A stretch of 44,380 bases of DNA from an uncultured Clostridia bacterium (GTDB taxonomy: Bacteria; Bacillota; Clostridia; Christensenellales; Aristaeellaceae), in NCBI GenBank assembly GCA_946413245.1, contig CAMKJS010000022.1, forward strand, positions 1-44,380. Reading direction: 5' to 3'. A program made the position numbers and the translations under genes. Shown piece by piece: positions 1 to 44,380 of this stretch. The number at the start of each line of letters is the position of its first letter. Position 1 is the first letter of the stretch. The notes beneath the pieces are model-generated. The model saw only the letters and a list, made by a program, of their open reading frames with translations. It searched no databases and was not told the origin of the DNA.

Positions 1-2
1 CG

Positions 3-68
3 GAAATCGGCAAGGCCTGCTTCAAGAACTGCAAAAAGCTGAAGGACATGAAGATTAAGAACAAATAA
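3..68 (+). CDS. C-terminal end of a leucine-rich repeat (BspA-like) protein, 5' truncated by the window
   Basis: Only the last 21 codons are in the window, ending at TAA 66-68. The peptide (EIGKACFKNCKKLKDMKIKNK) fits the last turn of a BspA-type LRR_5 repeat, whose usual pattern is 'IG..AF..C..L..I.I'. Proteins of this type are normally long, secreted or surface-anchored and bind host or plant surfaces. A rho-independent terminator follows within 40 bp, which agrees with this being the true 3' end of a gene. Too little is visible to say more. Confidence 0.6.
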   Translation, partial: EIGKACFKNCKKLKDMKIKNK

Positions 69-103
69 TACGGGACAGCAGACTGTATTGGTGTTTTCCT
101 TAC

Positions 104-132
104 TCCCCCTTATCACAAAGGGGGATGTTTTT
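104..132 (+). terminator. Rho-independent terminator of the leucine-rich repeat gene
   Basis: TCCCCCTT (104-111) pairs perfectly with AAGGGGGA (118-125) around a 6-nt loop, followed by TGTTTTT. A second, longer-range inverted repeat, GGTGTTTTC (90-98) with GAAAACACC (152-160), encloses it. The rest of 133-305 shows no convincing promoter for sbcD. Confidence 0.8.
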
Positions 133-305
133 GATCATGAAGACTGCCGGCGAAAACACCGGGGCGGATTTTGTCCCATCATCCGGCAAGACCTGCAGGG
201 ACATGACAGAACTGACAGAGCTGTCCATCAAAAGCCGGTAAACCGACCGACCGTGACCATCGCTGACTAAATGACTGACGGAAAAATGTACGGGGAGAAA
301 ACGAC

Positions 306-1556
306 ATGAGGTTTTTGCATCTTTCGGATCTGCATCTGGGAAAGTCTATATACGGGATTTCCCTGATCGAAAAAGAGGATCAGCGAATATGGATCGAGCG
401 CTTTCTGGAGTTAACGCGCGAACTGAAACCGGACGCCGTTCTGATCTCTGGCGACGTGTACGACCGGGGGCATCCGCCGGAGAGGGCGGCCCGGCTGCTC
501 AGTTATCTCGTGACGGAGCTCGCCGGGATGGACATTCCCGTGATGATGACCGCCGGGAACCATGATTCCATTTATCATCTGTCTTTCCTGAGCACGCTGC
601 TGGAGGCGGAAAAGGTCTATATATCAAGACCGCTGGATCAGTCCGCCGGGCTGGTGCACGCGACCCTCACGGACGAGTACGGGCCGGTTACGTTCTGGCT
701 GCTGCCCTATGTGTATCCCGCAATGATTGCCCAGGTGCTGGGAGACGGAGAAATTCGCGATTACGATACTGCCGTCCGGCGGATTCTGGCGGCACAGCCC
801 ATCGACTTCACGCAGCGCAACGTACTGATCGCGCATCAGAACGTAACCGCCGACGGAACTGAAGCGGCCCGGGGCGGCTCTGAGTCCATGGTCGGCGGGG
901 TCGGCCAGGTGGACTATACCGCCTTCGACGGTTTCGACTACGTGGCGCTGGGGCATATCCACTCCGCGTACCCGGTGGGCCGGGAAACGGTCCGGTACGC
1001 CGGGACACCGCTTGCGTATCACTTCAACGAAACAAAACAGCCCGTGAAGGGTCCGCTGCTGATCACGCTGCCTGAAAAAGGCGGGGAACCGACGATCGAA
1101 CGGCAGGATATCGCCCCGTTGCACCGGATGCGGGAGATCCGGGATACGTATGCCGTCATCCGGGAGGAGATGCTCACGATGCCCCGGGAGAACGAGTATC
1201 TCAAGCTCATACTGACAGACACCGCCATTACTCCGGAAATCTCCGATTTTCTGCATGAGACTGCGAAGGCTCACGGAAGTACCGTGCTGGAGCTGACGTC
1301 CGAATACAGAGCCTTCACCGGGGAGGCTGATTTCACCGCCTCCAGGGATATGCACGAGAAACCGGTGGAGCAGCTGTTCTCCGATTTCTACACGGAGCGC
1401 AACAATGGAATACAGCCGGACGAAAAGGATCTGGAACTGATGACCCTCGTCGGGGAGATGACCCGGAACGCCGCGGCGGCCGGAACGGAACCGAATGAAA
1501 GGGATTTTACCAAAATCCTGGACTTCGTGCTTGAACAGGAGGGGCGCCGGAAATGA
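306..1556 (+). CDS. sbcD: Exonuclease SbcD (SbcCD nuclease, Mre11-like subunit)
   Basis: This is the metal-dependent nuclease subunit of SbcCD, the bacterial Mre11-Rad50 complex, which cuts hairpins and blocked DNA ends during repair and replication. The calcineurin-like phosphoesterase motifs are all present in order: SDLHLG (D8, H10), SGDVYD (D50), GNHD (N85, H86), AHQ (H177) and GHIH (H217, H219). The protein is 416 aa, normal for the family. The ATG follows GGGGAG by about 8 bases. The stop overlaps the sbcC start in an ATGA, as expected for a translationally coupled pair. The assignment is secure; only the promoter is unclear. Confidence 0.96.
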   Translation: MRFLHLSDLHLGKSIYGISLIEKEDQRIWIERFLELTRELKPDAVLISGDVYDRGHPPERAARLLSYLVTELAGMDIPVMMTAGNHDSIYHLSFLSTLLEAEKVYISRPLDQSAGLVHATLTDEYGPVTFWLLPYVYPAMIAQVLGDGEIRDYDTAVRRILAAQPIDFTQRNVLIAHQNVTADGTEAARGGSESMVGGVGQVDYTAFDGFDYVALGHIHSAYPVGRETVRYAGTPLAYHFNETKQPVKGPLLITLPEKGGEPTIERQDIAPLHRMREIRDTYAVIREEMLTMPRENEYLKLILTDTAITPEISDFLHETAKAHGSTVLELTSEYRAFTGEADFTASRDMHEKPVEQLFSDFYTERNNGIQPDEKDLELMTLVGEMTRNAAAAGTEPNERDFTKILDFVLEQEGRRK

Positions 1557-4500
1557 AACCGATTTATCTGAAAATGAAAGCATTCGGCTCCTATGCCGAA
1601 GAGACGGAGGTCCGCTTTGACGAATTCGGCCACGGCCTTTTCCTGATTTCCGGAGAAACCGGAGCCGGCAAAACCATGATTTTCGACGCCATCGCGTTCG
1701 CACTGTACGGGAAAGCCAGCGGCAGCGACCGGGACCGGGATCTGCAGCGGATGCATTGCGACAGGATCAGCCTCTCCGAGGATACGTATGTCCGGCTGGT
1801 GTTCACCCAGAGCGGAAAGGAGTACACGGTCACAAGGACCCTGCATTTCTCAAAAAAGCGCGGGACACAGGACCAGTACGGGGACGCGAAGCAGGATGCC
1901 GATCTGATGGAACCCGACGCCACCGTAAAGGGGCAGGAAAACGTTACCGCCCGCGTTACGGAGCTGCTGGGAATGGACGTGGCGCAGTTCCGCAAAATCG
2001 TCATGCTGGCTCAGGGAGAATTCCGCGAATTTCTGAAGGCGGACAGCGACAAGAAGAACGAAATTCTGGGCAGGCTGTTCGACAACACCGCGTTCACGCG
2101 GTATCAGGGCCTGCTGAGCGGCGCGAGAGGCCTGCTGTCCGAGCGGCGCAGGGAGAACCAGAGTAAGCTGTCGGAGCTTATCCGAGACGGTTTTCCGGAA
2201 GAGGAACGGGCGCGGTACCATTCGGAATCTCCGGAATGCATCGCCAACCTGGAAGCGCTGGTTTCGGAAGACGGAACCCGGCTGGCGGAGCTTGAACAGA
2301 CCAAAGCCGGTGTGCGGAACGAGCTGGAAAAGCTGAATACGATCCGCGGCGCGGCTGAAGCGGTCAACAACGATATGGACGAGCTGGACCGGAAAAGGGA
2401 ACGCCTGGAGGAACTGATCCGGAAGGAAGCGGAAATCAGGGAACTGGAAAACACGGCGGAAACCGCGGGAACTGTACTCCATATCATAAAACCGAAAACG
2501 GACGCCCGGGACAGAGCGTCGGACGCGTTGAAACAGGCGGAGCAGGACAGGGAAAAACTCAGACAGACGCTGGAAGCCTGCGGCCGGGAGCTGGAAGCCG
2601 CCAGAAAGGCCGCAGAGGGCGACGAGGCGGCGAACAGGCAGGCCAAGGCTCTCGGAAACGAAATCCACAGCCTGACGGAGCAGTTGCCGCGGTACCGGGA
2701 ACTGGGCGAAAAACTTACCGAACAGCGGAACGCGGAGAAGGCGGAGAGGGAAGCCGCCGAAAAGAGGGAAGCGGCTGAAAAACGGCAGGAGAGCCTGAAC
2801 AGGGAACTGGAAGCCATCTCGGAACAGCTGGAGGAGCTGAAGGAGATCGATTACCGGACAGAGACTCTCGCGACGGCGGAGGAGGCAGCCCGGAACGCAT
2901 GGCAGGCCCTGACCGGTAAAGGCGGGATCATTGAGACGGCCCGGTCCGTGAAAGCGGAGGAGGAACAGCTGAGCCGGGAAAACGGGACGCTGAGCGACCT
3001 GACCGGGAAATCCCTGAAGGCTGAAGCGGAACAGCACGATCTTTATCAGGGGTTTATCAGCGGACAGGCAGGTATACTGGCCCAGGCCCTGCGAGAAAAG
3101 ATCAGGACCGGCGGGAGCGCAGCATGTCCGGTTTGCGGAACGGTCCACGACCGCGCGGACGATCCGTGCTTCGCAGCATGGGAAGAAGGGACGCCCAGCG
3201 AGGAAGACGTCCGGAAAGCGGAAGACGCGTTCAAAAGGGCGGAAAATGCCCGCAAAAATCAGGAAACGCTGGTGAAGCAGCTGCAGGACGCGTTTGACAC
3301 AGCCAGAAACGATCTGCTGCGAAAAGCATACCCCCTGCTTCCGGAGTGCACGTGGGAGCAGCTTGCCTCCGCCCGGTTCCTGCAGGAGACCGAGAAAGAG
3401 TTCGGAGAAAAGGCGGAAGCCGCCAAAGCCGAACTGAAGGCGGCGAAGAAAAAGCAGGAGATCAGGAACGGCCTGGTGAAGAAGCAGACTGGCACCGGCG
3501 AGGCCCTGGAGAAGAACGCCGGGACGATTGAGGAGCTGAAGGGAAAGGAGACGGAGTTCCGCACGGCTGCCGCCGGCGCGGGGAGCGCCGCCGCGGCCCT
3601 GAAGATGACCCTGGCGTTTGAATCCGCCGAGACTGCCCAGGAGCAGATCAATCAGTGGAAAAAACAGCAGAAGGAACTGCAGGATCAGATTGACAGGCAC
3701 ACGGAAGCAACCGAAAAAGCCAGCCGGAAATATGAGAACACGCGGGGCAGCCTGGAAGGAAAGGAAAAAGAAATACCCGCCTTGGAGGACGCCCTGGCGG
3801 CAGCCCGGCGGGAAACGGAAAATACGCTGAAGAAATACGGCTTTGAGACTGAGGAGGCGGCAGCCGCCGTACTGAAACGGATCGGGGATGACGACAAGGA
3901 GAGATGGCTTCAGGAACAGACAAAGGCCGTACACGATTATGAGAACGAATGCCGGAACACCCGGGACAGAATCGCGGAGCTGAAAAAGAAGACAGAAGGA
4001 AAAGCACGCATCGACCTGACGGAGCTGGACGGCAGGATCGCCGCGAAAAAAGCGGAGCAGACAGAAGCGGAATCCGCGTATAACGCCGGGCACAATATCC
4101 TGGAGAAACATCGCGGGATTCTGGAAAAAGCGAAGAAATACAAGGAAGCACTGGCTTCCACCGATTCCGCTTGGAAACGTCTCGACCAGCTTGGAACGCT
4201 GGCGGCCGGATCCGTCGGCGAAGGCGGAAAGCTGAGCTTCGACCGGCACGTGATGGGCGCTGTATTCCGGGAAATTCTGGAGATGGCCAACCGCCGGATC
4301 GATATCATGAGCGGCGGAAGATACGAACTGATTCACAGGAAGGAGACCGACCGGAAAAACGCCAAAGCCGGCCTCGAAATTGAAGTGCGGGACGCCAGCA
4401 CGGGCAAAGCCCGGCCCTCGTCCCTGCTTTCCGGGGGAGAAGGCTTTTACGCTTCCCTGGCTCTGGCCCTGGGCCTCTCCGACGTTGTGCAGAACCACGC

Positions 4501-4720
4501 GGGAGGGAAAAAGCTGGATGCCCTGTTTATTGACGAGGGATTCGGAACGCTGAGCTCCGATGTGCTGGACAAGGCACTGGAGGTGCTGAACCAGCTTTCC
4601 AGCGGCAACCGCCTGGTGGGCATTATCTCGCATGTGGATAAGCTGGGTGAAAGCATCCCGCAGAAGCTTCTGGTGACATGCGACGAGAAGGGAAGCCACG
4701 TCGCCCATGTGCTGGCGTGA
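1553..4720 (+). CDS. sbcC: Exonuclease SbcC (SbcCD ATPase, Rad50-like subunit)
   Basis: This is the SMC-like ATPase partner of SbcD. The Walker A motif GETGAGKT is at residues 34-41. Long Glu/Lys/Ala-rich coiled coils flank the zinc hook CPVC at 525-528, which lets two complexes join. The ABC signature LLSGGEG is at about 958-964 and the Walker B FIDEG at about 992-996, giving the split ATPase head typical of Rad50. At 1055 aa it is full length. The start ATG overlaps the sbcD stop by 4 bp. The ORF runs close up to the next gene (gap 28 bp), so sbcD, sbcC and the nuclease downstream are probably one transcript. Confidence 0.96.
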   Translation: MKPIYLKMKAFGSYAEETEVRFDEFGHGLFLISGETGAGKTMIFDAIAFALYGKASGSDRDRDLQRMHCDRISLSEDTYVRLVFTQSGKEYTVTRTLHFSKKRGTQDQYGDAKQDADLMEPDATVKGQENVTARVTELLGMDVAQFRKIVMLAQGEFREFLKADSDKKNEILGRLFDNTAFTRYQGLLSGARGLLSERRRENQSKLSELIRDGFPEEERARYHSESPECIANLEALVSEDGTRLAELEQTKAGVRNELEKLNTIRGAAEAVNNDMDELDRKRERLEELIRKEAEIRELENTAETAGTVLHIIKPKTDARDRASDALKQAEQDREKLRQTLEACGRELEAARKAAEGDEAANRQAKALGNEIHSLTEQLPRYRELGEKLTEQRNAEKAEREAAEKREAAEKRQESLNRELEAISEQLEELKEIDYRTETLATAEEAARNAWQALTGKGGIIETARSVKAEEEQLSRENGTLSDLTGKSLKAEAEQHDLYQGFISGQAGILAQALREKIRTGGSAACPVCGTVHDRADDPCFAAWEEGTPSEEDVRKAEDAFKRAENARKNQETLVKQLQDAFDTARNDLLRKAYPLLPECTWEQLASARFLQETEKEFGEKAEAAKAELKAAKKKQEIRNGLVKKQTGTGEALEKNAGTIEELKGKETEFRTAAAGAGSAAAALKMTLAFESAETAQEQINQWKKQQKELQDQIDRHTEATEKASRKYENTRGSLEGKEKEIPALEDALAAARRETENTLKKYGFETEEAAAAVLKRIGDDDKERWLQEQTKAVHDYENECRNTRDRIAELKKKTEGKARIDLTELDGRIAAKKAEQTEAESAYNAGHNILEKHRGILEKAKKYKEALASTDSAWKRLDQLGTLAAGSVGEGGKLSFDRHVMGAVFREILEMANRRIDIMSGGRYELIHRKETDRKNAKAGLEIEVRDASTGKARPSSLLSGGEGFYASLALALGLSDVVQNHAGGKKLDALFIDEGFGTLSSDVLDKALEVLNQLSSGNRLVGIISHVDKLGESIPQKLLVTCDEKGSHVAHVLA

Positions 4721-4748
4721 GTCATCCGGGCAGAAGGGAGAATCAAAG

Positions 4749-6242
4749 GTGTATCTTTCAAAATCCAAATATGTTCAGGTCTGGACCTGTCCCCGGGGGG
4801 CGTGGATCCGAAAGTACCATCCGGAGGCAGTACCGCAGGATGAAAACAAGCTGTCCCGGTTCCGGCAGGGAGACGAGGTCGGGGATCTGGCCCGGGGACT
4901 GTTCGGCCCCTTCGTGAACGTGACAGCGATGAAGGAAGACGGATCCCTGGATCTGCCGAAAATGATGGAAAACACCCGGGCGGAGATGGAAAAGGGGACG
5001 CCCGTTATCTGCGAGGCGGCGTTCTCCCATGAGGGGCTGTACTGCGCCGTGGACCTGCTGCGGAAGGAAGGAAACGGATGGGCCGTCTATGAGGTCAAGA
5101 GCTCCTCGGACGGGCTGCAGGACAAGTATATCGCAGACGTGTCGTATCAGAAATACGTGCTGGAGCACTGCGGGGTGAAGGTGACAGGGGTATACCTGGT
5201 ATGCATCGATTCCTCCTACGTGCTGGGGCCGGAAGGGCTGGATATCAGCAGGCTGTTCAAGATCAACGATCTGTGGGAACCGGCCTGCCGGGAGCAGGAA
5301 GCGACCGTGCCCGGTGTGCTGGAGACGGCGGAGAAGGTGCTGGGAAGCGGGGAAGAGCCGGCCGCGGAACTGAATGAGAACTGCCGGGACTGTGAACTGT
5401 TCCGGTACTGCACCCGGGATCTGCCGGTGCCGAACGTGTTCGACCTTTATCGGCTGCAGAAGAAAAAGATGATCGAATACTACCGGAAGGGACTGGTGTC
5501 CTACGGGGATCTGGAACAGGCGGGGGTGATCACAAACGCCACGCAGCTGCGGCAGATTGATTTTCAGCTGCGGGACAGGGGAATCCACGCGGAGAAGGAA
5601 AAGCTACGGGCATTTCTGTCGGAGCTTACGTATCCGCTGTATTTTCTGGATTTTGAGACCATGATGCCTGCAGTGCCCTTCTGCGTGGGAACGCGGCCGT
5701 TCGCGCAGATCCCGTTCCAGTATTCCCTGCACGCAGTCGAGCGGGAAGGCGGGGATCTGAAGCACAGAGAATTTCTGGCGGAGAGCGGGACGGATCCGAG
5801 GCGGGACATCGCGGAGGCGCTGTGCCGGGATATTCCGGCGGATGCCTGCGTGACGGCTTTCAACAAGCAGTTTGAATGCGGCAGGCTCCGGGAGCTGGCG
5901 GAGACGTTTCCGGACCTGGCGGAGCACCTGAACGCGATCGCGGACCATATCACGGATCTGCTGGTTCCGTTCCAGAAGGGATGGTATTACAGGCGGGAGA
6001 TCGGCGGGAGCTTTTCGATCAAAAGTGTGCTTCCGGCCATCTGTCCTGACGATCCGGAGCTGGATTACCACGCGCTGGAAGGGGTTCACAACGGGACGGA
6101 AGCCATGAGCGTATTTCCGGAGATCCGGCATATGGAGCCGGAGGAACAGGAAAAAGCCAGAAGAAACCTTCTGGCTTATTGCAGGCTGGATACCCTGGCG
6201 ATGGTGAAGGTGTGGGAGGAATTGAAGAGAGCGGCGGGATGA
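4749..6242 (+). CDS. DUF2779-type nuclease: Cas4/RecB-like domain plus DEDD-like exonuclease domain
   Basis: The start opens as 'YLSKSKYVQVWTCPRGAW', the usual N terminus of DUF2779 proteins. I chose the GTG at 4749, behind AAGGGAG, over an ATG at 4707 that lies inside sbcC. The first half resembles Cas4/RecB PD-(D/E)XK nucleases: AVDLL and YEVKSSS supply the acidic and Lys residues. One N-terminal Cys plus CRDCELFRYC could hold a 4Fe-4S cluster. The second half has LDFET, FNKQFECGRL and CRLDT, which looks like an RNase H-fold (DEDD) 3'-5' exonuclease. It follows SbcCD by 28 bp, so a role in end processing is a reasonable inference. Its substrate is not known. It ends 7 bp from the convergent gene's stop. 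Confidence 0.75.
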   Translation: MYLSKSKYVQVWTCPRGAWIRKYHPEAVPQDENKLSRFRQGDEVGDLARGLFGPFVNVTAMKEDGSLDLPKMMENTRAEMEKGTPVICEAAFSHEGLYCAVDLLRKEGNGWAVYEVKSSSDGLQDKYIADVSYQKYVLEHCGVKVTGVYLVCIDSSYVLGPEGLDISRLFKINDLWEPACREQEATVPGVLETAEKVLGSGEEPAAELNENCRDCELFRYCTRDLPVPNVFDLYRLQKKKMIEYYRKGLVSYGDLEQAGVITNATQLRQIDFQLRDRGIHAEKEKLRAFLSELTYPLYFLDFETMMPAVPFCVGTRPFAQIPFQYSLHAVEREGGDLKHREFLAESGTDPRRDIAEALCRDIPADACVTAFNKQFECGRLRELAETFPDLAEHLNAIADHITDLLVPFQKGWYYRREIGGSFSIKSVLPAICPDDPELDYHALEGVHNGTEAMSVFPEIRHMEPEEQEKARRNLLAYCRLDTLAMVKVWEELKRAAG

Positions 6243-6249
6243 AACGTTC

Positions 6250-7299
6250 TTACCGGACTTCCTCCGGCAGATCGTCCAGGGACAGCGTGGAAGGATCAAA
6301 CCGCTTGTATCCCGTCCACAGGACCCGGATCTCGCTGCGGTACGGAATCTCACACTTGACCCACCAGATGCTGTTCCGCTTGTCCCACGCTTTGGCCAGC
6401 ACCTTGATATACTGACCTTTCACACTGTAGGTCCCGCCCACGTCGTACTGGGTGCCGGGACCTGTTCGCGTCGCCAGCTTATCGATGGTCAGGCCGTAGA
6501 CGCCGCCGGAGGTCTGTCCGGACGGCGGCTTTTTATACGTCGATTCCACGGCGGTGTCCAGCGAGGCGACGGCGTCCTCCCAGGTCAGCGTGAACCCGTA
6601 ATGGCTGGAATCCTCCATCGTATAGGTAGACAGCGACATCGTGCGGCCGTCCCGCATCTTGTTCAGCGTCGTTCTGTAGGTATTCCAGCTGACCTTGGAG
6701 CTGTTTTTGTAGTACCGGTCGTTCGATTCGTTGGAGTTGTCGTATTTGGCCCGCAGGGAAGTCTGCAGTTTGTATATGCCGGAGGATTTGTTCCGCTTCA
6801 GCTGCAGGGTCCAGGGCCACTCGTACTCGTCGTATTCGACGATCAGCGTTCCGCTGCCCGCGGAGGAGAGATAGACGTCGAACCCGTAATCCACGTCGTT
6901 GGCTCCAAGACGGGTAATACCCGGCACATAGAGGACGCATTTGACGCTTTTCCCGACCCGGGAATAGATGTACATGTCGCCCCGCTCCTCATTCGCGGCT
7001 TCGATGAAAATCAGCTCAGGAACGTTGTCCGAGGTGATATCCACCAGCGAAACAGGCAGGCAGGGAACGTAATCGACGCGGTCCTCCAGGTAGTATTCCA
7101 GTGTGCGGACCTGGTACGCATGGATCAGCTTGGAGTGATTGTTCAGAATCTGCAGGTATGCCTGCTGCCAGGTGCCGGTGTAGGTCTGCTTGTCGATAAT
7201 CTTTCCTTTTGTCGCGACGAAACCGTCCGGCTCGTCCGCCCGGGCTGCGATACCGAACAGCAGCAGCGCAGCCAGCAAGATCGCGATGAACTTTCTCAT
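6250..7299 (-). CDS. Secreted protein with C-terminal bacterial SH3 domain
   Basis: The protein begins with a clear signal peptide (MRKFIAILLAALLLFGIAARA). The middle (about residues 30-250) is a domain I do not recognise by name. It contains an 'LVDITSDNVPELIFIE' stretch like the short acidic loops of clostridial surface proteins that read as 'D.. .D..PELI'. The last 75 residues (LATRTGPGTQYDVGG...WWVKC) match an SH3b fold, which usually binds peptidoglycan. It is therefore probably exported and wall-associated. The second ATG (7299) lies 8 bases after GGAGG; the ATG two codons upstream (7305) is too close to the same site. A strong promoter lies just upstream. Confidence 0.75.
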   Translation of the reverse strand: MRKFIAILLAALLLFGIAARADEPDGFVATKGKIIDKQTYTGTWQQAYLQILNNHSKLIHAYQVRTLEYYLEDRVDYVPCLPVSLVDITSDNVPELIFIEAANEERGDMYIYSRVGKSVKCVLYVPGITRLGANDVDYGFDVYLSSAGSGTLIVEYDEYEWPWTLQLKRNKSSGIYKLQTSLRAKYDNSNESNDRYYKNSSKVSWNTYRTTLNKMRDGRTMSLSTYTMEDSSHYGFTLTWEDAVASLDTAVESTYKKPPSGQTSGGVYGLTIDKLATRTGPGTQYDVGGTYSVKGQYIKVLAKAWDKRNSIWWVKCEIPYRSEIRVLWTGYKRFDPSTLSLDDLPEEVR

Positions 7300-7339
7300 A
7301 TGCATTTCCTCCAGTCAGATTGTCCTGCTTCCGCCTTCG

Positions 7340-7368
7340 ATTATATGATACAGCAGGCGGATCGTCAA
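7340..7368 (-). promoter_or_regulatory. Promoter of the SH3-domain gene
   Basis: On the minus strand TTGACG (7363-7368) and TATAAT (7340-7345) are separated by 17 bp. This places the transcript start about 30 bp before the chosen ATG. Confidence 0.85.
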
Positions 7369-7433
7369 TGGGGAAGGATGCCATGCGCTGACACCCTGAT
7401 CGACACCTCGACACCTTGATTCTGTTGAAACGA

Positions 7434-7462
7434 TTGACAATATGGGCTGATTGTGATATCAT
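7434..7462 (+). promoter_or_regulatory. Promoter of the coiled-coil/DUF6273 gene
   Basis: TTGACA (7434-7439), a 17-bp spacer and TATCAT (7457-7462) with an upstream TGA (extended -10). The region just before holds a short reiterated 'gacacct/gacacctt' sequence (7401-7417) of unknown meaning. This promoter and 7340-7368 fire in opposite directions. Confidence 0.85.
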
Positions 7463-7525
7463 TTTTATATTCGAGCGGTTTTCTTGTCCTGACAATTATG
7501 TATATACAGAGCGGGAGGGTTCGGT

Positions 7526-10510
7526 GTGAAAAAGAACGTTGCGGTTACAATCATCGTGATCCTGGCAGTTGCGGCTATTGGGCTGGGAATTCTGTATGCC
7601 TCGAACAACAGCAAACAGAATGAAATCATCGCGGCCCGGGACGCATCGATCGCGGAACAGGCGGAAAAAATCGAGCAGCTGACAGCGGATGCAGCGGAGA
7701 AGGCGGGGCAGATCGAAGCGCTGACAGCGGACGCGGCGGAGAAGGCGGGACAGATTGAAGCGCTGACAGCGGACGCCGCGGAGAAAGCAGGTCAGATCGA
7801 GACGCTGACAGCGGACGCCGCGGAGAAAGCAGGCCAGATCGAGGCGCTGACAGCGGATGCGGCGGAGAAAGCAGGCCAGATCGAGGCGCTGACAGCGGAT
7901 GCGGCGGAGAAGGCGGGGCAGATCGAAACACTGACCGCGGATGCCGAGGAAAAGGCCGGGCAGCCTGAGCAACCGACGGAAGATACTGCAGAGAAGGTTG
8001 AACAGCCTGAGCAGCTGACGGCGGAGACGGCAGCCACGGACGAACAGATCAAAGCCCTGACGGCAGACGTGAGCGACAAGGCCCAGCAGATTGAAACGCT
8101 GACCGCCAATGTCGCGGAACAAAGCAGTCGGATCGAAAAACTGACCGCGGATGCCGTGAGCAAGGACGGTCAGATCGAGCAGTTGACGGCGGACATCGCG
8201 GACAAAGCCGGACAGATTGACGCGCTGAACGCCTACGCGGAAGAGAAGTCCGCGCAGATCGTGGCGCTGAGCGCGGATATCGCGGAGAAGTCCGGGCAGA
8301 TCGAAGCGCTGACCGCGGATTTGGCGGAGAAGTCGGAGCAGATCAAGACGCTGAACGCGGACACGGCGGAGAAATCCGGCCAGATTGAAACATTGACCGC
8401 GGATGTGACGGAGAAATCCGAGCAGATCAAAGCACTGAACGCGGACGTGGCGCAGAAAGCGGAGCAGATCCAGGCGCTGAACGCGGACGTGGCGGAGAAA
8501 TCCGGACAGATCGAGAGTATCAACGAAGAGGTTTCCAAAAAGGAAACAGAGATCGACCTGCTTGGGAAAGATCTCGGAGACAGGGACGCCCGGATTGAAA
8601 CGCTGACAGCGGAGATAGAAGAAAAAACAAATCAGATCAGTTCCCTGAAGACAGAACTGGAAGACAGGGATCAGCAGATTGCTGCGCTGTCAGCCGCCGG
8701 GCAGGATAAGGACGCGCAGATGGAAGCCCTGAACACCGGCCTGGCGGAGAAGACGGAGCAGATCGGGAATCTGGAAGCTCAGCTGGAGCAGATCTATCTG
8801 AAGGCGGCATCCCTGCAGGAATCCGGATTCTACAAAGACGCAGCCGCTGTCTATGCCAGCCTGGAAGGATACAGGGATTCCGGGGAAAGAAGCAGCGAAT
8901 GCCTGTACAGCCTCGCGGAGGAGCAGCTGAAGAACAAAGACCTGGACGGAGCGATCGAAACCTTCGGACGTATTCCGGAATACCGGGACAGCGCGGAGCG
9001 GGTCAAAGCGCTCCGGTATGATAAGGCAAAGGAATCATGGTACGGCGGCGATTCGGAAACGGCGAAGCAGGAGTTCGAGGCGCTGGGCGATTACGGCGAC
9101 GCGCAGGAGCTGTCCGGCAAAGCGGCGGCTGAACTGTCTCCGGCGGAGGAACAGGACGTGCTGCTCGCTTCCGCGAAGGACTATGCCGCGGCCGGCGAAC
9201 CGGAAAAGGCGATTCAGATCCTGTGGATGATCCGGGATCAGGAAGACGCGGCCGCCGAACTAACCCGGATCGCGGAGGCAGCGAAGCAGAACGGTGAAAC
9301 CGAACTTGCCCTGGCGGCGTATTCGTGCCTGGAAAATCCTCCCGCGGAAGAGTGCAGTGGTCTGGTGGCGAACGTCTCCTACGATTCCTTCCGGAATCTG
9401 CTGGACCGGTGTACGCTGCTGCAGGATGCCGCGGAATTCCGGGACAGGGTGAAATACCGCTTCGCGGACATCGCAAAGGATGCCGGGTATTACGATCTGT
9501 CGATTTCCGCGTATAACGAAACCGGTGAGTATGAAAAAGCGCAGGAATGCATCAACGGGGTTTTCTATCTGAAGGGAATGGATCAGTACAATCAGCAGCT
9601 GTGGGACGAGGCCATTTCCGCCTTTACACTTGCAGGCGCATACCCGGACGCTGAAAGGATGATTCAGGAATCCAAATACTGCAGGGCAGTCTCGCTTCAG
9701 GCCGCCGGCGAATGGGAAGCAGCCATCGACGGCTTCAGCGAAATCAAGGACTATAAGGATTCGGAAACCCAGATCACGGAAACAAAGTATCTGCGGGCTT
9801 CTCAGAATCTGGCGGAAGGGATGAATCAGGCTGCGTACGAGGAGCTCCTGGAGATCGCGGGGTACAAGGACACAAAGGACCTTCTGAATACCGAGGCCAT
9901 GGCGGCAGAACAGATCAGGGCGAGAAAGGAAAGCTACAAAAAAACGGGGAGCACCGTTCAGTTCGGAACCTACAGAAGCCGTCCCATCGACTGGTACGTC
10001 GCGGGTGTTTCGGACGATATCGTCCTCCTGCTGAGCAGGGACATTCTTGATTACCAGCGCGTGGGAGCCGAAAAATCAGCGTCCTGGCAGGACAGCGCTT
10101 TACGGAAATGGCTGAACGGCGATTTTTACAACGCCGCATTCAGCGAGACTGAAAAAGAATCCATCGTGACGACGGAGTTTACGGTTTCCGGCAGGTATGA
10201 TAACGGACCGGCGACCGAGGACAAGGCAGGGCTGCTCAGTGAGAGCCTGGCAGCTGAGATCGGAGCGGCCATGCTGGACAATTTCGATGTCACGCCGTAT
10301 GCCGCGAGAAGGGCGAAAGAACTGGGGATTGCTCAGAACGACAAGGATAAATGGTTCCTTTGCACCAGATCCGCCGCGGACAAGTATCTGATTTACAAGA
10401 AGAACTTCAAAACCAGACTGTTTGAGGAATATACGACCATGTCCCGCGGGATCAGGCCGGTGATCCGGATCGATCTGGACAAGTATATTACACATGAGCC
10501 GGTAGAATGA
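7526..10510 (+). CDS. Membrane-anchored coiled-coil / TPR-like / DUF6273 protein
   Basis: The 994-aa product starts at a GTG behind GGGAGGG. Residues 5-25 are an uncleaved signal anchor (VAVTIIVILAVAAIGLGILYA). Residues about 50-425 are some 26 copies of a 14-residue unit, best seen as TADAAEKAGQIEAL. That is two heptads per unit, so a long coiled-coil stalk is expected. Residues about 425-790 hold TPR-like helical repeats marked by 'YRDS/YKDS' motifs (EGYRDSGER, PEYRDSAER, KDYKDSETQ, AGYKDTKDL). The last 180 residues (VQFGTYRSRPIDWYV...SRGIRPVIRIDL) match DUF6273, common in Clostridia and of unknown function. It is probably a surface protein that holds its C-terminal domain away from the membrane. 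No partner gene is evident. Confidence 0.8.
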   Translation: MKKNVAVTIIVILAVAAIGLGILYASNNSKQNEIIAARDASIAEQAEKIEQLTADAAEKAGQIEALTADAAEKAGQIEALTADAAEKAGQIETLTADAAEKAGQIEALTADAAEKAGQIEALTADAAEKAGQIETLTADAEEKAGQPEQPTEDTAEKVEQPEQLTAETAATDEQIKALTADVSDKAQQIETLTANVAEQSSRIEKLTADAVSKDGQIEQLTADIADKAGQIDALNAYAEEKSAQIVALSADIAEKSGQIEALTADLAEKSEQIKTLNADTAEKSGQIETLTADVTEKSEQIKALNADVAQKAEQIQALNADVAEKSGQIESINEEVSKKETEIDLLGKDLGDRDARIETLTAEIEEKTNQISSLKTELEDRDQQIAALSAAGQDKDAQMEALNTGLAEKTEQIGNLEAQLEQIYLKAASLQESGFYKDAAAVYASLEGYRDSGERSSECLYSLAEEQLKNKDLDGAIETFGRIPEYRDSAERVKALRYDKAKESWYGGDSETAKQEFEALGDYGDAQELSGKAAAELSPAEEQDVLLASAKDYAAAGEPEKAIQILWMIRDQEDAAAELTRIAEAAKQNGETELALAAYSCLENPPAEECSGLVANVSYDSFRNLLDRCTLLQDAAEFRDRVKYRFADIAKDAGYYDLSISAYNETGEYEKAQECINGVFYLKGMDQYNQQLWDEAISAFTLAGAYPDAERMIQESKYCRAVSLQAAGEWEAAIDGFSEIKDYKDSETQITETKYLRASQNLAEGMNQAAYEELLEIAGYKDTKDLLNTEAMAAEQIRARKESYKKTGSTVQFGTYRSRPIDWYVAGVSDDIVLLLSRDILDYQRVGAEKSASWQDSALRKWLNGDFYNAAFSETEKESIVTTEFTVSGRYDNGPATEDKAGLLSESLAAEIGAAMLDNFDVTPYAARRAKELGIAQNDKDKWFLCTRSAADKYLIYKKNFKTRLFEEYTTMSRGIRPVIRIDLDKYITHEPVE
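7679..7930 (+). repeat. 42-bp tandem repeat, six near-identical units inside the coiled-coil gene
   Basis: Six consecutive 42-bp units each encode LTADAAEKAGQIE(A/T) and differ at only a few third positions. Diverged units continue downstream to about 8790. DNA-level identity is high only in this first block, which points to recent expansion or gene conversion rather than protein-level selection alone. Confidence 0.9.
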
Positions 10511-10538
10511 GGTTTGCAGCAAACCGGAGGAATAAAAA

Positions 10539-10591
10539 GAACCGGCTGTGCCGGTTCCGCAGTGAGTCAGTGAGATATTCTCACTGACTCA
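10539..10591. terminator. Two stacked hairpins forming a bidirectional terminator between convergent genes
   Basis: GAACCGGC (10539-10546) pairs with GCCGGTTC (10550-10557). Then TGAGTCAGTGAGA (10563-10575) pairs perfectly with TCTCACTGACTCA (10579-10591) around a 3-nt loop. The second arm covers the stop codon of the minus-strand gene, and TTTCATTT follows on the plus strand. It can serve both convergent genes. Confidence 0.75.
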
Positions 10592-11449
10592 TTTCATTTC
10601 GGTCAGGAGTTCCCCGTCCCGGAGGGTGACCAGGATGCCGTTCGCTGTATCCTGAGTGACGAGCACCGGGATATTGTTGCCGGAGAGGAGCTTGAGCACC
10701 CGCGGGGAGGGCGTGTCCGGCTCGTCCGCCGTGTTGGTGGAGATGACGGCCAGCTTCGGCTGCAGGGCGACGATCAGGGCAGCGCTGGTAGCGTCGTCCT
10801 CGCCGTGGTTACCGATTTTCAGCACGTCCACCTGCGGCAGAACGCCGGCGTCCAGCAGAGACTGCTCCTCCGGGAATTCCATATCCCCGGTGAGGAGTAT
10901 GCTTCCGCCGCCGCCTTCCGCCAGCAGCACCAGGGAGTTGTTGTTCTCCTTCTCCGAATCCAGGGCCAGGGGGCCGACAACGGTCAGCTTCCCACCGTCC
11001 AGCGGCAGTTCCGCGCCGGCGGAGATATAGATGACTTTGCGATCTGTTTTTTTGATCGCTTTTTCGGCAGGGTGTTTCCCGTCCTCTTTCTTCAAAACGT
11101 AGTATGCCGAGGCGTAAATGTTTTCAACCGTGATATCCGAGGCGAGGAGCTCTTTCAGGCCGCCGGTGTGGTCCGCGTGGGTATGCGTCAGGATCACGCC
11201 GGTGAGCCGGGTGACGCCTTCCGCACGCAGTACGCTGAGCAGCGTGTCCGCGCTTTTTTTGCTTCCGGTGTCGATCAGGTAGGCGCTTTCTCCGCTGCGC
11301 AGCAGGAGCGCGTCCGCCTTCCGCACGTTGATGGCCAGCAGGGAAAGCTCTGAAGATTCCGCCGGAACGCCTGCCGGAACTTCCGCCATGCAGCATCCGA
11401 GGAACAACGACAGCATCAGGGTCAGGGCGGTTATTTTCTTTCCGATCAC
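10589..11449 (-). CDS. Secreted metallo-beta-lactamase-fold hydrolase, ComEC C-domain-like
   Basis: The N terminus is a signal peptide (ITALTLMLSLFLGCCMA). The cysteines are not in a good lipobox, so I favour secretion rather than a lipoprotein. The metal motif HTHADH is at residues 89-94, followed by ILLTGDMEF and KIGNHG, as in the C-terminal hydrolase domain of the DNA-uptake protein ComEC and in stand-alone secreted relatives. Some of these act on nucleic acid or phosphoesters, but the substrate here cannot be read from sequence. The start is GTG at 11449 with AAAGGAGG 6 bases upstream. It stands alone and ends in the shared terminator. Confidence 0.82.
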   Translation of the reverse strand: MIGKKITALTLMLSLFLGCCMAEVPAGVPAESSELSLLAINVRKADALLLRSGESAYLIDTGSKKSADTLLSVLRAEGVTRLTGVILTHTHADHTGGLKELLASDITVENIYASAYYVLKKEDGKHPAEKAIKKTDRKVIYISAGAELPLDGGKLTVVGPLALDSEKENNNSLVLLAEGGGGSILLTGDMEFPEEQSLLDAGVLPQVDVLKIGNHGEDDATSAALIVALQPKLAVISTNTADEPDTPSPRVLKLLSGNNIPVLVTQDTANGILVTLRDGELLTEMK

Positions 11450-11532
11450 GTTTTGCCCTCCTTTCGGTTTATACCTGCCTAATTAACGATTTCATGGTGA
11501 ATTTGCTTCCCGGGCAATTATTCGACGGGGAA

Positions 11533-11679
11533 AGGGGAGGTACCTGCTTTTTATCCCCTCAGCCGGCTGAGCCGGCAGCTCTCCGCAGCCTCAATCGTCG
11601 CAACTCCGCACAGGGGAGCTTACTCCTTCCCGGTTGATTTCAACTCTGACGGGACTCCCGACTCAGTCGGTCGTCAGAG
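11533..11679. repeat. Structured intergenic element with nested inverted repeats
   Basis: The 266-bp gap between two minus-strand genes holds several inverted repeats: AGGGGA (11533-11538) with TCCCCT (11554-11559); GCCGGCT with AGCCGGC (11562-11576); and CTCTGACG (11644-11651) with CGTCAGAG (11672-11679), enclosing CGACT-C-AGTCG (11659-11669). No ORF or T-run fits a simple terminator. It resembles the small palindromic elements scattered between genes in many Clostridia, but one copy alone cannot prove that. Confidence 0.4.
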
Positions 11680-11715
11680 CTTCGTCCACCGGGCTGACGC
11701 TTCCCTCACTCCCCG

Positions 11716-13344
11716 TCATTGCGCTGCGGCGCAGACGTCGAAGAGCTTCTGGGTATCCGTGAACTTGCCGTAATAACTGCTGTTCATCACGATACAGAGA
11801 TACCGGTCCTGCCCGACGGTGAACACGGAAACGAGACAGTTTCCGGCCTTGTTGGTGGTGCCGGTTTTGACGCCGGCCACGTCTTCGTTATAATAAGAGC
11901 TCTCCGAATGAAGCATCTTGTTCGTATTGCTGAGCGGGATGCTTTTTCCTTCCTCGCTGACGATCCGGGATTGCGGCAGGCGGCAGATATCCGAAAGAAC
12001 CGGATCGGCCAGAAAAGCCTTCGCGATGATCAGGATGTCTTCGGCTGTGGTGAGCTGCCCTTTCGCGTCAAGCCCCACCACGTTCACCGCTGTGGTGTGC
12101 TCCGCGCCGAGGGCTTCCGCCTTCCGGTTCATGGCGGCCACGAAGTTTTTGACGGATTCGTCATAGGAGAGTTCATCATTTCCGGCCAGCTTTCTGCCGC
12201 AGTAGGTTCCCAGAGCGTAGGCTGCGTCCGCGCCGGAGGGCAGGAGAAGCCCTTCCAGCAGATCCCGCACTGTCAGCGTCAGTCCGTATTCGAGACCGAC
12301 CCGGGAGGCGTCCAGCGGGGGAATATAGATCTCCGTGCCCAGGCGGACCTTTTCCTCCGGCTGCGCGATATCCAGCACGGTCAGCGCGGTCAGCATCTTC
12401 AGCGTGGAGGCCGGGTAAATCGCCTTTTCACTGTTCACGGCGAAGATCGTTTCCTCGCTTTCGGAATCGTTCGCCAGCCTCACCAGCAGAATATTCCGCG
12501 CTTCCAGAGTCAGCCCGGCGGTACGGTATACCCTGGGGGACGGCTCCGGGGCGGGGGAGGCGGTGACCGCGGTTTCCGGTTCCGGCCGCGCGGTACTGAG
12601 CTCCGCGGGGGCAGTTTCCGGGACAGGTTCAGCTGTGAGCGGCACTGCCGCGGTTACCTGCGCCGCCGTGCTTTCATAGACGATCGGCTTCGGGACGGTT
12701 ACGATATAGTTGACGGTAAACAGCACCGCCTCCATCGAGACGACGAGGATGACGCTGAAGCGTACCAGGAGCATGTGGCGGCGCCAGGTGCGCGGAATCC
12801 TCGGAAGCAGCACACGGCCCACACGGGTGCGGTCAAAACCGGTTTTCTTCTGAAGCATGCACAGAAGGGAACCGAGAACGCCGCCCAGCGTGTTCAGAAT
12901 GATATCGTCCACATCCGGAACCCTGTAGTTAAAGCACTGGGCAAACTCCACGAACAGAGAGATGCCGGCTGCGGCGGCTGCGGAACAGAGCAGCTGCTTC
13001 CTGCGGGAAAACGCCGGGTGCAGCAGGACTTCAAAGAAACCCAACGGTATGAAGAGCAGTACGTTCCCGAAGAAGTTGAACGGGTGAGCCAGCCATTCCG
13101 AGAAAACCCGGAACGGAACCAAATTCAGCCGCGCCAGAGAGAAACTGAAGCGGCGGAAGAAGTACGTCGGGGTCAGAAGATCGTAAAACAGCTGCCCCAG
13201 GTACATGGCCAGCATGACCAGCAGAATTTTCAGCCAGACGTTCTTTTTATACTCAAGCAGAGGCTTGCGGAAGACCAGGGCGAGCAGAGCGACCGCGAAG
13301 ATCTCCGTAAGCGCGAACCGAATCCAGGAATCAATGTTCAGCAT
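11716..13344 (-). CDS. VanZ-like membrane domain fused to a D-alanyl-D-alanine carboxypeptidase (S11)
   Basis: Residues 1-170 form a VanZ-like membrane domain with several hydrophobic segments and the family stretch VEFAQ...RVPDVDDIILNTLGG. A further membrane segment lies at about 195-215 and a Pro/Glu/Ala-rich linker at 215-275. The rest is a serine D,D-peptidase of the S11/low-molecular-mass PBP class: STLK at 313-316 (nucleophile S313), SGA at 370-372 in the SxN position, and KTGT at 493-496. It should trim pentapeptides of peptidoglycan outside the membrane. VanZ proteins alone are linked to glycopeptide and lipoglycopeptide tolerance. The fusion is unusual. There is no strong ribosome binding site; the start lies 6 bases after the upstream stop, so translation is probably coupled. 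Confidence 0.85.
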   Translation of the reverse strand: MLNIDSWIRFALTEIFAVALLALVFRKPLLEYKKNVWLKILLVMLAMYLGQLFYDLLTPTYFFRRFSFSLARLNLVPFRVFSEWLAHPFNFFGNVLLFIPLGFFEVLLHPAFSRRKQLLCSAAAAAGISLFVEFAQCFNYRVPDVDDIILNTLGGVLGSLLCMLQKKTGFDRTRVGRVLLPRIPRTWRRHMLLVRFSVILVVSMEAVLFTVNYIVTVPKPIVYESTAAQVTAAVPLTAEPVPETAPAELSTARPEPETAVTASPAPEPSPRVYRTAGLTLEARNILLVRLANDSESEETIFAVNSEKAIYPASTLKMLTALTVLDIAQPEEKVRLGTEIYIPPLDASRVGLEYGLTLTVRDLLEGLLLPSGADAAYALGTYCGRKLAGNDELSYDESVKNFVAAMNRKAEALGAEHTTAVNVVGLDAKGQLTTAEDILIIAKAFLADPVLSDICRLPQSRIVSEEGKSIPLSNTNKMLHSESSYYNEDVAGVKTGTTNKAGNCLVSVFTVGQDRYLCIVMNSSYYGKFTDTQKLFDVCAAAQ

Positions 13345-13350
13345 GACAGG

Positions 13351-14484
13351 TTACTTGATGCGGATGGCAAGGCTCAGGTCAGCAACGTTGTCCTCGCTGA
13401 CAGGGGCCAGATACAGGGCATCGGGAAGCGTTTCCAGACAGGGAAGGAGGAACTCCGCGTCCGAATCGGAACACGCGACGGGGCCGACGCTGTCCGGGAA
13501 CAGGAGGGTTCCGCTGCCGTCGACAAGCTGCAGGCTGTCTATCCAGGAGCCGAAGACGTTCATGGGGCCGTTTTCCCACATCTCGTTCCCATCCTCGTCC
13601 AGGGCCATTACGCCGTTTTCAGCGATATAGGCAGCCATGACTTCCTCCGGAACGGTGAGGTCCATCGTGATGTAGGTCATCATCGGGGAGAAAACAGCCT
13701 CCCGGATATTTACGGTGACCATGGGCAGCACGGTTTCCCCTTCCGGACGGATGATCCGGAGGGAGGAGAGGACGTCCCTGGCGTCAAAATCGAAGGTTAC
13801 GATTCCTTTCTCCGGCAGCAGCATGCGTCCTTCCGCGTCCCGGGTTTCCGGGTGCATATCCCGGGCGTAGTCTGCCAGATCCTGCTTTTCTCCGATGGGC
13901 AGGCTGATTTTCACCTTTCCCTCCAGGAAAACGCCTACGTTGTCCAGCCGCCACACGTCCGTCTCAATGAACTCCCCGGGGACGCCGGTGCCGGAAAAAT
14001 ACTGGCCGGACCCATCCGGCATATCGCTCAGCGGCACGCCGTCGATCCAGATTTCGTCGCACCACCAGCCGACACCGGAGTTATCCATCAGTTCATCCGC
14101 GCCATCCGCCAGGCCGTAGACGTACGCGTCCGGGTCCATGCCTTCGGGCAGATCCTCCCCGTAATATTCCGCGGCGGTGATGCCCAGGGGCATATCCACA
14201 TCCGGCAGACGGAAACTGTACTGCAGGAACAGCGTCCGGCCGTCGTACGCGGCTTCCAGGATGGTGATTTCCACGTTGCCGGCTGTTTCGCTGTGACCGA
14301 TCGGCTGGATCAGCTGTGCCGCGCTTTCGGAGAGTTCACTTTCCGTCTGCTCCATGATCGTGGTACGCAGGCTGTGCAGGGAATCCTCGCCGGCCGCGGA
14401 AACCGCGCCGAGGACGAGCGCCAGAAGGAGAAAAAGGATTCCGAACCTTTTTCCGATGCGGACGAAATTGCTGTGATTCTTCAT
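13351..14484 (-). CDS. Secreted protein of unknown function (possibly DUF4179-like)
   Basis: A hydrophobic signal sequence (about residues 13-30, FGILFLLLALVLGAVSAAG) precedes about 345 residues of acidic, mainly beta-type sequence. The stretch NVEITILEAAYDGRTLFLQYSF recalls the beta-sandwich domain of DUF4179-type proteins, but the match is by eye and weak. The reading frame can be extended to a TTG at 14496, but GGAGG lies inside that extension, so the ATG at 14484 is the start. It is the middle gene of a three-gene operon that ends in the VanZ/carboxypeptidase fusion, suggesting an envelope role. Confidence 0.7.
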   Translation of the reverse strand: MKNHSNFVRIGKRFGILFLLLALVLGAVSAAGEDSLHSLRTTIMEQTESELSESAAQLIQPIGHSETAGNVEITILEAAYDGRTLFLQYSFRLPDVDMPLGITAAEYYGEDLPEGMDPDAYVYGLADGADELMDNSGVGWWCDEIWIDGVPLSDMPDGSGQYFSGTGVPGEFIETDVWRLDNVGVFLEGKVKISLPIGEKQDLADYARDMHPETRDAEGRMLLPEKGIVTFDFDARDVLSSLRIIRPEGETVLPMVTVNIREAVFSPMMTYITMDLTVPEEVMAAYIAENGVMALDEDGNEMWENGPMNVFGSWIDSLQLVDGSGTLLFPDSVGPVACSDSDAEFLLPCLETLPDALYLAPVSEDNVADLSLAIRIK

Positions 14485-14502
14485 AATAACCTCCAAGTTT
14501 TA

Positions 14503-15324
14503 TCAGAACTCCCACTGCCACATATTGAGCCAGGTTTTCTCGAAGACCAGGCCGTCGATGGTTTCATCGTCGGAAAGGACATGCAGACAGTCGTTTTCAT
14601 CCAGGGTGAAGGTCGCGGTGACCTCCGTCTCGTGCTGGTCCGCGTCCAGATCCAGATCCCCGTTCTCAAGATATGTATAGAGCAGCTTACAGCCATTCAC
14701 GGGCAGGGAATCTGTCATGGGATCGTAGTTGCCGCCCAGCATCCAGCTCCAGCTTTCGGAAGCGCTGTTTGCCCAGTCCAGCCATACATCGTAGATCAGG
14801 TCTTCGCCGGCATACTGGATCCTCATCGTAGCCCGGTCGCAGACGTACACGTCCGTGAAGGCGCCGATCCGGTGGAACACCGTAGCCTGGAACGTGTCTT
14901 CCTTCGTATCGTCCCAGACGAGATCATCGTCATCGTTAAGCCAGAAATAAGCGGTGCCGTCGTCGTATTCGGTGACGGATTCCGTGATCGCTCCGTCTTC
15001 GTCGAAGGTGTTCGCAGCCTTGAGACCGATACCGTCGCAGACCAGCTTGTGCTGTTCGTCGTCATAGGTCATGAGATATTCCCAGGAGTTGAAGGTGTTG
15101 TCCCCGGTCATTTCCACGACGTGCATCTCGAAACCGTCCAGCCGGCAGAAGCCGTTGATGCGGATCATCGCGTCTCCGGAGATCCAGTCGGACTCATAGG
15201 CCAGGGCTTCGGGATGGAGATCCGGGAAATCGACCCATTCCGCTTCCTCCGTTTCCGCGAAAGCGTACATGCAAACCGTCAGCATCATCGCGAGAGCCAG
15301 CATCATCGCAAAGAACTTTTTCAT
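14503..15324 (-). CDS. Secreted acidic protein of unknown function
   Basis: The 273-aa product has a typical signal peptide (MKKFFAMMLALAMMLTVCMYAFA, cleavage before ETEE). The mature part is strongly acidic, with runs such as NDDDDLVWDD and DLDLDADQHE, and rich in Trp and Tyr. I do not recognise the family. Its spacing of aromatic and acidic residues would suit a beta-rich extracellular domain. AAGGAGG lies 9 bases before the ATG, and a good promoter lies 54-82 bp upstream. It is the first gene of the operon, with an 18-bp gap to the next. Confidence 0.7.
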   Translation of the reverse strand: MKKFFAMMLALAMMLTVCMYAFAETEEAEWVDFPDLHPEALAYESDWISGDAMIRINGFCRLDGFEMHVVEMTGDNTFNSWEYLMTYDDEQHKLVCDGIGLKAANTFDEDGAITESVTEYDDGTAYFWLNDDDDLVWDDTKEDTFQATVFHRIGAFTDVYVCDRATMRIQYAGEDLIYDVWLDWANSASESWSWMLGGNYDPMTDSLPVNGCKLLYTYLENGDLDLDADQHETEVTATFTLDENDCLHVLSDDETIDGLVFEKTWLNMWQWEF

Positions 15325-15377
15325 GGATTCATTCCTCCTTAAACACTTGACATCCGGATCAGACCGGTTCCTCCGGA

Positions 15378-15406
15378 AGTATATCTCTTTTTTTCCGGAG
15401 ATTCAA
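15378..15406 (-). promoter_or_regulatory. Promoter of the secreted-protein / VanZ-carboxypeptidase operon
   Basis: On the minus strand TTGAAT (15401-15406), a 17-bp spacer and TATACT (15378-15383). It is divergent from the sulfur promoter at 15452-15480; the two -35 boxes are 45 bp apart. Confidence 0.75.
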
Positions 15407-15447
15407 CTGCTGAGTGCACGGAACCGCTCTCACCGTCAGCAGAATTA

Positions 15448-15464
15448 CCTATTGACACAGTAGG
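15448..15464. promoter_or_regulatory. Candidate operator CCTA-N9-TAGG over the cysteine desulfurase -35 box
   Basis: The inverted repeat CCTA (15448-15451) / TAGG (15461-15464) brackets TTGACA. The same 21-nt sequence recurs at the cysteine synthase promoter (17118-17138). Binding here would block RNA polymerase. Rrf2-family regulators of cysteine and Fe-S genes (CymR, IscR) are the obvious candidates, by inference from gene content; no regulator gene is in the window. Confidence 0.6.
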
Positions 15465-15480
15465 CAAAAGGCTGTATAAT
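15452..15480 (+). promoter_or_regulatory. Promoter of the cysteine desulfurase / scaffold operon
   Basis: TTGACA (15452-15457), 17-bp spacer, TATAAT (15475-15480): a consensus match. The predicted transcript begins near 15487, so any start codon before that is excluded. Confidence 0.92.
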
Positions 15481-15526
15481 GCACACCGGATTCCGGAGAC
15501 GGATGCCGGAGGAAGGAGTGGATCAC

Positions 15527-16711
15527 TTGATTTACGCGGACAACGCCGCGACGACGAAGATGAGCGAAGCGGCTGTGAATACGATGGTTTCCGTGATTCG
15601 GGAGAATTACGGGAATCCCTCCAGCCTGTACAGCATCGGGCAGCGGGCCCGGGAAATTCTGGAGGATGCCCGATGTACGGTGGCCGGGGTGATCGGGGCC
15701 GAGCCCCGGGAGATCCTGTTCACCTCCGGCGGGAGCGAGGCGGACAACCAGGCCATCCTCTCCGCGGCGGCGCTGGGGCGCAAGGCCGGAAAGAATCACA
15801 TCGTTTCCTCAGCCTTTGAACATCACGCAGTGCTGCATACCCTGGAGAAACTGAAAAAGGAAGGGTTTGAGATCACCCTGCTGGACGTGCACGAAGACGG
15901 CATGGTCCGGCCGGAGGAAGCGGAAGCGGCGATCCGGGAGGACACCTGCCTGGTGTCCGTTATGTACGCCAACAACGAGATCGGAACGATCCAGCCCATC
16001 CGGGAGATCGGAGCCATCTGCAGGAAGCACGGTGTGCTGTTCCACACGGACGCGGTACAGGCCGTCGGACACATCCCGATCAACGTGGCGGAAGACAACG
16101 TGGATCTGCTGTCCGCGTCGGCGCACAAGTTCCATGGTCCCAAAGGCGTGGGATTCCTGTATGCCCGGAAGGGCGTGCGGCTGACGAACCTGATCGAAGG
16201 CGGCGCGCAGGAGAACGGAAAGCGCGCCGGGACGGAGAACGTGCCCGGGATCGCCGCGATGGCGACAGCCATGCAGGAAGCGGCGGCGAAGCTGGAACAG
16301 AACGCGGCGTCCATGACGGAGAAACGGGACAGGCTGATCCGCGGGCTGCGTGAAATCCCGCATTCCGCGCTGAACGGGGACGCGGAGCACCGCCTGCCCG
16401 GAAACGTGAACTTCTGCTTCGAGGGCATCGAGGGGGAATCCCTGCTTCTGCTGCTGGACGACAAGGGCATCGAGGCGTCCTCCGGAAGTGCCTGTACCTC
16501 CGGATCCCTGGATCCGAGCCACGTGCTGCTGGCCATCGGGCGTGTGCACGACGTCGCCCACGGCTCCCTCCGGCTGAGCATCGGGGAGGACGTGACGGAC
16601 GGTGAGATCGACTATATGATCCGGTCTGTGGCGGAGGTCGTGGCATATCTGAGAAGTTTTTCCCCGATCTGGCGGGATCTGGAGAGCGGAAAGAAACCGC
16701 ATCTGTTGTGA
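15527..16711 (+). CDS. iscS: Cysteine desulfurase (IscS/NifS family)
   Basis: This PLP enzyme takes sulfur from cysteine as an enzyme persulfide for Fe-S cluster and other sulfur-transfer pathways. The N terminus IYADNAATTK is diagnostic. The PLP lysine is K201 in SAHKFHGPKG and the persulfide cysteine is C323 in SSGSACTSG. I chose TTG 15527, which has GGAGGAAGGAG 8 bases upstream and gives a family-typical N terminus. The in-frame ATG at 15479 overlaps the promoter -10 box and cannot be used. The 394-aa length is normal. The scaffold gene follows after 16 bp, so the pair forms a minimal Clostridia-type Fe-S assembly unit. It is probably repressed through the CCTA-N9-TAGG site. Confidence 0.95.
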   Translation: MIYADNAATTKMSEAAVNTMVSVIRENYGNPSSLYSIGQRAREILEDARCTVAGVIGAEPREILFTSGGSEADNQAILSAAALGRKAGKNHIVSSAFEHHAVLHTLEKLKKEGFEITLLDVHEDGMVRPEEAEAAIREDTCLVSVMYANNEIGTIQPIREIGAICRKHGVLFHTDAVQAVGHIPINVAEDNVDLLSASAHKFHGPKGVGFLYARKGVRLTNLIEGGAQENGKRAGTENVPGIAAMATAMQEAAAKLEQNAASMTEKRDRLIRGLREIPHSALNGDAEHRLPGNVNFCFEGIEGESLLLLLDDKGIEASSGSACTSGSLDPSHVLLAIGRVHDVAHGSLRLSIGEDVTDGEIDYMIRSVAEVVAYLRSFSPIWRDLESGKKPHLL

Positions 16712-16727
16712 ACAGGGAGGCAGCAAA

Positions 16728-17108
16728 ATGGCACTGTACAGCGAAAAAGTAATGGATCATTTCCGGAATCCCCGGAACGTCGGAGTGATCGAGGACGCCA
16801 ACGGCATCGGCGAGGTCGGCAACGCCCGATGCGGCGATATCATGAAAATGTACCTGAAGATCGAGGACGACATCATTCAGGACGTGAAATTCGAAACCTT
16901 CGGCTGCGGCAGCGCGATCGCCTCCAGTTCCATGGCGACGGAGCTGATCAAGGGGAAACCCGTATCCGAGGCCATGCAGCTGACCAACAAGGCCGTGGCG
17001 GAAGCCCTGGACGGCCTGCCCGCCTACAAGATGCACTGTTCCGTGCTGGCGGAGGAAGCGATCCAGGCGGCGCTGGAGGATTACCGCAGCAGGCAGGAAC
17101 AGACTTAA
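16728..17108 (+). CDS. iscU: Fe-S cluster assembly scaffold, IscU/NifU N-terminal type
   Basis: This small scaffold receives sulfur from the desulfurase and builds the Fe-S cluster. The three ligand cysteines are in their usual settings: C35 in NARCGD (with D37), C60 in FGCGSAIASSSM and C104 in KMHCSVLAEEA. It is 126 aa, a single U-type domain without the C-terminal NifU extension. GGGAGG lies 8 bases before the ATG. It is cotranscribed with the upstream desulfurase. No hscA/hscB or fdx genes follow, as is usual in Bacillota. Confidence 0.95.
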   Translation: MALYSEKVMDHFRNPRNVGVIEDANGIGEVGNARCGDIMKMYLKIEDDIIQDVKFETFGCGSAIASSSMATELIKGKPVSEAMQLTNKAVAEALDGLPAYKMHCSVLAEEAIQAALEDYRSRQEQT

Positions 17109-17118
17109 TACAAATTCA

Positions 17119-17135
17119 CCTATTGACACAGTAGG
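17119..17135. promoter_or_regulatory. Candidate operator CCTA-N9-TAGG over the cysteine synthase -35 box
   Basis: Second copy of the inverted repeat: CCTA (17119-17122) and TAGG (17132-17135) around TTGACA. The 21 bases ACCTATTGACACAGTAGGC plus flank match the copy upstream of the desulfurase, differing only just outside (GCAAAAG against GCGAAAG). Confidence 0.6.
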
Positions 17136-17151
17136 CGAAAGATGATATGGT
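17123..17151 (+). promoter_or_regulatory. Promoter of cysteine synthase
   Basis: TTGACA (17123-17128), 17-bp spacer, TATGGT (17146-17151) with an extended -10 TGA. The -10 is weaker than that of the desulfurase promoter. It starts only 14 bp after the scaffold stop codon, so cysK has its own start but may also be read through. Confidence 0.8.
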
Positions 17152-17192
17152 TTGCCGGTATACCGGATGAAGAAAGAATCGGAGGAAAGAGT

Positions 17193-18125
17193 ATGGCAAA
17201 TATCTATAAGGGAACACTGGGACTGATCGGGAACACTCCCCTGGTGGAGGTGACCAATATTGAAAAGGAACTGGGGCTGGAAGCCACGGTGCTGGTAAAG
17301 CTGGAATATTTCAATCCCGCCGGGAGCGTGAAGGACCGGATCGCGAAGGCCATGATCGAGGACGCAGAAGAGAAGGGACTGCTGAAGGAAGGCTCCGTCA
17401 TTATCGAGCCCACCAGCGGGAACACGGGCATCGGCCTGGCTTCCATCGCCGCGGGCAAGGGATACCGGATTATTCTGACCATGCCGGAAACCATGAGCGT
17501 GGAGCGTCGCAACATCCTGAAAGCCTATGGAGCGGAGCTGGTGCTGACCGAAGGCGCGAAGGGGATGAAAGGCGCCATCGCGAAGGCGGAGGAGCTGGCG
17601 AAGGAGATTCCCGGAAGCTTTATTCCCGGCCAGTTCGTGAACCCCGCGAATCCGGCGGTGCACAAGGCTACCACGGGCCCTGAAATCTGGAGGGACACCG
17701 ACGGCAAGGTGGATATCTTCATCGCGGGCGTCGGCACCGGCGGCACGGTGACCGGGACAGGGGAATACCTGAAGGAGCAGAATCCGGCGGTGAAAGTGGT
17801 GGCGCTGGAGCCGGAAGATTCCCCGGTGCTTTCGGAAGGCAGAGCGGGCGCCCACAAGATTCAGGGAATCGGCGCGGGCTTCGTGCCGGACGTACTGAAC
17901 ACGAAAGTTTACGACGAAGTGTTCAAGGCTCCTGCGGCGGACGCCTTCGCCACCGCGAAGCTGCTGGCCCGGAAGGAAGGCATCTCCGTGGGCATCTCCT
18001 CCGGCGCGGCGCTCTTCGGCGCGATTCAGCTGGCGAAGAGGCCCGAGAACAAGGGCAAAGTGATCGTCGCCCTGCTGCCGGACAGCGGGGACCGGTACTA
18101 TTCCACTGCACTGTTTACGGAATAA
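17193..18125 (+). CDS. cysK: Cysteine synthase (O-acetylserine sulfhydrylase)
   Basis: This PLP enzyme makes cysteine from O-acetylserine and sulfide. The PLP lysine is K47 in [11 protein letters not shown]. The phosphate/substrate loop PTSGNTG is at about 73-79, and [10 protein letters not shown] and SGAALFGA are also present. At 310 aa it is a normal CysK. The ATG at 17193 follows GGAGG by 9 bases; the in-frame ATG at 17142 lies in the promoter and is rejected. It follows desulfurase and scaffold genes and shares their operator, so supply and use of cysteine sulfur look co-regulated. A strong terminator ends it. Confidence 0.95.
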
Positions 18126-18136
18126 GAATGAAGCAG

Positions 18137-18170
18137 CCCCTCTTCCCGCGGGAAGAGGGGGCATTTTTTT
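18137..18170 (+). terminator. Rho-independent terminator of cysK
   Basis: CCCCTCTTCCCG and CGGGAAGAGGGG (18137-18160) form a perfect 24-bp palindrome, followed by GCATTTTTTT. Confidence 0.93.
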
Positions 18171-18257
18171 CGGTCCGCTCTCTTGACAGGGAAAACGATC
18201 CGGACGGAAAATAGGAAAAGAAACCAGCAACGGAGCAGCAGGAGGATGAGAAAAACA

Positions 18258-19451
18258 ATGAGCAACAGGGATATCATACTGCAATACGCGGAAAGCCGCT
18301 ATCCGGTGTACCGGGACATCGCCCTGCAGATTCACGCGAGGCCGGAAACCAGCAATCACGAGGAGTTTGCCTGCGGGCTGCTCAGCGGCGCGGCGAAAGA
18401 AGAAGGCTTTGAGGTTACGGTGAATGTCGCGGGCCATCCCACCGGATTTACCGGGGTGTACAAATCCGGCAAACCCGGCCCCGTGCTGGCGTTTCTGGCG
18501 GAATACGACGCGCTGCCCGGCCTGGGCCACGGCTGCGGCCATAATCTGTTCGGCGCGACATCCCTGCTGGCGGCCGCTTCCCTGAAGCAGGTGATCGACA
18601 GTATCGGCGGGGAAATCCGGGTGTACGGAACACCGGGAGAGGAAGGCGGCGAGAACGGAAGCGCCAAGGGCAGCTTTGTCCGGGAGGGCTTCTTCCGGGA
18701 TGTGGACGCGGCCCTGTGTGTGCATCCGGGATCGGATCACCACGAGCTGACGCATGCCGAAATCGCCTGCGCGCCGATCCGGATCGAGTTCAGGGGAAAG
18801 GCGTCCCACGCGGCCTCCGCGCCTCACGCCGGGGTCAACGCGCTGGACGCCCTGATTCTGGTGTTCAACGCGATCGGCCTACTGCGGCAGCAGCTACCGG
18901 GGGACGTGCGGATTCACGGTATCGTGACAAGGGGCGGAGACGCGCCGAACATCATCCCGGACCTGACGGAAGGAAAGTTCTATGTGCGCGCGGCGACCGT
19001 GAAGCGCATGATGAAGGTGTATCATCAGCTGGAGGACATCGTGAAAGGCGCGGCACTGCAGACCGGCTGCGAAGGGCTGCTGGAGCCGACGCAGCGGAAC
19101 CTGATCGAAAATATCATCCCGACGCCGTCCTTCGACGCGGTCTATTTAAAGAACCTGATTTCCCTGGGCGAATCCCTGGGGGACAAGATATTTCCGCTGG
19201 GATCCTCCGACGTGGGGAACGTATCCCAGGTGATTCCGGTGATTCAGCCGATGATCCGGATCAGCGATACGCCGGTGGACGGCCACAGCATCGAAAAGCG
19301 GGAAGCGTGCCGGTCCGAGACCGGGCTCCGCTCCATCGCACTGGGGGCCAAAGTGCTGGCGCTGACCGGCATGGATCTGATCAGCGATCCGGAGCTGCTC
19401 CGGAAGATTCAGGAAGATCACGCGCAGGCGCTGGCCGCGCAGGAAGCGTAA
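18258..19451 (+). CDS. M20 family amidohydrolase / peptidase (AbgB- or amidohydrolase-like)
   Basis: The motifs EYDALPGLGHGCGHN (residues about 82-96) and GTPGEEGGE (124-132) are those of the M20D/ACY1L2-type amidohydrolases. Their two metals and catalytic Glu remove acyl or aminobenzoyl groups from amino acids. SHAASAPHAGVNALDA marks the dimerisation domain. Of the possible starts, ATG 18258 gives a natural N terminus 12 bases after GGAGG. ATG 18246 touches that site and is unlikely. TTG 18183 is probably a -35 box (TTGACA). The substrate is unknown. It is monocistronic and ends 4 bp from the convergent hydrolase stop. Confidence 0.85.
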   Translation: MSNRDIILQYAESRYPVYRDIALQIHARPETSNHEEFACGLLSGAAKEEGFEVTVNVAGHPTGFTGVYKSGKPGPVLAFLAEYDALPGLGHGCGHNLFGATSLLAAASLKQVIDSIGGEIRVYGTPGEEGGENGSAKGSFVREGFFRDVDAALCVHPGSDHHELTHAEIACAPIRIEFRGKASHAASAPHAGVNALDALILVFNAIGLLRQQLPGDVRIHGIVTRGGDAPNIIPDLTEGKFYVRAATVKRMMKVYHQLEDIVKGAALQTGCEGLLEPTQRNLIENIIPTPSFDAVYLKNLISLGESLGDKIFPLGSSDVGNVSQVIPVIQPMIRISDTPVDGHSIEKREACRSETGLRSIALGAKVLALTGMDLISDPELLRKIQEDHAQALAAQEA

Positions 19452-19455
19452 ATCT

Positions 19456-20382
19456 TCACAGACGCCTTTCGATCCACTGCAGGATATCCCGGTCCACGGT
19501 ATCCCTGTCGAGCTCGTTCAGGATTTCGTGGCGGTCGTCCGGGTACAGCTTCAGGGTAACGTCCTGAACGCCTGTTTTCCGGAAGGATTCCGCTACCGCC
19601 GTCGGCCCTTTCCCGCGTTCTCCGACAGGATCCTGCCCGCCGGACACAACCAGAATCGGGAGGCTCTTCGGAATTTTGTCCAGGTTTTCCTGCCGTTCCG
19701 CGAAACGCAGGCCGCGGAAAAGGTTGTAGTAGCCGTTGACCGTGAACACGAACTGGTTAAGCGGGTTGGCCGCATACGCGTCGACGACCGCCTCGTCCCG
19801 GGTGAGCCAGTCGCATTTTGTCCGCGCGGGCTCGAAGGAAGCGTTGTATGAGCCGAGTGCCATACTGTTGACCAGGCTGCTGCGGTAAAGCCCGCCTCTT
19901 ATGCGCTGCAGAAGGGAGGTCAGCCCCATGGCAAAATCCAGCGTCGCGGGATTCTGCCAGGAGGTTCCCATGATCACCGCGCCGGAAAGACCTTCTCCGT
20001 ACAGCTCGATAAACTGGCGCGCGAGGAAGGATCCCATGCTGTGGCCCAGAAGGAAATACGGGACAGCCGGGTACTTCTTCCGCGTATCCTCCCGCAGCTG
20101 CTGCATATCGCCGATCACGCAGGCATTCCCGTCGTGTTCCGCAAAATACCCGAGCCGGGATTCATCCGTGACGGACTTCCCGTGGCCCAGGTGATCGTTT
20201 CCCACCACATAAAACCCATTGGAAGCCATAAAGGAAGCGAAGCGGTCGTAGCGGTCGATAAATTCGACCATGCCGTGGGCGATCTGCAGGATTCCCCGCA
20301 CGTCGCCCTCCGGAATCCATTCGACGGCGTGAATCTGTGTCAGGCCGTCCTTCGACGGGTAAAAGAATTCCTGTTTCTGCAT
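19456..20382 (-). CDS. Alpha/beta hydrolase, monoacylglycerol lipase / lysophospholipase-like
   Basis: The 308-aa protein is a serine hydrolase of the Hydrolase_4 (PldB/monoglyceride lipase) type. IAHGMVEFIDRYDRFA is near the N terminus, the nucleophile elbow is GHSMGSF, the acid lies in SGGQDPVGE and the histidine in PDDRHEILNE. The start ATG at 20382 follows AAAGGAG by 9 bases; the much longer open frame upstream overlaps the phosphatase gene in another frame and is not coding. It is the last gene of the minus-strand cluster, 17 bp after the HAD gene. With glycerol-1-phosphate dehydrogenase in the cluster, a lipid or glycerol ester substrate is plausible but unproven. Confidence 0.85.
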   Translation of the reverse strand: MQKQEFFYPSKDGLTQIHAVEWIPEGDVRGILQIAHGMVEFIDRYDRFASFMASNGFYVVGNDHLGHGKSVTDESRLGYFAEHDGNACVIGDMQQLREDTRKKYPAVPYFLLGHSMGSFLARQFIELYGEGLSGAVIMGTSWQNPATLDFAMGLTSLLQRIRGGLYRSSLVNSMALGSYNASFEPARTKCDWLTRDEAVVDAYAANPLNQFVFTVNGYYNLFRGLRFAERQENLDKIPKSLPILVVSGGQDPVGERGKGPTAVAESFRKTGVQDVTLKLYPDDRHEILNELDRDTVDRDILQWIERRL

Positions 20383-20399
20383 GTTCCTGTCTCCTTTTC

Positions 20400-21200
20400 T
20401 TACAGGTAGGGGATCATATCGCTGAGGCGGCCGAAAACCAGATCCGGTTTTACGTCCGAGGTTTCCAGATCCGCCAGGGTCGCTTCGCCGGAAAGCACAA
20501 GAATTCCGTTGAGCCCGTGGTTGACCCCTGTGGCCACATCCGTATACAGCCGGTCTCCCACCATAGCCAGCTCTTTTTTTCCGAAACCGGTGCGCTCCAG
20601 TGCTTCGTCCACGATGCCCGCGTAGGGCTTTCCGAGAATTATGTCCGGCCGGCGGCCCGTGCTGGCTTCGATCAGCGCCATAAAGGAACCGGCGTCCGGG
20701 ATAAAGCCGGTTTCCGTGGGACAGTTGATGTCCGGATGCGTGGCGATATACGGCAGTCCGTCCCGGATCAGATCGCACGCAGTGCACAGCCTGTCGTACC
20801 GGAGAGTTGTGTCAAAGCCCAGCAGGACGTAATCGGGATTCTGATCCTGGATATTGAGCCCCATGGCTTCCAGCTCTCCCCGAAGGTCCGGGTTTCCCAT
20901 CAGGAAGCAGCGGCCTTCCGGGAACCTGCGCAGGCAGTAATGGGCAGCGGCGTGGGCGGAGGAAATCACGTCCCGGTATTCCTCCGGAACGCCCATACGC
21001 TCCAGTTTCCGGACATACGCCGAGGCTGACCGGGAGGAATTGTTGGTCAGGAACCGGGCGGTCCGCCCCGTTCTGCGGAGGGCTTCCAGAAAGTCCAGAG
21101 AGCCGTCGATCAGCTGATCCCCCAGATAGAAGGTTCCGTCCATATCCAGCAGAAAGCAGCGGACAGGCTGCAGTTTTTCCCTGATTTCCGCGTCGTACAT
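20400..21200 (-). CDS. HAD-IIA sugar/polyol phosphatase (NagD/AraL-like)
   Basis: This is a haloacid dehalogenase-type phosphatase of subclass IIA. Motif I is DMDGTFY (nucleophile D19, D21), motif II FLTNNSS, motif III includes GKPYAG and motif IV is MVGDRLYTDV. Relatives include NagD, glycerol-1-phosphatases and B. subtilis AraL, which removes phosphate from sugar phosphates. The ATG at 21200 has GGAG 9 bases upstream. An ATG at 21215 has no ribosome binding site and overlaps the previous gene. It lies 4 bp after an AraM-type dehydrogenase, the same pairing as araL-araM, so it probably acts on the same metabolite pool. Confidence 0.88.
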   Translation of the reverse strand: MYDAEIREKLQPVRCFLLDMDGTFYLGDQLIDGSLDFLEALRRTGRTARFLTNNSSRSASAYVRKLERMGVPEEYRDVISSAHAAAHYCLRRFPEGRCFLMGNPDLRGELEAMGLNIQDQNPDYVLLGFDTTLRYDRLCTACDLIRDGLPYIATHPDINCPTETGFIPDAGSFMALIEASTGRRPDIILGKPYAGIVDEALERTGFGKKELAMVGDRLYTDVATGVNHGLNGILVLSGEATLADLETSDVKPDLVFGRLSDMIPYL

Positions 21201-21204
21201 GTTT

Positions 21205-22581
21205 TTATTCTCCATACAGTTCGATCATCAGCTTTTCCGCCGTTTCGTGCAGCAGCCCCAGATCCCACAGCAGGCTGCTGGTCAGATATTTATCCCGGAT
21301 TTCCCGGCTTCCCTCCAGCGCGTCCAGCGTGTCCCGGCGGGAGAGATTCAGATCCGCGGGAACCAGCGGCATCCCGCATTTTTGCATGAGTGCGTATACC
21401 TGCTCCCGGGGCGGCAGCTCCTCCCGGATTATGCTCCGGATTTCCGGCCAGTGTTCCGTGATGATCTTCAGCCGGGCCTGCCAGTTTTTGGGGCTGTTTT
21501 TCCGGATTTTCTGCTCGATAGCCAGCACGGAAGGCGCCACCGGGCCGAAGATTTCCCGCATCCGCTTCTCCCAGGCATCCTGAGAATAGGCGGCTATTGC
21601 CTGCTGCGCCCGGTCCGTATCCACGGTGTCCGTGTTCAGCATGTGCTCATAAATCCACAGCGTGCAGAGCGTACCAACGCCGACCTGAATCCCGTGCAGA
21701 TCCGAGGGCTTCCCCCGCTGCAGGGCCTGCATTTCCCACAGGTGGCTGAAATAGTGCTCCAGCCCGCTGGCCGGCCGGCTGATTTCCGCGAAGGCCATGG
21801 AGATTCCGCTGATCACCAGCCCCTCCAGCACAGCCTTCAGCGCCTCGGGATCACGCCGCATGAGGCCGTCCGCCTGGTCCACGATCTTCCGCAGGCAGGC
21901 CCGCACCATGCCTGCGATTTCCTCGCAGTAGGCGTCGCCGTACACCAGATGGCTGATCCGCCATTCACAGACGGAGACGTACTTGGCCAGCATGTCTCCC
22001 AGGCCCGCCTGCAGCATGATGTCCGGCGCGGTAGCCAGGATATCCGTATCCGCGATGATCACCTCAGGACACGCGTTGTACAGGCTGACCTTCAGCCGGT
22101 TCTGAATCATGGAGGCGGAATTGGAGCAGTACCCGTCCATGGAAGGCGCCGTGCACACCACCATACAGGGCAGGCCGCAGGCATGGGCCAATACCTTGCA
22201 GCAGTCGTTGATGACGCCGCTGCCCACCGCTACGACAACGTCGCAGGCAGGATCCATGGCCATGGTCAGGGCGCCCATAGCCCATTCGTCCGGCTCCATT
22301 TTGCCCTCCCGTTCCGGAAAGACGAATTCCGACGCAGCGACGCCTGCCCCGGCCAGCGCGGCCCGCACTTTGGCACCGGCGGCTTTCTCGGTGTTCGCAT
22401 CCATGACTACCATGGGATGACTGCGGCCTCTGCACTTCAGCGCCTCCGGCAGCGTATTCACAGCTCCCGGCCCGGCCCGGAAAAAACGCAGCCCGCAGCG
22501 ATGCACCTTCCCGCAGGAACAGCGAATGCCCTCCTCCGCGGTCAGCTCCGCCAGACTCATCTCACTTAAATGCTTTTCCAT
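21205..22581 (-). CDS. sn-glycerol-1-phosphate dehydrogenase (AraM/EgsA-like)
   Basis: This is an NAD(P)- and metal-dependent dehydrogenase of the DHQ synthase-like fold. It is predicted to reduce dihydroxyacetone phosphate to sn-glycerol-1-phosphate. VAVGSGVINDCCK binds the nucleotide. The metal ligands are expected in GLGDMLAK, SGLEHYFSHLW and DLHGIQVGVG, all present. The N terminus (MEKHLSEMSLAELT) follows AAAGGAG by 9 bases at ATG 22581; frame upstream of this is not coding. At 458 aa it is slightly long for AraM. In B. subtilis AraM makes G1P, used for heptaprenylglycerol-type lipids. The HAD phosphatase downstream could convert G1P to glycerol. Confidence 0.85.
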   Translation of the reverse strand: MEKHLSEMSLAELTAEEGIRCSCGKVHRCGLRFFRAGPGAVNTLPEALKCRGRSHPMVVMDANTEKAAGAKVRAALAGAGVAASEFVFPEREGKMEPDEWAMGALTMAMDPACDVVVAVGSGVINDCCKVLAHACGLPCMVVCTAPSMDGYCSNSASMIQNRLKVSLYNACPEVIIADTDILATAPDIMLQAGLGDMLAKYVSVCEWRISHLVYGDAYCEEIAGMVRACLRKIVDQADGLMRRDPEALKAVLEGLVISGISMAFAEISRPASGLEHYFSHLWEMQALQRGKPSDLHGIQVGVGTLCTLWIYEHMLNTDTVDTDRAQQAIAAYSQDAWEKRMREIFGPVAPSVLAIEQKIRKNSPKNWQARLKIITEHWPEIRSIIREELPPREQVYALMQKCGMPLVPADLNLSRRDTLDALEGSREIRDKYLTSSLLWDLGLLHETAEKLMIELYGE

Positions 22582-22631
22582 CGTCTCGGTCTCCTTTTCT
22601 GTACTGCATAACAAATTGGGTTTCCAAATTC

Positions 22632-22644
22632 GTTGATCATCAAC
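22632..22644. promoter_or_regulatory. Candidate operator: 13-bp inverted repeat upstream of the glycerol-1-phosphate dehydrogenase
   Basis: GTTGAT-C-ATCAAC sits in the 120-bp gap between the kinase and the dehydrogenase. No good promoter is visible here, so it may act on an internal promoter or be chance. Confidence 0.3.
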
Positions 22645-22701
22645 ACGGTATAAGAAGGAAATTGATTGCTTTGCCTGCGGCAAATCGATGTGATCATGCG
22701 T

Positions 22702-24213
22702 TTATCTGCCGTGAAAAACATCCTTCAGGGCCGGATAGATCTGACTGTACAGGCGGAAGGCCTTTTCATAGGCAGCGCGGTTTTCTTCCTTCGGCAGAAT
22801 CTCCCGCTCCGTCCGGAGGACGCTGACCGCTTCCTCCGCCGTCCGGTACCAGCCCGCGCCGATGCCCGCGATGAGGGCGGCTCCGTAGGCGCCTCCCTCC
22901 GAGGCGCCGGACAGGGTCACCACTGGTACGCCCAGGATGTCCGCCTGCATCCGCAGGAAAAGCTCTCCCTTCGCGCCGCCGCCGGAGGCTGCCGCGCTGT
23001 TCACCACGGTGAAGGAGCGGTAAATTTCTACGATCTGCCGCAGGGAATAAACGATCCCTTCCATGACCGCACGGATCATATCCCCCTGGGTGGTATTCAG
23101 GCTCAGACCGTAGAGCACGCCCCGGGCGTCGGGATCCGGCCAGGGACATCTTTCCCCGCTCAGATAAGGGGCGAACACCACGCCGCCGGCTCCGGGCGGG
23201 GAGCTTTCCGCCATGGCGGACATCAGATCAAAGGCGTCAGCGTCCTCCAGCTCCGCCCGGGCCCGGATATCGCCGCACAGTTCATCCCGGAACCAGCGTA
23301 GCGCGCCGCCGGCCGTCTGGGTGGCGCCGAAGCTCATATAGGATCCCGGCGTCACGCCACAGAACGCCTGCAGCTTTCCCTCCGGGTTGGGGGTATACCG
23401 CGTAAAGCCCATGGACACGTTGCCCGCCGTCCCGATGACCACGCCGACCCGGCCCTCCCGGATCAGGCCGCTGCCGAAGGACTGCACCACCGCGTCCCCG
23501 CCGCCGGCATAGCAGGGCGTGCCTTCCAGCAGACCGGTCCGGGCAGCTGCTTCTTTGGTCACCTTTCCGGCCGGCGCCGTGCTTTCCAGAACAGGCGGGA
23601 ACAGGGAAGGGCTCAGCCCCAGGGATTCCGTCAGCCGGGTGCACCACCGGCGGTTCCGGGTATCGAACAGCCCCGTGCCGGAAGCTTCCGAAACATCCAT
23701 GCAGATTTCACCTGTCAGGCAGTACCGCAGGTAATCCTTCGGGCACAGGAACACCGTCATCTTCCGGAAACACTCCGGCTCCTCCTGCAGAAGCCACAGG
23801 ATTTTGCCGCCTGTGTAGCCCGGCAGCATGACGTTGTTGGTCATCTCCAGCAGCGCGTTTCTTCCGCCGGCTTTTTCCTCGATCTCCCGGCACTGAGGCG
23901 CCGTCCGCTGGTCACACCAGAGGATGGATTTCCGAAGCACCTGCCCCTTCCGGCCCAGGGGAACCAGCCCGTGCATCTGGCCGGAAAAAGAAATGCCGTC
24001 GATCTCCTCCGGGCGGATGCCGGAGACGTCCCAAATCCGGCGGATGCTGTCAAACGCGGCCTTCACCCACCACGCCGGATCCTGCTCCGCCCAGCCCGGC
24101 CGGGGCGTCAGCAGCGGATATTCCTGCGAGATGCGGGCAGCCACGCGCCCGTCCCGGGTGATTGCCAGGCATTTCGCGCAGGACGTTCCGATATCGATTC
24201 CCAGCATGTACAT
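22702..24213 (-). CDS. FGGY-family carbohydrate kinase (xylulokinase-like)
   Basis: The protein has the two-domain ASKHA kinase layout: GIDIGTSCAKC at the N terminus, FSGQMHGLV (typical of xylulokinases) at about 82-90, GGGDAVVQSFGSG at about 237-249 with the catalytic Asp, and AASGGGAKGELFLRMQADILG near the C terminus. At 503 aa it is full length. It should phosphorylate a ketopentose or related polyol. Neither xylose nor arabinose isomerase is nearby, so the substrate may be another sugar alcohol or ketose. GGGAGGG lies 7 bases before the ATG. It leads the minus-strand cluster kinase, dehydrogenase, phosphatase, hydrolase. Confidence 0.88.
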   Translation of the reverse strand: MYMLGIDIGTSCAKCLAITRDGRVAARISQEYPLLTPRPGWAEQDPAWWVKAAFDSIRRIWDVSGIRPEEIDGISFSGQMHGLVPLGRKGQVLRKSILWCDQRTAPQCREIEEKAGGRNALLEMTNNVMLPGYTGGKILWLLQEEPECFRKMTVFLCPKDYLRYCLTGEICMDVSEASGTGLFDTRNRRWCTRLTESLGLSPSLFPPVLESTAPAGKVTKEAAARTGLLEGTPCYAGGGDAVVQSFGSGLIREGRVGVVIGTAGNVSMGFTRYTPNPEGKLQAFCGVTPGSYMSFGATQTAGGALRWFRDELCGDIRARAELEDADAFDLMSAMAESSPPGAGGVVFAPYLSGERCPWPDPDARGVLYGLSLNTTQGDMIRAVMEGIVYSLRQIVEIYRSFTVVNSAAASGGGAKGELFLRMQADILGVPVVTLSGASEGGAYGAALIAGIGAGWYRTAEEAVSVLRTEREILPKEENRAAYEKAFRLYSQIYPALKDVFHGR

Positions 24214-24254
24214 TTTTCAGCCCTCCCGCCGTGCGAACCATTCTTTACCGGACC

Positions 24255-24285
24255 ATTATAGCACGTATGTTCAGAAACTTTACAA
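24255..24285 (-). promoter_or_regulatory. Promoter of the kinase / dehydrogenase / phosphatase cluster
   Basis: On the minus strand TATAAT (24255-24260) with TGC before it (extended -10). The best -35 is TTGTAA (24280-24285) with a long 19-bp spacer, so it may need an activator. Confidence 0.65.
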
Positions 24286-24308
24286 ATAAATCCAGTGGAT
24301 GATAAAAT
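24279..24308 (+). promoter_or_regulatory. Probable promoter of the MATE transporter
   Basis: TTTACA (24279-24284), 18-bp spacer, TAAAAT (24303-24308) with TGA before the -10. It overlaps the divergent kinase promoter at its -35, so the two may compete. Confidence 0.5.
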
Positions 24309-24365
24309 AATTTGCTGTCTTTTTCAGCGGGAACGGAAAAACAGAAAGAAGGCCTGGTAATCCAT

Positions 24366-25799
24366 ATGGGCGGTCAAAAAGTAACAGACAAACAGGAACT
24401 GTTTGCCAGGGTGCCGGTTCCCCGCGCACTCTATACCATGGCGATTCCGACGATCATCAGTCAGCTGATCAATCTGATCTACAATATGGTGGACGCCTTT
24501 TTTATCGGACGCACGGGGAACGCCTACATGATGGCGGCCACGTCGCTGACGCTGACCATGATCATGATGAACGTCGCCCTTTCAAATCTTTTCGGCATCG
24601 GAGGGGGCAGCCATGTCGCCCGCCTGATGGGGGCCCATAATCCGGATGAAGCGAAACGTGTCAGCGCGTACAGCTTTTACGGCGCGGTGGGAATCGCGCT
24701 GACGTACTCGCTGCTGGTCGGTGTGTTTCTGGATCCCCTGCTGAGTTTTCTCGGGGCCTCCAATGCCACCATCGGCTATGCCCGCAGCTATACGCTGATC
24801 GTCATCGTGCTCGGCAGCCTTCCGGCCATTCTCTCGGCTGTTCTGGCGCATCTCCTGCGCAACGCGGGCTATTCGGCCCAGGCCAGCATCGGCCTGAGCG
24901 GAGGCGGAATACTGAACGTGATCCTGGATCCTCTGTTCATGTTCGTTCTGCTCCCCAAAGGGCAGGAAGTGACCGGCGCCGCCATCGCCACGACGCTTTC
25001 GAATACCATTGCCTGCGGCTACCTTATTTACTCTTACCGGAAGGCCTCCCGGGAGGCGCCGCTGAGCATGCGCTGGAAGGACGCCAGGGCCGTCAGCAAA
25101 GCAAGCCGCAAGACGGTGTTCACTGTCGGAATCCCTTCGACCGTGCTGACCGGACTGTTTGACGTGGCGAATATCAGCGTCAATATCATCGCGTCCGCTC
25201 ACAGCGATCTCGTTCTGGCGGGCATGGGGATTGTGATGAAGGTCGAAAGGATTCCCAACGCGATCAATGTCGGAATCTGCCAGGGCATGCTGCCCATCGT
25301 GGCGTACAATTATTCCTCAGGAGATCATGCCCGGATGCGGGACGTGATCCGCACAGCCCGCATCGCCGGCCTGTCTGTTTCGGCAGTCTGCATCATTTTG
25401 CTGGAGCTGCTCGCGAATCCCGCTGTCAGGCTCTTTCTGAACACCGGTTCCGGGAATGCGGAAGCCGCCCTGATGACCATCGCCTACGCGACGGTATTCC
25501 TGCGGATCCGCGCGATCGCTTCTCCGATGCAGTTCATCAATTACCATACGTCATACAGCATGCAGGCGATGGGCGAGGGCCATAAAACGCTTCTGCACGC
25601 TTTCGTCCGGGAACTTGTTTTCTATATTCCGCTGATGTTCCTGCTGGACCGGCTCTTTGGCGAAAACGGGCTGGCGGCCGCGCTCCCGGTGGGGGAGACC
25701 TGCGGCGCCGTCTTTGCCCTCTTCCTGCTGGGAACCATTATCAGGCGGCAGCAGACGAGCCGGAAAAACGGCCCGCGGTCCGAAACTGTGCGTGCATAA
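24366..25799 (+). CDS. MATE family efflux transporter
   Basis: The 477-aa protein has about 12 hydrophobic segments in two homologous halves. The N terminus (FARVPVPRALYTMAIPTIISQLINLIYNMVDAFFIGRTGN) is typical of the DinF/MATE branch of multidrug and toxin exporters driven by Na+ or H+. The charge and Pro pattern after segment 1 and 'GIGGGSHVARLMGAHN' also fit. I start at ATG 24366. AAGAAGG lies 13 bases upstream, which is long, so the start is less certain than the family. It is transcribed divergently from the kinase cluster. The substrate is unknown. Confidence 0.88.
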   Translation: MGGQKVTDKQELFARVPVPRALYTMAIPTIISQLINLIYNMVDAFFIGRTGNAYMMAATSLTLTMIMMNVALSNLFGIGGGSHVARLMGAHNPDEAKRVSAYSFYGAVGIALTYSLLVGVFLDPLLSFLGASNATIGYARSYTLIVIVLGSLPAILSAVLAHLLRNAGYSAQASIGLSGGGILNVILDPLFMFVLLPKGQEVTGAAIATTLSNTIACGYLIYSYRKASREAPLSMRWKDARAVSKASRKTVFTVGIPSTVLTGLFDVANISVNIIASAHSDLVLAGMGIVMKVERIPNAINVGICQGMLPIVAYNYSSGDHARMRDVIRTARIAGLSVSAVCIILLELLANPAVRLFLNTGSGNAEAALMTIAYATVFLRIRAIASPMQFINYHTSYSMQAMGEGHKTLLHAFVRELVFYIPLMFLLDRLFGENGLAAALPVGETCGAVFALFLLGTIIRRQQTSRKNGPRSETVRA

Positions 25800-25875
25800 C
25801 GGCCCGCATGGATTTTGCCGGAACGGATATCGGCTGAAGAGACGCGGAAGGAAGTGTAAGGCAGCGATTTTACTC

Positions 25876-25904
25876 TTGACATATACCCTGTGGGGGTATA
25901 TAAT
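25876..25904 (+). promoter_or_regulatory. Promoter of the csoR-copA copper operon
   Basis: TTGACA (25876-25881), 17-bp spacer, TATAAT (25899-25904), a consensus match. CsoR box 1 lies in the spacer and box 2 just after the transcript start. Confidence 0.93.
25883..25899. promoter_or_regulatory. CsoR operator 1 (ATACCC-N5-GGGTAT)
   Basis: This 17-bp inverted repeat fills the promoter spacer, fits the known CsoR box pattern (TACCC...GGGTA) and would block RNA polymerase when apo-CsoR binds. Confidence 0.85.
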
Positions 25905-25919
25905 GCGTTCGAATCACGG

Positions 25920-25936
25920 ATACCCCTGTGGGGTAT
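25920..25936. promoter_or_regulatory. CsoR operator 2 (ATACCCC-TGT-GGGGTAT)
   Basis: A perfect 7+7 bp palindrome in the 5' leader, 37 bp (about three and a half turns) from operator 1, just before the csoR ribosome binding site. A second CsoR tetramer could bind it. Confidence 0.85.
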
Positions 25937-25951
25937 CGAAGGAGGCGAACG

Positions 25952-26266
25952 ATGATGCCGAACGCGAAAAGGACGGAAGAGTGCTCCGGGCATAGAAAGG
26001 TGCGGAACGAGGATGAACGCCGCGATCTGATGAATCGCCTGAAAAGAATCGAGGGGCAGGTACGGGGGCTTCAGCGGATGCTGGACGAGGACGCGTACTG
26101 TCCGGAGATCCTGACGCAGGCGTCCGCGGTGAATTCCGCGGTGAACAGCTTTTGCAGGGTGCTGCTGACCAGCCATCTGCGTACCTGTGTGACGGAAGAC
26201 ATCCGCGCCGGCCGCGAGGATACGGTGGATGAACTGATGGCTGTGCTGCAGAAGCTGATGAAGTGA
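25952..26266 (+). CDS. csoR: Copper-sensing repressor CsoR
   Basis: CsoR is a four-helix DNA-binding tetramer that releases its operator when it binds Cu(I). The three copper ligands are in place: C50 (DAYCPEIL), H75 and C79 (TSHLRTCV). MNRLKRIEGQVRGLQRMLDED is the standard start of the DUF156/CsoR domain. The 104-aa protein begins at ATG 25952, 6 bases after AGGAGG; a GTG at 25928 lies inside operator 2. copA follows by 21 bp. The autoregulated csoR-copA layout is classical. Confidence 0.95.
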   Translation: MMPNAKRTEECSGHRKVRNEDERRDLMNRLKRIEGQVRGLQRMLDEDAYCPEILTQASAVNSAVNSFCRVLLTSHLRTCVTEDIRAGREDTVDELMAVLQKLMK

Positions 26267-26287
26267 TCCGGAGGAGCGTCAACGAAT

Positions 26288-28822
26288 ATGAAACAGTATC
26301 AGGTAACCGGCATGAGCTGCGCCGCGTGCTCCGGCCGGGTGGAAAAGGCGGTATCCGGCGTGCCGGGTGTGACTTCATGCTCGGTAAGCCTGCTGACGAA
26401 CTCCATGGGCGTGGAAGGAACGGCCTCTCCCGACGAGGTCATCCGCGCTGTGGAAGCAGCCGGATATGGGGCCTCACTGAAAGGGGCTGAAAAGAAAACA
26501 ACCGGCGGAGATCCCTCCTGGGCGGACGCGGAAGCGCTGAAGGATCACGAGACACCCAGGCTGAAAAAACGGCTTCTGTTTTCGGTGCCGATCCTGCTGA
26601 TCCTGATGTATTTTTCCATGGGGCACGGGATGTGGGGCTGGCCTGCGCCCGCGGCCTTCGACAACCATGTGTTCCTGGGATTGTTCGAGCTGCTGCTGGC
26701 TGTCATCGTGATGATCATCAACGGGAAGTTTTTTACTTCGGGCTTTTCATCACTGTTCCACGGCGCTCCCAATATGGATACCCTTGTGGCGCTCGGTTCC
26801 GGTGCCTCTTTTGTCTATTCGCTGGCGGAGCTGTTTCTGATGATTCTTGCCCAGGGGGAAGGCGATCACGGCACGGTGATGAAGTACGGCATGAACCTGT
26901 ACTTTGAGTCCGCTGCCATGATCCCCACGCTGATCACCATCGGGAAGATGCTGGAGGCCATGTCGAAGGGACGGACGACCGACGCGCTGAAAGGGCTGAT
27001 GCGGCTGGCACCGAAAACGGCCGTACTGCTGAAGGACGGAGTCGAAACAGAAGTCGGAATCGAGGAGGTCAGCACCGGCGACGTGTTCGTGGTTCGCCCG
27101 GGAGAGCAGATTCCGGTGGACGGGATCATTCTGAAAGGAATGACCGCGGTCAATGAATCCGCCCTGACCGGCGAAAGCATCCCGGTGGATAAAGCCGAAG
27201 GCGATCCGGTTTCCGCCGCCACGATGAACCAGCAGGGGTATATCGAGTGCCGTGCCACCCGTGTGGGGGAAGACACCACCCTGGCGCAGATCATCCGGAC
27301 GGTTTCCGACGCGGCCGCGACAAAGGCTCCGCTGGCCCGGATCGCGGACAAGGTATCCGGGATCTTCGTACCTACAGTCATCGGGCTTGCTCTGCTGACG
27401 CTGACCGGCTGGCTGATCGCCGGGAAGCCCTTTTCCTTTGCCGTTGCCCGCGGAATTTCCGTTCTGGTGATCAGCTGCCCCTGCGCGCTTGGACTGGCGA
27501 CGCCTGTGGCCATCATGGTGGGCAGCGGCGCCGGCGCGAAAACAGGCGTGCTGTATAAAACCGCCGCCGCGCTGGAAGGCGCGGGCAGGACGCAGATGAT
27601 TGCGCTGGATAAAACGGGCACCGTGACAGAAGGTCAGCCCCGTGTTACGGACGTGATTCCGCTGGGCGGGGACAAAAACGGCCTGCTTTCCCTTGCCGCG
27701 TGCCTGGAAAAAAGCAGCGAACATCCGCTGGCGAAGGCCGTAACCGTCGAGGCGGAAGGACTGACGCTCCCGGAAGTGAGCGATTTTGAAGCGCTGCCCG
27801 GCCATGGCCTGCGCGCCAGACTGAACGGAAAAGAACTGATCGGCGGAAGCCTGAGATACCTGGCGTCCAGGGGGCTTGTCAGCGAATCGGTTTCAGCGCG
27901 GGCAAACGCTCTCGCGGAAGAGGGAAAGACGCCGCTGCTGTTCGCGCTGGACGGAGAACTCCGCGGCATCATCGCCGTAGCGGATCCGATCAAGCAGGAC
28001 TCCGCGGAGGCCATCCGCGAGCTGCGGAATATGGGGATCCAGACCGTGATGCTGACCGGAGACAACGAGCGGACAGCCCGGGCTATCAGCCGGGAGGCCG
28101 GTGTGGACCAGGTGATCGCGGGCGTTCTGCCGGAAGGAAAGGCGGAGGTGATCCGTAAGCTCAAACCGCTCGGAAAGATCGCCATGGTCGGAGACGGTAT
28201 CAACGACGCGCCGGCCCTCACGGTTGCGGACAACGGCATCGCCATCGGCGCGGGAACGGACGTGGCCATCGACGCGGCGGACATCGTGGTGATGAAAAGC
28301 CGCCTGACAGACGTGACGGCGGCGATCAGGCTCAGCCGGGCGACGATCCGGAACATCCATCAGAACCTGTTCTGGGCGTTTTTCTACAACGCGATTTGTA
28401 TCCCGCTGGCGATGGGCCTGTACGGGATTGAAATGAAGCCGATGTACGGCGCGGCGGCCATGGCGCTCTCCAGCTTCTTCGTATGCATGAACGCGCTGCG
28501 GCTGAATCTGGTGAAACCCCATGACGCCGGTCATGACCGGAAAGGAAAGCCAATTCCCGCGGAAGCGCTCGAACAGATCGTCACCGCGGAAACAATAAAG
28601 GAGGAAAAGACGATGGAAAAGACCCTGAAGGTGGAAGGCATGATGTGCATGCACTGCGAAGCCCGCGTGAAGAAGGCGCTGGAAGCTGTTCCCGGCGTTA
28701 CAGGCGCCGCGGCGGACCATGCGTCGGGCACGGCGGTCGTAACCCTTTCCGCTCCCGTGGAGGACGAAGTGCTCCGCGCGGCGGTGGAAGCCCAGGATTA
28801 TAAAGTGCTGGGTATCGAATGA
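26288..28822 (+). CDS. copA: Copper-exporting P1B-type ATPase with N- and C-terminal metal-binding domains
   Basis: This is a membrane pump that exports Cu(I) with ATP. An N-terminal HMA domain (GMSCAAC at 8-14) precedes the membrane helices, the transport motif CPC (397-399), DKTGT (phosphorylated D441), TGDNERTA and GDGINDAP (D636). Residues 776-844 form a second HMA domain (GMMCMHC) after the last helices, where most CopA proteins end. The 844-aa length reflects this extra domain. Ribosome binding site GGAG is 8 bases upstream. It is in the csoR operon and so induced by copper. Confidence 0.95.
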   Translation: MKQYQVTGMSCAACSGRVEKAVSGVPGVTSCSVSLLTNSMGVEGTASPDEVIRAVEAAGYGASLKGAEKKTTGGDPSWADAEALKDHETPRLKKRLLFSVPILLILMYFSMGHGMWGWPAPAAFDNHVFLGLFELLLAVIVMIINGKFFTSGFSSLFHGAPNMDTLVALGSGASFVYSLAELFLMILAQGEGDHGTVMKYGMNLYFESAAMIPTLITIGKMLEAMSKGRTTDALKGLMRLAPKTAVLLKDGVETEVGIEEVSTGDVFVVRPGEQIPVDGIILKGMTAVNESALTGESIPVDKAEGDPVSAATMNQQGYIECRATRVGEDTTLAQIIRTVSDAAATKAPLARIADKVSGIFVPTVIGLALLTLTGWLIAGKPFSFAVARGISVLVISCPCALGLATPVAIMVGSGAGAKTGVLYKTAAALEGAGRTQMIALDKTGTVTEGQPRVTDVIPLGGDKNGLLSLAACLEKSSEHPLAKAVTVEAEGLTLPEVSDFEALPGHGLRARLNGKELIGGSLRYLASRGLVSESVSARANALAEEGKTPLLFALDGELRGIIAVADPIKQDSAEAIRELRNMGIQTVMLTGDNERTARAISREAGVDQVIAGVLPEGKAEVIRKLKPLGKIAMVGDGINDAPALTVADNGIAIGAGTDVAIDAADIVVMKSRLTDVTAAIRLSRATIRNIHQNLFWAFFYNAICIPLAMGLYGIEMKPMYGAAAMALSSFFVCMNALRLNLVKPHDAGHDRKGKPIPAEALEQIVTAETIKEEKTMEKTLKVEGMMCMHCEARVKKALEAVPGVTGAAADHASGTAVVTLSAPVEDEVLRAAVEAQDYKVLGIE
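28613..28822 (+). CDS. Possible internally initiated CopZ-like copper chaperone (C-terminal domain of CopA)
   Basis: Inside the copA frame, AAGGAGG (28598-28604) sits 8 bases before an in-frame ATG (28613). Translation from it would give a 69-residue HMA protein with GMMCMHC, the size and fold of stand-alone CopZ chaperones such as that of B. subtilis. The same DNA therefore encodes the CopA tail and potentially free CopZ, or this is a fused gene that kept its old start. Internal use is not proven. Confidence 0.5.
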   Translation: MEKTLKVEGMMCMHCEARVKKALEAVPGVTGAAADHASGTAVVTLSAPVEDEVLRAAVEAQDYKVLGIE

Positions 28823-28840
28823 CCGCAGGAGAACAAACAG

Positions 28841-28870
28841 CTGCCGGCCGGTTTTTTCCCCGGCCGGCAG
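28841..28870 (+). terminator. GC-rich hairpin at the end of the copper operon
   Basis: CTGCCGGCCGG (28841-28851) pairs perfectly with CCGGCCGGCAG (28860-28870). The T-run lies in the loop (TTTTTTCC) and not after the stem, so it is not a textbook terminator; it may stop transcription weakly or protect the 3' end. Confidence 0.55.
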
Positions 28871-28923
28871 TCGCTCATTCCTGATTCACAAGCGCTGAAA
28901 CGATATCGGGAGGTATGGAAGGC

Positions 28924-29640
28924 ATGGATATCTACCTCGCGTTGCTGCTTTTTTCGTTTATCATCCTTTTATACTGGGTCATCTCAGAACTGTTTACCTT
29001 TTTCTTCCGGTTGACGGGACTGCCGGTGGAGAAGGCGCGCTTTCAGGTGATTTCGCTGCTGACCGGAACGGGCTTTACCACGAGGGAGAGTGAGATCGTT
29101 CTGTCTTCCCGGCAGCGCCGCAGGCTCACCCGGATCACTATGCTCTTCGGATACGTGTTCAATATTACCATCGTTTCCGCGTTTATCAACGTGTTTCTGT
29201 CCATGAAGCTCGTACAGATTACACATCATTTTTTCAGCTTTTTGATCCCTGTGGCTACAGTCGCCCTGATTTTTATTTTCATGCGTGTGCCGAAAATCCA
29301 TGCCTGGGGCGACAATCTTCTCCGGCGTGCTGCGGACCGCGTCTTTGACCGGCAGGAAACGTTCAACGCCGTGATGCTGGTGGACAACATCAGCTCCGAA
29401 TCCATTGCCCAGGTAACACTCCGCCATATCCCGGAGGAATACCGGGGAATCAGCCTCGCGGATACCGGGCTGCGGGCGGAAACCGGCATCCTGGTGATGC
29501 TGGTCGAGCGCCAGGGAAGCAAGCCGATGCCGGCCAAAGCGGATACTGTGTTTGAACCCGGCGATAAGCTGACCGTATTCGGAGATTATACGGCAATCTG
29601 CAAAACCTTCCATGCCCGGGAGCATTTCGCGGACGACTGA
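28924..29640 (+). CDS. Membrane protein with C-terminal TrkA-C (RCK_C) domain
   Basis: Two or three N-terminal membrane segments (about residues 3-22, 72-95, 105-122) are linked by the conserved stretch EKARFQVISLLTGTGFTT.ESE. The final 80 residues (about 155-235) look like a TrkA-C domain, which binds small ligands such as cyclic di-AMP in potassium transport regulators. No RCK_N (NAD-binding) domain or pore helix is evident, so it is more likely a regulator than a channel. ATG 28924 lies 10 bases after GGGAGG; ATG 28915 is only 1 base from it. It stands between the copper operon and a convergent gene. Confidence 0.75.
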   Translation: MDIYLALLLFSFIILLYWVISELFTFFFRLTGLPVEKARFQVISLLTGTGFTTRESEIVLSSRQRRRLTRITMLFGYVFNITIVSAFINVFLSMKLVQITHHFFSFLIPVATVALIFIFMRVPKIHAWGDNLLRRAADRVFDRQETFNAVMLVDNISSESIAQVTLRHIPEEYRGISLADTGLRAETGILVMLVERQGSKPMPAKADTVFEPGDKLTVFGDYTAICKTFHAREHFADD

Positions 29641-29745
29641 AACCGGTACGATTCGGCACATGCTCTGTTTTACCCATGGGCGTACGGATAATGGCCGTTT
29701 TCAGAGCCTGTTCAGGGATTCCGGCCGGAAACCGTCACTTCCGTC

Positions 29746-30516
29746 TTACCGTTCCGCTTCCGTAATATACAGGGCAAGCTCCAGCGCAATGTCGAAATGC
29801 CCGGGATCATGCTGCGTGTCCTTCTTCTGATTCTTTGCCTTTCGGGCGTCCCATTTCGGCGCGTCCAGAAGATCCCCGCTGGTAAAAAAGAAGTAAGGAT
29901 TCAACCCCCTGAAATCGCACATGGCCTGCACGGCCGCGCATTCCATCTCCACGGAAATACAGCCTTCGCTCTTTCTTTTTTCAAAATTGCCCCTGGTTTC
30001 CCGGTGTACGGCGTCTGTGGTCCAGGTCTTTCCCTGAATGTAAGGAAGCCCTGCCTGCTCCATAAACGCTGCCACAACACCGCTGTTTTTGACCGGGATG
30101 TAATCCGACGCCGGCGCATAATGATAGGAGGTTCCTTCATCGCGATAGGCGGCGGTCGGAATCATCACTTTTCCCCGCGCGATCTCCTTGTTCAGGCAGC
30201 CGCTTCCGCCGAACACGACATATTTGTCCGTGCTGATCAGGGAAAGGGAGTCCTCCATATCGGCCACGCATCCCGGCGCACCCACGTAAGACATATATAC
30301 CGCGAATTCCTTTCCCCGGAAGGTGAACCCGTATACAGGATTCGCTCCGTTGGAGGAATACAGATCGCCGATTTTTGAGCAGTCATACTGCTCCAGAACA
30401 TACTGCAGAATCTCACGGGAGAAGGTCAGGATGCAGGCATCCACTTTTTTTGCGTTTTCGTTGCGCCATACCTTGATGATTTCCTCAGTCCTGCTGTCAA
30501 ACGCTTCCGTAATCAT
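29746..30516 (-). CDS. Nucleoside phosphorylase (PNP/UDP family)
   Basis: The 256-aa protein has the nucleoside phosphorylase-I fold motifs: VYMSYVGAPGCVADMEDSL, KYVVFGGSGCLN, PTAAYRDEGTSYHY and SVEMECAAVQAM, in which the Met-Glu binds the ribose. It should split a nucleoside with phosphate into base and ribose-1-phosphate. Uridine and purine phosphorylases share these motifs, so the base is not decided. ATG 30516 has GGAG 7 bases upstream, and a TTGACA/TATTCT promoter is 68-96 bp upstream. The longer frame upstream of 30516 covers that promoter and is rejected. Confidence 0.82.
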   Translation of the reverse strand: MITEAFDSRTEEIIKVWRNENAKKVDACILTFSREILQYVLEQYDCSKIGDLYSSNGANPVYGFTFRGKEFAVYMSYVGAPGCVADMEDSLSLISTDKYVVFGGSGCLNKEIARGKVMIPTAAYRDEGTSYHYAPASDYIPVKNSGVVAAFMEQAGLPYIQGKTWTTDAVHRETRGNFEKRKSEGCISVEMECAAVQAMCDFRGLNPYFFFTSGDLLDAPKWDARKAKNQKKDTQHDPGHFDIALELALYITEAER

Positions 30517-30583
30517 ATTGTCTCCGTTGCTCCTTTCAGCGGCAGCCCCTTCAGTTTTAAATTGAAACCGATCAGCACGTATG

Positions 30584-30612
30584 AGAATACTGTTCGCCGG
30601 AGCCTTTGTCAA
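30584..30612 (-). promoter_or_regulatory. Promoter of the nucleoside phosphorylase gene
   Basis: On the minus strand TTGACA (30607-30612), 17-bp spacer, TATTCT (30584-30589). Confidence 0.8.
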
Positions 30613-30681
30613 GCGGATAAAACAGCGCCGGTCCGCAGGAACGGAAAACAACCCGGAAACAACCCGGCGCGGAATTCATCA

Positions 30682-30710
30682 TTGCAGGAATCCCGGAAAG
30701 CAGGTACAAT
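30682..30710 (+). promoter_or_regulatory. Promoter of the GNAT acetyltransferase gene
   Basis: TTGCAG (30682-30687), 17-bp spacer, TACAAT (30705-30710). A short direct repeat, AACAACCCGG, lies upstream (30654-30668) between the two divergent promoters. Confidence 0.7.
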
Positions 30711-30777
30711 AAGATCCGCCCTGTGCGGGCCGAGCATGGAAAAACCGGATTGTCTTCACCGTCAAACAGGAGGAATC

Positions 30778-31290
30778 ATGATCATTCGAAGCGCAGTACC
30801 GGCAGACGCTGAGCGTTTGCTGGAGATCTATGCCTGGTATGTGGAGAATACAGCCATAACCTATGAATATGATACTCCTTCCCTGCGTGAATTTGAGGAA
30901 CGCATCACGAATACCCTGGAGCGGTTTCCGTATCTTGTGCTCGAGGAAAACGACATAATCCAGGGATATGCCTACGCAGGTCCCTTTCACAGCCGCGCGG
31001 CCTATTCCCATTGCTGTGAGCTGAGCATTTATCTGGACCGCAACGCGAAGGGACGGGGATACGGAAGAAAGCTGTATGAAGCTTTGGAAGACGACCTCCG
31101 GGAAAGGGGATTTCTGAATATGTACGCCTGCATCGGCGACCCTGCCGTGGAGGACGAATACCTGACCAGAAACAGCGAGCAGTTTCACCGGCATATGGGT
31201 TTTACAAAGATCGGCACATTTCACAGGTGCGGAAGGAAGTTTGACCGCTGGTATAATATGATCTATATGGAGAAGCTGATTGAAGAATAA
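30778..31290 (+). CDS. GNAT family N-acetyltransferase (phosphinothricin acetyltransferase-like)
   Basis: The 170-aa product has the small GNAT layout. IIRSAVPADAERLLEIYAWYVENTAITYEY at the N terminus is like that of Pat/YwnH-type enzymes, SIYLDRNAKGRGYGRKLYEAL carries the acetyl-CoA loop (R/GxGxG/A), and FHRHMGFTKIGTF is the C-terminal strand-helix. It may acetylate a small amine or amino-acid analogue; the exact substrate is unknown. ATG 30778 lies 6 bases after AGGAGG. It is followed by a small membrane protein gene 90 bp away. Confidence 0.87.
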   Translation: MIIRSAVPADAERLLEIYAWYVENTAITYEYDTPSLREFEERITNTLERFPYLVLEENDIIQGYAYAGPFHSRAAYSHCCELSIYLDRNAKGRGYGRKLYEALEDDLRERGFLNMYACIGDPAVEDEYLTRNSEQFHRHMGFTKIGTFHRCGRKFDRWYNMIYMEKLIEE

Positions 31291-31380
31291 TCCGGATCTG
31301 TGAGCGAAAATATCGGAACAGACGAAAAGAATAAAGATGAAAACTGCGGCGACGATGCCCGGAAAGGTGATGAAACACTG

Positions 31381-31662
31381 ATGAATCCGATTCTGATTGT
31401 GCTGCTGGCGGTTGCCTGCATCATGAGCCTGATCTCTTTTTTCCTGATGCGTTACGACAAACAATGCGCGAAGCAGGGAAAACGGCGTGTGCCGGAGAAG
31501 ACGCTCTTTCTGGCTGCCGGTCTGTTCGGAGCGCTTGGCGGCACTGCGGCCATGTGGATCTTCCGGCATAAGACAAAGCACTGGTATTTCAAACTCTTCT
31601 TCCCGCTGATGCTGATTCTCCAGGCAGCGATTGTCGGATATGCAGCGGCGATGCTGATATGA
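31381..31662 (+). CDS. DUF1294 family small membrane protein
   Basis: The 93-aa protein has three hydrophobic segments (about residues 3-22, 38-60, 72-92) separated by MRYDKQCAKQGKRRVPEKTL and GGTAAMWIFRHKTKHWYFK. These are the conserved features of DUF1294, a short membrane family of unknown function often found fused to cold-shock domains. The ATG is 31381; AAAGGTGAT upstream is a modest ribosome binding site. A GTG at 31300 would add 27 polar residues and is unlikely. Confidence 0.8.
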   Translation: MNPILIVLLAVACIMSLISFFLMRYDKQCAKQGKRRVPEKTLFLAAGLFGALGGTAAMWIFRHKTKHWYFKLFFPLMLILQAAIVGYAAAMLI

Positions 31663-31788
31663 TATCCGTATGAAGACCGCAAAAACGGAAACGGTCGGCA
31701 GACTTTTGAAATACCCGGCTGATGACAGGAGACAGTGTCATCGCAGAATAATGACTTTCGGACTCAAATAAAGGAGGCTGAACAGGAC

Positions 31789-32301
31789 GTGCGTTTGTTT
31801 GTCGGAATCAGTCCGTCCGATGATGTGCGGCGGTCCCTCGTCAGGATGCAGGACTTCCTGTCCCGTCATGGAATCAGCGGTACCTATCTGACACCGGAAA
31901 ACCTGCACATGACGCTGACCTTTATCGGTGCGTATCCGGAACCGGATCCGGTGCTCGGTGCGATGGAAGAAGCAGCGTTTGAACCGTTCGAAATCGTATA
32001 TGATCATATCGGCACGTTCAGGGAAAGCATCATCTGGGGCGGGACAGAACCCTGCGAACCGCTGGAAACGCTGGTGAAGCGACTGCGGCATTCGCTTGCC
32101 GGGGCTGATATCCCGTTTGATCGTTCAGCATTTACCCCACACTTTACCCTTGCAAGGCATGCCGACTTCAGCCATGGTATTCCATCAGCGGAGATTGTTC
32201 CTGTGCCTATGATCGTCGATCAGATGATTCTGTTTCGTTCGGATCGCGGGAAGAACGGTATGGTGTACACGCCGATCGGCGCTGTGAACGCCCGTTACTG
32301 A
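31789..32301 (+). CDS. thpR: RNA 2',3'-cyclic phosphodiesterase, 2H family (ThpR/LigT)
   Basis: The 2H fold is marked by two HxTx motifs: HMTLTF near residue 40 and HFTLAR near residue 122. The N terminus RLFVGISPSDDVR is typical. These enzymes open 2',3'-cyclic phosphates and can join tRNA halves in vitro. The start is GTG 31789, 11 bases after AAGGAGG, giving 170 aa, a little short but complete. The open frame upstream lacks a binding site. Its stop overlaps the convergent GH2 gene's stop by 7 bp. Confidence 0.85.
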   Translation: MRLFVGISPSDDVRRSLVRMQDFLSRHGISGTYLTPENLHMTLTFIGAYPEPDPVLGAMEEAAFEPFEIVYDHIGTFRESIIWGGTEPCEPLETLVKRLRHSLAGADIPFDRSAFTPHFTLARHADFSHGIPSAEIVPVPMIVDQMILFRSDRGKNGMVYTPIGAVNARY

Positions 32302-34955
32302 CTCACGAGAAAGCGCAGGGTTTCCTCGGTGATGAACTGATCCGGCGCGAAATCGGCGGAGGAAAGGTAATGATAGATGGCGGCCTGCAGCGCGCGGGCT
32401 TCAGGGTACTGCTGCAGCTGATGCAGGCCCAGGGAGGAAAGGAGCACGCGGCCGTTTCCGAACCGGGCTTCGAGCATCTGGGCCATAGGACGCATGGTGG
32501 CATAGCTGTCCATTTCCGTGACGATGGCACGCAGCGGTTCCGGCAGGATGAATGCCCGCTGGTTCGCCATCGGCCACCATTGCCAGTCAGTATGGCTTTC
32601 CGTAGGGAAACGGCGGAAAATCGGGTGCGCTGCGTCGATCAGCTGACCCATGCCGCCTTCCTGACCGGGGAAGGTGCCGACCGACCAGAAATCGGTGGAA
32701 AACTGGGCCTGAATAGAATGGGGCAGGGATTCCGGGCAGGAATCCGGGGACAGGTACACTACGCCGCCCGCGGCGAGAACCGCTTTGACGGAATCATTGA
32801 AATGCCGCGCCTCCAGAACGCCTTCCGGACAAACGGGTCCGGCCGGCGGATAGACCCAGACGGGATAGGCGTTTTCCCAGCCGGCAAAGGAAACCCGCAG
32901 CGACAGGGCACCGATTTCCTGATCACCCAGGGTAATTTCCAGAACGCCCAGATCCGCGAGGCCGCCGCAGGGGGCGGTTGCCGCCGGCAAGTCCCCGGTG
33001 AGGCTGCCCAGGGTCCAGCGCAGGCAGCCGGTCAGATCCTGCTTTCCATAGTTCGCCATTCTCACCCTGGCAGAGAGGCGTTCGCCCGACTCATACGTGA
33101 AGCGGTTCAGCATCACAAGGGGCAGGCAGGCGCGGAAAAAGGATTCGAAGCGCTCCGGGGCGGCAAAAGGATAAGGCTTGGGCTTCAGGTGGCTGTTCAT
33201 CATCCCCACGAGGGCGGTGCCCTGGCCGGTGAAATCCTGCAGGCTCAGGAGTGAAATGCCGCTCATTCCCTCCGAAAGCAGGGCAGCCTCGATCTCCGCC
33301 CGATAACAGAGGCGGGAAAGCTCGCCGGATGCTTCCACGCGCAGCGGCCATTCGGCTTCCAGATTCGCTTCTCTCACCTTCGCCCGGATCAGGGCCAGGT
33401 TGTCCGCACGGGTTATGCCTTGGAATTCATCGATCTCGGCAAAATCCGGAAGCACCTCATACTGTCCCACCTCAAAGCTGAAGACCGGCCTGGGGTATGT
33501 TTCGTGAATCTTTTTAATCACGGAAGAATAATTCAGCTTCGCATTGGCATAGATATGGTTCAGTGGGCCCTGCATGTTTGCGCAGGTGGCGCGGATTTTC
33601 TCCTCAAAATACCGCTCGGAAGTATAAAAATCGCTGTTTAGGTCGCACCCAAGGGCGCCGTAGTGGGCGTTTGAAGCATTGGCATAGAGGCGGGTGGGAT
33701 CGAGGCTGCGGGCCAGGGCGAGGAGCGCATCCATGCGCCGGCGGCCCAGTTCTCCGGTGCAAAGTTCATTTCCCAGCGTCAGCATCACAAAGGAGGGATG
33801 ATTGGCCAGCTGCAGGATGACCCGGGTCAGTTCGTCACGATAATACGCAAAGCTTTCCTCCTGCTCAAAAGCGTCACGGGGATTCCAGTGGGACAGCTCC
33901 GGCTGCATCAGCATACCCAGCCGGTCAGCGGCTTCAAAGGCGGCTTCGGGCGGGACGTGGGAATGGAAACGGACGCAGTTGACGCCATAGGCGCGATAGG
34001 TTTTCAGGATATCGGTCCAGGCTTCGACCTCCATGGGGGGATGGCCGGTTTCCGGGAAAAGGGCGCAGTTGGTTTCGCCGCGTAAAAAGAACCCGCGGCC
34101 GTTCAGCGCCAGCCGTCCGGACTGATTGCCGAAATCCCGCACACCGAAGGAAACCGTTTTGGTTTCCAGCCCTTCGCTGCTGACGGAAAGGGTATACAGA
34201 TTCCCTTCTCCTTCGTCCCAGCGGCGGACATCCGGGACCAGAGGGAGGTTGCGGAACCAGATTTCATGAAGGCCGGGTTCCACGCTGCCTTCCGCCCGCG
34301 CCGGTTCCGCCAGGGCTTCGCTTTCCGCGCGGAGAACGCCATGCCAGGGGACGGCGGCCGAGAGCACGGCGCAAATATCCAGCTTCTGTCCATGGGGATA
34401 GACCCGGACGGCATGGAGGAAGACCGGATTTTCGACCCGGAGATGCAGAAAACCGAGGAGGCCGTTCCAGTTCGTCTGGGTCTCATCGGTAGCGGCGGAG
34501 GAAAAGACGATGGCGTCATGGGGCCAGCCCGGATAGCTGTTATCGCTGATCAGGGAAAACAGGTCGTCGCCCGTCAGAAAACCGGTCACTTCGAATATAT
34601 ATGGGGTGGAAATCGTGGGCGGGAGAAAGGGCGGGACAGGCTTTCCATTGACCGACAGGCTGAGGAAGCGAGCCCGTTCGGCCTCCAGAAAGACGCGGCG
34701 GTCCGGAGGGATCGCCGTCCGCAAACGGCGGGTGATCGTCGCCGGGCCTTCGTAGGTGCAGCAGCGGGTGAGGCGGGTGGCGATGACGCCCTCCGCCTGC
34801 AGCGCGGCGTTCACGGCGGCGTCGGGGTGCCATTTCGCGGCGGTCATATCCGGATAGCCGATTCTGTTTTCGTCCAAGGTGCCGGGCAGGATTATATCTG
34901 CCGTCCGGCCGGGTATTTCGCAGCGCCATGTTCCGGCGAGAGGGATCAGAACCAT
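32295..34955 (-). CDS. Glycoside hydrolase family 2 enzyme (beta-galactosidase/glucuronidase-like)
   Basis: The 886-aa protein has the GH2 domain order: an N-terminal sugar-binding beta domain (PLAGTWRCEIPG, RFLSLSVNGKPVP, 1-180), an Ig-like domain, then a TIM barrel. The acid/base is E in TLGNELCTGE (about 395) and the nucleophile probably E in SFEVGQYEV (about 495). FLRGETNCALFP and YGVNCVRFHSHVPPEAAFEAADRLGML are also characteristic. No signal peptide is seen, so it acts in the cytoplasm. GGAGG lies 7 bases before ATG 34955. It faces the ABC operon divergently and is likely to digest the imported glycan. Confidence 0.87.
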   Translation of the reverse strand: MVLIPLAGTWRCEIPGRTADIILPGTLDENRIGYPDMTAAKWHPDAAVNAALQAEGVIATRLTRCCTYEGPATITRRLRTAIPPDRRVFLEAERARFLSLSVNGKPVPPFLPPTISTPYIFEVTGFLTGDDLFSLISDNSYPGWPHDAIVFSSAATDETQTNWNGLLGFLHLRVENPVFLHAVRVYPHGQKLDICAVLSAAVPWHGVLRAESEALAEPARAEGSVEPGLHEIWFRNLPLVPDVRRWDEGEGNLYTLSVSSEGLETKTVSFGVRDFGNQSGRLALNGRGFFLRGETNCALFPETGHPPMEVEAWTDILKTYRAYGVNCVRFHSHVPPEAAFEAADRLGMLMQPELSHWNPRDAFEQEESFAYYRDELTRVILQLANHPSFVMLTLGNELCTGELGRRRMDALLALARSLDPTRLYANASNAHYGALGCDLNSDFYTSERYFEEKIRATCANMQGPLNHIYANAKLNYSSVIKKIHETYPRPVFSFEVGQYEVLPDFAEIDEFQGITRADNLALIRAKVREANLEAEWPLRVEASGELSRLCYRAEIEAALLSEGMSGISLLSLQDFTGQGTALVGMMNSHLKPKPYPFAAPERFESFFRACLPLVMLNRFTYESGERLSARVRMANYGKQDLTGCLRWTLGSLTGDLPAATAPCGGLADLGVLEITLGDQEIGALSLRVSFAGWENAYPVWVYPPAGPVCPEGVLEARHFNDSVKAVLAAGGVVYLSPDSCPESLPHSIQAQFSTDFWSVGTFPGQEGGMGQLIDAAHPIFRRFPTESHTDWQWWPMANQRAFILPEPLRAIVTEMDSYATMRPMAQMLEARFGNGRVLLSSLGLHQLQQYPEARALQAAIYHYLSSADFAPDQFITEETLRFLVSQ

Positions 34956-35015
34956 GGGGATTCCTCCTTATCATCAGGCAGCGGAACGCGGGGATGGTCC
35001 GCAGGTGTCGGAAAC

Positions 35016-35024
35016 AGTATATCA
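35016..35024 (-). promoter_or_regulatory. Possible extended -10 promoter of the GH2 gene
   Basis: On the minus strand TGA-TATACT (35016-35024) with no good -35 at 17 bp. It would start transcription about 70 bp before the GH2 ATG. The 254-bp divergent gap (34956-35209) contains no ORF. Confidence 0.4.
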
Positions 35025-35057
35025 AAATGACAGGGAGAACGCCATGAAAAAAACAGA

Positions 35058-35086
35058 TTGCCAAGAGGGCACTTTTTTGCTATAAT
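35058..35086 (+). promoter_or_regulatory. Promoter of the carbohydrate ABC transporter operon
   Basis: TTGCCA (35058-35063), 17-bp spacer, TATAAT (35081-35086) with TGC before the -10. This leaves a leader of about 115 nt before the first gene. Confidence 0.88.
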
Positions 35087-35096
35087 GGCAAAAAAG
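35072..35096. promoter_or_regulatory. Candidate operator: 9-bp inverted repeat around the -10 box
   Basis: CTTTTTTGC (35072-35080) and GCAAAAAAG (35088-35096) are exact reverse complements around TATAATG. A repressor bound here would cover the -10 and start site. The TTGCCA -35 box also has a partner, TGGCAA (35086-35091). Confidence 0.5.
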
Positions 35097-35209
35097 AGAT
35101 TATTTTCGTACATGAAAAGTTGAGGCTTCATTTCAGGTCTTACGCAGCGCGCGGCGCTGTTTGAGAATCATCTGGCTTTCGCCACGAAACGAAAAGGAGG
35201 AAATGATCC

Positions 35210-37192
35210 ATGAAGAAAGTGACTGCCCTGTTCCTGGCCCTTGTTATGGTTATGCTGTGCGTCCCCGTTCTGGCGGAAAGCAGCACACCGACTGTGGTCA
35301 TCCGCATGGGAACCCACTGGGCCCCCGAGCTGGATCCTCACATGATTGACGAAACCACCGGAAACTACACCATCGGCGACGAAGAGGACCGCCTGATCCG
35401 CGTGGCCGCAGAAGAAGCGGTGAAGGAAGCGTTCAACGTTGAAATCGAATACGTGCAGTATGCCCAGGACACCAGGAGCGAGCTGGTGCTGAGCGTACTG
35501 GCCGGAAATCCGGTTTGCGACCTGGCGCTGATGTGGAACGGATCGGAAAACACGGTGCTGGCGCAGAACATCCTGCAGCCGCTGGATCAGTATGCCGGCA
35601 TTTTCGAAGGCGCGGCGTGGATGCTGCCGGACAAGGTATACGGCCATAACTACTTTGTGAACGCCAACCAGAGCTTCACCCAGTATTTCTCCCTGCTGGT
35701 GAACCTGACGATGCTGGAAAAGGTGGACGCCCTGAAGGACGCCGACGGCAACATCGTATATCCCACCGACCTGCTGGAGAAGGACGAGTGGACCTGGAGC
35801 ACCTTCAAGGATTATCTGACCAAGATTCAGGCTTACTACGGCAATACCCCGGCCCCCGAAGGCGCGAAGGTTTCCACCGTGCAGGCCTATGAAACCGACC
35901 ACCGGTATGCCACCTTGTCCGCCATGTATGCCAACGGCGGCGCGATCTACGGCGCCAAAGGCCTGCAGGTGAACAGCAAGGAATCCATCGAAGCCGTGCA
36001 GTATATCCAGTCTCTCCGCGACGCGGGCGTGATGGTGGACTGCGGCGTTTATGACGACGGATACACCCCCCAGTGGTGCGAATCCGGCTCCGACTTCGGC
36101 CGCGGCGCCACCGTGTTTGCCGAGTGTCCCATCTGGATGATCAAGAGCCACGTGGACGAATGCACCGCCCGCGGCGAATCCGTGGCCCTCATGCCCTGGC
36201 CCCGGCCCGACAGCCTGGCCAAGGACAGCGAGGAATATCGCCAGGTGATTTCCGTCGGCGACATCTGGGGCGTGCTGAAGGGCATCGACGCGGAAAAGAC
36301 CGAGCTGTGCCTGAAGGTGTTCCGGAAATACTGGGAAACCTACTACGAACTCAAGGCCGGCGTCACCGACATGAGCGAATACAAGAGCGCCATGGCCGAA
36401 ACCGAAGCCATGAAATACGGCCTGGACATCTTCAACGAGAAGCTGGGCGACGGCATTCTGAACGCCTTTATATTCAACTCCGAGAAGTGCATCCCCAATG
36501 ACTTCGCCAACCTGCTGGGCATGCGTGATCCCTGGGACCGCATCGTCGGCAAGGGCTTCTACGGCGTGGAAGGCATGCCCGCCTATGAAGTGGCCATCGA
36601 AGCCAACATGAACAAGTTTACCGACACGATGGCGCAGATGGAAGCCATCCTGGGCAGCAACGAGATCCACGACAACCAGGCGCCTTCCGTCAGCGCGGAA
36701 GGATATCTGGCTGTGGCCAAGGGAACCGATCTGAGCGACTACGACTGGTCCGCTCATTTCACCGCCGAGGACGGCTTTGACGGCGTTCTCGACCCCGCTT
36801 CCGGCACGTATGACACCGGCGAAGTGGACGTGAACACCATCGGCGTTTACAAAGTGAAGGGCATTTTCGCCGACAAGGCGGGCAACGAGGGAAGCGCGAA
36901 GATCGAAGTGCGCGTGTTCAACCCGGACAACACGACGCCTCCCACCCTGACCCTGAAGGAAGAGCTGCCGGCCGTGCCCATGGATTCGGACGCCAGCGGC
37001 ATCGACTGGGCGGGCAGCTTTGTGGAGACCGCGGCGGACGCGGACGGCCTGGATCTGAAGGGTATGGTGGAGGCTGACATTTCCCAGCTGGATACTTCCA
37101 CCCCCGGCGAATATCCTGTGATCCTCAGCGTGGCTGACTACGTGGGCAACACCACGGTTGTGGAAATCACCGTGAGTGTGGTTGCCGAATAA
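35210..37192 (+). CDS. Secreted extracellular solute-binding protein with two C-terminal Ig-like domains
   Basis: The signal peptide MKKVTALFLALVMVMLCVPVLA is followed by a family 1-type sugar-binding domain (about 30-480), with MWNGSENTVLAQNILQPLDQYA and AECPIWMIKSHVDECTARGESVALMPWPRP. Residues about 488-575 and 580-660 are two Ig-like (DUF5011/cadherin-like) domains, for example NTIGVYKVKGIFADKAGNEGSAKIEVRVF. No lipobox Cys is present, unlike most Bacillota binding proteins; the Ig-like tail may hold it at the surface. AAGGAGG is 9 bases before the ATG. It is the first gene of the operon. Pure Ig fusions to binding proteins are uncommon. Confidence 0.85.
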   Translation: MKKVTALFLALVMVMLCVPVLAESSTPTVVIRMGTHWAPELDPHMIDETTGNYTIGDEEDRLIRVAAEEAVKEAFNVEIEYVQYAQDTRSELVLSVLAGNPVCDLALMWNGSENTVLAQNILQPLDQYAGIFEGAAWMLPDKVYGHNYFVNANQSFTQYFSLLVNLTMLEKVDALKDADGNIVYPTDLLEKDEWTWSTFKDYLTKIQAYYGNTPAPEGAKVSTVQAYETDHRYATLSAMYANGGAIYGAKGLQVNSKESIEAVQYIQSLRDAGVMVDCGVYDDGYTPQWCESGSDFGRGATVFAECPIWMIKSHVDECTARGESVALMPWPRPDSLAKDSEEYRQVISVGDIWGVLKGIDAEKTELCLKVFRKYWETYYELKAGVTDMSEYKSAMAETEAMKYGLDIFNEKLGDGILNAFIFNSEKCIPNDFANLLGMRDPWDRIVGKGFYGVEGMPAYEVAIEANMNKFTDTMAQMEAILGSNEIHDNQAPSVSAEGYLAVAKGTDLSDYDWSAHFTAEDGFDGVLDPASGTYDTGEVDVNTIGVYKVKGIFADKAGNEGSAKIEVRVFNPDNTTPPTLTLKEELPAVPMDSDASGIDWAGSFVETAADADGLDLKGMVEADISQLDTSTPGEYPVILSVADYVGNTTVVEITVSVVAE

Positions 37193-37203
37193 ACATGAAC
37201 CAT

Positions 37204-37229
37204 GACGCGCCGGAGGGTTCCGGCGCGTC
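37204..37229 (+). promoter_or_regulatory. Stable intercistronic hairpin after the first binding-protein gene
   Basis: GACGCGCCGG (37204-37213) pairs perfectly with CCGGCGCGTC (37220-37229). No T-run follows, so this is probably an mRNA-processing or stability element that lowers expression of downstream genes relative to the first, a pattern known for binding-protein genes. Confidence 0.5.
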
Positions 37230-37313
37230 TCCCGCGTCAACGGCGGGCGTCATCGGGGCGAATCCCTGCAGCGCCTGCCGTTTTTCTTTCGAGAGTGAAA
37301 AGGGGTGAAACCC

Positions 37314-40226
37314 GTGCAAAGCAGGAAAAAGCTTGTGATTGGAATCTGCGCGGCGGCGGTGGTTCTCGCCGTTGTGCTGGGCGTCTGGCTGCTTCCGAAG
37401 CAGGAAGAAGCGCTGTTTGCCGTGTCCGCGGTCTCCTCCGCCCAGGCCGTGGAAACCTCCTATCAGGCCTACCTGGATGAAAAAGGCTACGCGGAGCAGA
37501 TGGCGGCCGGGCAGGCGGAAGTGGACGTTTTTGCCTGGACGGAGGACGGCAGCGCCCGGGCGGAAAACGGCCAGGACGGCGTGCTGACAGAGGACATCGG
37601 GACGGTGACATGGCCGTTCACGGTGGCGAAAGCCGGGTTTTACAACCTGAAAATCAGCTATATCGGCCTGCCGGGCACCACATCGGATATCCAGCGCCGG
37701 GTGCTGCTGGACGGGGAAGCCCCTTATAACGCTTTGAACCAGATCGTTTTCAAGCGGCTGTGGCGGGACGAGGACATCCGGCTGAAGAACGAGAACGAGA
37801 TCCGGCCGAACGCGGAGGAAGTTTACCAGGAGCAGACCGTTTTCCTGGAGGACTACGACCGCCGCAGCGGCGAGCCCCTGCTTTTCTATCTGAGTGCGGG
37901 GGACCACACGCTGAGCTTCGAGGCCGTGAAGGAACCCATGGAAATCACCGCCCTGTGCTTCGAGGCCGCACCCCGGATCCCGGCTTACGCCGACGTGCTG
38001 TCCGGATGGAAAGGGGAGGGGAAGGCGGAAGCCGCTCCTGCTGAGGCCATCGTGTGTCAGGCGGAACGTCGGGAAGGGGCCACGAAAGAAATTCTCAAAT
38101 CCAGCCCCTCCATCAACGTGCAGAAAAACTATTCCGACGCGGCTCTGGTGCCCTACCATGCGTGGCATACGCTGTATCCCACAATCGGCGCGGGAAGCTG
38201 GGCCCAGCCGGGGGACGCGATCCAGTGGACGGTTGAAGCGCCGGCAGACGGGCTGTATCTGCTCACCTTCAAGGGCAGGCAGACCAACCGGGGCGTGACC
38301 AGCTACCGCAGGCTGAAAATCAACGGCGAAATCCCCTTCGCGGAAGCCGCTGTGGTTGGATTCGACTACTCCGGAGTGATGCAGAACTACACGCTGACGG
38401 ACGAAAGCGGAGCTCCCTGCCGGGTATATTTGCAGAAAGGCGAAAACACGATTTCGCTGGAGGTGGTGCTGGGGGCCATCGGCGGGGTGCTGAGCCAGGT
38501 GGAACAGAGTCTGCGTACGCTGAACGACCTGTATCTGCGCACTATCCAGATTACGGGCCAGGCCCCCAGCCAGTTCATCGACTACGAAATCGCGAAAAAG
38601 GTGCCGGGGTTTGTTTCCTCCATGCAGGAGGAAAGCCGGCGGCTGTACGGCCTGGTGGACGAAATGGTGCGGATCACCGGGGAAAAGGGCGAAAATACCG
38701 CGCTGCTTGAAAAAATGGCGATCGAAGCCGAAGGGCTGGCCAGGAAGCCGGACCAGATCGTGAACGAGCTGAACCAGTTCAAAAACAACATTTCCGCCCT
38801 GGGCACCTGGATCGTGAATATTTCCAGCATGCCGCTGGAAATGGACAGCCTGATCCTTTCGGCGGACACAGCCTCGATTCCCACGCCGCGGGAAACCGTC
38901 TGGGAAGGCATCGTGGCGGATACCCAGCGGTTCTTCGCCACCTTCTTCCATTCCGCGAGCAGCGTGGTATCCGACGCGGAGAGCACCGGCGCGGACAAGG
39001 GCGTCAAGGTATGGATGGCCTCGGCGGGCCGGGAGCAGGCCCAGATCATCCAGAACATGATCGACGAAACCTTCGCGCCGGAAACGGGTATCCCCGTGAA
39101 GCTGCAGCTGATTCCCACGGACGTGGTGCTGCGGGCCGCACTGGCGGGCAACGGTCCGGACGTGGTGATCGGCCTGAGCCAGGCGACGGCCCAAGACTTC
39201 GCCATGCGGGGTGCGGTGACGGATCTGAGCAAGCTGGAGGGCTTTGAAGAAGTTACCGCCAGGTACGGCTCCGGGCTGATGCGCACGGCGAGCTACCAGG
39301 GCGGCGTGTGGGGAATTCCCGAACAGGTCACCTTCCAGATGCTGTTCTACCGTCAGGATGTGCTGGAGGATCTGGGGCTTTCCGTGCCCAGCACGTGGAC
39401 GGAGGTTATGGAAATGATCCCCGTGCTGAGCCGGGAGAACTACAAGTTCTACATGCCCTCCACCCGCGTGACCACGGGCCTGAACGTGTTCCAGGCCATG
39501 GTGTACCAGAACGGCGGGGAGATTTACTTGGGCGAGGGGAACGACTACGGCGTGGCCTCCGCCCTGTACAGCGACGAGGCGATGGAAGCCTTCAAATGGT
39601 TCACGGACCTGTTCACCGTCCACGGCCTGGAGGTGCAGGCGGACTTCAACAACCGCTTCCGGACGGGGGAAATGCCCGTCGGCATCACGGACTACACCGC
39701 GTACTGCACGCTGGAGATCTTCGCGCCGGAAATCAAGGGTCTGTGGAGCTTCGCCCCCTTCCCCGGCACGGAGAAGGAGGACGGCAGCGTCGACAACACT
39801 TACGTGTGCGATACGGTGCAGACCGTGATCATGAAAGGCGCGCGGAACAGGAATTCGGCCTGGGAATTCGTGAAATGGTGGAATTCCACGAAGAGCCAGC
39901 TGAGCTACGCCAACACCCTGGAATCCATCATGGGCGCCGCTGCCCGCTATCCTGCTGCGGATCCGGATGTGATCCGGCAGCTTCCCTGGAGCAACAACGA
40001 GCTGGAAGAGCTGCTCTCCCAGTACCGGCATCTCAACGGGATGCCCGCCGTACCCGGCTACTACATGAACACGCGCATGATCTCCTACGCCTTTGAAGAC
40101 GTGGTGGCCGACCTGAGCAGCCCCCGGGAGACGCTGTATCTGAACATCCGGGACATCGACAAGGAACTGACCAAGAAGCGCACGGAATTCGGACTGACCA
40201 CCATGGAAGGAGGGATGACGAAATGA
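37314..40226 (+). CDS. Giant membrane-tethered solute-binding protein with carbohydrate-binding-like modules
   Basis: The 970-aa protein starts at GTG 37314, with AAAGGGG 8 bases upstream (GTG 37305 is in the binding site). Residues 6-28 (KLVIGICAAAVVLAVVLGVWLL) are an uncleaved anchor. Two jelly-roll-type modules follow at about 60-230 and 290-430 (TWPFTVAKAGFYNLKISYIGLPG, WTVEAPADGLYLLTFKGR), which look like CBM6/35-type sugar binding. Residues about 430-555 are helical. Residues about 560-960 are a sugar-binding protein domain (KVWMASAGREQAQIIQNMIDETF, DVVIGLSQATAQDFA). Joining glycan grip and import receptor on one anchored chain is unusual. The stop overlaps the permease start. Confidence 0.82.
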   Translation: MQSRKKLVIGICAAAVVLAVVLGVWLLPKQEEALFAVSAVSSAQAVETSYQAYLDEKGYAEQMAAGQAEVDVFAWTEDGSARAENGQDGVLTEDIGTVTWPFTVAKAGFYNLKISYIGLPGTTSDIQRRVLLDGEAPYNALNQIVFKRLWRDEDIRLKNENEIRPNAEEVYQEQTVFLEDYDRRSGEPLLFYLSAGDHTLSFEAVKEPMEITALCFEAAPRIPAYADVLSGWKGEGKAEAAPAEAIVCQAERREGATKEILKSSPSINVQKNYSDAALVPYHAWHTLYPTIGAGSWAQPGDAIQWTVEAPADGLYLLTFKGRQTNRGVTSYRRLKINGEIPFAEAAVVGFDYSGVMQNYTLTDESGAPCRVYLQKGENTISLEVVLGAIGGVLSQVEQSLRTLNDLYLRTIQITGQAPSQFIDYEIAKKVPGFVSSMQEESRRLYGLVDEMVRITGEKGENTALLEKMAIEAEGLARKPDQIVNELNQFKNNISALGTWIVNISSMPLEMDSLILSADTASIPTPRETVWEGIVADTQRFFATFFHSASSVVSDAESTGADKGVKVWMASAGREQAQIIQNMIDETFAPETGIPVKLQLIPTDVVLRAALAGNGPDVVIGLSQATAQDFAMRGAVTDLSKLEGFEEVTARYGSGLMRTASYQGGVWGIPEQVTFQMLFYRQDVLEDLGLSVPSTWTEVMEMIPVLSRENYKFYMPSTRVTTGLNVFQAMVYQNGGEIYLGEGNDYGVASALYSDEAMEAFKWFTDLFTVHGLEVQADFNNRFRTGEMPVGITDYTAYCTLEIFAPEIKGLWSFAPFPGTEKEDGSVDNTYVCDTVQTVIMKGARNRNSAWEFVKWWNSTKSQLSYANTLESIMGAAARYPAADPDVIRQLPWSNNELEELLSQYRHLNGMPAVPGYYMNTRMISYAFEDVVADLSSPRETLYLNIRDIDKELTKKRTEFGLTTMEGGMTK

Positions 40227-41131
40227 TGGTTTCCTCCCGGAAGCTGCCCTTCAGGGCGGCGCTGAAACGCTACCGGAACCAGTACCTGCTGGTGGCCCCC
40301 TTTGCCATCGTGTTTTTCCTGTTCACGGTGCTGCCGGTGCTCGCCGCCATCGGGCTGAGTTTTACCTCCTTCAACATGACCAGCGCGCCTTCCTTCGTGG
40401 GGCTGGTCAACTATGTGACGCTCATCGTGGAGGACGACGTTTTCCTGACGGCCCTCAAAAACACGCTGGTGTTTGCCCTGCTGACAGGCCCGCTTTCCTA
40501 CATCATGTGCTTCCTGTTCGCCTGGCTCATCAATGAGCTGCCCCGGATCCCCCGGGCGCTGATGACCCTGGTGTTTTACGCCCCCTCCATCTCGGGCAAC
40601 GTATACCTGGTGTGGAAGCTGATCTTCTCCTCGGACACCTACGGCTGGGCCAACGCCTGGCTGATGAAACTGGGGATCACCCGCGAAGCCATTCTGTGGC
40701 TTACCACGGAAGCCTACATCATGCCCATCCTGATCGTCGTCCAGCTGTGGATGAGCCTGGGCGTGTCCTTCCTTTCCTTCATCGCCGGCCTCCAGACGGT
40801 GGATAAAGCCATGTATGAGGCCGGGGCTGTGGAAGGGATCAAGAACCGGTGGCAGGAGCTGTGGTATATCACCCTGCCCGCCATGAAGCCCCAGCTGATG
40901 TTCGGCGCGGTGATGCAGATCACGTCCTCCTTCGCCGTCAGCCAGATCTCCCTGGACCTGGTCGGCTTCCCGTCCGTGAACTACGCGGGCCACACGATCA
41001 TGACGCACCTGCACGACTACGGCAACCTGCGCTATGAGATGGGGTACGCGTGCACGATCGCCGTGGTGCTGTTCCTGATCATGCTCTTCTGCAACATCCT
41101 GGTGCAGAAGCTGCTGCGCAAGCTGGGTTAA
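40223..41131 (+). CDS. Carbohydrate ABC transporter permease (MalF/UgpA-like)
   Basis: The 302-aa protein has six hydrophobic segments and the EAA loop EAGAVEGIKNRWQELWYITLP at about 199-219, which contacts the ATPase. The N terminus YLLVAPFAIVFFLFTVLPVLAAIGLSF is typical of MalF/UgpA-type sugar permeases. The start overlaps the previous stop by 4 bp (ATGA) behind GGAGGG. No ATPase is in the operon, so a shared MsmX-type ATPase encoded elsewhere is expected. Confidence 0.92.
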   Translation: MMVSSRKLPFRAALKRYRNQYLLVAPFAIVFFLFTVLPVLAAIGLSFTSFNMTSAPSFVGLVNYVTLIVEDDVFLTALKNTLVFALLTGPLSYIMCFLFAWLINELPRIPRALMTLVFYAPSISGNVYLVWKLIFSSDTYGWANAWLMKLGITREAILWLTTEAYIMPILIVVQLWMSLGVSFLSFIAGLQTVDKAMYEAGAVEGIKNRWQELWYITLPAMKPQLMFGAVMQITSSFAVSQISLDLVGFPSVNYAGHTIMTHLHDYGNLRYEMGYACTIAVVLFLIMLFCNILVQKLLRKLG

Positions 41132-41145
41132 GGGGGGGAGAAAAG

Positions 41146-42054
41146 ATGGCGAAAAAGAAAACGCGTCAACCCGCTGCCCGACATGGCCTGATCACCGCGC
41201 TGCGGAACCGGAAGCTCAAGCGCCGCCGCTCGCTGGCGGTGGACATCCTGCTGTTCATCCTGTTGGCGGCATTCGGCATTTTCTCCCTGTTCCCGCTGAT
41301 TTTCACCGTGGTGAACGCCTTTAAGCCCATGAGCGAGATCTTTATCTTCCCGCCCAAGCTGACAGTGGACAATCCCACGCTGAACAACTTCTATGATCTG
41401 GGCTTCATCCTGGAATCCTTCGACGTGCCCATGAGCCGGTATATCTTCAATACGGCCGTGATCACCGGGCTTGGTACGCTGGGCACGGTGCTGCTCGGAT
41501 CCATGGCGGCCTTCGCCCTGGCGAAATATGAGTTCCCCGGCAGCAAGATGATGAGCAGCCTGATCGTATATGCCCTGATGTTCTCCGCCTCGGTCACGGC
41601 GATCCCCAATTACCTGATCATGACCTACCTGGGCCTGGTGGACACCTACTGGGCGGTGATCCTGACCGCAGTGGGCGGCACGCTGGGGCTGTATCTGATG
41701 AAAAACTTCATCGTGGGGATTCCCGATTCCCTGATCGAAGCCGCCACTATCGACGGGGCCAATGAGTTCACGATCTACTGGAAGATTATCATGCCGCTGT
41801 GCAAGCCTGCCTGGATCACGCTGATCATCCTTTCCTTCCAGCAGATGTGGGGCACCACCGGCGGCGTATTCATCTACTCCGAAGAGCTGAAGCCCGTATC
41901 CTACGTGCTGAGCCAGCTGGTCAGCGGCGGCATCGCCCGCACCGGCGTATCCTCCGCCGTGTCCCTCATCATGATGACCGTGCCCGTCGTGGTGTTCGTG
42001 ATTTCCCAGAGCAACGTGCTGGAAACCATGTCCACCTCCGGCATGAAGGATTAA
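41146..42054 (+). CDS. Carbohydrate ABC transporter permease (MalG/UgpE-like)
   Basis: The second permease, 302 aa, has about six membrane segments and the EAA motif EAATIDGANEFTIYWKIIMPLC at about 198-219. FSLFPLIFTVVNAFKPMSEIF is the expected MalG-type first-segment sequence. The ATG at 41146 is 6 bases after GGGGGGAG and 14 bp after the first permease. The longer frame that begins inside the previous gene is rejected. Together with the previous gene it forms the membrane channel of the importer. Confidence 0.92.
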   Translation: MAKKKTRQPAARHGLITALRNRKLKRRRSLAVDILLFILLAAFGIFSLFPLIFTVVNAFKPMSEIFIFPPKLTVDNPTLNNFYDLGFILESFDVPMSRYIFNTAVITGLGTLGTVLLGSMAAFALAKYEFPGSKMMSSLIVYALMFSASVTAIPNYLIMTYLGLVDTYWAVILTAVGGTLGLYLMKNFIVGIPDSLIEAATIDGANEFTIYWKIIMPLCKPAWITLIILSFQQMWGTTGGVFIYSEELKPVSYVLSQLVSGGIARTGVSSAVSLIMMTVPVVVFVISQSNVLETMSTSGMKD

Positions 42055-42068
42055 GGGGGGAGAGAACG

Positions 42069-43532
42069 ATGAAAAAGATTGGATCCTTCCTGCTGGCCCT
42101 GCTTCTGCTTCTTCCCGCCGCCGGGCTGGCCGCGGACGGAAGCAGCAACGTATACGCGGGGTATACCTACGACCATTACGGCAACGTGAAATCCACCCCC
42201 GCCCCCTTCCTGCTGGAAAAGACCATCACCTCCGAAAACCTCAGGGGGATCGCCCTGGACAGCGTGGACGACATCTGTACCTCCCGGGACGGGCGCATCT
42301 TCCTGGTGGACGGAAAGCAAAGCCGCGTTCACGTGCTGGATTCCGATGGAAACATGTTGAAGACGCTCAAAACGATCCGGGATACGGACAACAAAATCGT
42401 GATCCTGGAGGACGGCTCCCAGCTGATGTTCAACGGCTGCCAGGGCGCCTTCTACCACGAAAAGCAGAATGAGCTGTACATCGCCGATACCGCCGCGCAG
42501 CGGGTGGTTGTGCTGGATGGGGAAGACTACACCTTCCGGCGGATGATCACCCGCCCGGACAACATGACCGGCGTGACGGAATTCAAGCCTGCCAAGGTGA
42601 CCGTGGACAACGCGGACCGGATATACCTGGTGGTGCAGTCCAGCTATGAAGGCATTATCGAACTCAACGAGGACGGAACCTTCTCCCGCTACTTCGGTGT
42701 GAACGAGCCGCAGATCAACATCGTCGATTACCTGTGGAAATCCATCGCCACCGACGCGCAGAAGGAGAAAATGGGCAAGATCTACGCTCCCGCCTTCAAC
42801 AACGTGGCCCTGGACGGCGAAGGCTTCGTGATGGCCGTGACGAGTGACCAGAGCGCCAGCAAGCCCGTTTTCCGCCTGAATTTCCAGGGGAAGAACGTGT
42901 TGCGGGAAATGGGCAGTTTCAACGTGATGGGCGATTTGCAGACGCCGGGGGAGAGCGACAACACATTTGTGGATATCGCGGTAAAACCCTACGGCACCTA
43001 CGCGGTGCTGGACAAGGCTTACGGCAGGGTGTTCCTGTACAACTTCGACGGGGAACTGCTCTCTGTGTTCGGCAGCAAGGGCAACCTGGCGGCTGAATTC
43101 AGGATTCCCAGCGCCATCGCCTGGCTGGGCGACAAGCTGGTGATCGGCGACAGCGCCCTGAAATGCGCCTATGTGATGGAACCCTCCGATTTCGGAAAGG
43201 CGCTGCTGGATGCCAACGAGGCCTACTACTACGGCCGCTGGGAGGAGGCCACCGCCCACTTCGAGCGGGTGCTGCGCCTTTGCTCCAACATGGAAACGGC
43301 TTATGTGGGCATCGGCAAAAACCTGCTGATGCAGGAGCGTTTCCGGGAGGCCATGGACTACTTCAAACTGGGGAACAACCGGGAATTCTTCTCCAAGGCC
43401 TATAAGGGCTACCGCAGCGAGGTCCTGCGGGATCACTTCGGCATCATCGCGTTTATTGCTGTGGTGCTCATCGGCCTCGTGATCGGCTCGGAAATCTCCT
43501 ATAACCGCAAGCAAAGGAGGGGAAGCAAATGA
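42069..43532 (+). CDS. Membrane-anchored NHL-repeat / TPR protein
   Basis: A signal peptide (MKKIGSFLLALLLLLPAAGLA) is followed by an extracytoplasmic beta-propeller of NHL-like blades at about 40-370 (DGRIFLVDGKQSRVHVLDSDG, NELYIADTAAQRVVVLDGE, GRVFLYNFDGELLSVFGSKGNL). Next comes a TPR-like helical pair at about 377-440 (ANEAYYYGRWEEATAHFERVL...) and a single membrane helix at about 455-478 with a positive C-terminal tail (SYNRKQRRGSK). The propeller is thus outside and the tail inside. It is 14 bp after the permease. It has no known place in ABC import; a scaffold or sensor role is inference only. Confidence 0.78.
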   Translation: MKKIGSFLLALLLLLPAAGLAADGSSNVYAGYTYDHYGNVKSTPAPFLLEKTITSENLRGIALDSVDDICTSRDGRIFLVDGKQSRVHVLDSDGNMLKTLKTIRDTDNKIVILEDGSQLMFNGCQGAFYHEKQNELYIADTAAQRVVVLDGEDYTFRRMITRPDNMTGVTEFKPAKVTVDNADRIYLVVQSSYEGIIELNEDGTFSRYFGVNEPQINIVDYLWKSIATDAQKEKMGKIYAPAFNNVALDGEGFVMAVTSDQSASKPVFRLNFQGKNVLREMGSFNVMGDLQTPGESDNTFVDIAVKPYGTYAVLDKAYGRVFLYNFDGELLSVFGSKGNLAAEFRIPSAIAWLGDKLVIGDSALKCAYVMEPSDFGKALLDANEAYYYGRWEEATAHFERVLRLCSNMETAYVGIGKNLLMQERFREAMDYFKLGNNREFFSKAYKGYRSEVLRDHFGIIAFIAVVLIGLVIGSEISYNRKQRRGSK

Positions 43533-44161
43533 AAGCATCCATCACCAAAGAAAAGCTGGGGTGGTGGGGCCACGCCCTGGTACACCCCTTCGACGGGTTC
43601 TATGAGATCCGCTTCCGCAATCAGGGCAGCCTGCTGCTGGCCTTCCTGCTCATGATCGCGTTCGCGGTGATGCGCTGTCTGTCCGCCCAGTATACGGGCT
43701 TCGTGATGAACCTGACCAACCAGGACGAGCTGGATACCCTGTCCCTGTTCATTTCCAATATCTCGGTGCTGCTCCTTTTCTCCCTTTCCAACTGGACGGT
43801 GACAACCCTGTTCAACGGCAAGGGAAAACTGAGCGATATCTACATTGTGATCTGCTATTCCCTCACCGTGCTTATCATCGGAGACGCGCTGGTGTGCTTC
43901 GTGAGCAACTTCGTCACCCTCGAGGAAGTGATGATCCTGCAGGCTGTGCAGATGCTGTGCATCGCCTGGTTCGTTTTCCTGATTGTGGCGGGGCTTGGCA
44001 CCATCCATGAATACAGCCTGGGAGGCAACCTGGCTTCCATCGTGATGAGCATCGCGGCGGCGGCCATCATCCTGTTCATCGGCATCCTGCTGTTCACCAT
44101 GCTGGAAAGGATGGTCAGCTTCTTCACCAGCGTGGGACAGGAACTGATGCGGCGGCTGTAA
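43529..44161 (+). CDS. Yip1 family membrane protein
   Basis: The 210-aa protein has five hydrophobic segments (about 33-52, 70-90, 103-125, 132-155, 168-193). The N terminus WWGHALVHPFDGFYEIRFRNQGS matches the Yip1 domain start (HP..gF..i). Bacterial Yip1 proteins have no clear function; in eukaryotes the family binds Rab GTPases. It overlaps the NHL gene by 4 bp, so their products are made in step and may interact. Neighbouring Yip1 and ABC permease genes recur in Paenibacillus and Clostridia loci as I recall, without a described role. Confidence 0.8.
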   Translation: MKASITKEKLGWWGHALVHPFDGFYEIRFRNQGSLLLAFLLMIAFAVMRCLSAQYTGFVMNLTNQDELDTLSLFISNISVLLLFSLSNWTVTTLFNGKGKLSDIYIVICYSLTVLIIGDALVCFVSNFVTLEEVMILQAVQMLCIAWFVFLIVAGLGTIHEYSLGGNLASIVMSIAAAAIILFIGILLFTMLERMVSFFTSVGQELMRRL

Positions 44162-44174
44162 GGAGGGATGAGAT

Positions 44175-44380
44175 ATGATCAATAAGCTCAAGGACTTCTA
44201 CGGCGCGCATCCCATCCGGCGGACGCTGATCACGCTTCTCCTTGTCGCGGTTGCCGCGCTGCTGATTTACTTCCGGCCCGCCTTTTTCCTGAAGGGCGTC
44301 GCCATTCCGGAGACTGTCATCCTCCACGCTGAAAAGGGCGAAGAGATCCCGAAGGCGGGGAAAGTAACGGTGGCGCAGGA
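44175..44380 (+). CDS. N-terminal start of a membrane-anchored protein, cut by the window end (possibly DUF5696)
   Basis: ATG 44175 follows GGAGGGATGAGAT and is 13 bp after the Yip1 stop. The 68 visible residues have a positive start (MINKLKDFYGAHPIRR), a membrane helix at about 17-33 (TLITLLLVAVAALLIYF), and an outward beginning (PETVILHAEKGEE...). Large DUF5696 proteins often follow Yip1 genes in such loci, as I recall. The part seen is too short to prove it. The gene continues past 44380. Confidence 0.6.
   Translation, partial: MINKLKDFYGAHPIRRTLITLLLVAVAALLIYFRPAFFLKGVAIPETVILHAEKGEEIPKAGKVTVAQ

Follow-up and report, generated by a model that had tools for sequence, protein, structure and literature searches.

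The operon that fills positions 35,210 to 44,380 of the window, the whole 44,380-nucleotide stretch analysed here, is part of a fixed cassette, roughly eight genes long, that is found in many Firmicutes. Its order is tethered CBM35-like/binding protein, permease, permease, NHL/TPR protein, Yip1 protein, DUF5696 protein, permease, permease, and this conserved linkage is far above chance. Its most likely function is that of a platform at the cell surface for capturing glycan fragments and importing them. The full explanation, part of which is inferred, is that this operon represents one instance of a constant cassette for glycan capture and import, and to this we give about even weight for and against. 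Literature searches found no published description of the cassette.

Layout and conservation of the cassette

The genes from 35,210 onward form a single tightly packed string on the plus strand (Table 1), with the frames and gaps that the initial annotation had described as an operon linked by short gaps and 4-bp overlaps. Permease 1 overlaps the preceding gene for the tethered binding protein (SBP2) by 4 bp, gaps of 14 bp separate permease 1 from permease 2 and permease 2 from the NHL/TPR gene, the Yip1 gene overlaps the NHL/TPR gene by 4 bp, and 13 bp lie between the Yip1 gene and the last open reading frame, which runs from 44,175 to the window end. The gap between the first gene and the SBP2 gene is 112 bp; the whole of it folds at z -4.06, and hairpins are also present in the loci L010 and L011. 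A promoter candidate stands 5' of the first gene, and a consensus scan gave no further plus-strand match in 34,800-44,380; the scan, with 2 matches in all against 3.2 expected in shuffles, reports consensus matches only. An inverted repeat at 35,072-35,096 overlaps the candidate; it may serve as an operator or form a hairpin resembling a terminator. As had been noted, a GH2 enzyme faces the operon from the divergent strand. Its Pfam GH2 TIM-barrel domain was found at E 4.1e-9, and its best NCBIfam model, an exo-beta-1,4-galactosidase, scored 432 bits, far under the cut-off of 1500. No regulator was identified beside the window operon among the neighbours scanned.

Table 1. Features of the operon in the window and of its probable continuation on contig C76 (locus L113) of the same genome.
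Feature	Position	Strand	Remarks
GH2-type glycosidase	32295..34955	-	divergently transcribed; Pfam and NCBIfam
Sigma-70-like promoter candidate TTGCCA-17-TATAAT	35058..35086	+	11/12 consensus match; TG ahead of -10
First gene, 660-aa protein	35210..37192	+	signal-like N-terminus; C-terminal Ig-like domain
GC-rich hairpin	37204..37229	+	between first and second gene
SBP2, membrane-tethered	37305..40226	+	N-terminal TM helix, two beta domains, helical part, SBP_bac_1 at aa 580-865
ABC permease 1	40223..41131	+	EAA loop present; Pfam, NCBIfam
ABC permease 2	41146..42054	+	EAA loop present; Pfam, NCBIfam
NHL beta-propeller then TPR	42069..43532	+	hydrophobic helices at N- and C-terminus
Yip1-domain membrane protein	43529..44161	+	5 predicted TM helices
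DUF5696 start	44175..44380	+	first 68 aa (TM anchor); cut by contig end
DUF5696 continuation	C76 12518-14893	-	L113
Permease 3	C76 11619-12521	-	L113
Permease 4	C76 10580-11629	-	L113
GH30	C76 9120-10730	-	L113

The last open reading frame had been taken for a further anchored protein after Yip1; the anchor is present, but the frame encodes just the N-terminal 68 residues of a DUF5696 protein, which the end of the contig truncates. This fragment scored only 38 bits, on a model built in this analysis, while its homologues reached 362-609 bits with DUF5696 (PF18952), above the Pfam cut-off, as did the continuation on C76 with 376 bits. The window DUF5696 probably continues on this contig, where two more permease genes and one for a GH30 enzyme follow. 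Direct overlap of C76 with the window contig (C22) was looked for and none was found; we infer the join from the complementary DUF5696 halves and the gene order in relatives. The initial annotation could see neither the identity of the last protein nor that the cassette goes on with a second permease pair.

The NHL/TPR gene was found at 82 places in 61 of 291 class genomes (about one fifth), with several copies in some genomes; this count excludes the six named loci L009-L014. Yip1 adjoins it in 81 of the 82 places and is fused to it in 35, DUF5696 lies alongside in 80, and two permeases stand just upstream in 75. The initial annotation had assigned the last three genes to the importer, an assignment that would have been undermined had the genes after 42,069 mostly lacked permeases elsewhere; the pair kept at 75 of the 82 places bears it out. 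Exceptions to the linkage are mostly contig ends. Among the seven places without the upstream pair, four are contig ends, L077 has broken frames throughout (this fragment was omitted from the tree), and L108 and L109 have one permease upstream and the other behind permease 4. Phylum-wide, 29 of 299 genomes gave matches, with neighbourhoods read for those genomes that are also in the class set; G301 and G458 of the phylum-wide set match only weakly and in part, and may lack a cassette. Annotated copies occur in the named hosts Butyrivibrio fibrisolvens D1 and Paenibacillus cellulosilyticus.

The proteins of the cassette

SBP2 contains a family-1 solute-binding domain of the kind used by CUT1-type importers, with Pfam SBP_bac_1 at E 6.5e-26 and a 7-row profile matching the solved structure 5ysb at E 1.9e-25. 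Its second beta domain is called CBM35-like only, because Pfam scores stay below the cut-off (two homologues reach 13.8 and 17.6 bits where 28 are needed; no match at E<=1 in the window SBP2) yet PDB-profile and Foldseek matches are positive. The helical part is taken from a weak model, and the structure model of SBP2 has a pLDDT of 48. Of the two binding proteins originally proposed, SBP2 stands, but the 35,210-37,192 protein lacks an established identity of this kind: its one clear part is an Ig-like domain at the C-terminus (E 3.3e-9), no Pfam match to a binding protein at E<=1 and no NCBIfam binding-protein model was found, and an 8-row profile barely touches a solved binding protein (E 0.086). 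A proven binding-protein role for this gene is not supported.

The two window permeases match Pfam BPD_transp_1 at E 2.8e-4, under its cut-off, and 3.4e-7, as well as UgpA/UgpE/GlcT/GlcU-type NCBIfam models, all under the curated cut-offs. Both have the EAA coupling loop expected of a CUT1-type pair, and this loop is present in 172 of 174 copies of permeases 1 and 2; permease 3 is without the motif in 16 of 78. No ATPase gene lies within the window operon, as had been stated, and ABC-ATPase-like frames were recognised by motif in only 4 of the 82 fetched cassette regions. Elsewhere in the genome there are seven matches to the UgpC model, one of them over the cut-off (contig C21, 449 bits); three other ATPase candidates scanned fell below it. 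PMC8760340 describes promiscuous MsmX ATPases for Gram-positives. Since UgpC-type ATPases are encoded elsewhere and such promiscuity has been described, the missing ATPase is probably ordinary, and we rejected its absence as a special feature.

The NHL/TPR protein of the window gave Pfam TPR_2 at E 8e-5 and NHL at E 0.0017, both under cut-off in the single sequence (NHL 18.7 against 20), while the homologue in L012 is over the NHL cut-off. A 9-row profile makes both parts clear, matching a designed propeller at E 4.9e-32 plus many NHL structures. Yip1 (PF04893) was recognised with 59.6 bits against a cut-off of 28.6 (E 4.6e-16). Because the two proteins were fused or split at least five times, they probably work together.

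DUF5696 has a distant but significant sequence match to GH129/GH101, and its structure model matches by fold. With only 6 rows behind its prediction the model is weak (mean pLDDT 54), and the top Foldseek match reaches a TM-score of no more than 0.23-0.29. The C-terminal barrel half, the expected active-site half, matched no solved glycosidase when searched alone. An acid pair that is invariant in 8 stand-alone relatives is absent from most cassette members: both acids are found in 7 of 62, rising to 16 of 62 at most when a slip of one residue is allowed, in a region where the alignment is uncertain. The first position is above chance (25/62 exact and 40/62 with slip, 0.36 expected), Glu occupies the second in at most 10/62, and within the cassette class D/E makes up about 90% of two acid columns. 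The counts out of 62 come from alignment A5, which holds 62 of the 82 listed frames (A6 holds 51 of those 62; L135 was dropped from A7 because its match runs over stops); three MAFFT settings gave identical columns and amount to one alignment. Catalytic acids of the GH129/GH101 type are not conserved across the class, and the lineage of the window is among those that retain acids near both positions. An acid occupies the first position in the window's relatives L010, L012 and L034 and in the own-genome loci L007 and L008, and in all of them the second position has an acid in it or beside it. These five proteins may be active enzymes, and DUF5696 in the window's own lineage could still be one. 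The missing pair suggests that most cassette members are glycan-binding pseudo-glycosidases.

A platform model and its alternatives

In the proposed mechanism, secreted enzymes (here GH30), possibly with GH2, would cut a plant glycan, perhaps beta-galactan, although this substrate is a guess. Glycan ends or fragments would be retained on the outer side of the membrane by the tethered CBM35-like/binding protein together with the membrane-anchored DUF5696, taken as a pseudo-glycosidase in most copies, a gripping role supported by the CBM35-like domain and the GH129-type kinship. The propeller/TPR protein, anchored through its own TM helix and through the Yip1 bundle, would scaffold the binding proteins and two importers into one assembly, so that freed fragments could go straight to permease pairs 1/2 and 3/4, both powered by a shared UgpC/MsmX-type ATPase encoded elsewhere. 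The physical assembly is proposed from synteny and fusion. Against the explanation as a whole stand the low confidence of the DUF5696 and SBP2 models, the uncertain alignment of the acid pair, the acids retained in the window's lineage, non-carbohydrate genes beside some cassettes and the copies of permease 3 that lack the EAA motif. More tentatively, and at rather less than even likelihood, the cassette may represent an unnamed membrane super-assembly of Firmicutes, in which a propeller/TPR-Yip1 scaffold joins two ABC importers and a GH129-type receptor, acid-less in most lineages, hands over fragments, the whole being a substrate-neutral chassis paired with different enzymes.

The GH129/GH101-type kinship also fits two ordinary carbohydrate ABC importers accompanied by an active, membrane-bound DUF5696 exo-glycosidase that trims glycans at the membrane, partly via catalytic residues unlike those of its stand-alone relatives, with NHL/TPR-Yip1 a mere chaperone or anchor for it. 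The invariant pair in those relatives, the acid-rich columns, the enriched first position and the acids retained among the window's relatives argue for this, whereas the scarcity of Glu at the second position, the few members with acids near both positions and the unmatched barrel half argue against it, leaving it unlikely. The membrane anchor and extra domains of SBP2, where the usual binding protein is a lipoprotein, would suit a sensing device in which SBP2, permeases 1/2 and propeller/TPR-Yip1 read glycan occupancy or flux and signal across the membrane, import being left to permeases 3/4 with a further binding protein. A histidine kinase and response regulator near the Butyrivibrio copy and AraC-type regulators near L081 and L092 are consistent with this, but the near-universal EAA loops are those of transporters and domain scans recognised a cytoplasmic signalling domain in no cassette protein, and we regard sensing as improbable.

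Scans of 30 chosen neighbour proteins also placed non-carbohydrate genes beside the cassette in some loci (transglutaminase-like, FtsX, NRDD, carboxyl transferase, chemotaxis receptor, LRR). The transglutaminase-like and FtsX-like neighbours, together with the role of eukaryotic Yip1 proteins in membrane traffic, might indicate a machine with importer-like permeases that assembles or exports envelope material such as a cell-wall polymer; against SBP_bac_1 and CBM35-like domains, EAA-type permeases and glycosidase neighbours, this is very improbable. That the genes after 42,069 are a separate transcription unit, here by chance, has no observation in its favour and is scarcely credible given the 14-bp gap and 4-bp overlap at their start, the linkage at 82 places and the lack of an inside plus-strand promoter match in the consensus scan, which cannot show transcripts.

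The platform reading sets the cassette beside several known systems. Similar to CUT1-type importers with a shared MsmX/UgpC ATPase, it has an SBP_bac_1 domain, two EAA-loop permeases and presumably an ATPase encoded elsewhere, but it differs in having two permease pairs, a binding domain attached to both a TM anchor and a CBM35-like domain, and NHL/TPR, Yip1 and DUF5696 as constant partners. Gram-positive polysaccharide utilisation loci combine importer genes with variable glycosidases, as the cassette does, with regulators beside some copies; the window copy has GH2, GH30 (on C76) and transporters, with no regulator identified among the neighbours scanned, and the cassette differs in its constant protein core beside very different enzymes. 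DUF5696 shares its distant sequence match and weak-model fold match with GH129 and GH129-like enzymes (NagBb, ZgGH129 DagB) and GH101, yet is membrane-anchored and importer-linked, and its acids of the catalytic type are not kept throughout the cassette members. SusCD-type uptake in Bacteroidetes couples surface glycan capture to import, as is proposed here, whereas the cassette has no outer membrane or TonB receptor and its proteins are unrelated. Should the core of constant proteins prove to be a platform for glycan capture, Gram-positives would have their own counterpart of the surface systems for glycan uptake. Functions would then be suggested for DUF5696 and for a bacterial Yip1 branch, and many genes of unknown function, now scattered, would fall into a single system open to testing.

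The operon and its interrupted last gene

The last 9 kb of the window is a single co-directional string of genes, with a divergent GH2 gene in front of it. One promoter match was found in the gap between the GH2 gene and the operon, and the promoter scan gave no plus-strand match inside the operon. An inverted repeat at 35072-35096, a possible operator, overlaps the -10 element of the promoter match in this gap. The initial annotation had counted the first gene of the operon as a binding protein, which could not be confirmed. A strong hairpin (37204-37229) lies between the first and second genes, and hairpins occur at the same place in two related loci (L010 and L011). Intercistronic hairpins often occur where the first product is made in excess, an arrangement that the one in the window appears to resemble.

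The gene for the further anchored protein is cut by the window end. In named relatives, and in two further copies within this genome, a protein of ~830-870 aa occupies its position where the contig is long enough; the four of these that were scanned all matched DUF5696 (PF18952) at 362-609 bits. The genome contains one further DUF5696 frame, lacking the N-terminal part, at the end of contig C76, with the third and fourth permeases and a GH30-type enzyme behind it. There was no sequence overlap between the window contig and C76. We took C76 as the probable continuation because the two DUF5696 fragments are complementary and the genes stand in the order seen in relatives L009-L012.

Elsewhere in the window, a calcineurin-like phosphoesterase, an SbcC/RAD50-like ATPase and a DUF2779/Cas4-like protein stand in a row with overlapping ends (306-6242), and a VanZ-like and a D-Ala-D-Ala carboxypeptidase (Peptidase_S11) domain share a single frame (11716-13344).

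Features of the operon and of related loci, each locus in its own coordinates
Feature	Locus	Coordinates	Remark
GH2 gene	window	32295-34955	divergent from operon
660-aa protein	window	35210-37192	signal-like N-terminus
SBP2	window	37305-40226	TM anchor, family-1 solute-binding domain
ABC permease	window	40223-41131	
ABC permease	window	41146-42054	
NHL/TPR protein	window	42069-43532	C-terminal TM helix
Yip1-domain protein	window	43529-44161	
Anchored protein	window	44175 to end	start only
GH30-type (PF14587) enzyme	L113 (C76)	9120-10730	directly behind permease 4, window's clade
GH30-type (PF14587) enzyme	L012	16614-18209	as above
GH30-type (PF14587) enzyme	L034	12482-14044	as above
Short DUF5696 protein	L125	4431-6128	
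Short DUF5696 protein	L126	1004-2701	
Short DUF5696 protein	L127	4589-6397	
Short DUF5696 protein	L128	1087-2790	
Short DUF5696 protein	L129	3919-5625	
Short DUF5696 protein	L130	4005-5828	
Short DUF5696 protein	L131	3788-5533	
Short DUF5696 protein	L136	3761-5479	

Conservation of the cassette

The NHL/TPR profile matched 61 of 291 class genomes (E<=1e-15) and 29 of 299 genomes sampled from the phylum, counting the own genome and two class genomes. For each of the 79 places in other genomes, up to ~9 kb per side was fetched and scanned, together with the own three places, using models built here. Yip1 was present at 81 of these 82 places (sharing one open frame with NHL/TPR at 35 of them), DUF5696 at 80 and the tethered SBP at 77, and every place missing one of the three lies at a contig end. 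Two permeases stand upstream at 75 places; the seven exceptions are four contig ends, one locus with frames broken throughout (L077), and L108 and L109, where one permease is upstream of NHL/TPR and the other behind permease 4. At least two permeases follow downstream at 70 places, and a contig end fails to explain two of the 12 exceptions (L104 and L106, same genome). At L077 (G193), SBP2, DUF5696 and the permeases are in pieces and NHL/TPR is shortened, reflecting either decay or sequencing error; this genome has two other copies.

Two of 72,556 plasmid records, those of Butyrivibrio fibrisolvens D1 and Paenibacillus cellulosilyticus, contain a DUF5696 match, in both cases within the cassette. 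The Paenibacillus copy has a 719-aa YIP1 gene, the length expected for a fusion, and a ugpC ATPase gene lies immediately upstream. Behind this cassette (L115, 17766-26989) come two more binding proteins and four flavin oxidoreductases of the LLM class, a set of genes that hints at an uncommon substrate. The case that the initial annotation had named as refuting its reading, that most genomes would have the genes after 42069 without permeases, is therefore not what is observed.

The fused or separate state of NHL/TPR-Yip1 changes ten times in the 87-protein NHL/TPR tree, at least five of them by starred branches (SH-aLRT support only). Distances between the seven cassette parts show correlations of 0.80-0.93, and in 66 of 84 cases NHL/TPR and DUF5696 point to one and the same nearest relative; common ancestry contributes to both figures.

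The Pfam Yip1 family was found in 90 of 291 class genomes and is therefore not confined to the cassette. DUF5696 was found in 71, 60 of them with an NHL/TPR match. Nine of the remaining 11 were inspected: three (G057, G071, G101) contain cassette fragments at contig ends, and the other six have short DUF5696 proteins of ~565-600 aa, whose fetched stretches show no cassette permease. Three more short proteins came from genomes that also carry the cassette. In L125-L131 and L136 the acid motifs HYxD and SEG are invariant, GH101/GH129 matches are weak, and the fetched stretches contain no cassette permease. These short proteins are a candidate family of active glycosidases under the DUF5696 name.

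Protein identities and possible substrate

The 9-row NHL/TPR profile matched solved NHL propellers (best, a designed propeller, E 4.9e-32) and TPR proteins. The SBP domain of SBP2 matched 5ysb (E 1.9e-25), and its second beta domain matched a region of cycloisomaltooligosaccharide glucanotransferase (5x7g, E 6.6e-6) that we take to be CBM35; the Pfam cut-off for CBM35 was not reached. Foldseek with a weak SBP2 model (pLDDT 48) gave a multi-domain GH101 structure on top (E 9.8e-7), with several CBM35 and CBM6 structures among the matches. EAA loops were found in 83/84, 89/90, 62/78 and 64/69 of permeases 1 to 4 (sorted by best model), which makes ATPase coupling look feasible for each of the four kinds. 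Of 10 tested genes lying shortly after permease 4, 8 encode SBPs.

The enzymes vary between copies (GH30, GH9, rhamnosidase-type, GH3, GH42/35-like, arabinofuranosidase-like, sulfatase, GDSL) in a neighbour scan of 30 hand-picked proteins, several of them housekeeping or unrelated; the cassette core therefore seems neutral to substrate. FtsX-like permeases of ~960 aa lie upstream of two copies (L045, 14602-17466; L057, 15390-18302). As a weak guess, the window's copy may serve beta-galactan, because the C76 GH30 belongs to PF14587, a family that includes galactanases, and the GH2 has an exo-galactosidase model as its nearest match, with a score far short of the cut-off.

A proposed variant of carbohydrate import

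A motif scan found ABC-ATPase-like frames in 4 of the 82 fetched regions, and the UgpC model matched seven times in the own genome at E<=1e-60, with one match exceeding the cut-off. PMC8760340 describes promiscuous MsmX ATPases in Gram-positives. We propose that anchored SBP2 and DUF5696 would bind glycan ends or fragments, that the propeller/TPR-Yip1 protein would be a membrane scaffold, and that the two importers would take up fragments using a shared ATPase.

Among open-licence papers, no paper was found on Yip1, NHL repeat, ABC transporter and operon together or on DUF5696, and other searches on the cassette returned nothing or apparently unrelated papers. Database names exist for the parts (YIP1 family protein, DUF5696, NHL); the system that they form is, as far as searched, not a known one. 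We rate the cassette as belonging to carbohydrate ABC import, as a variant of it.
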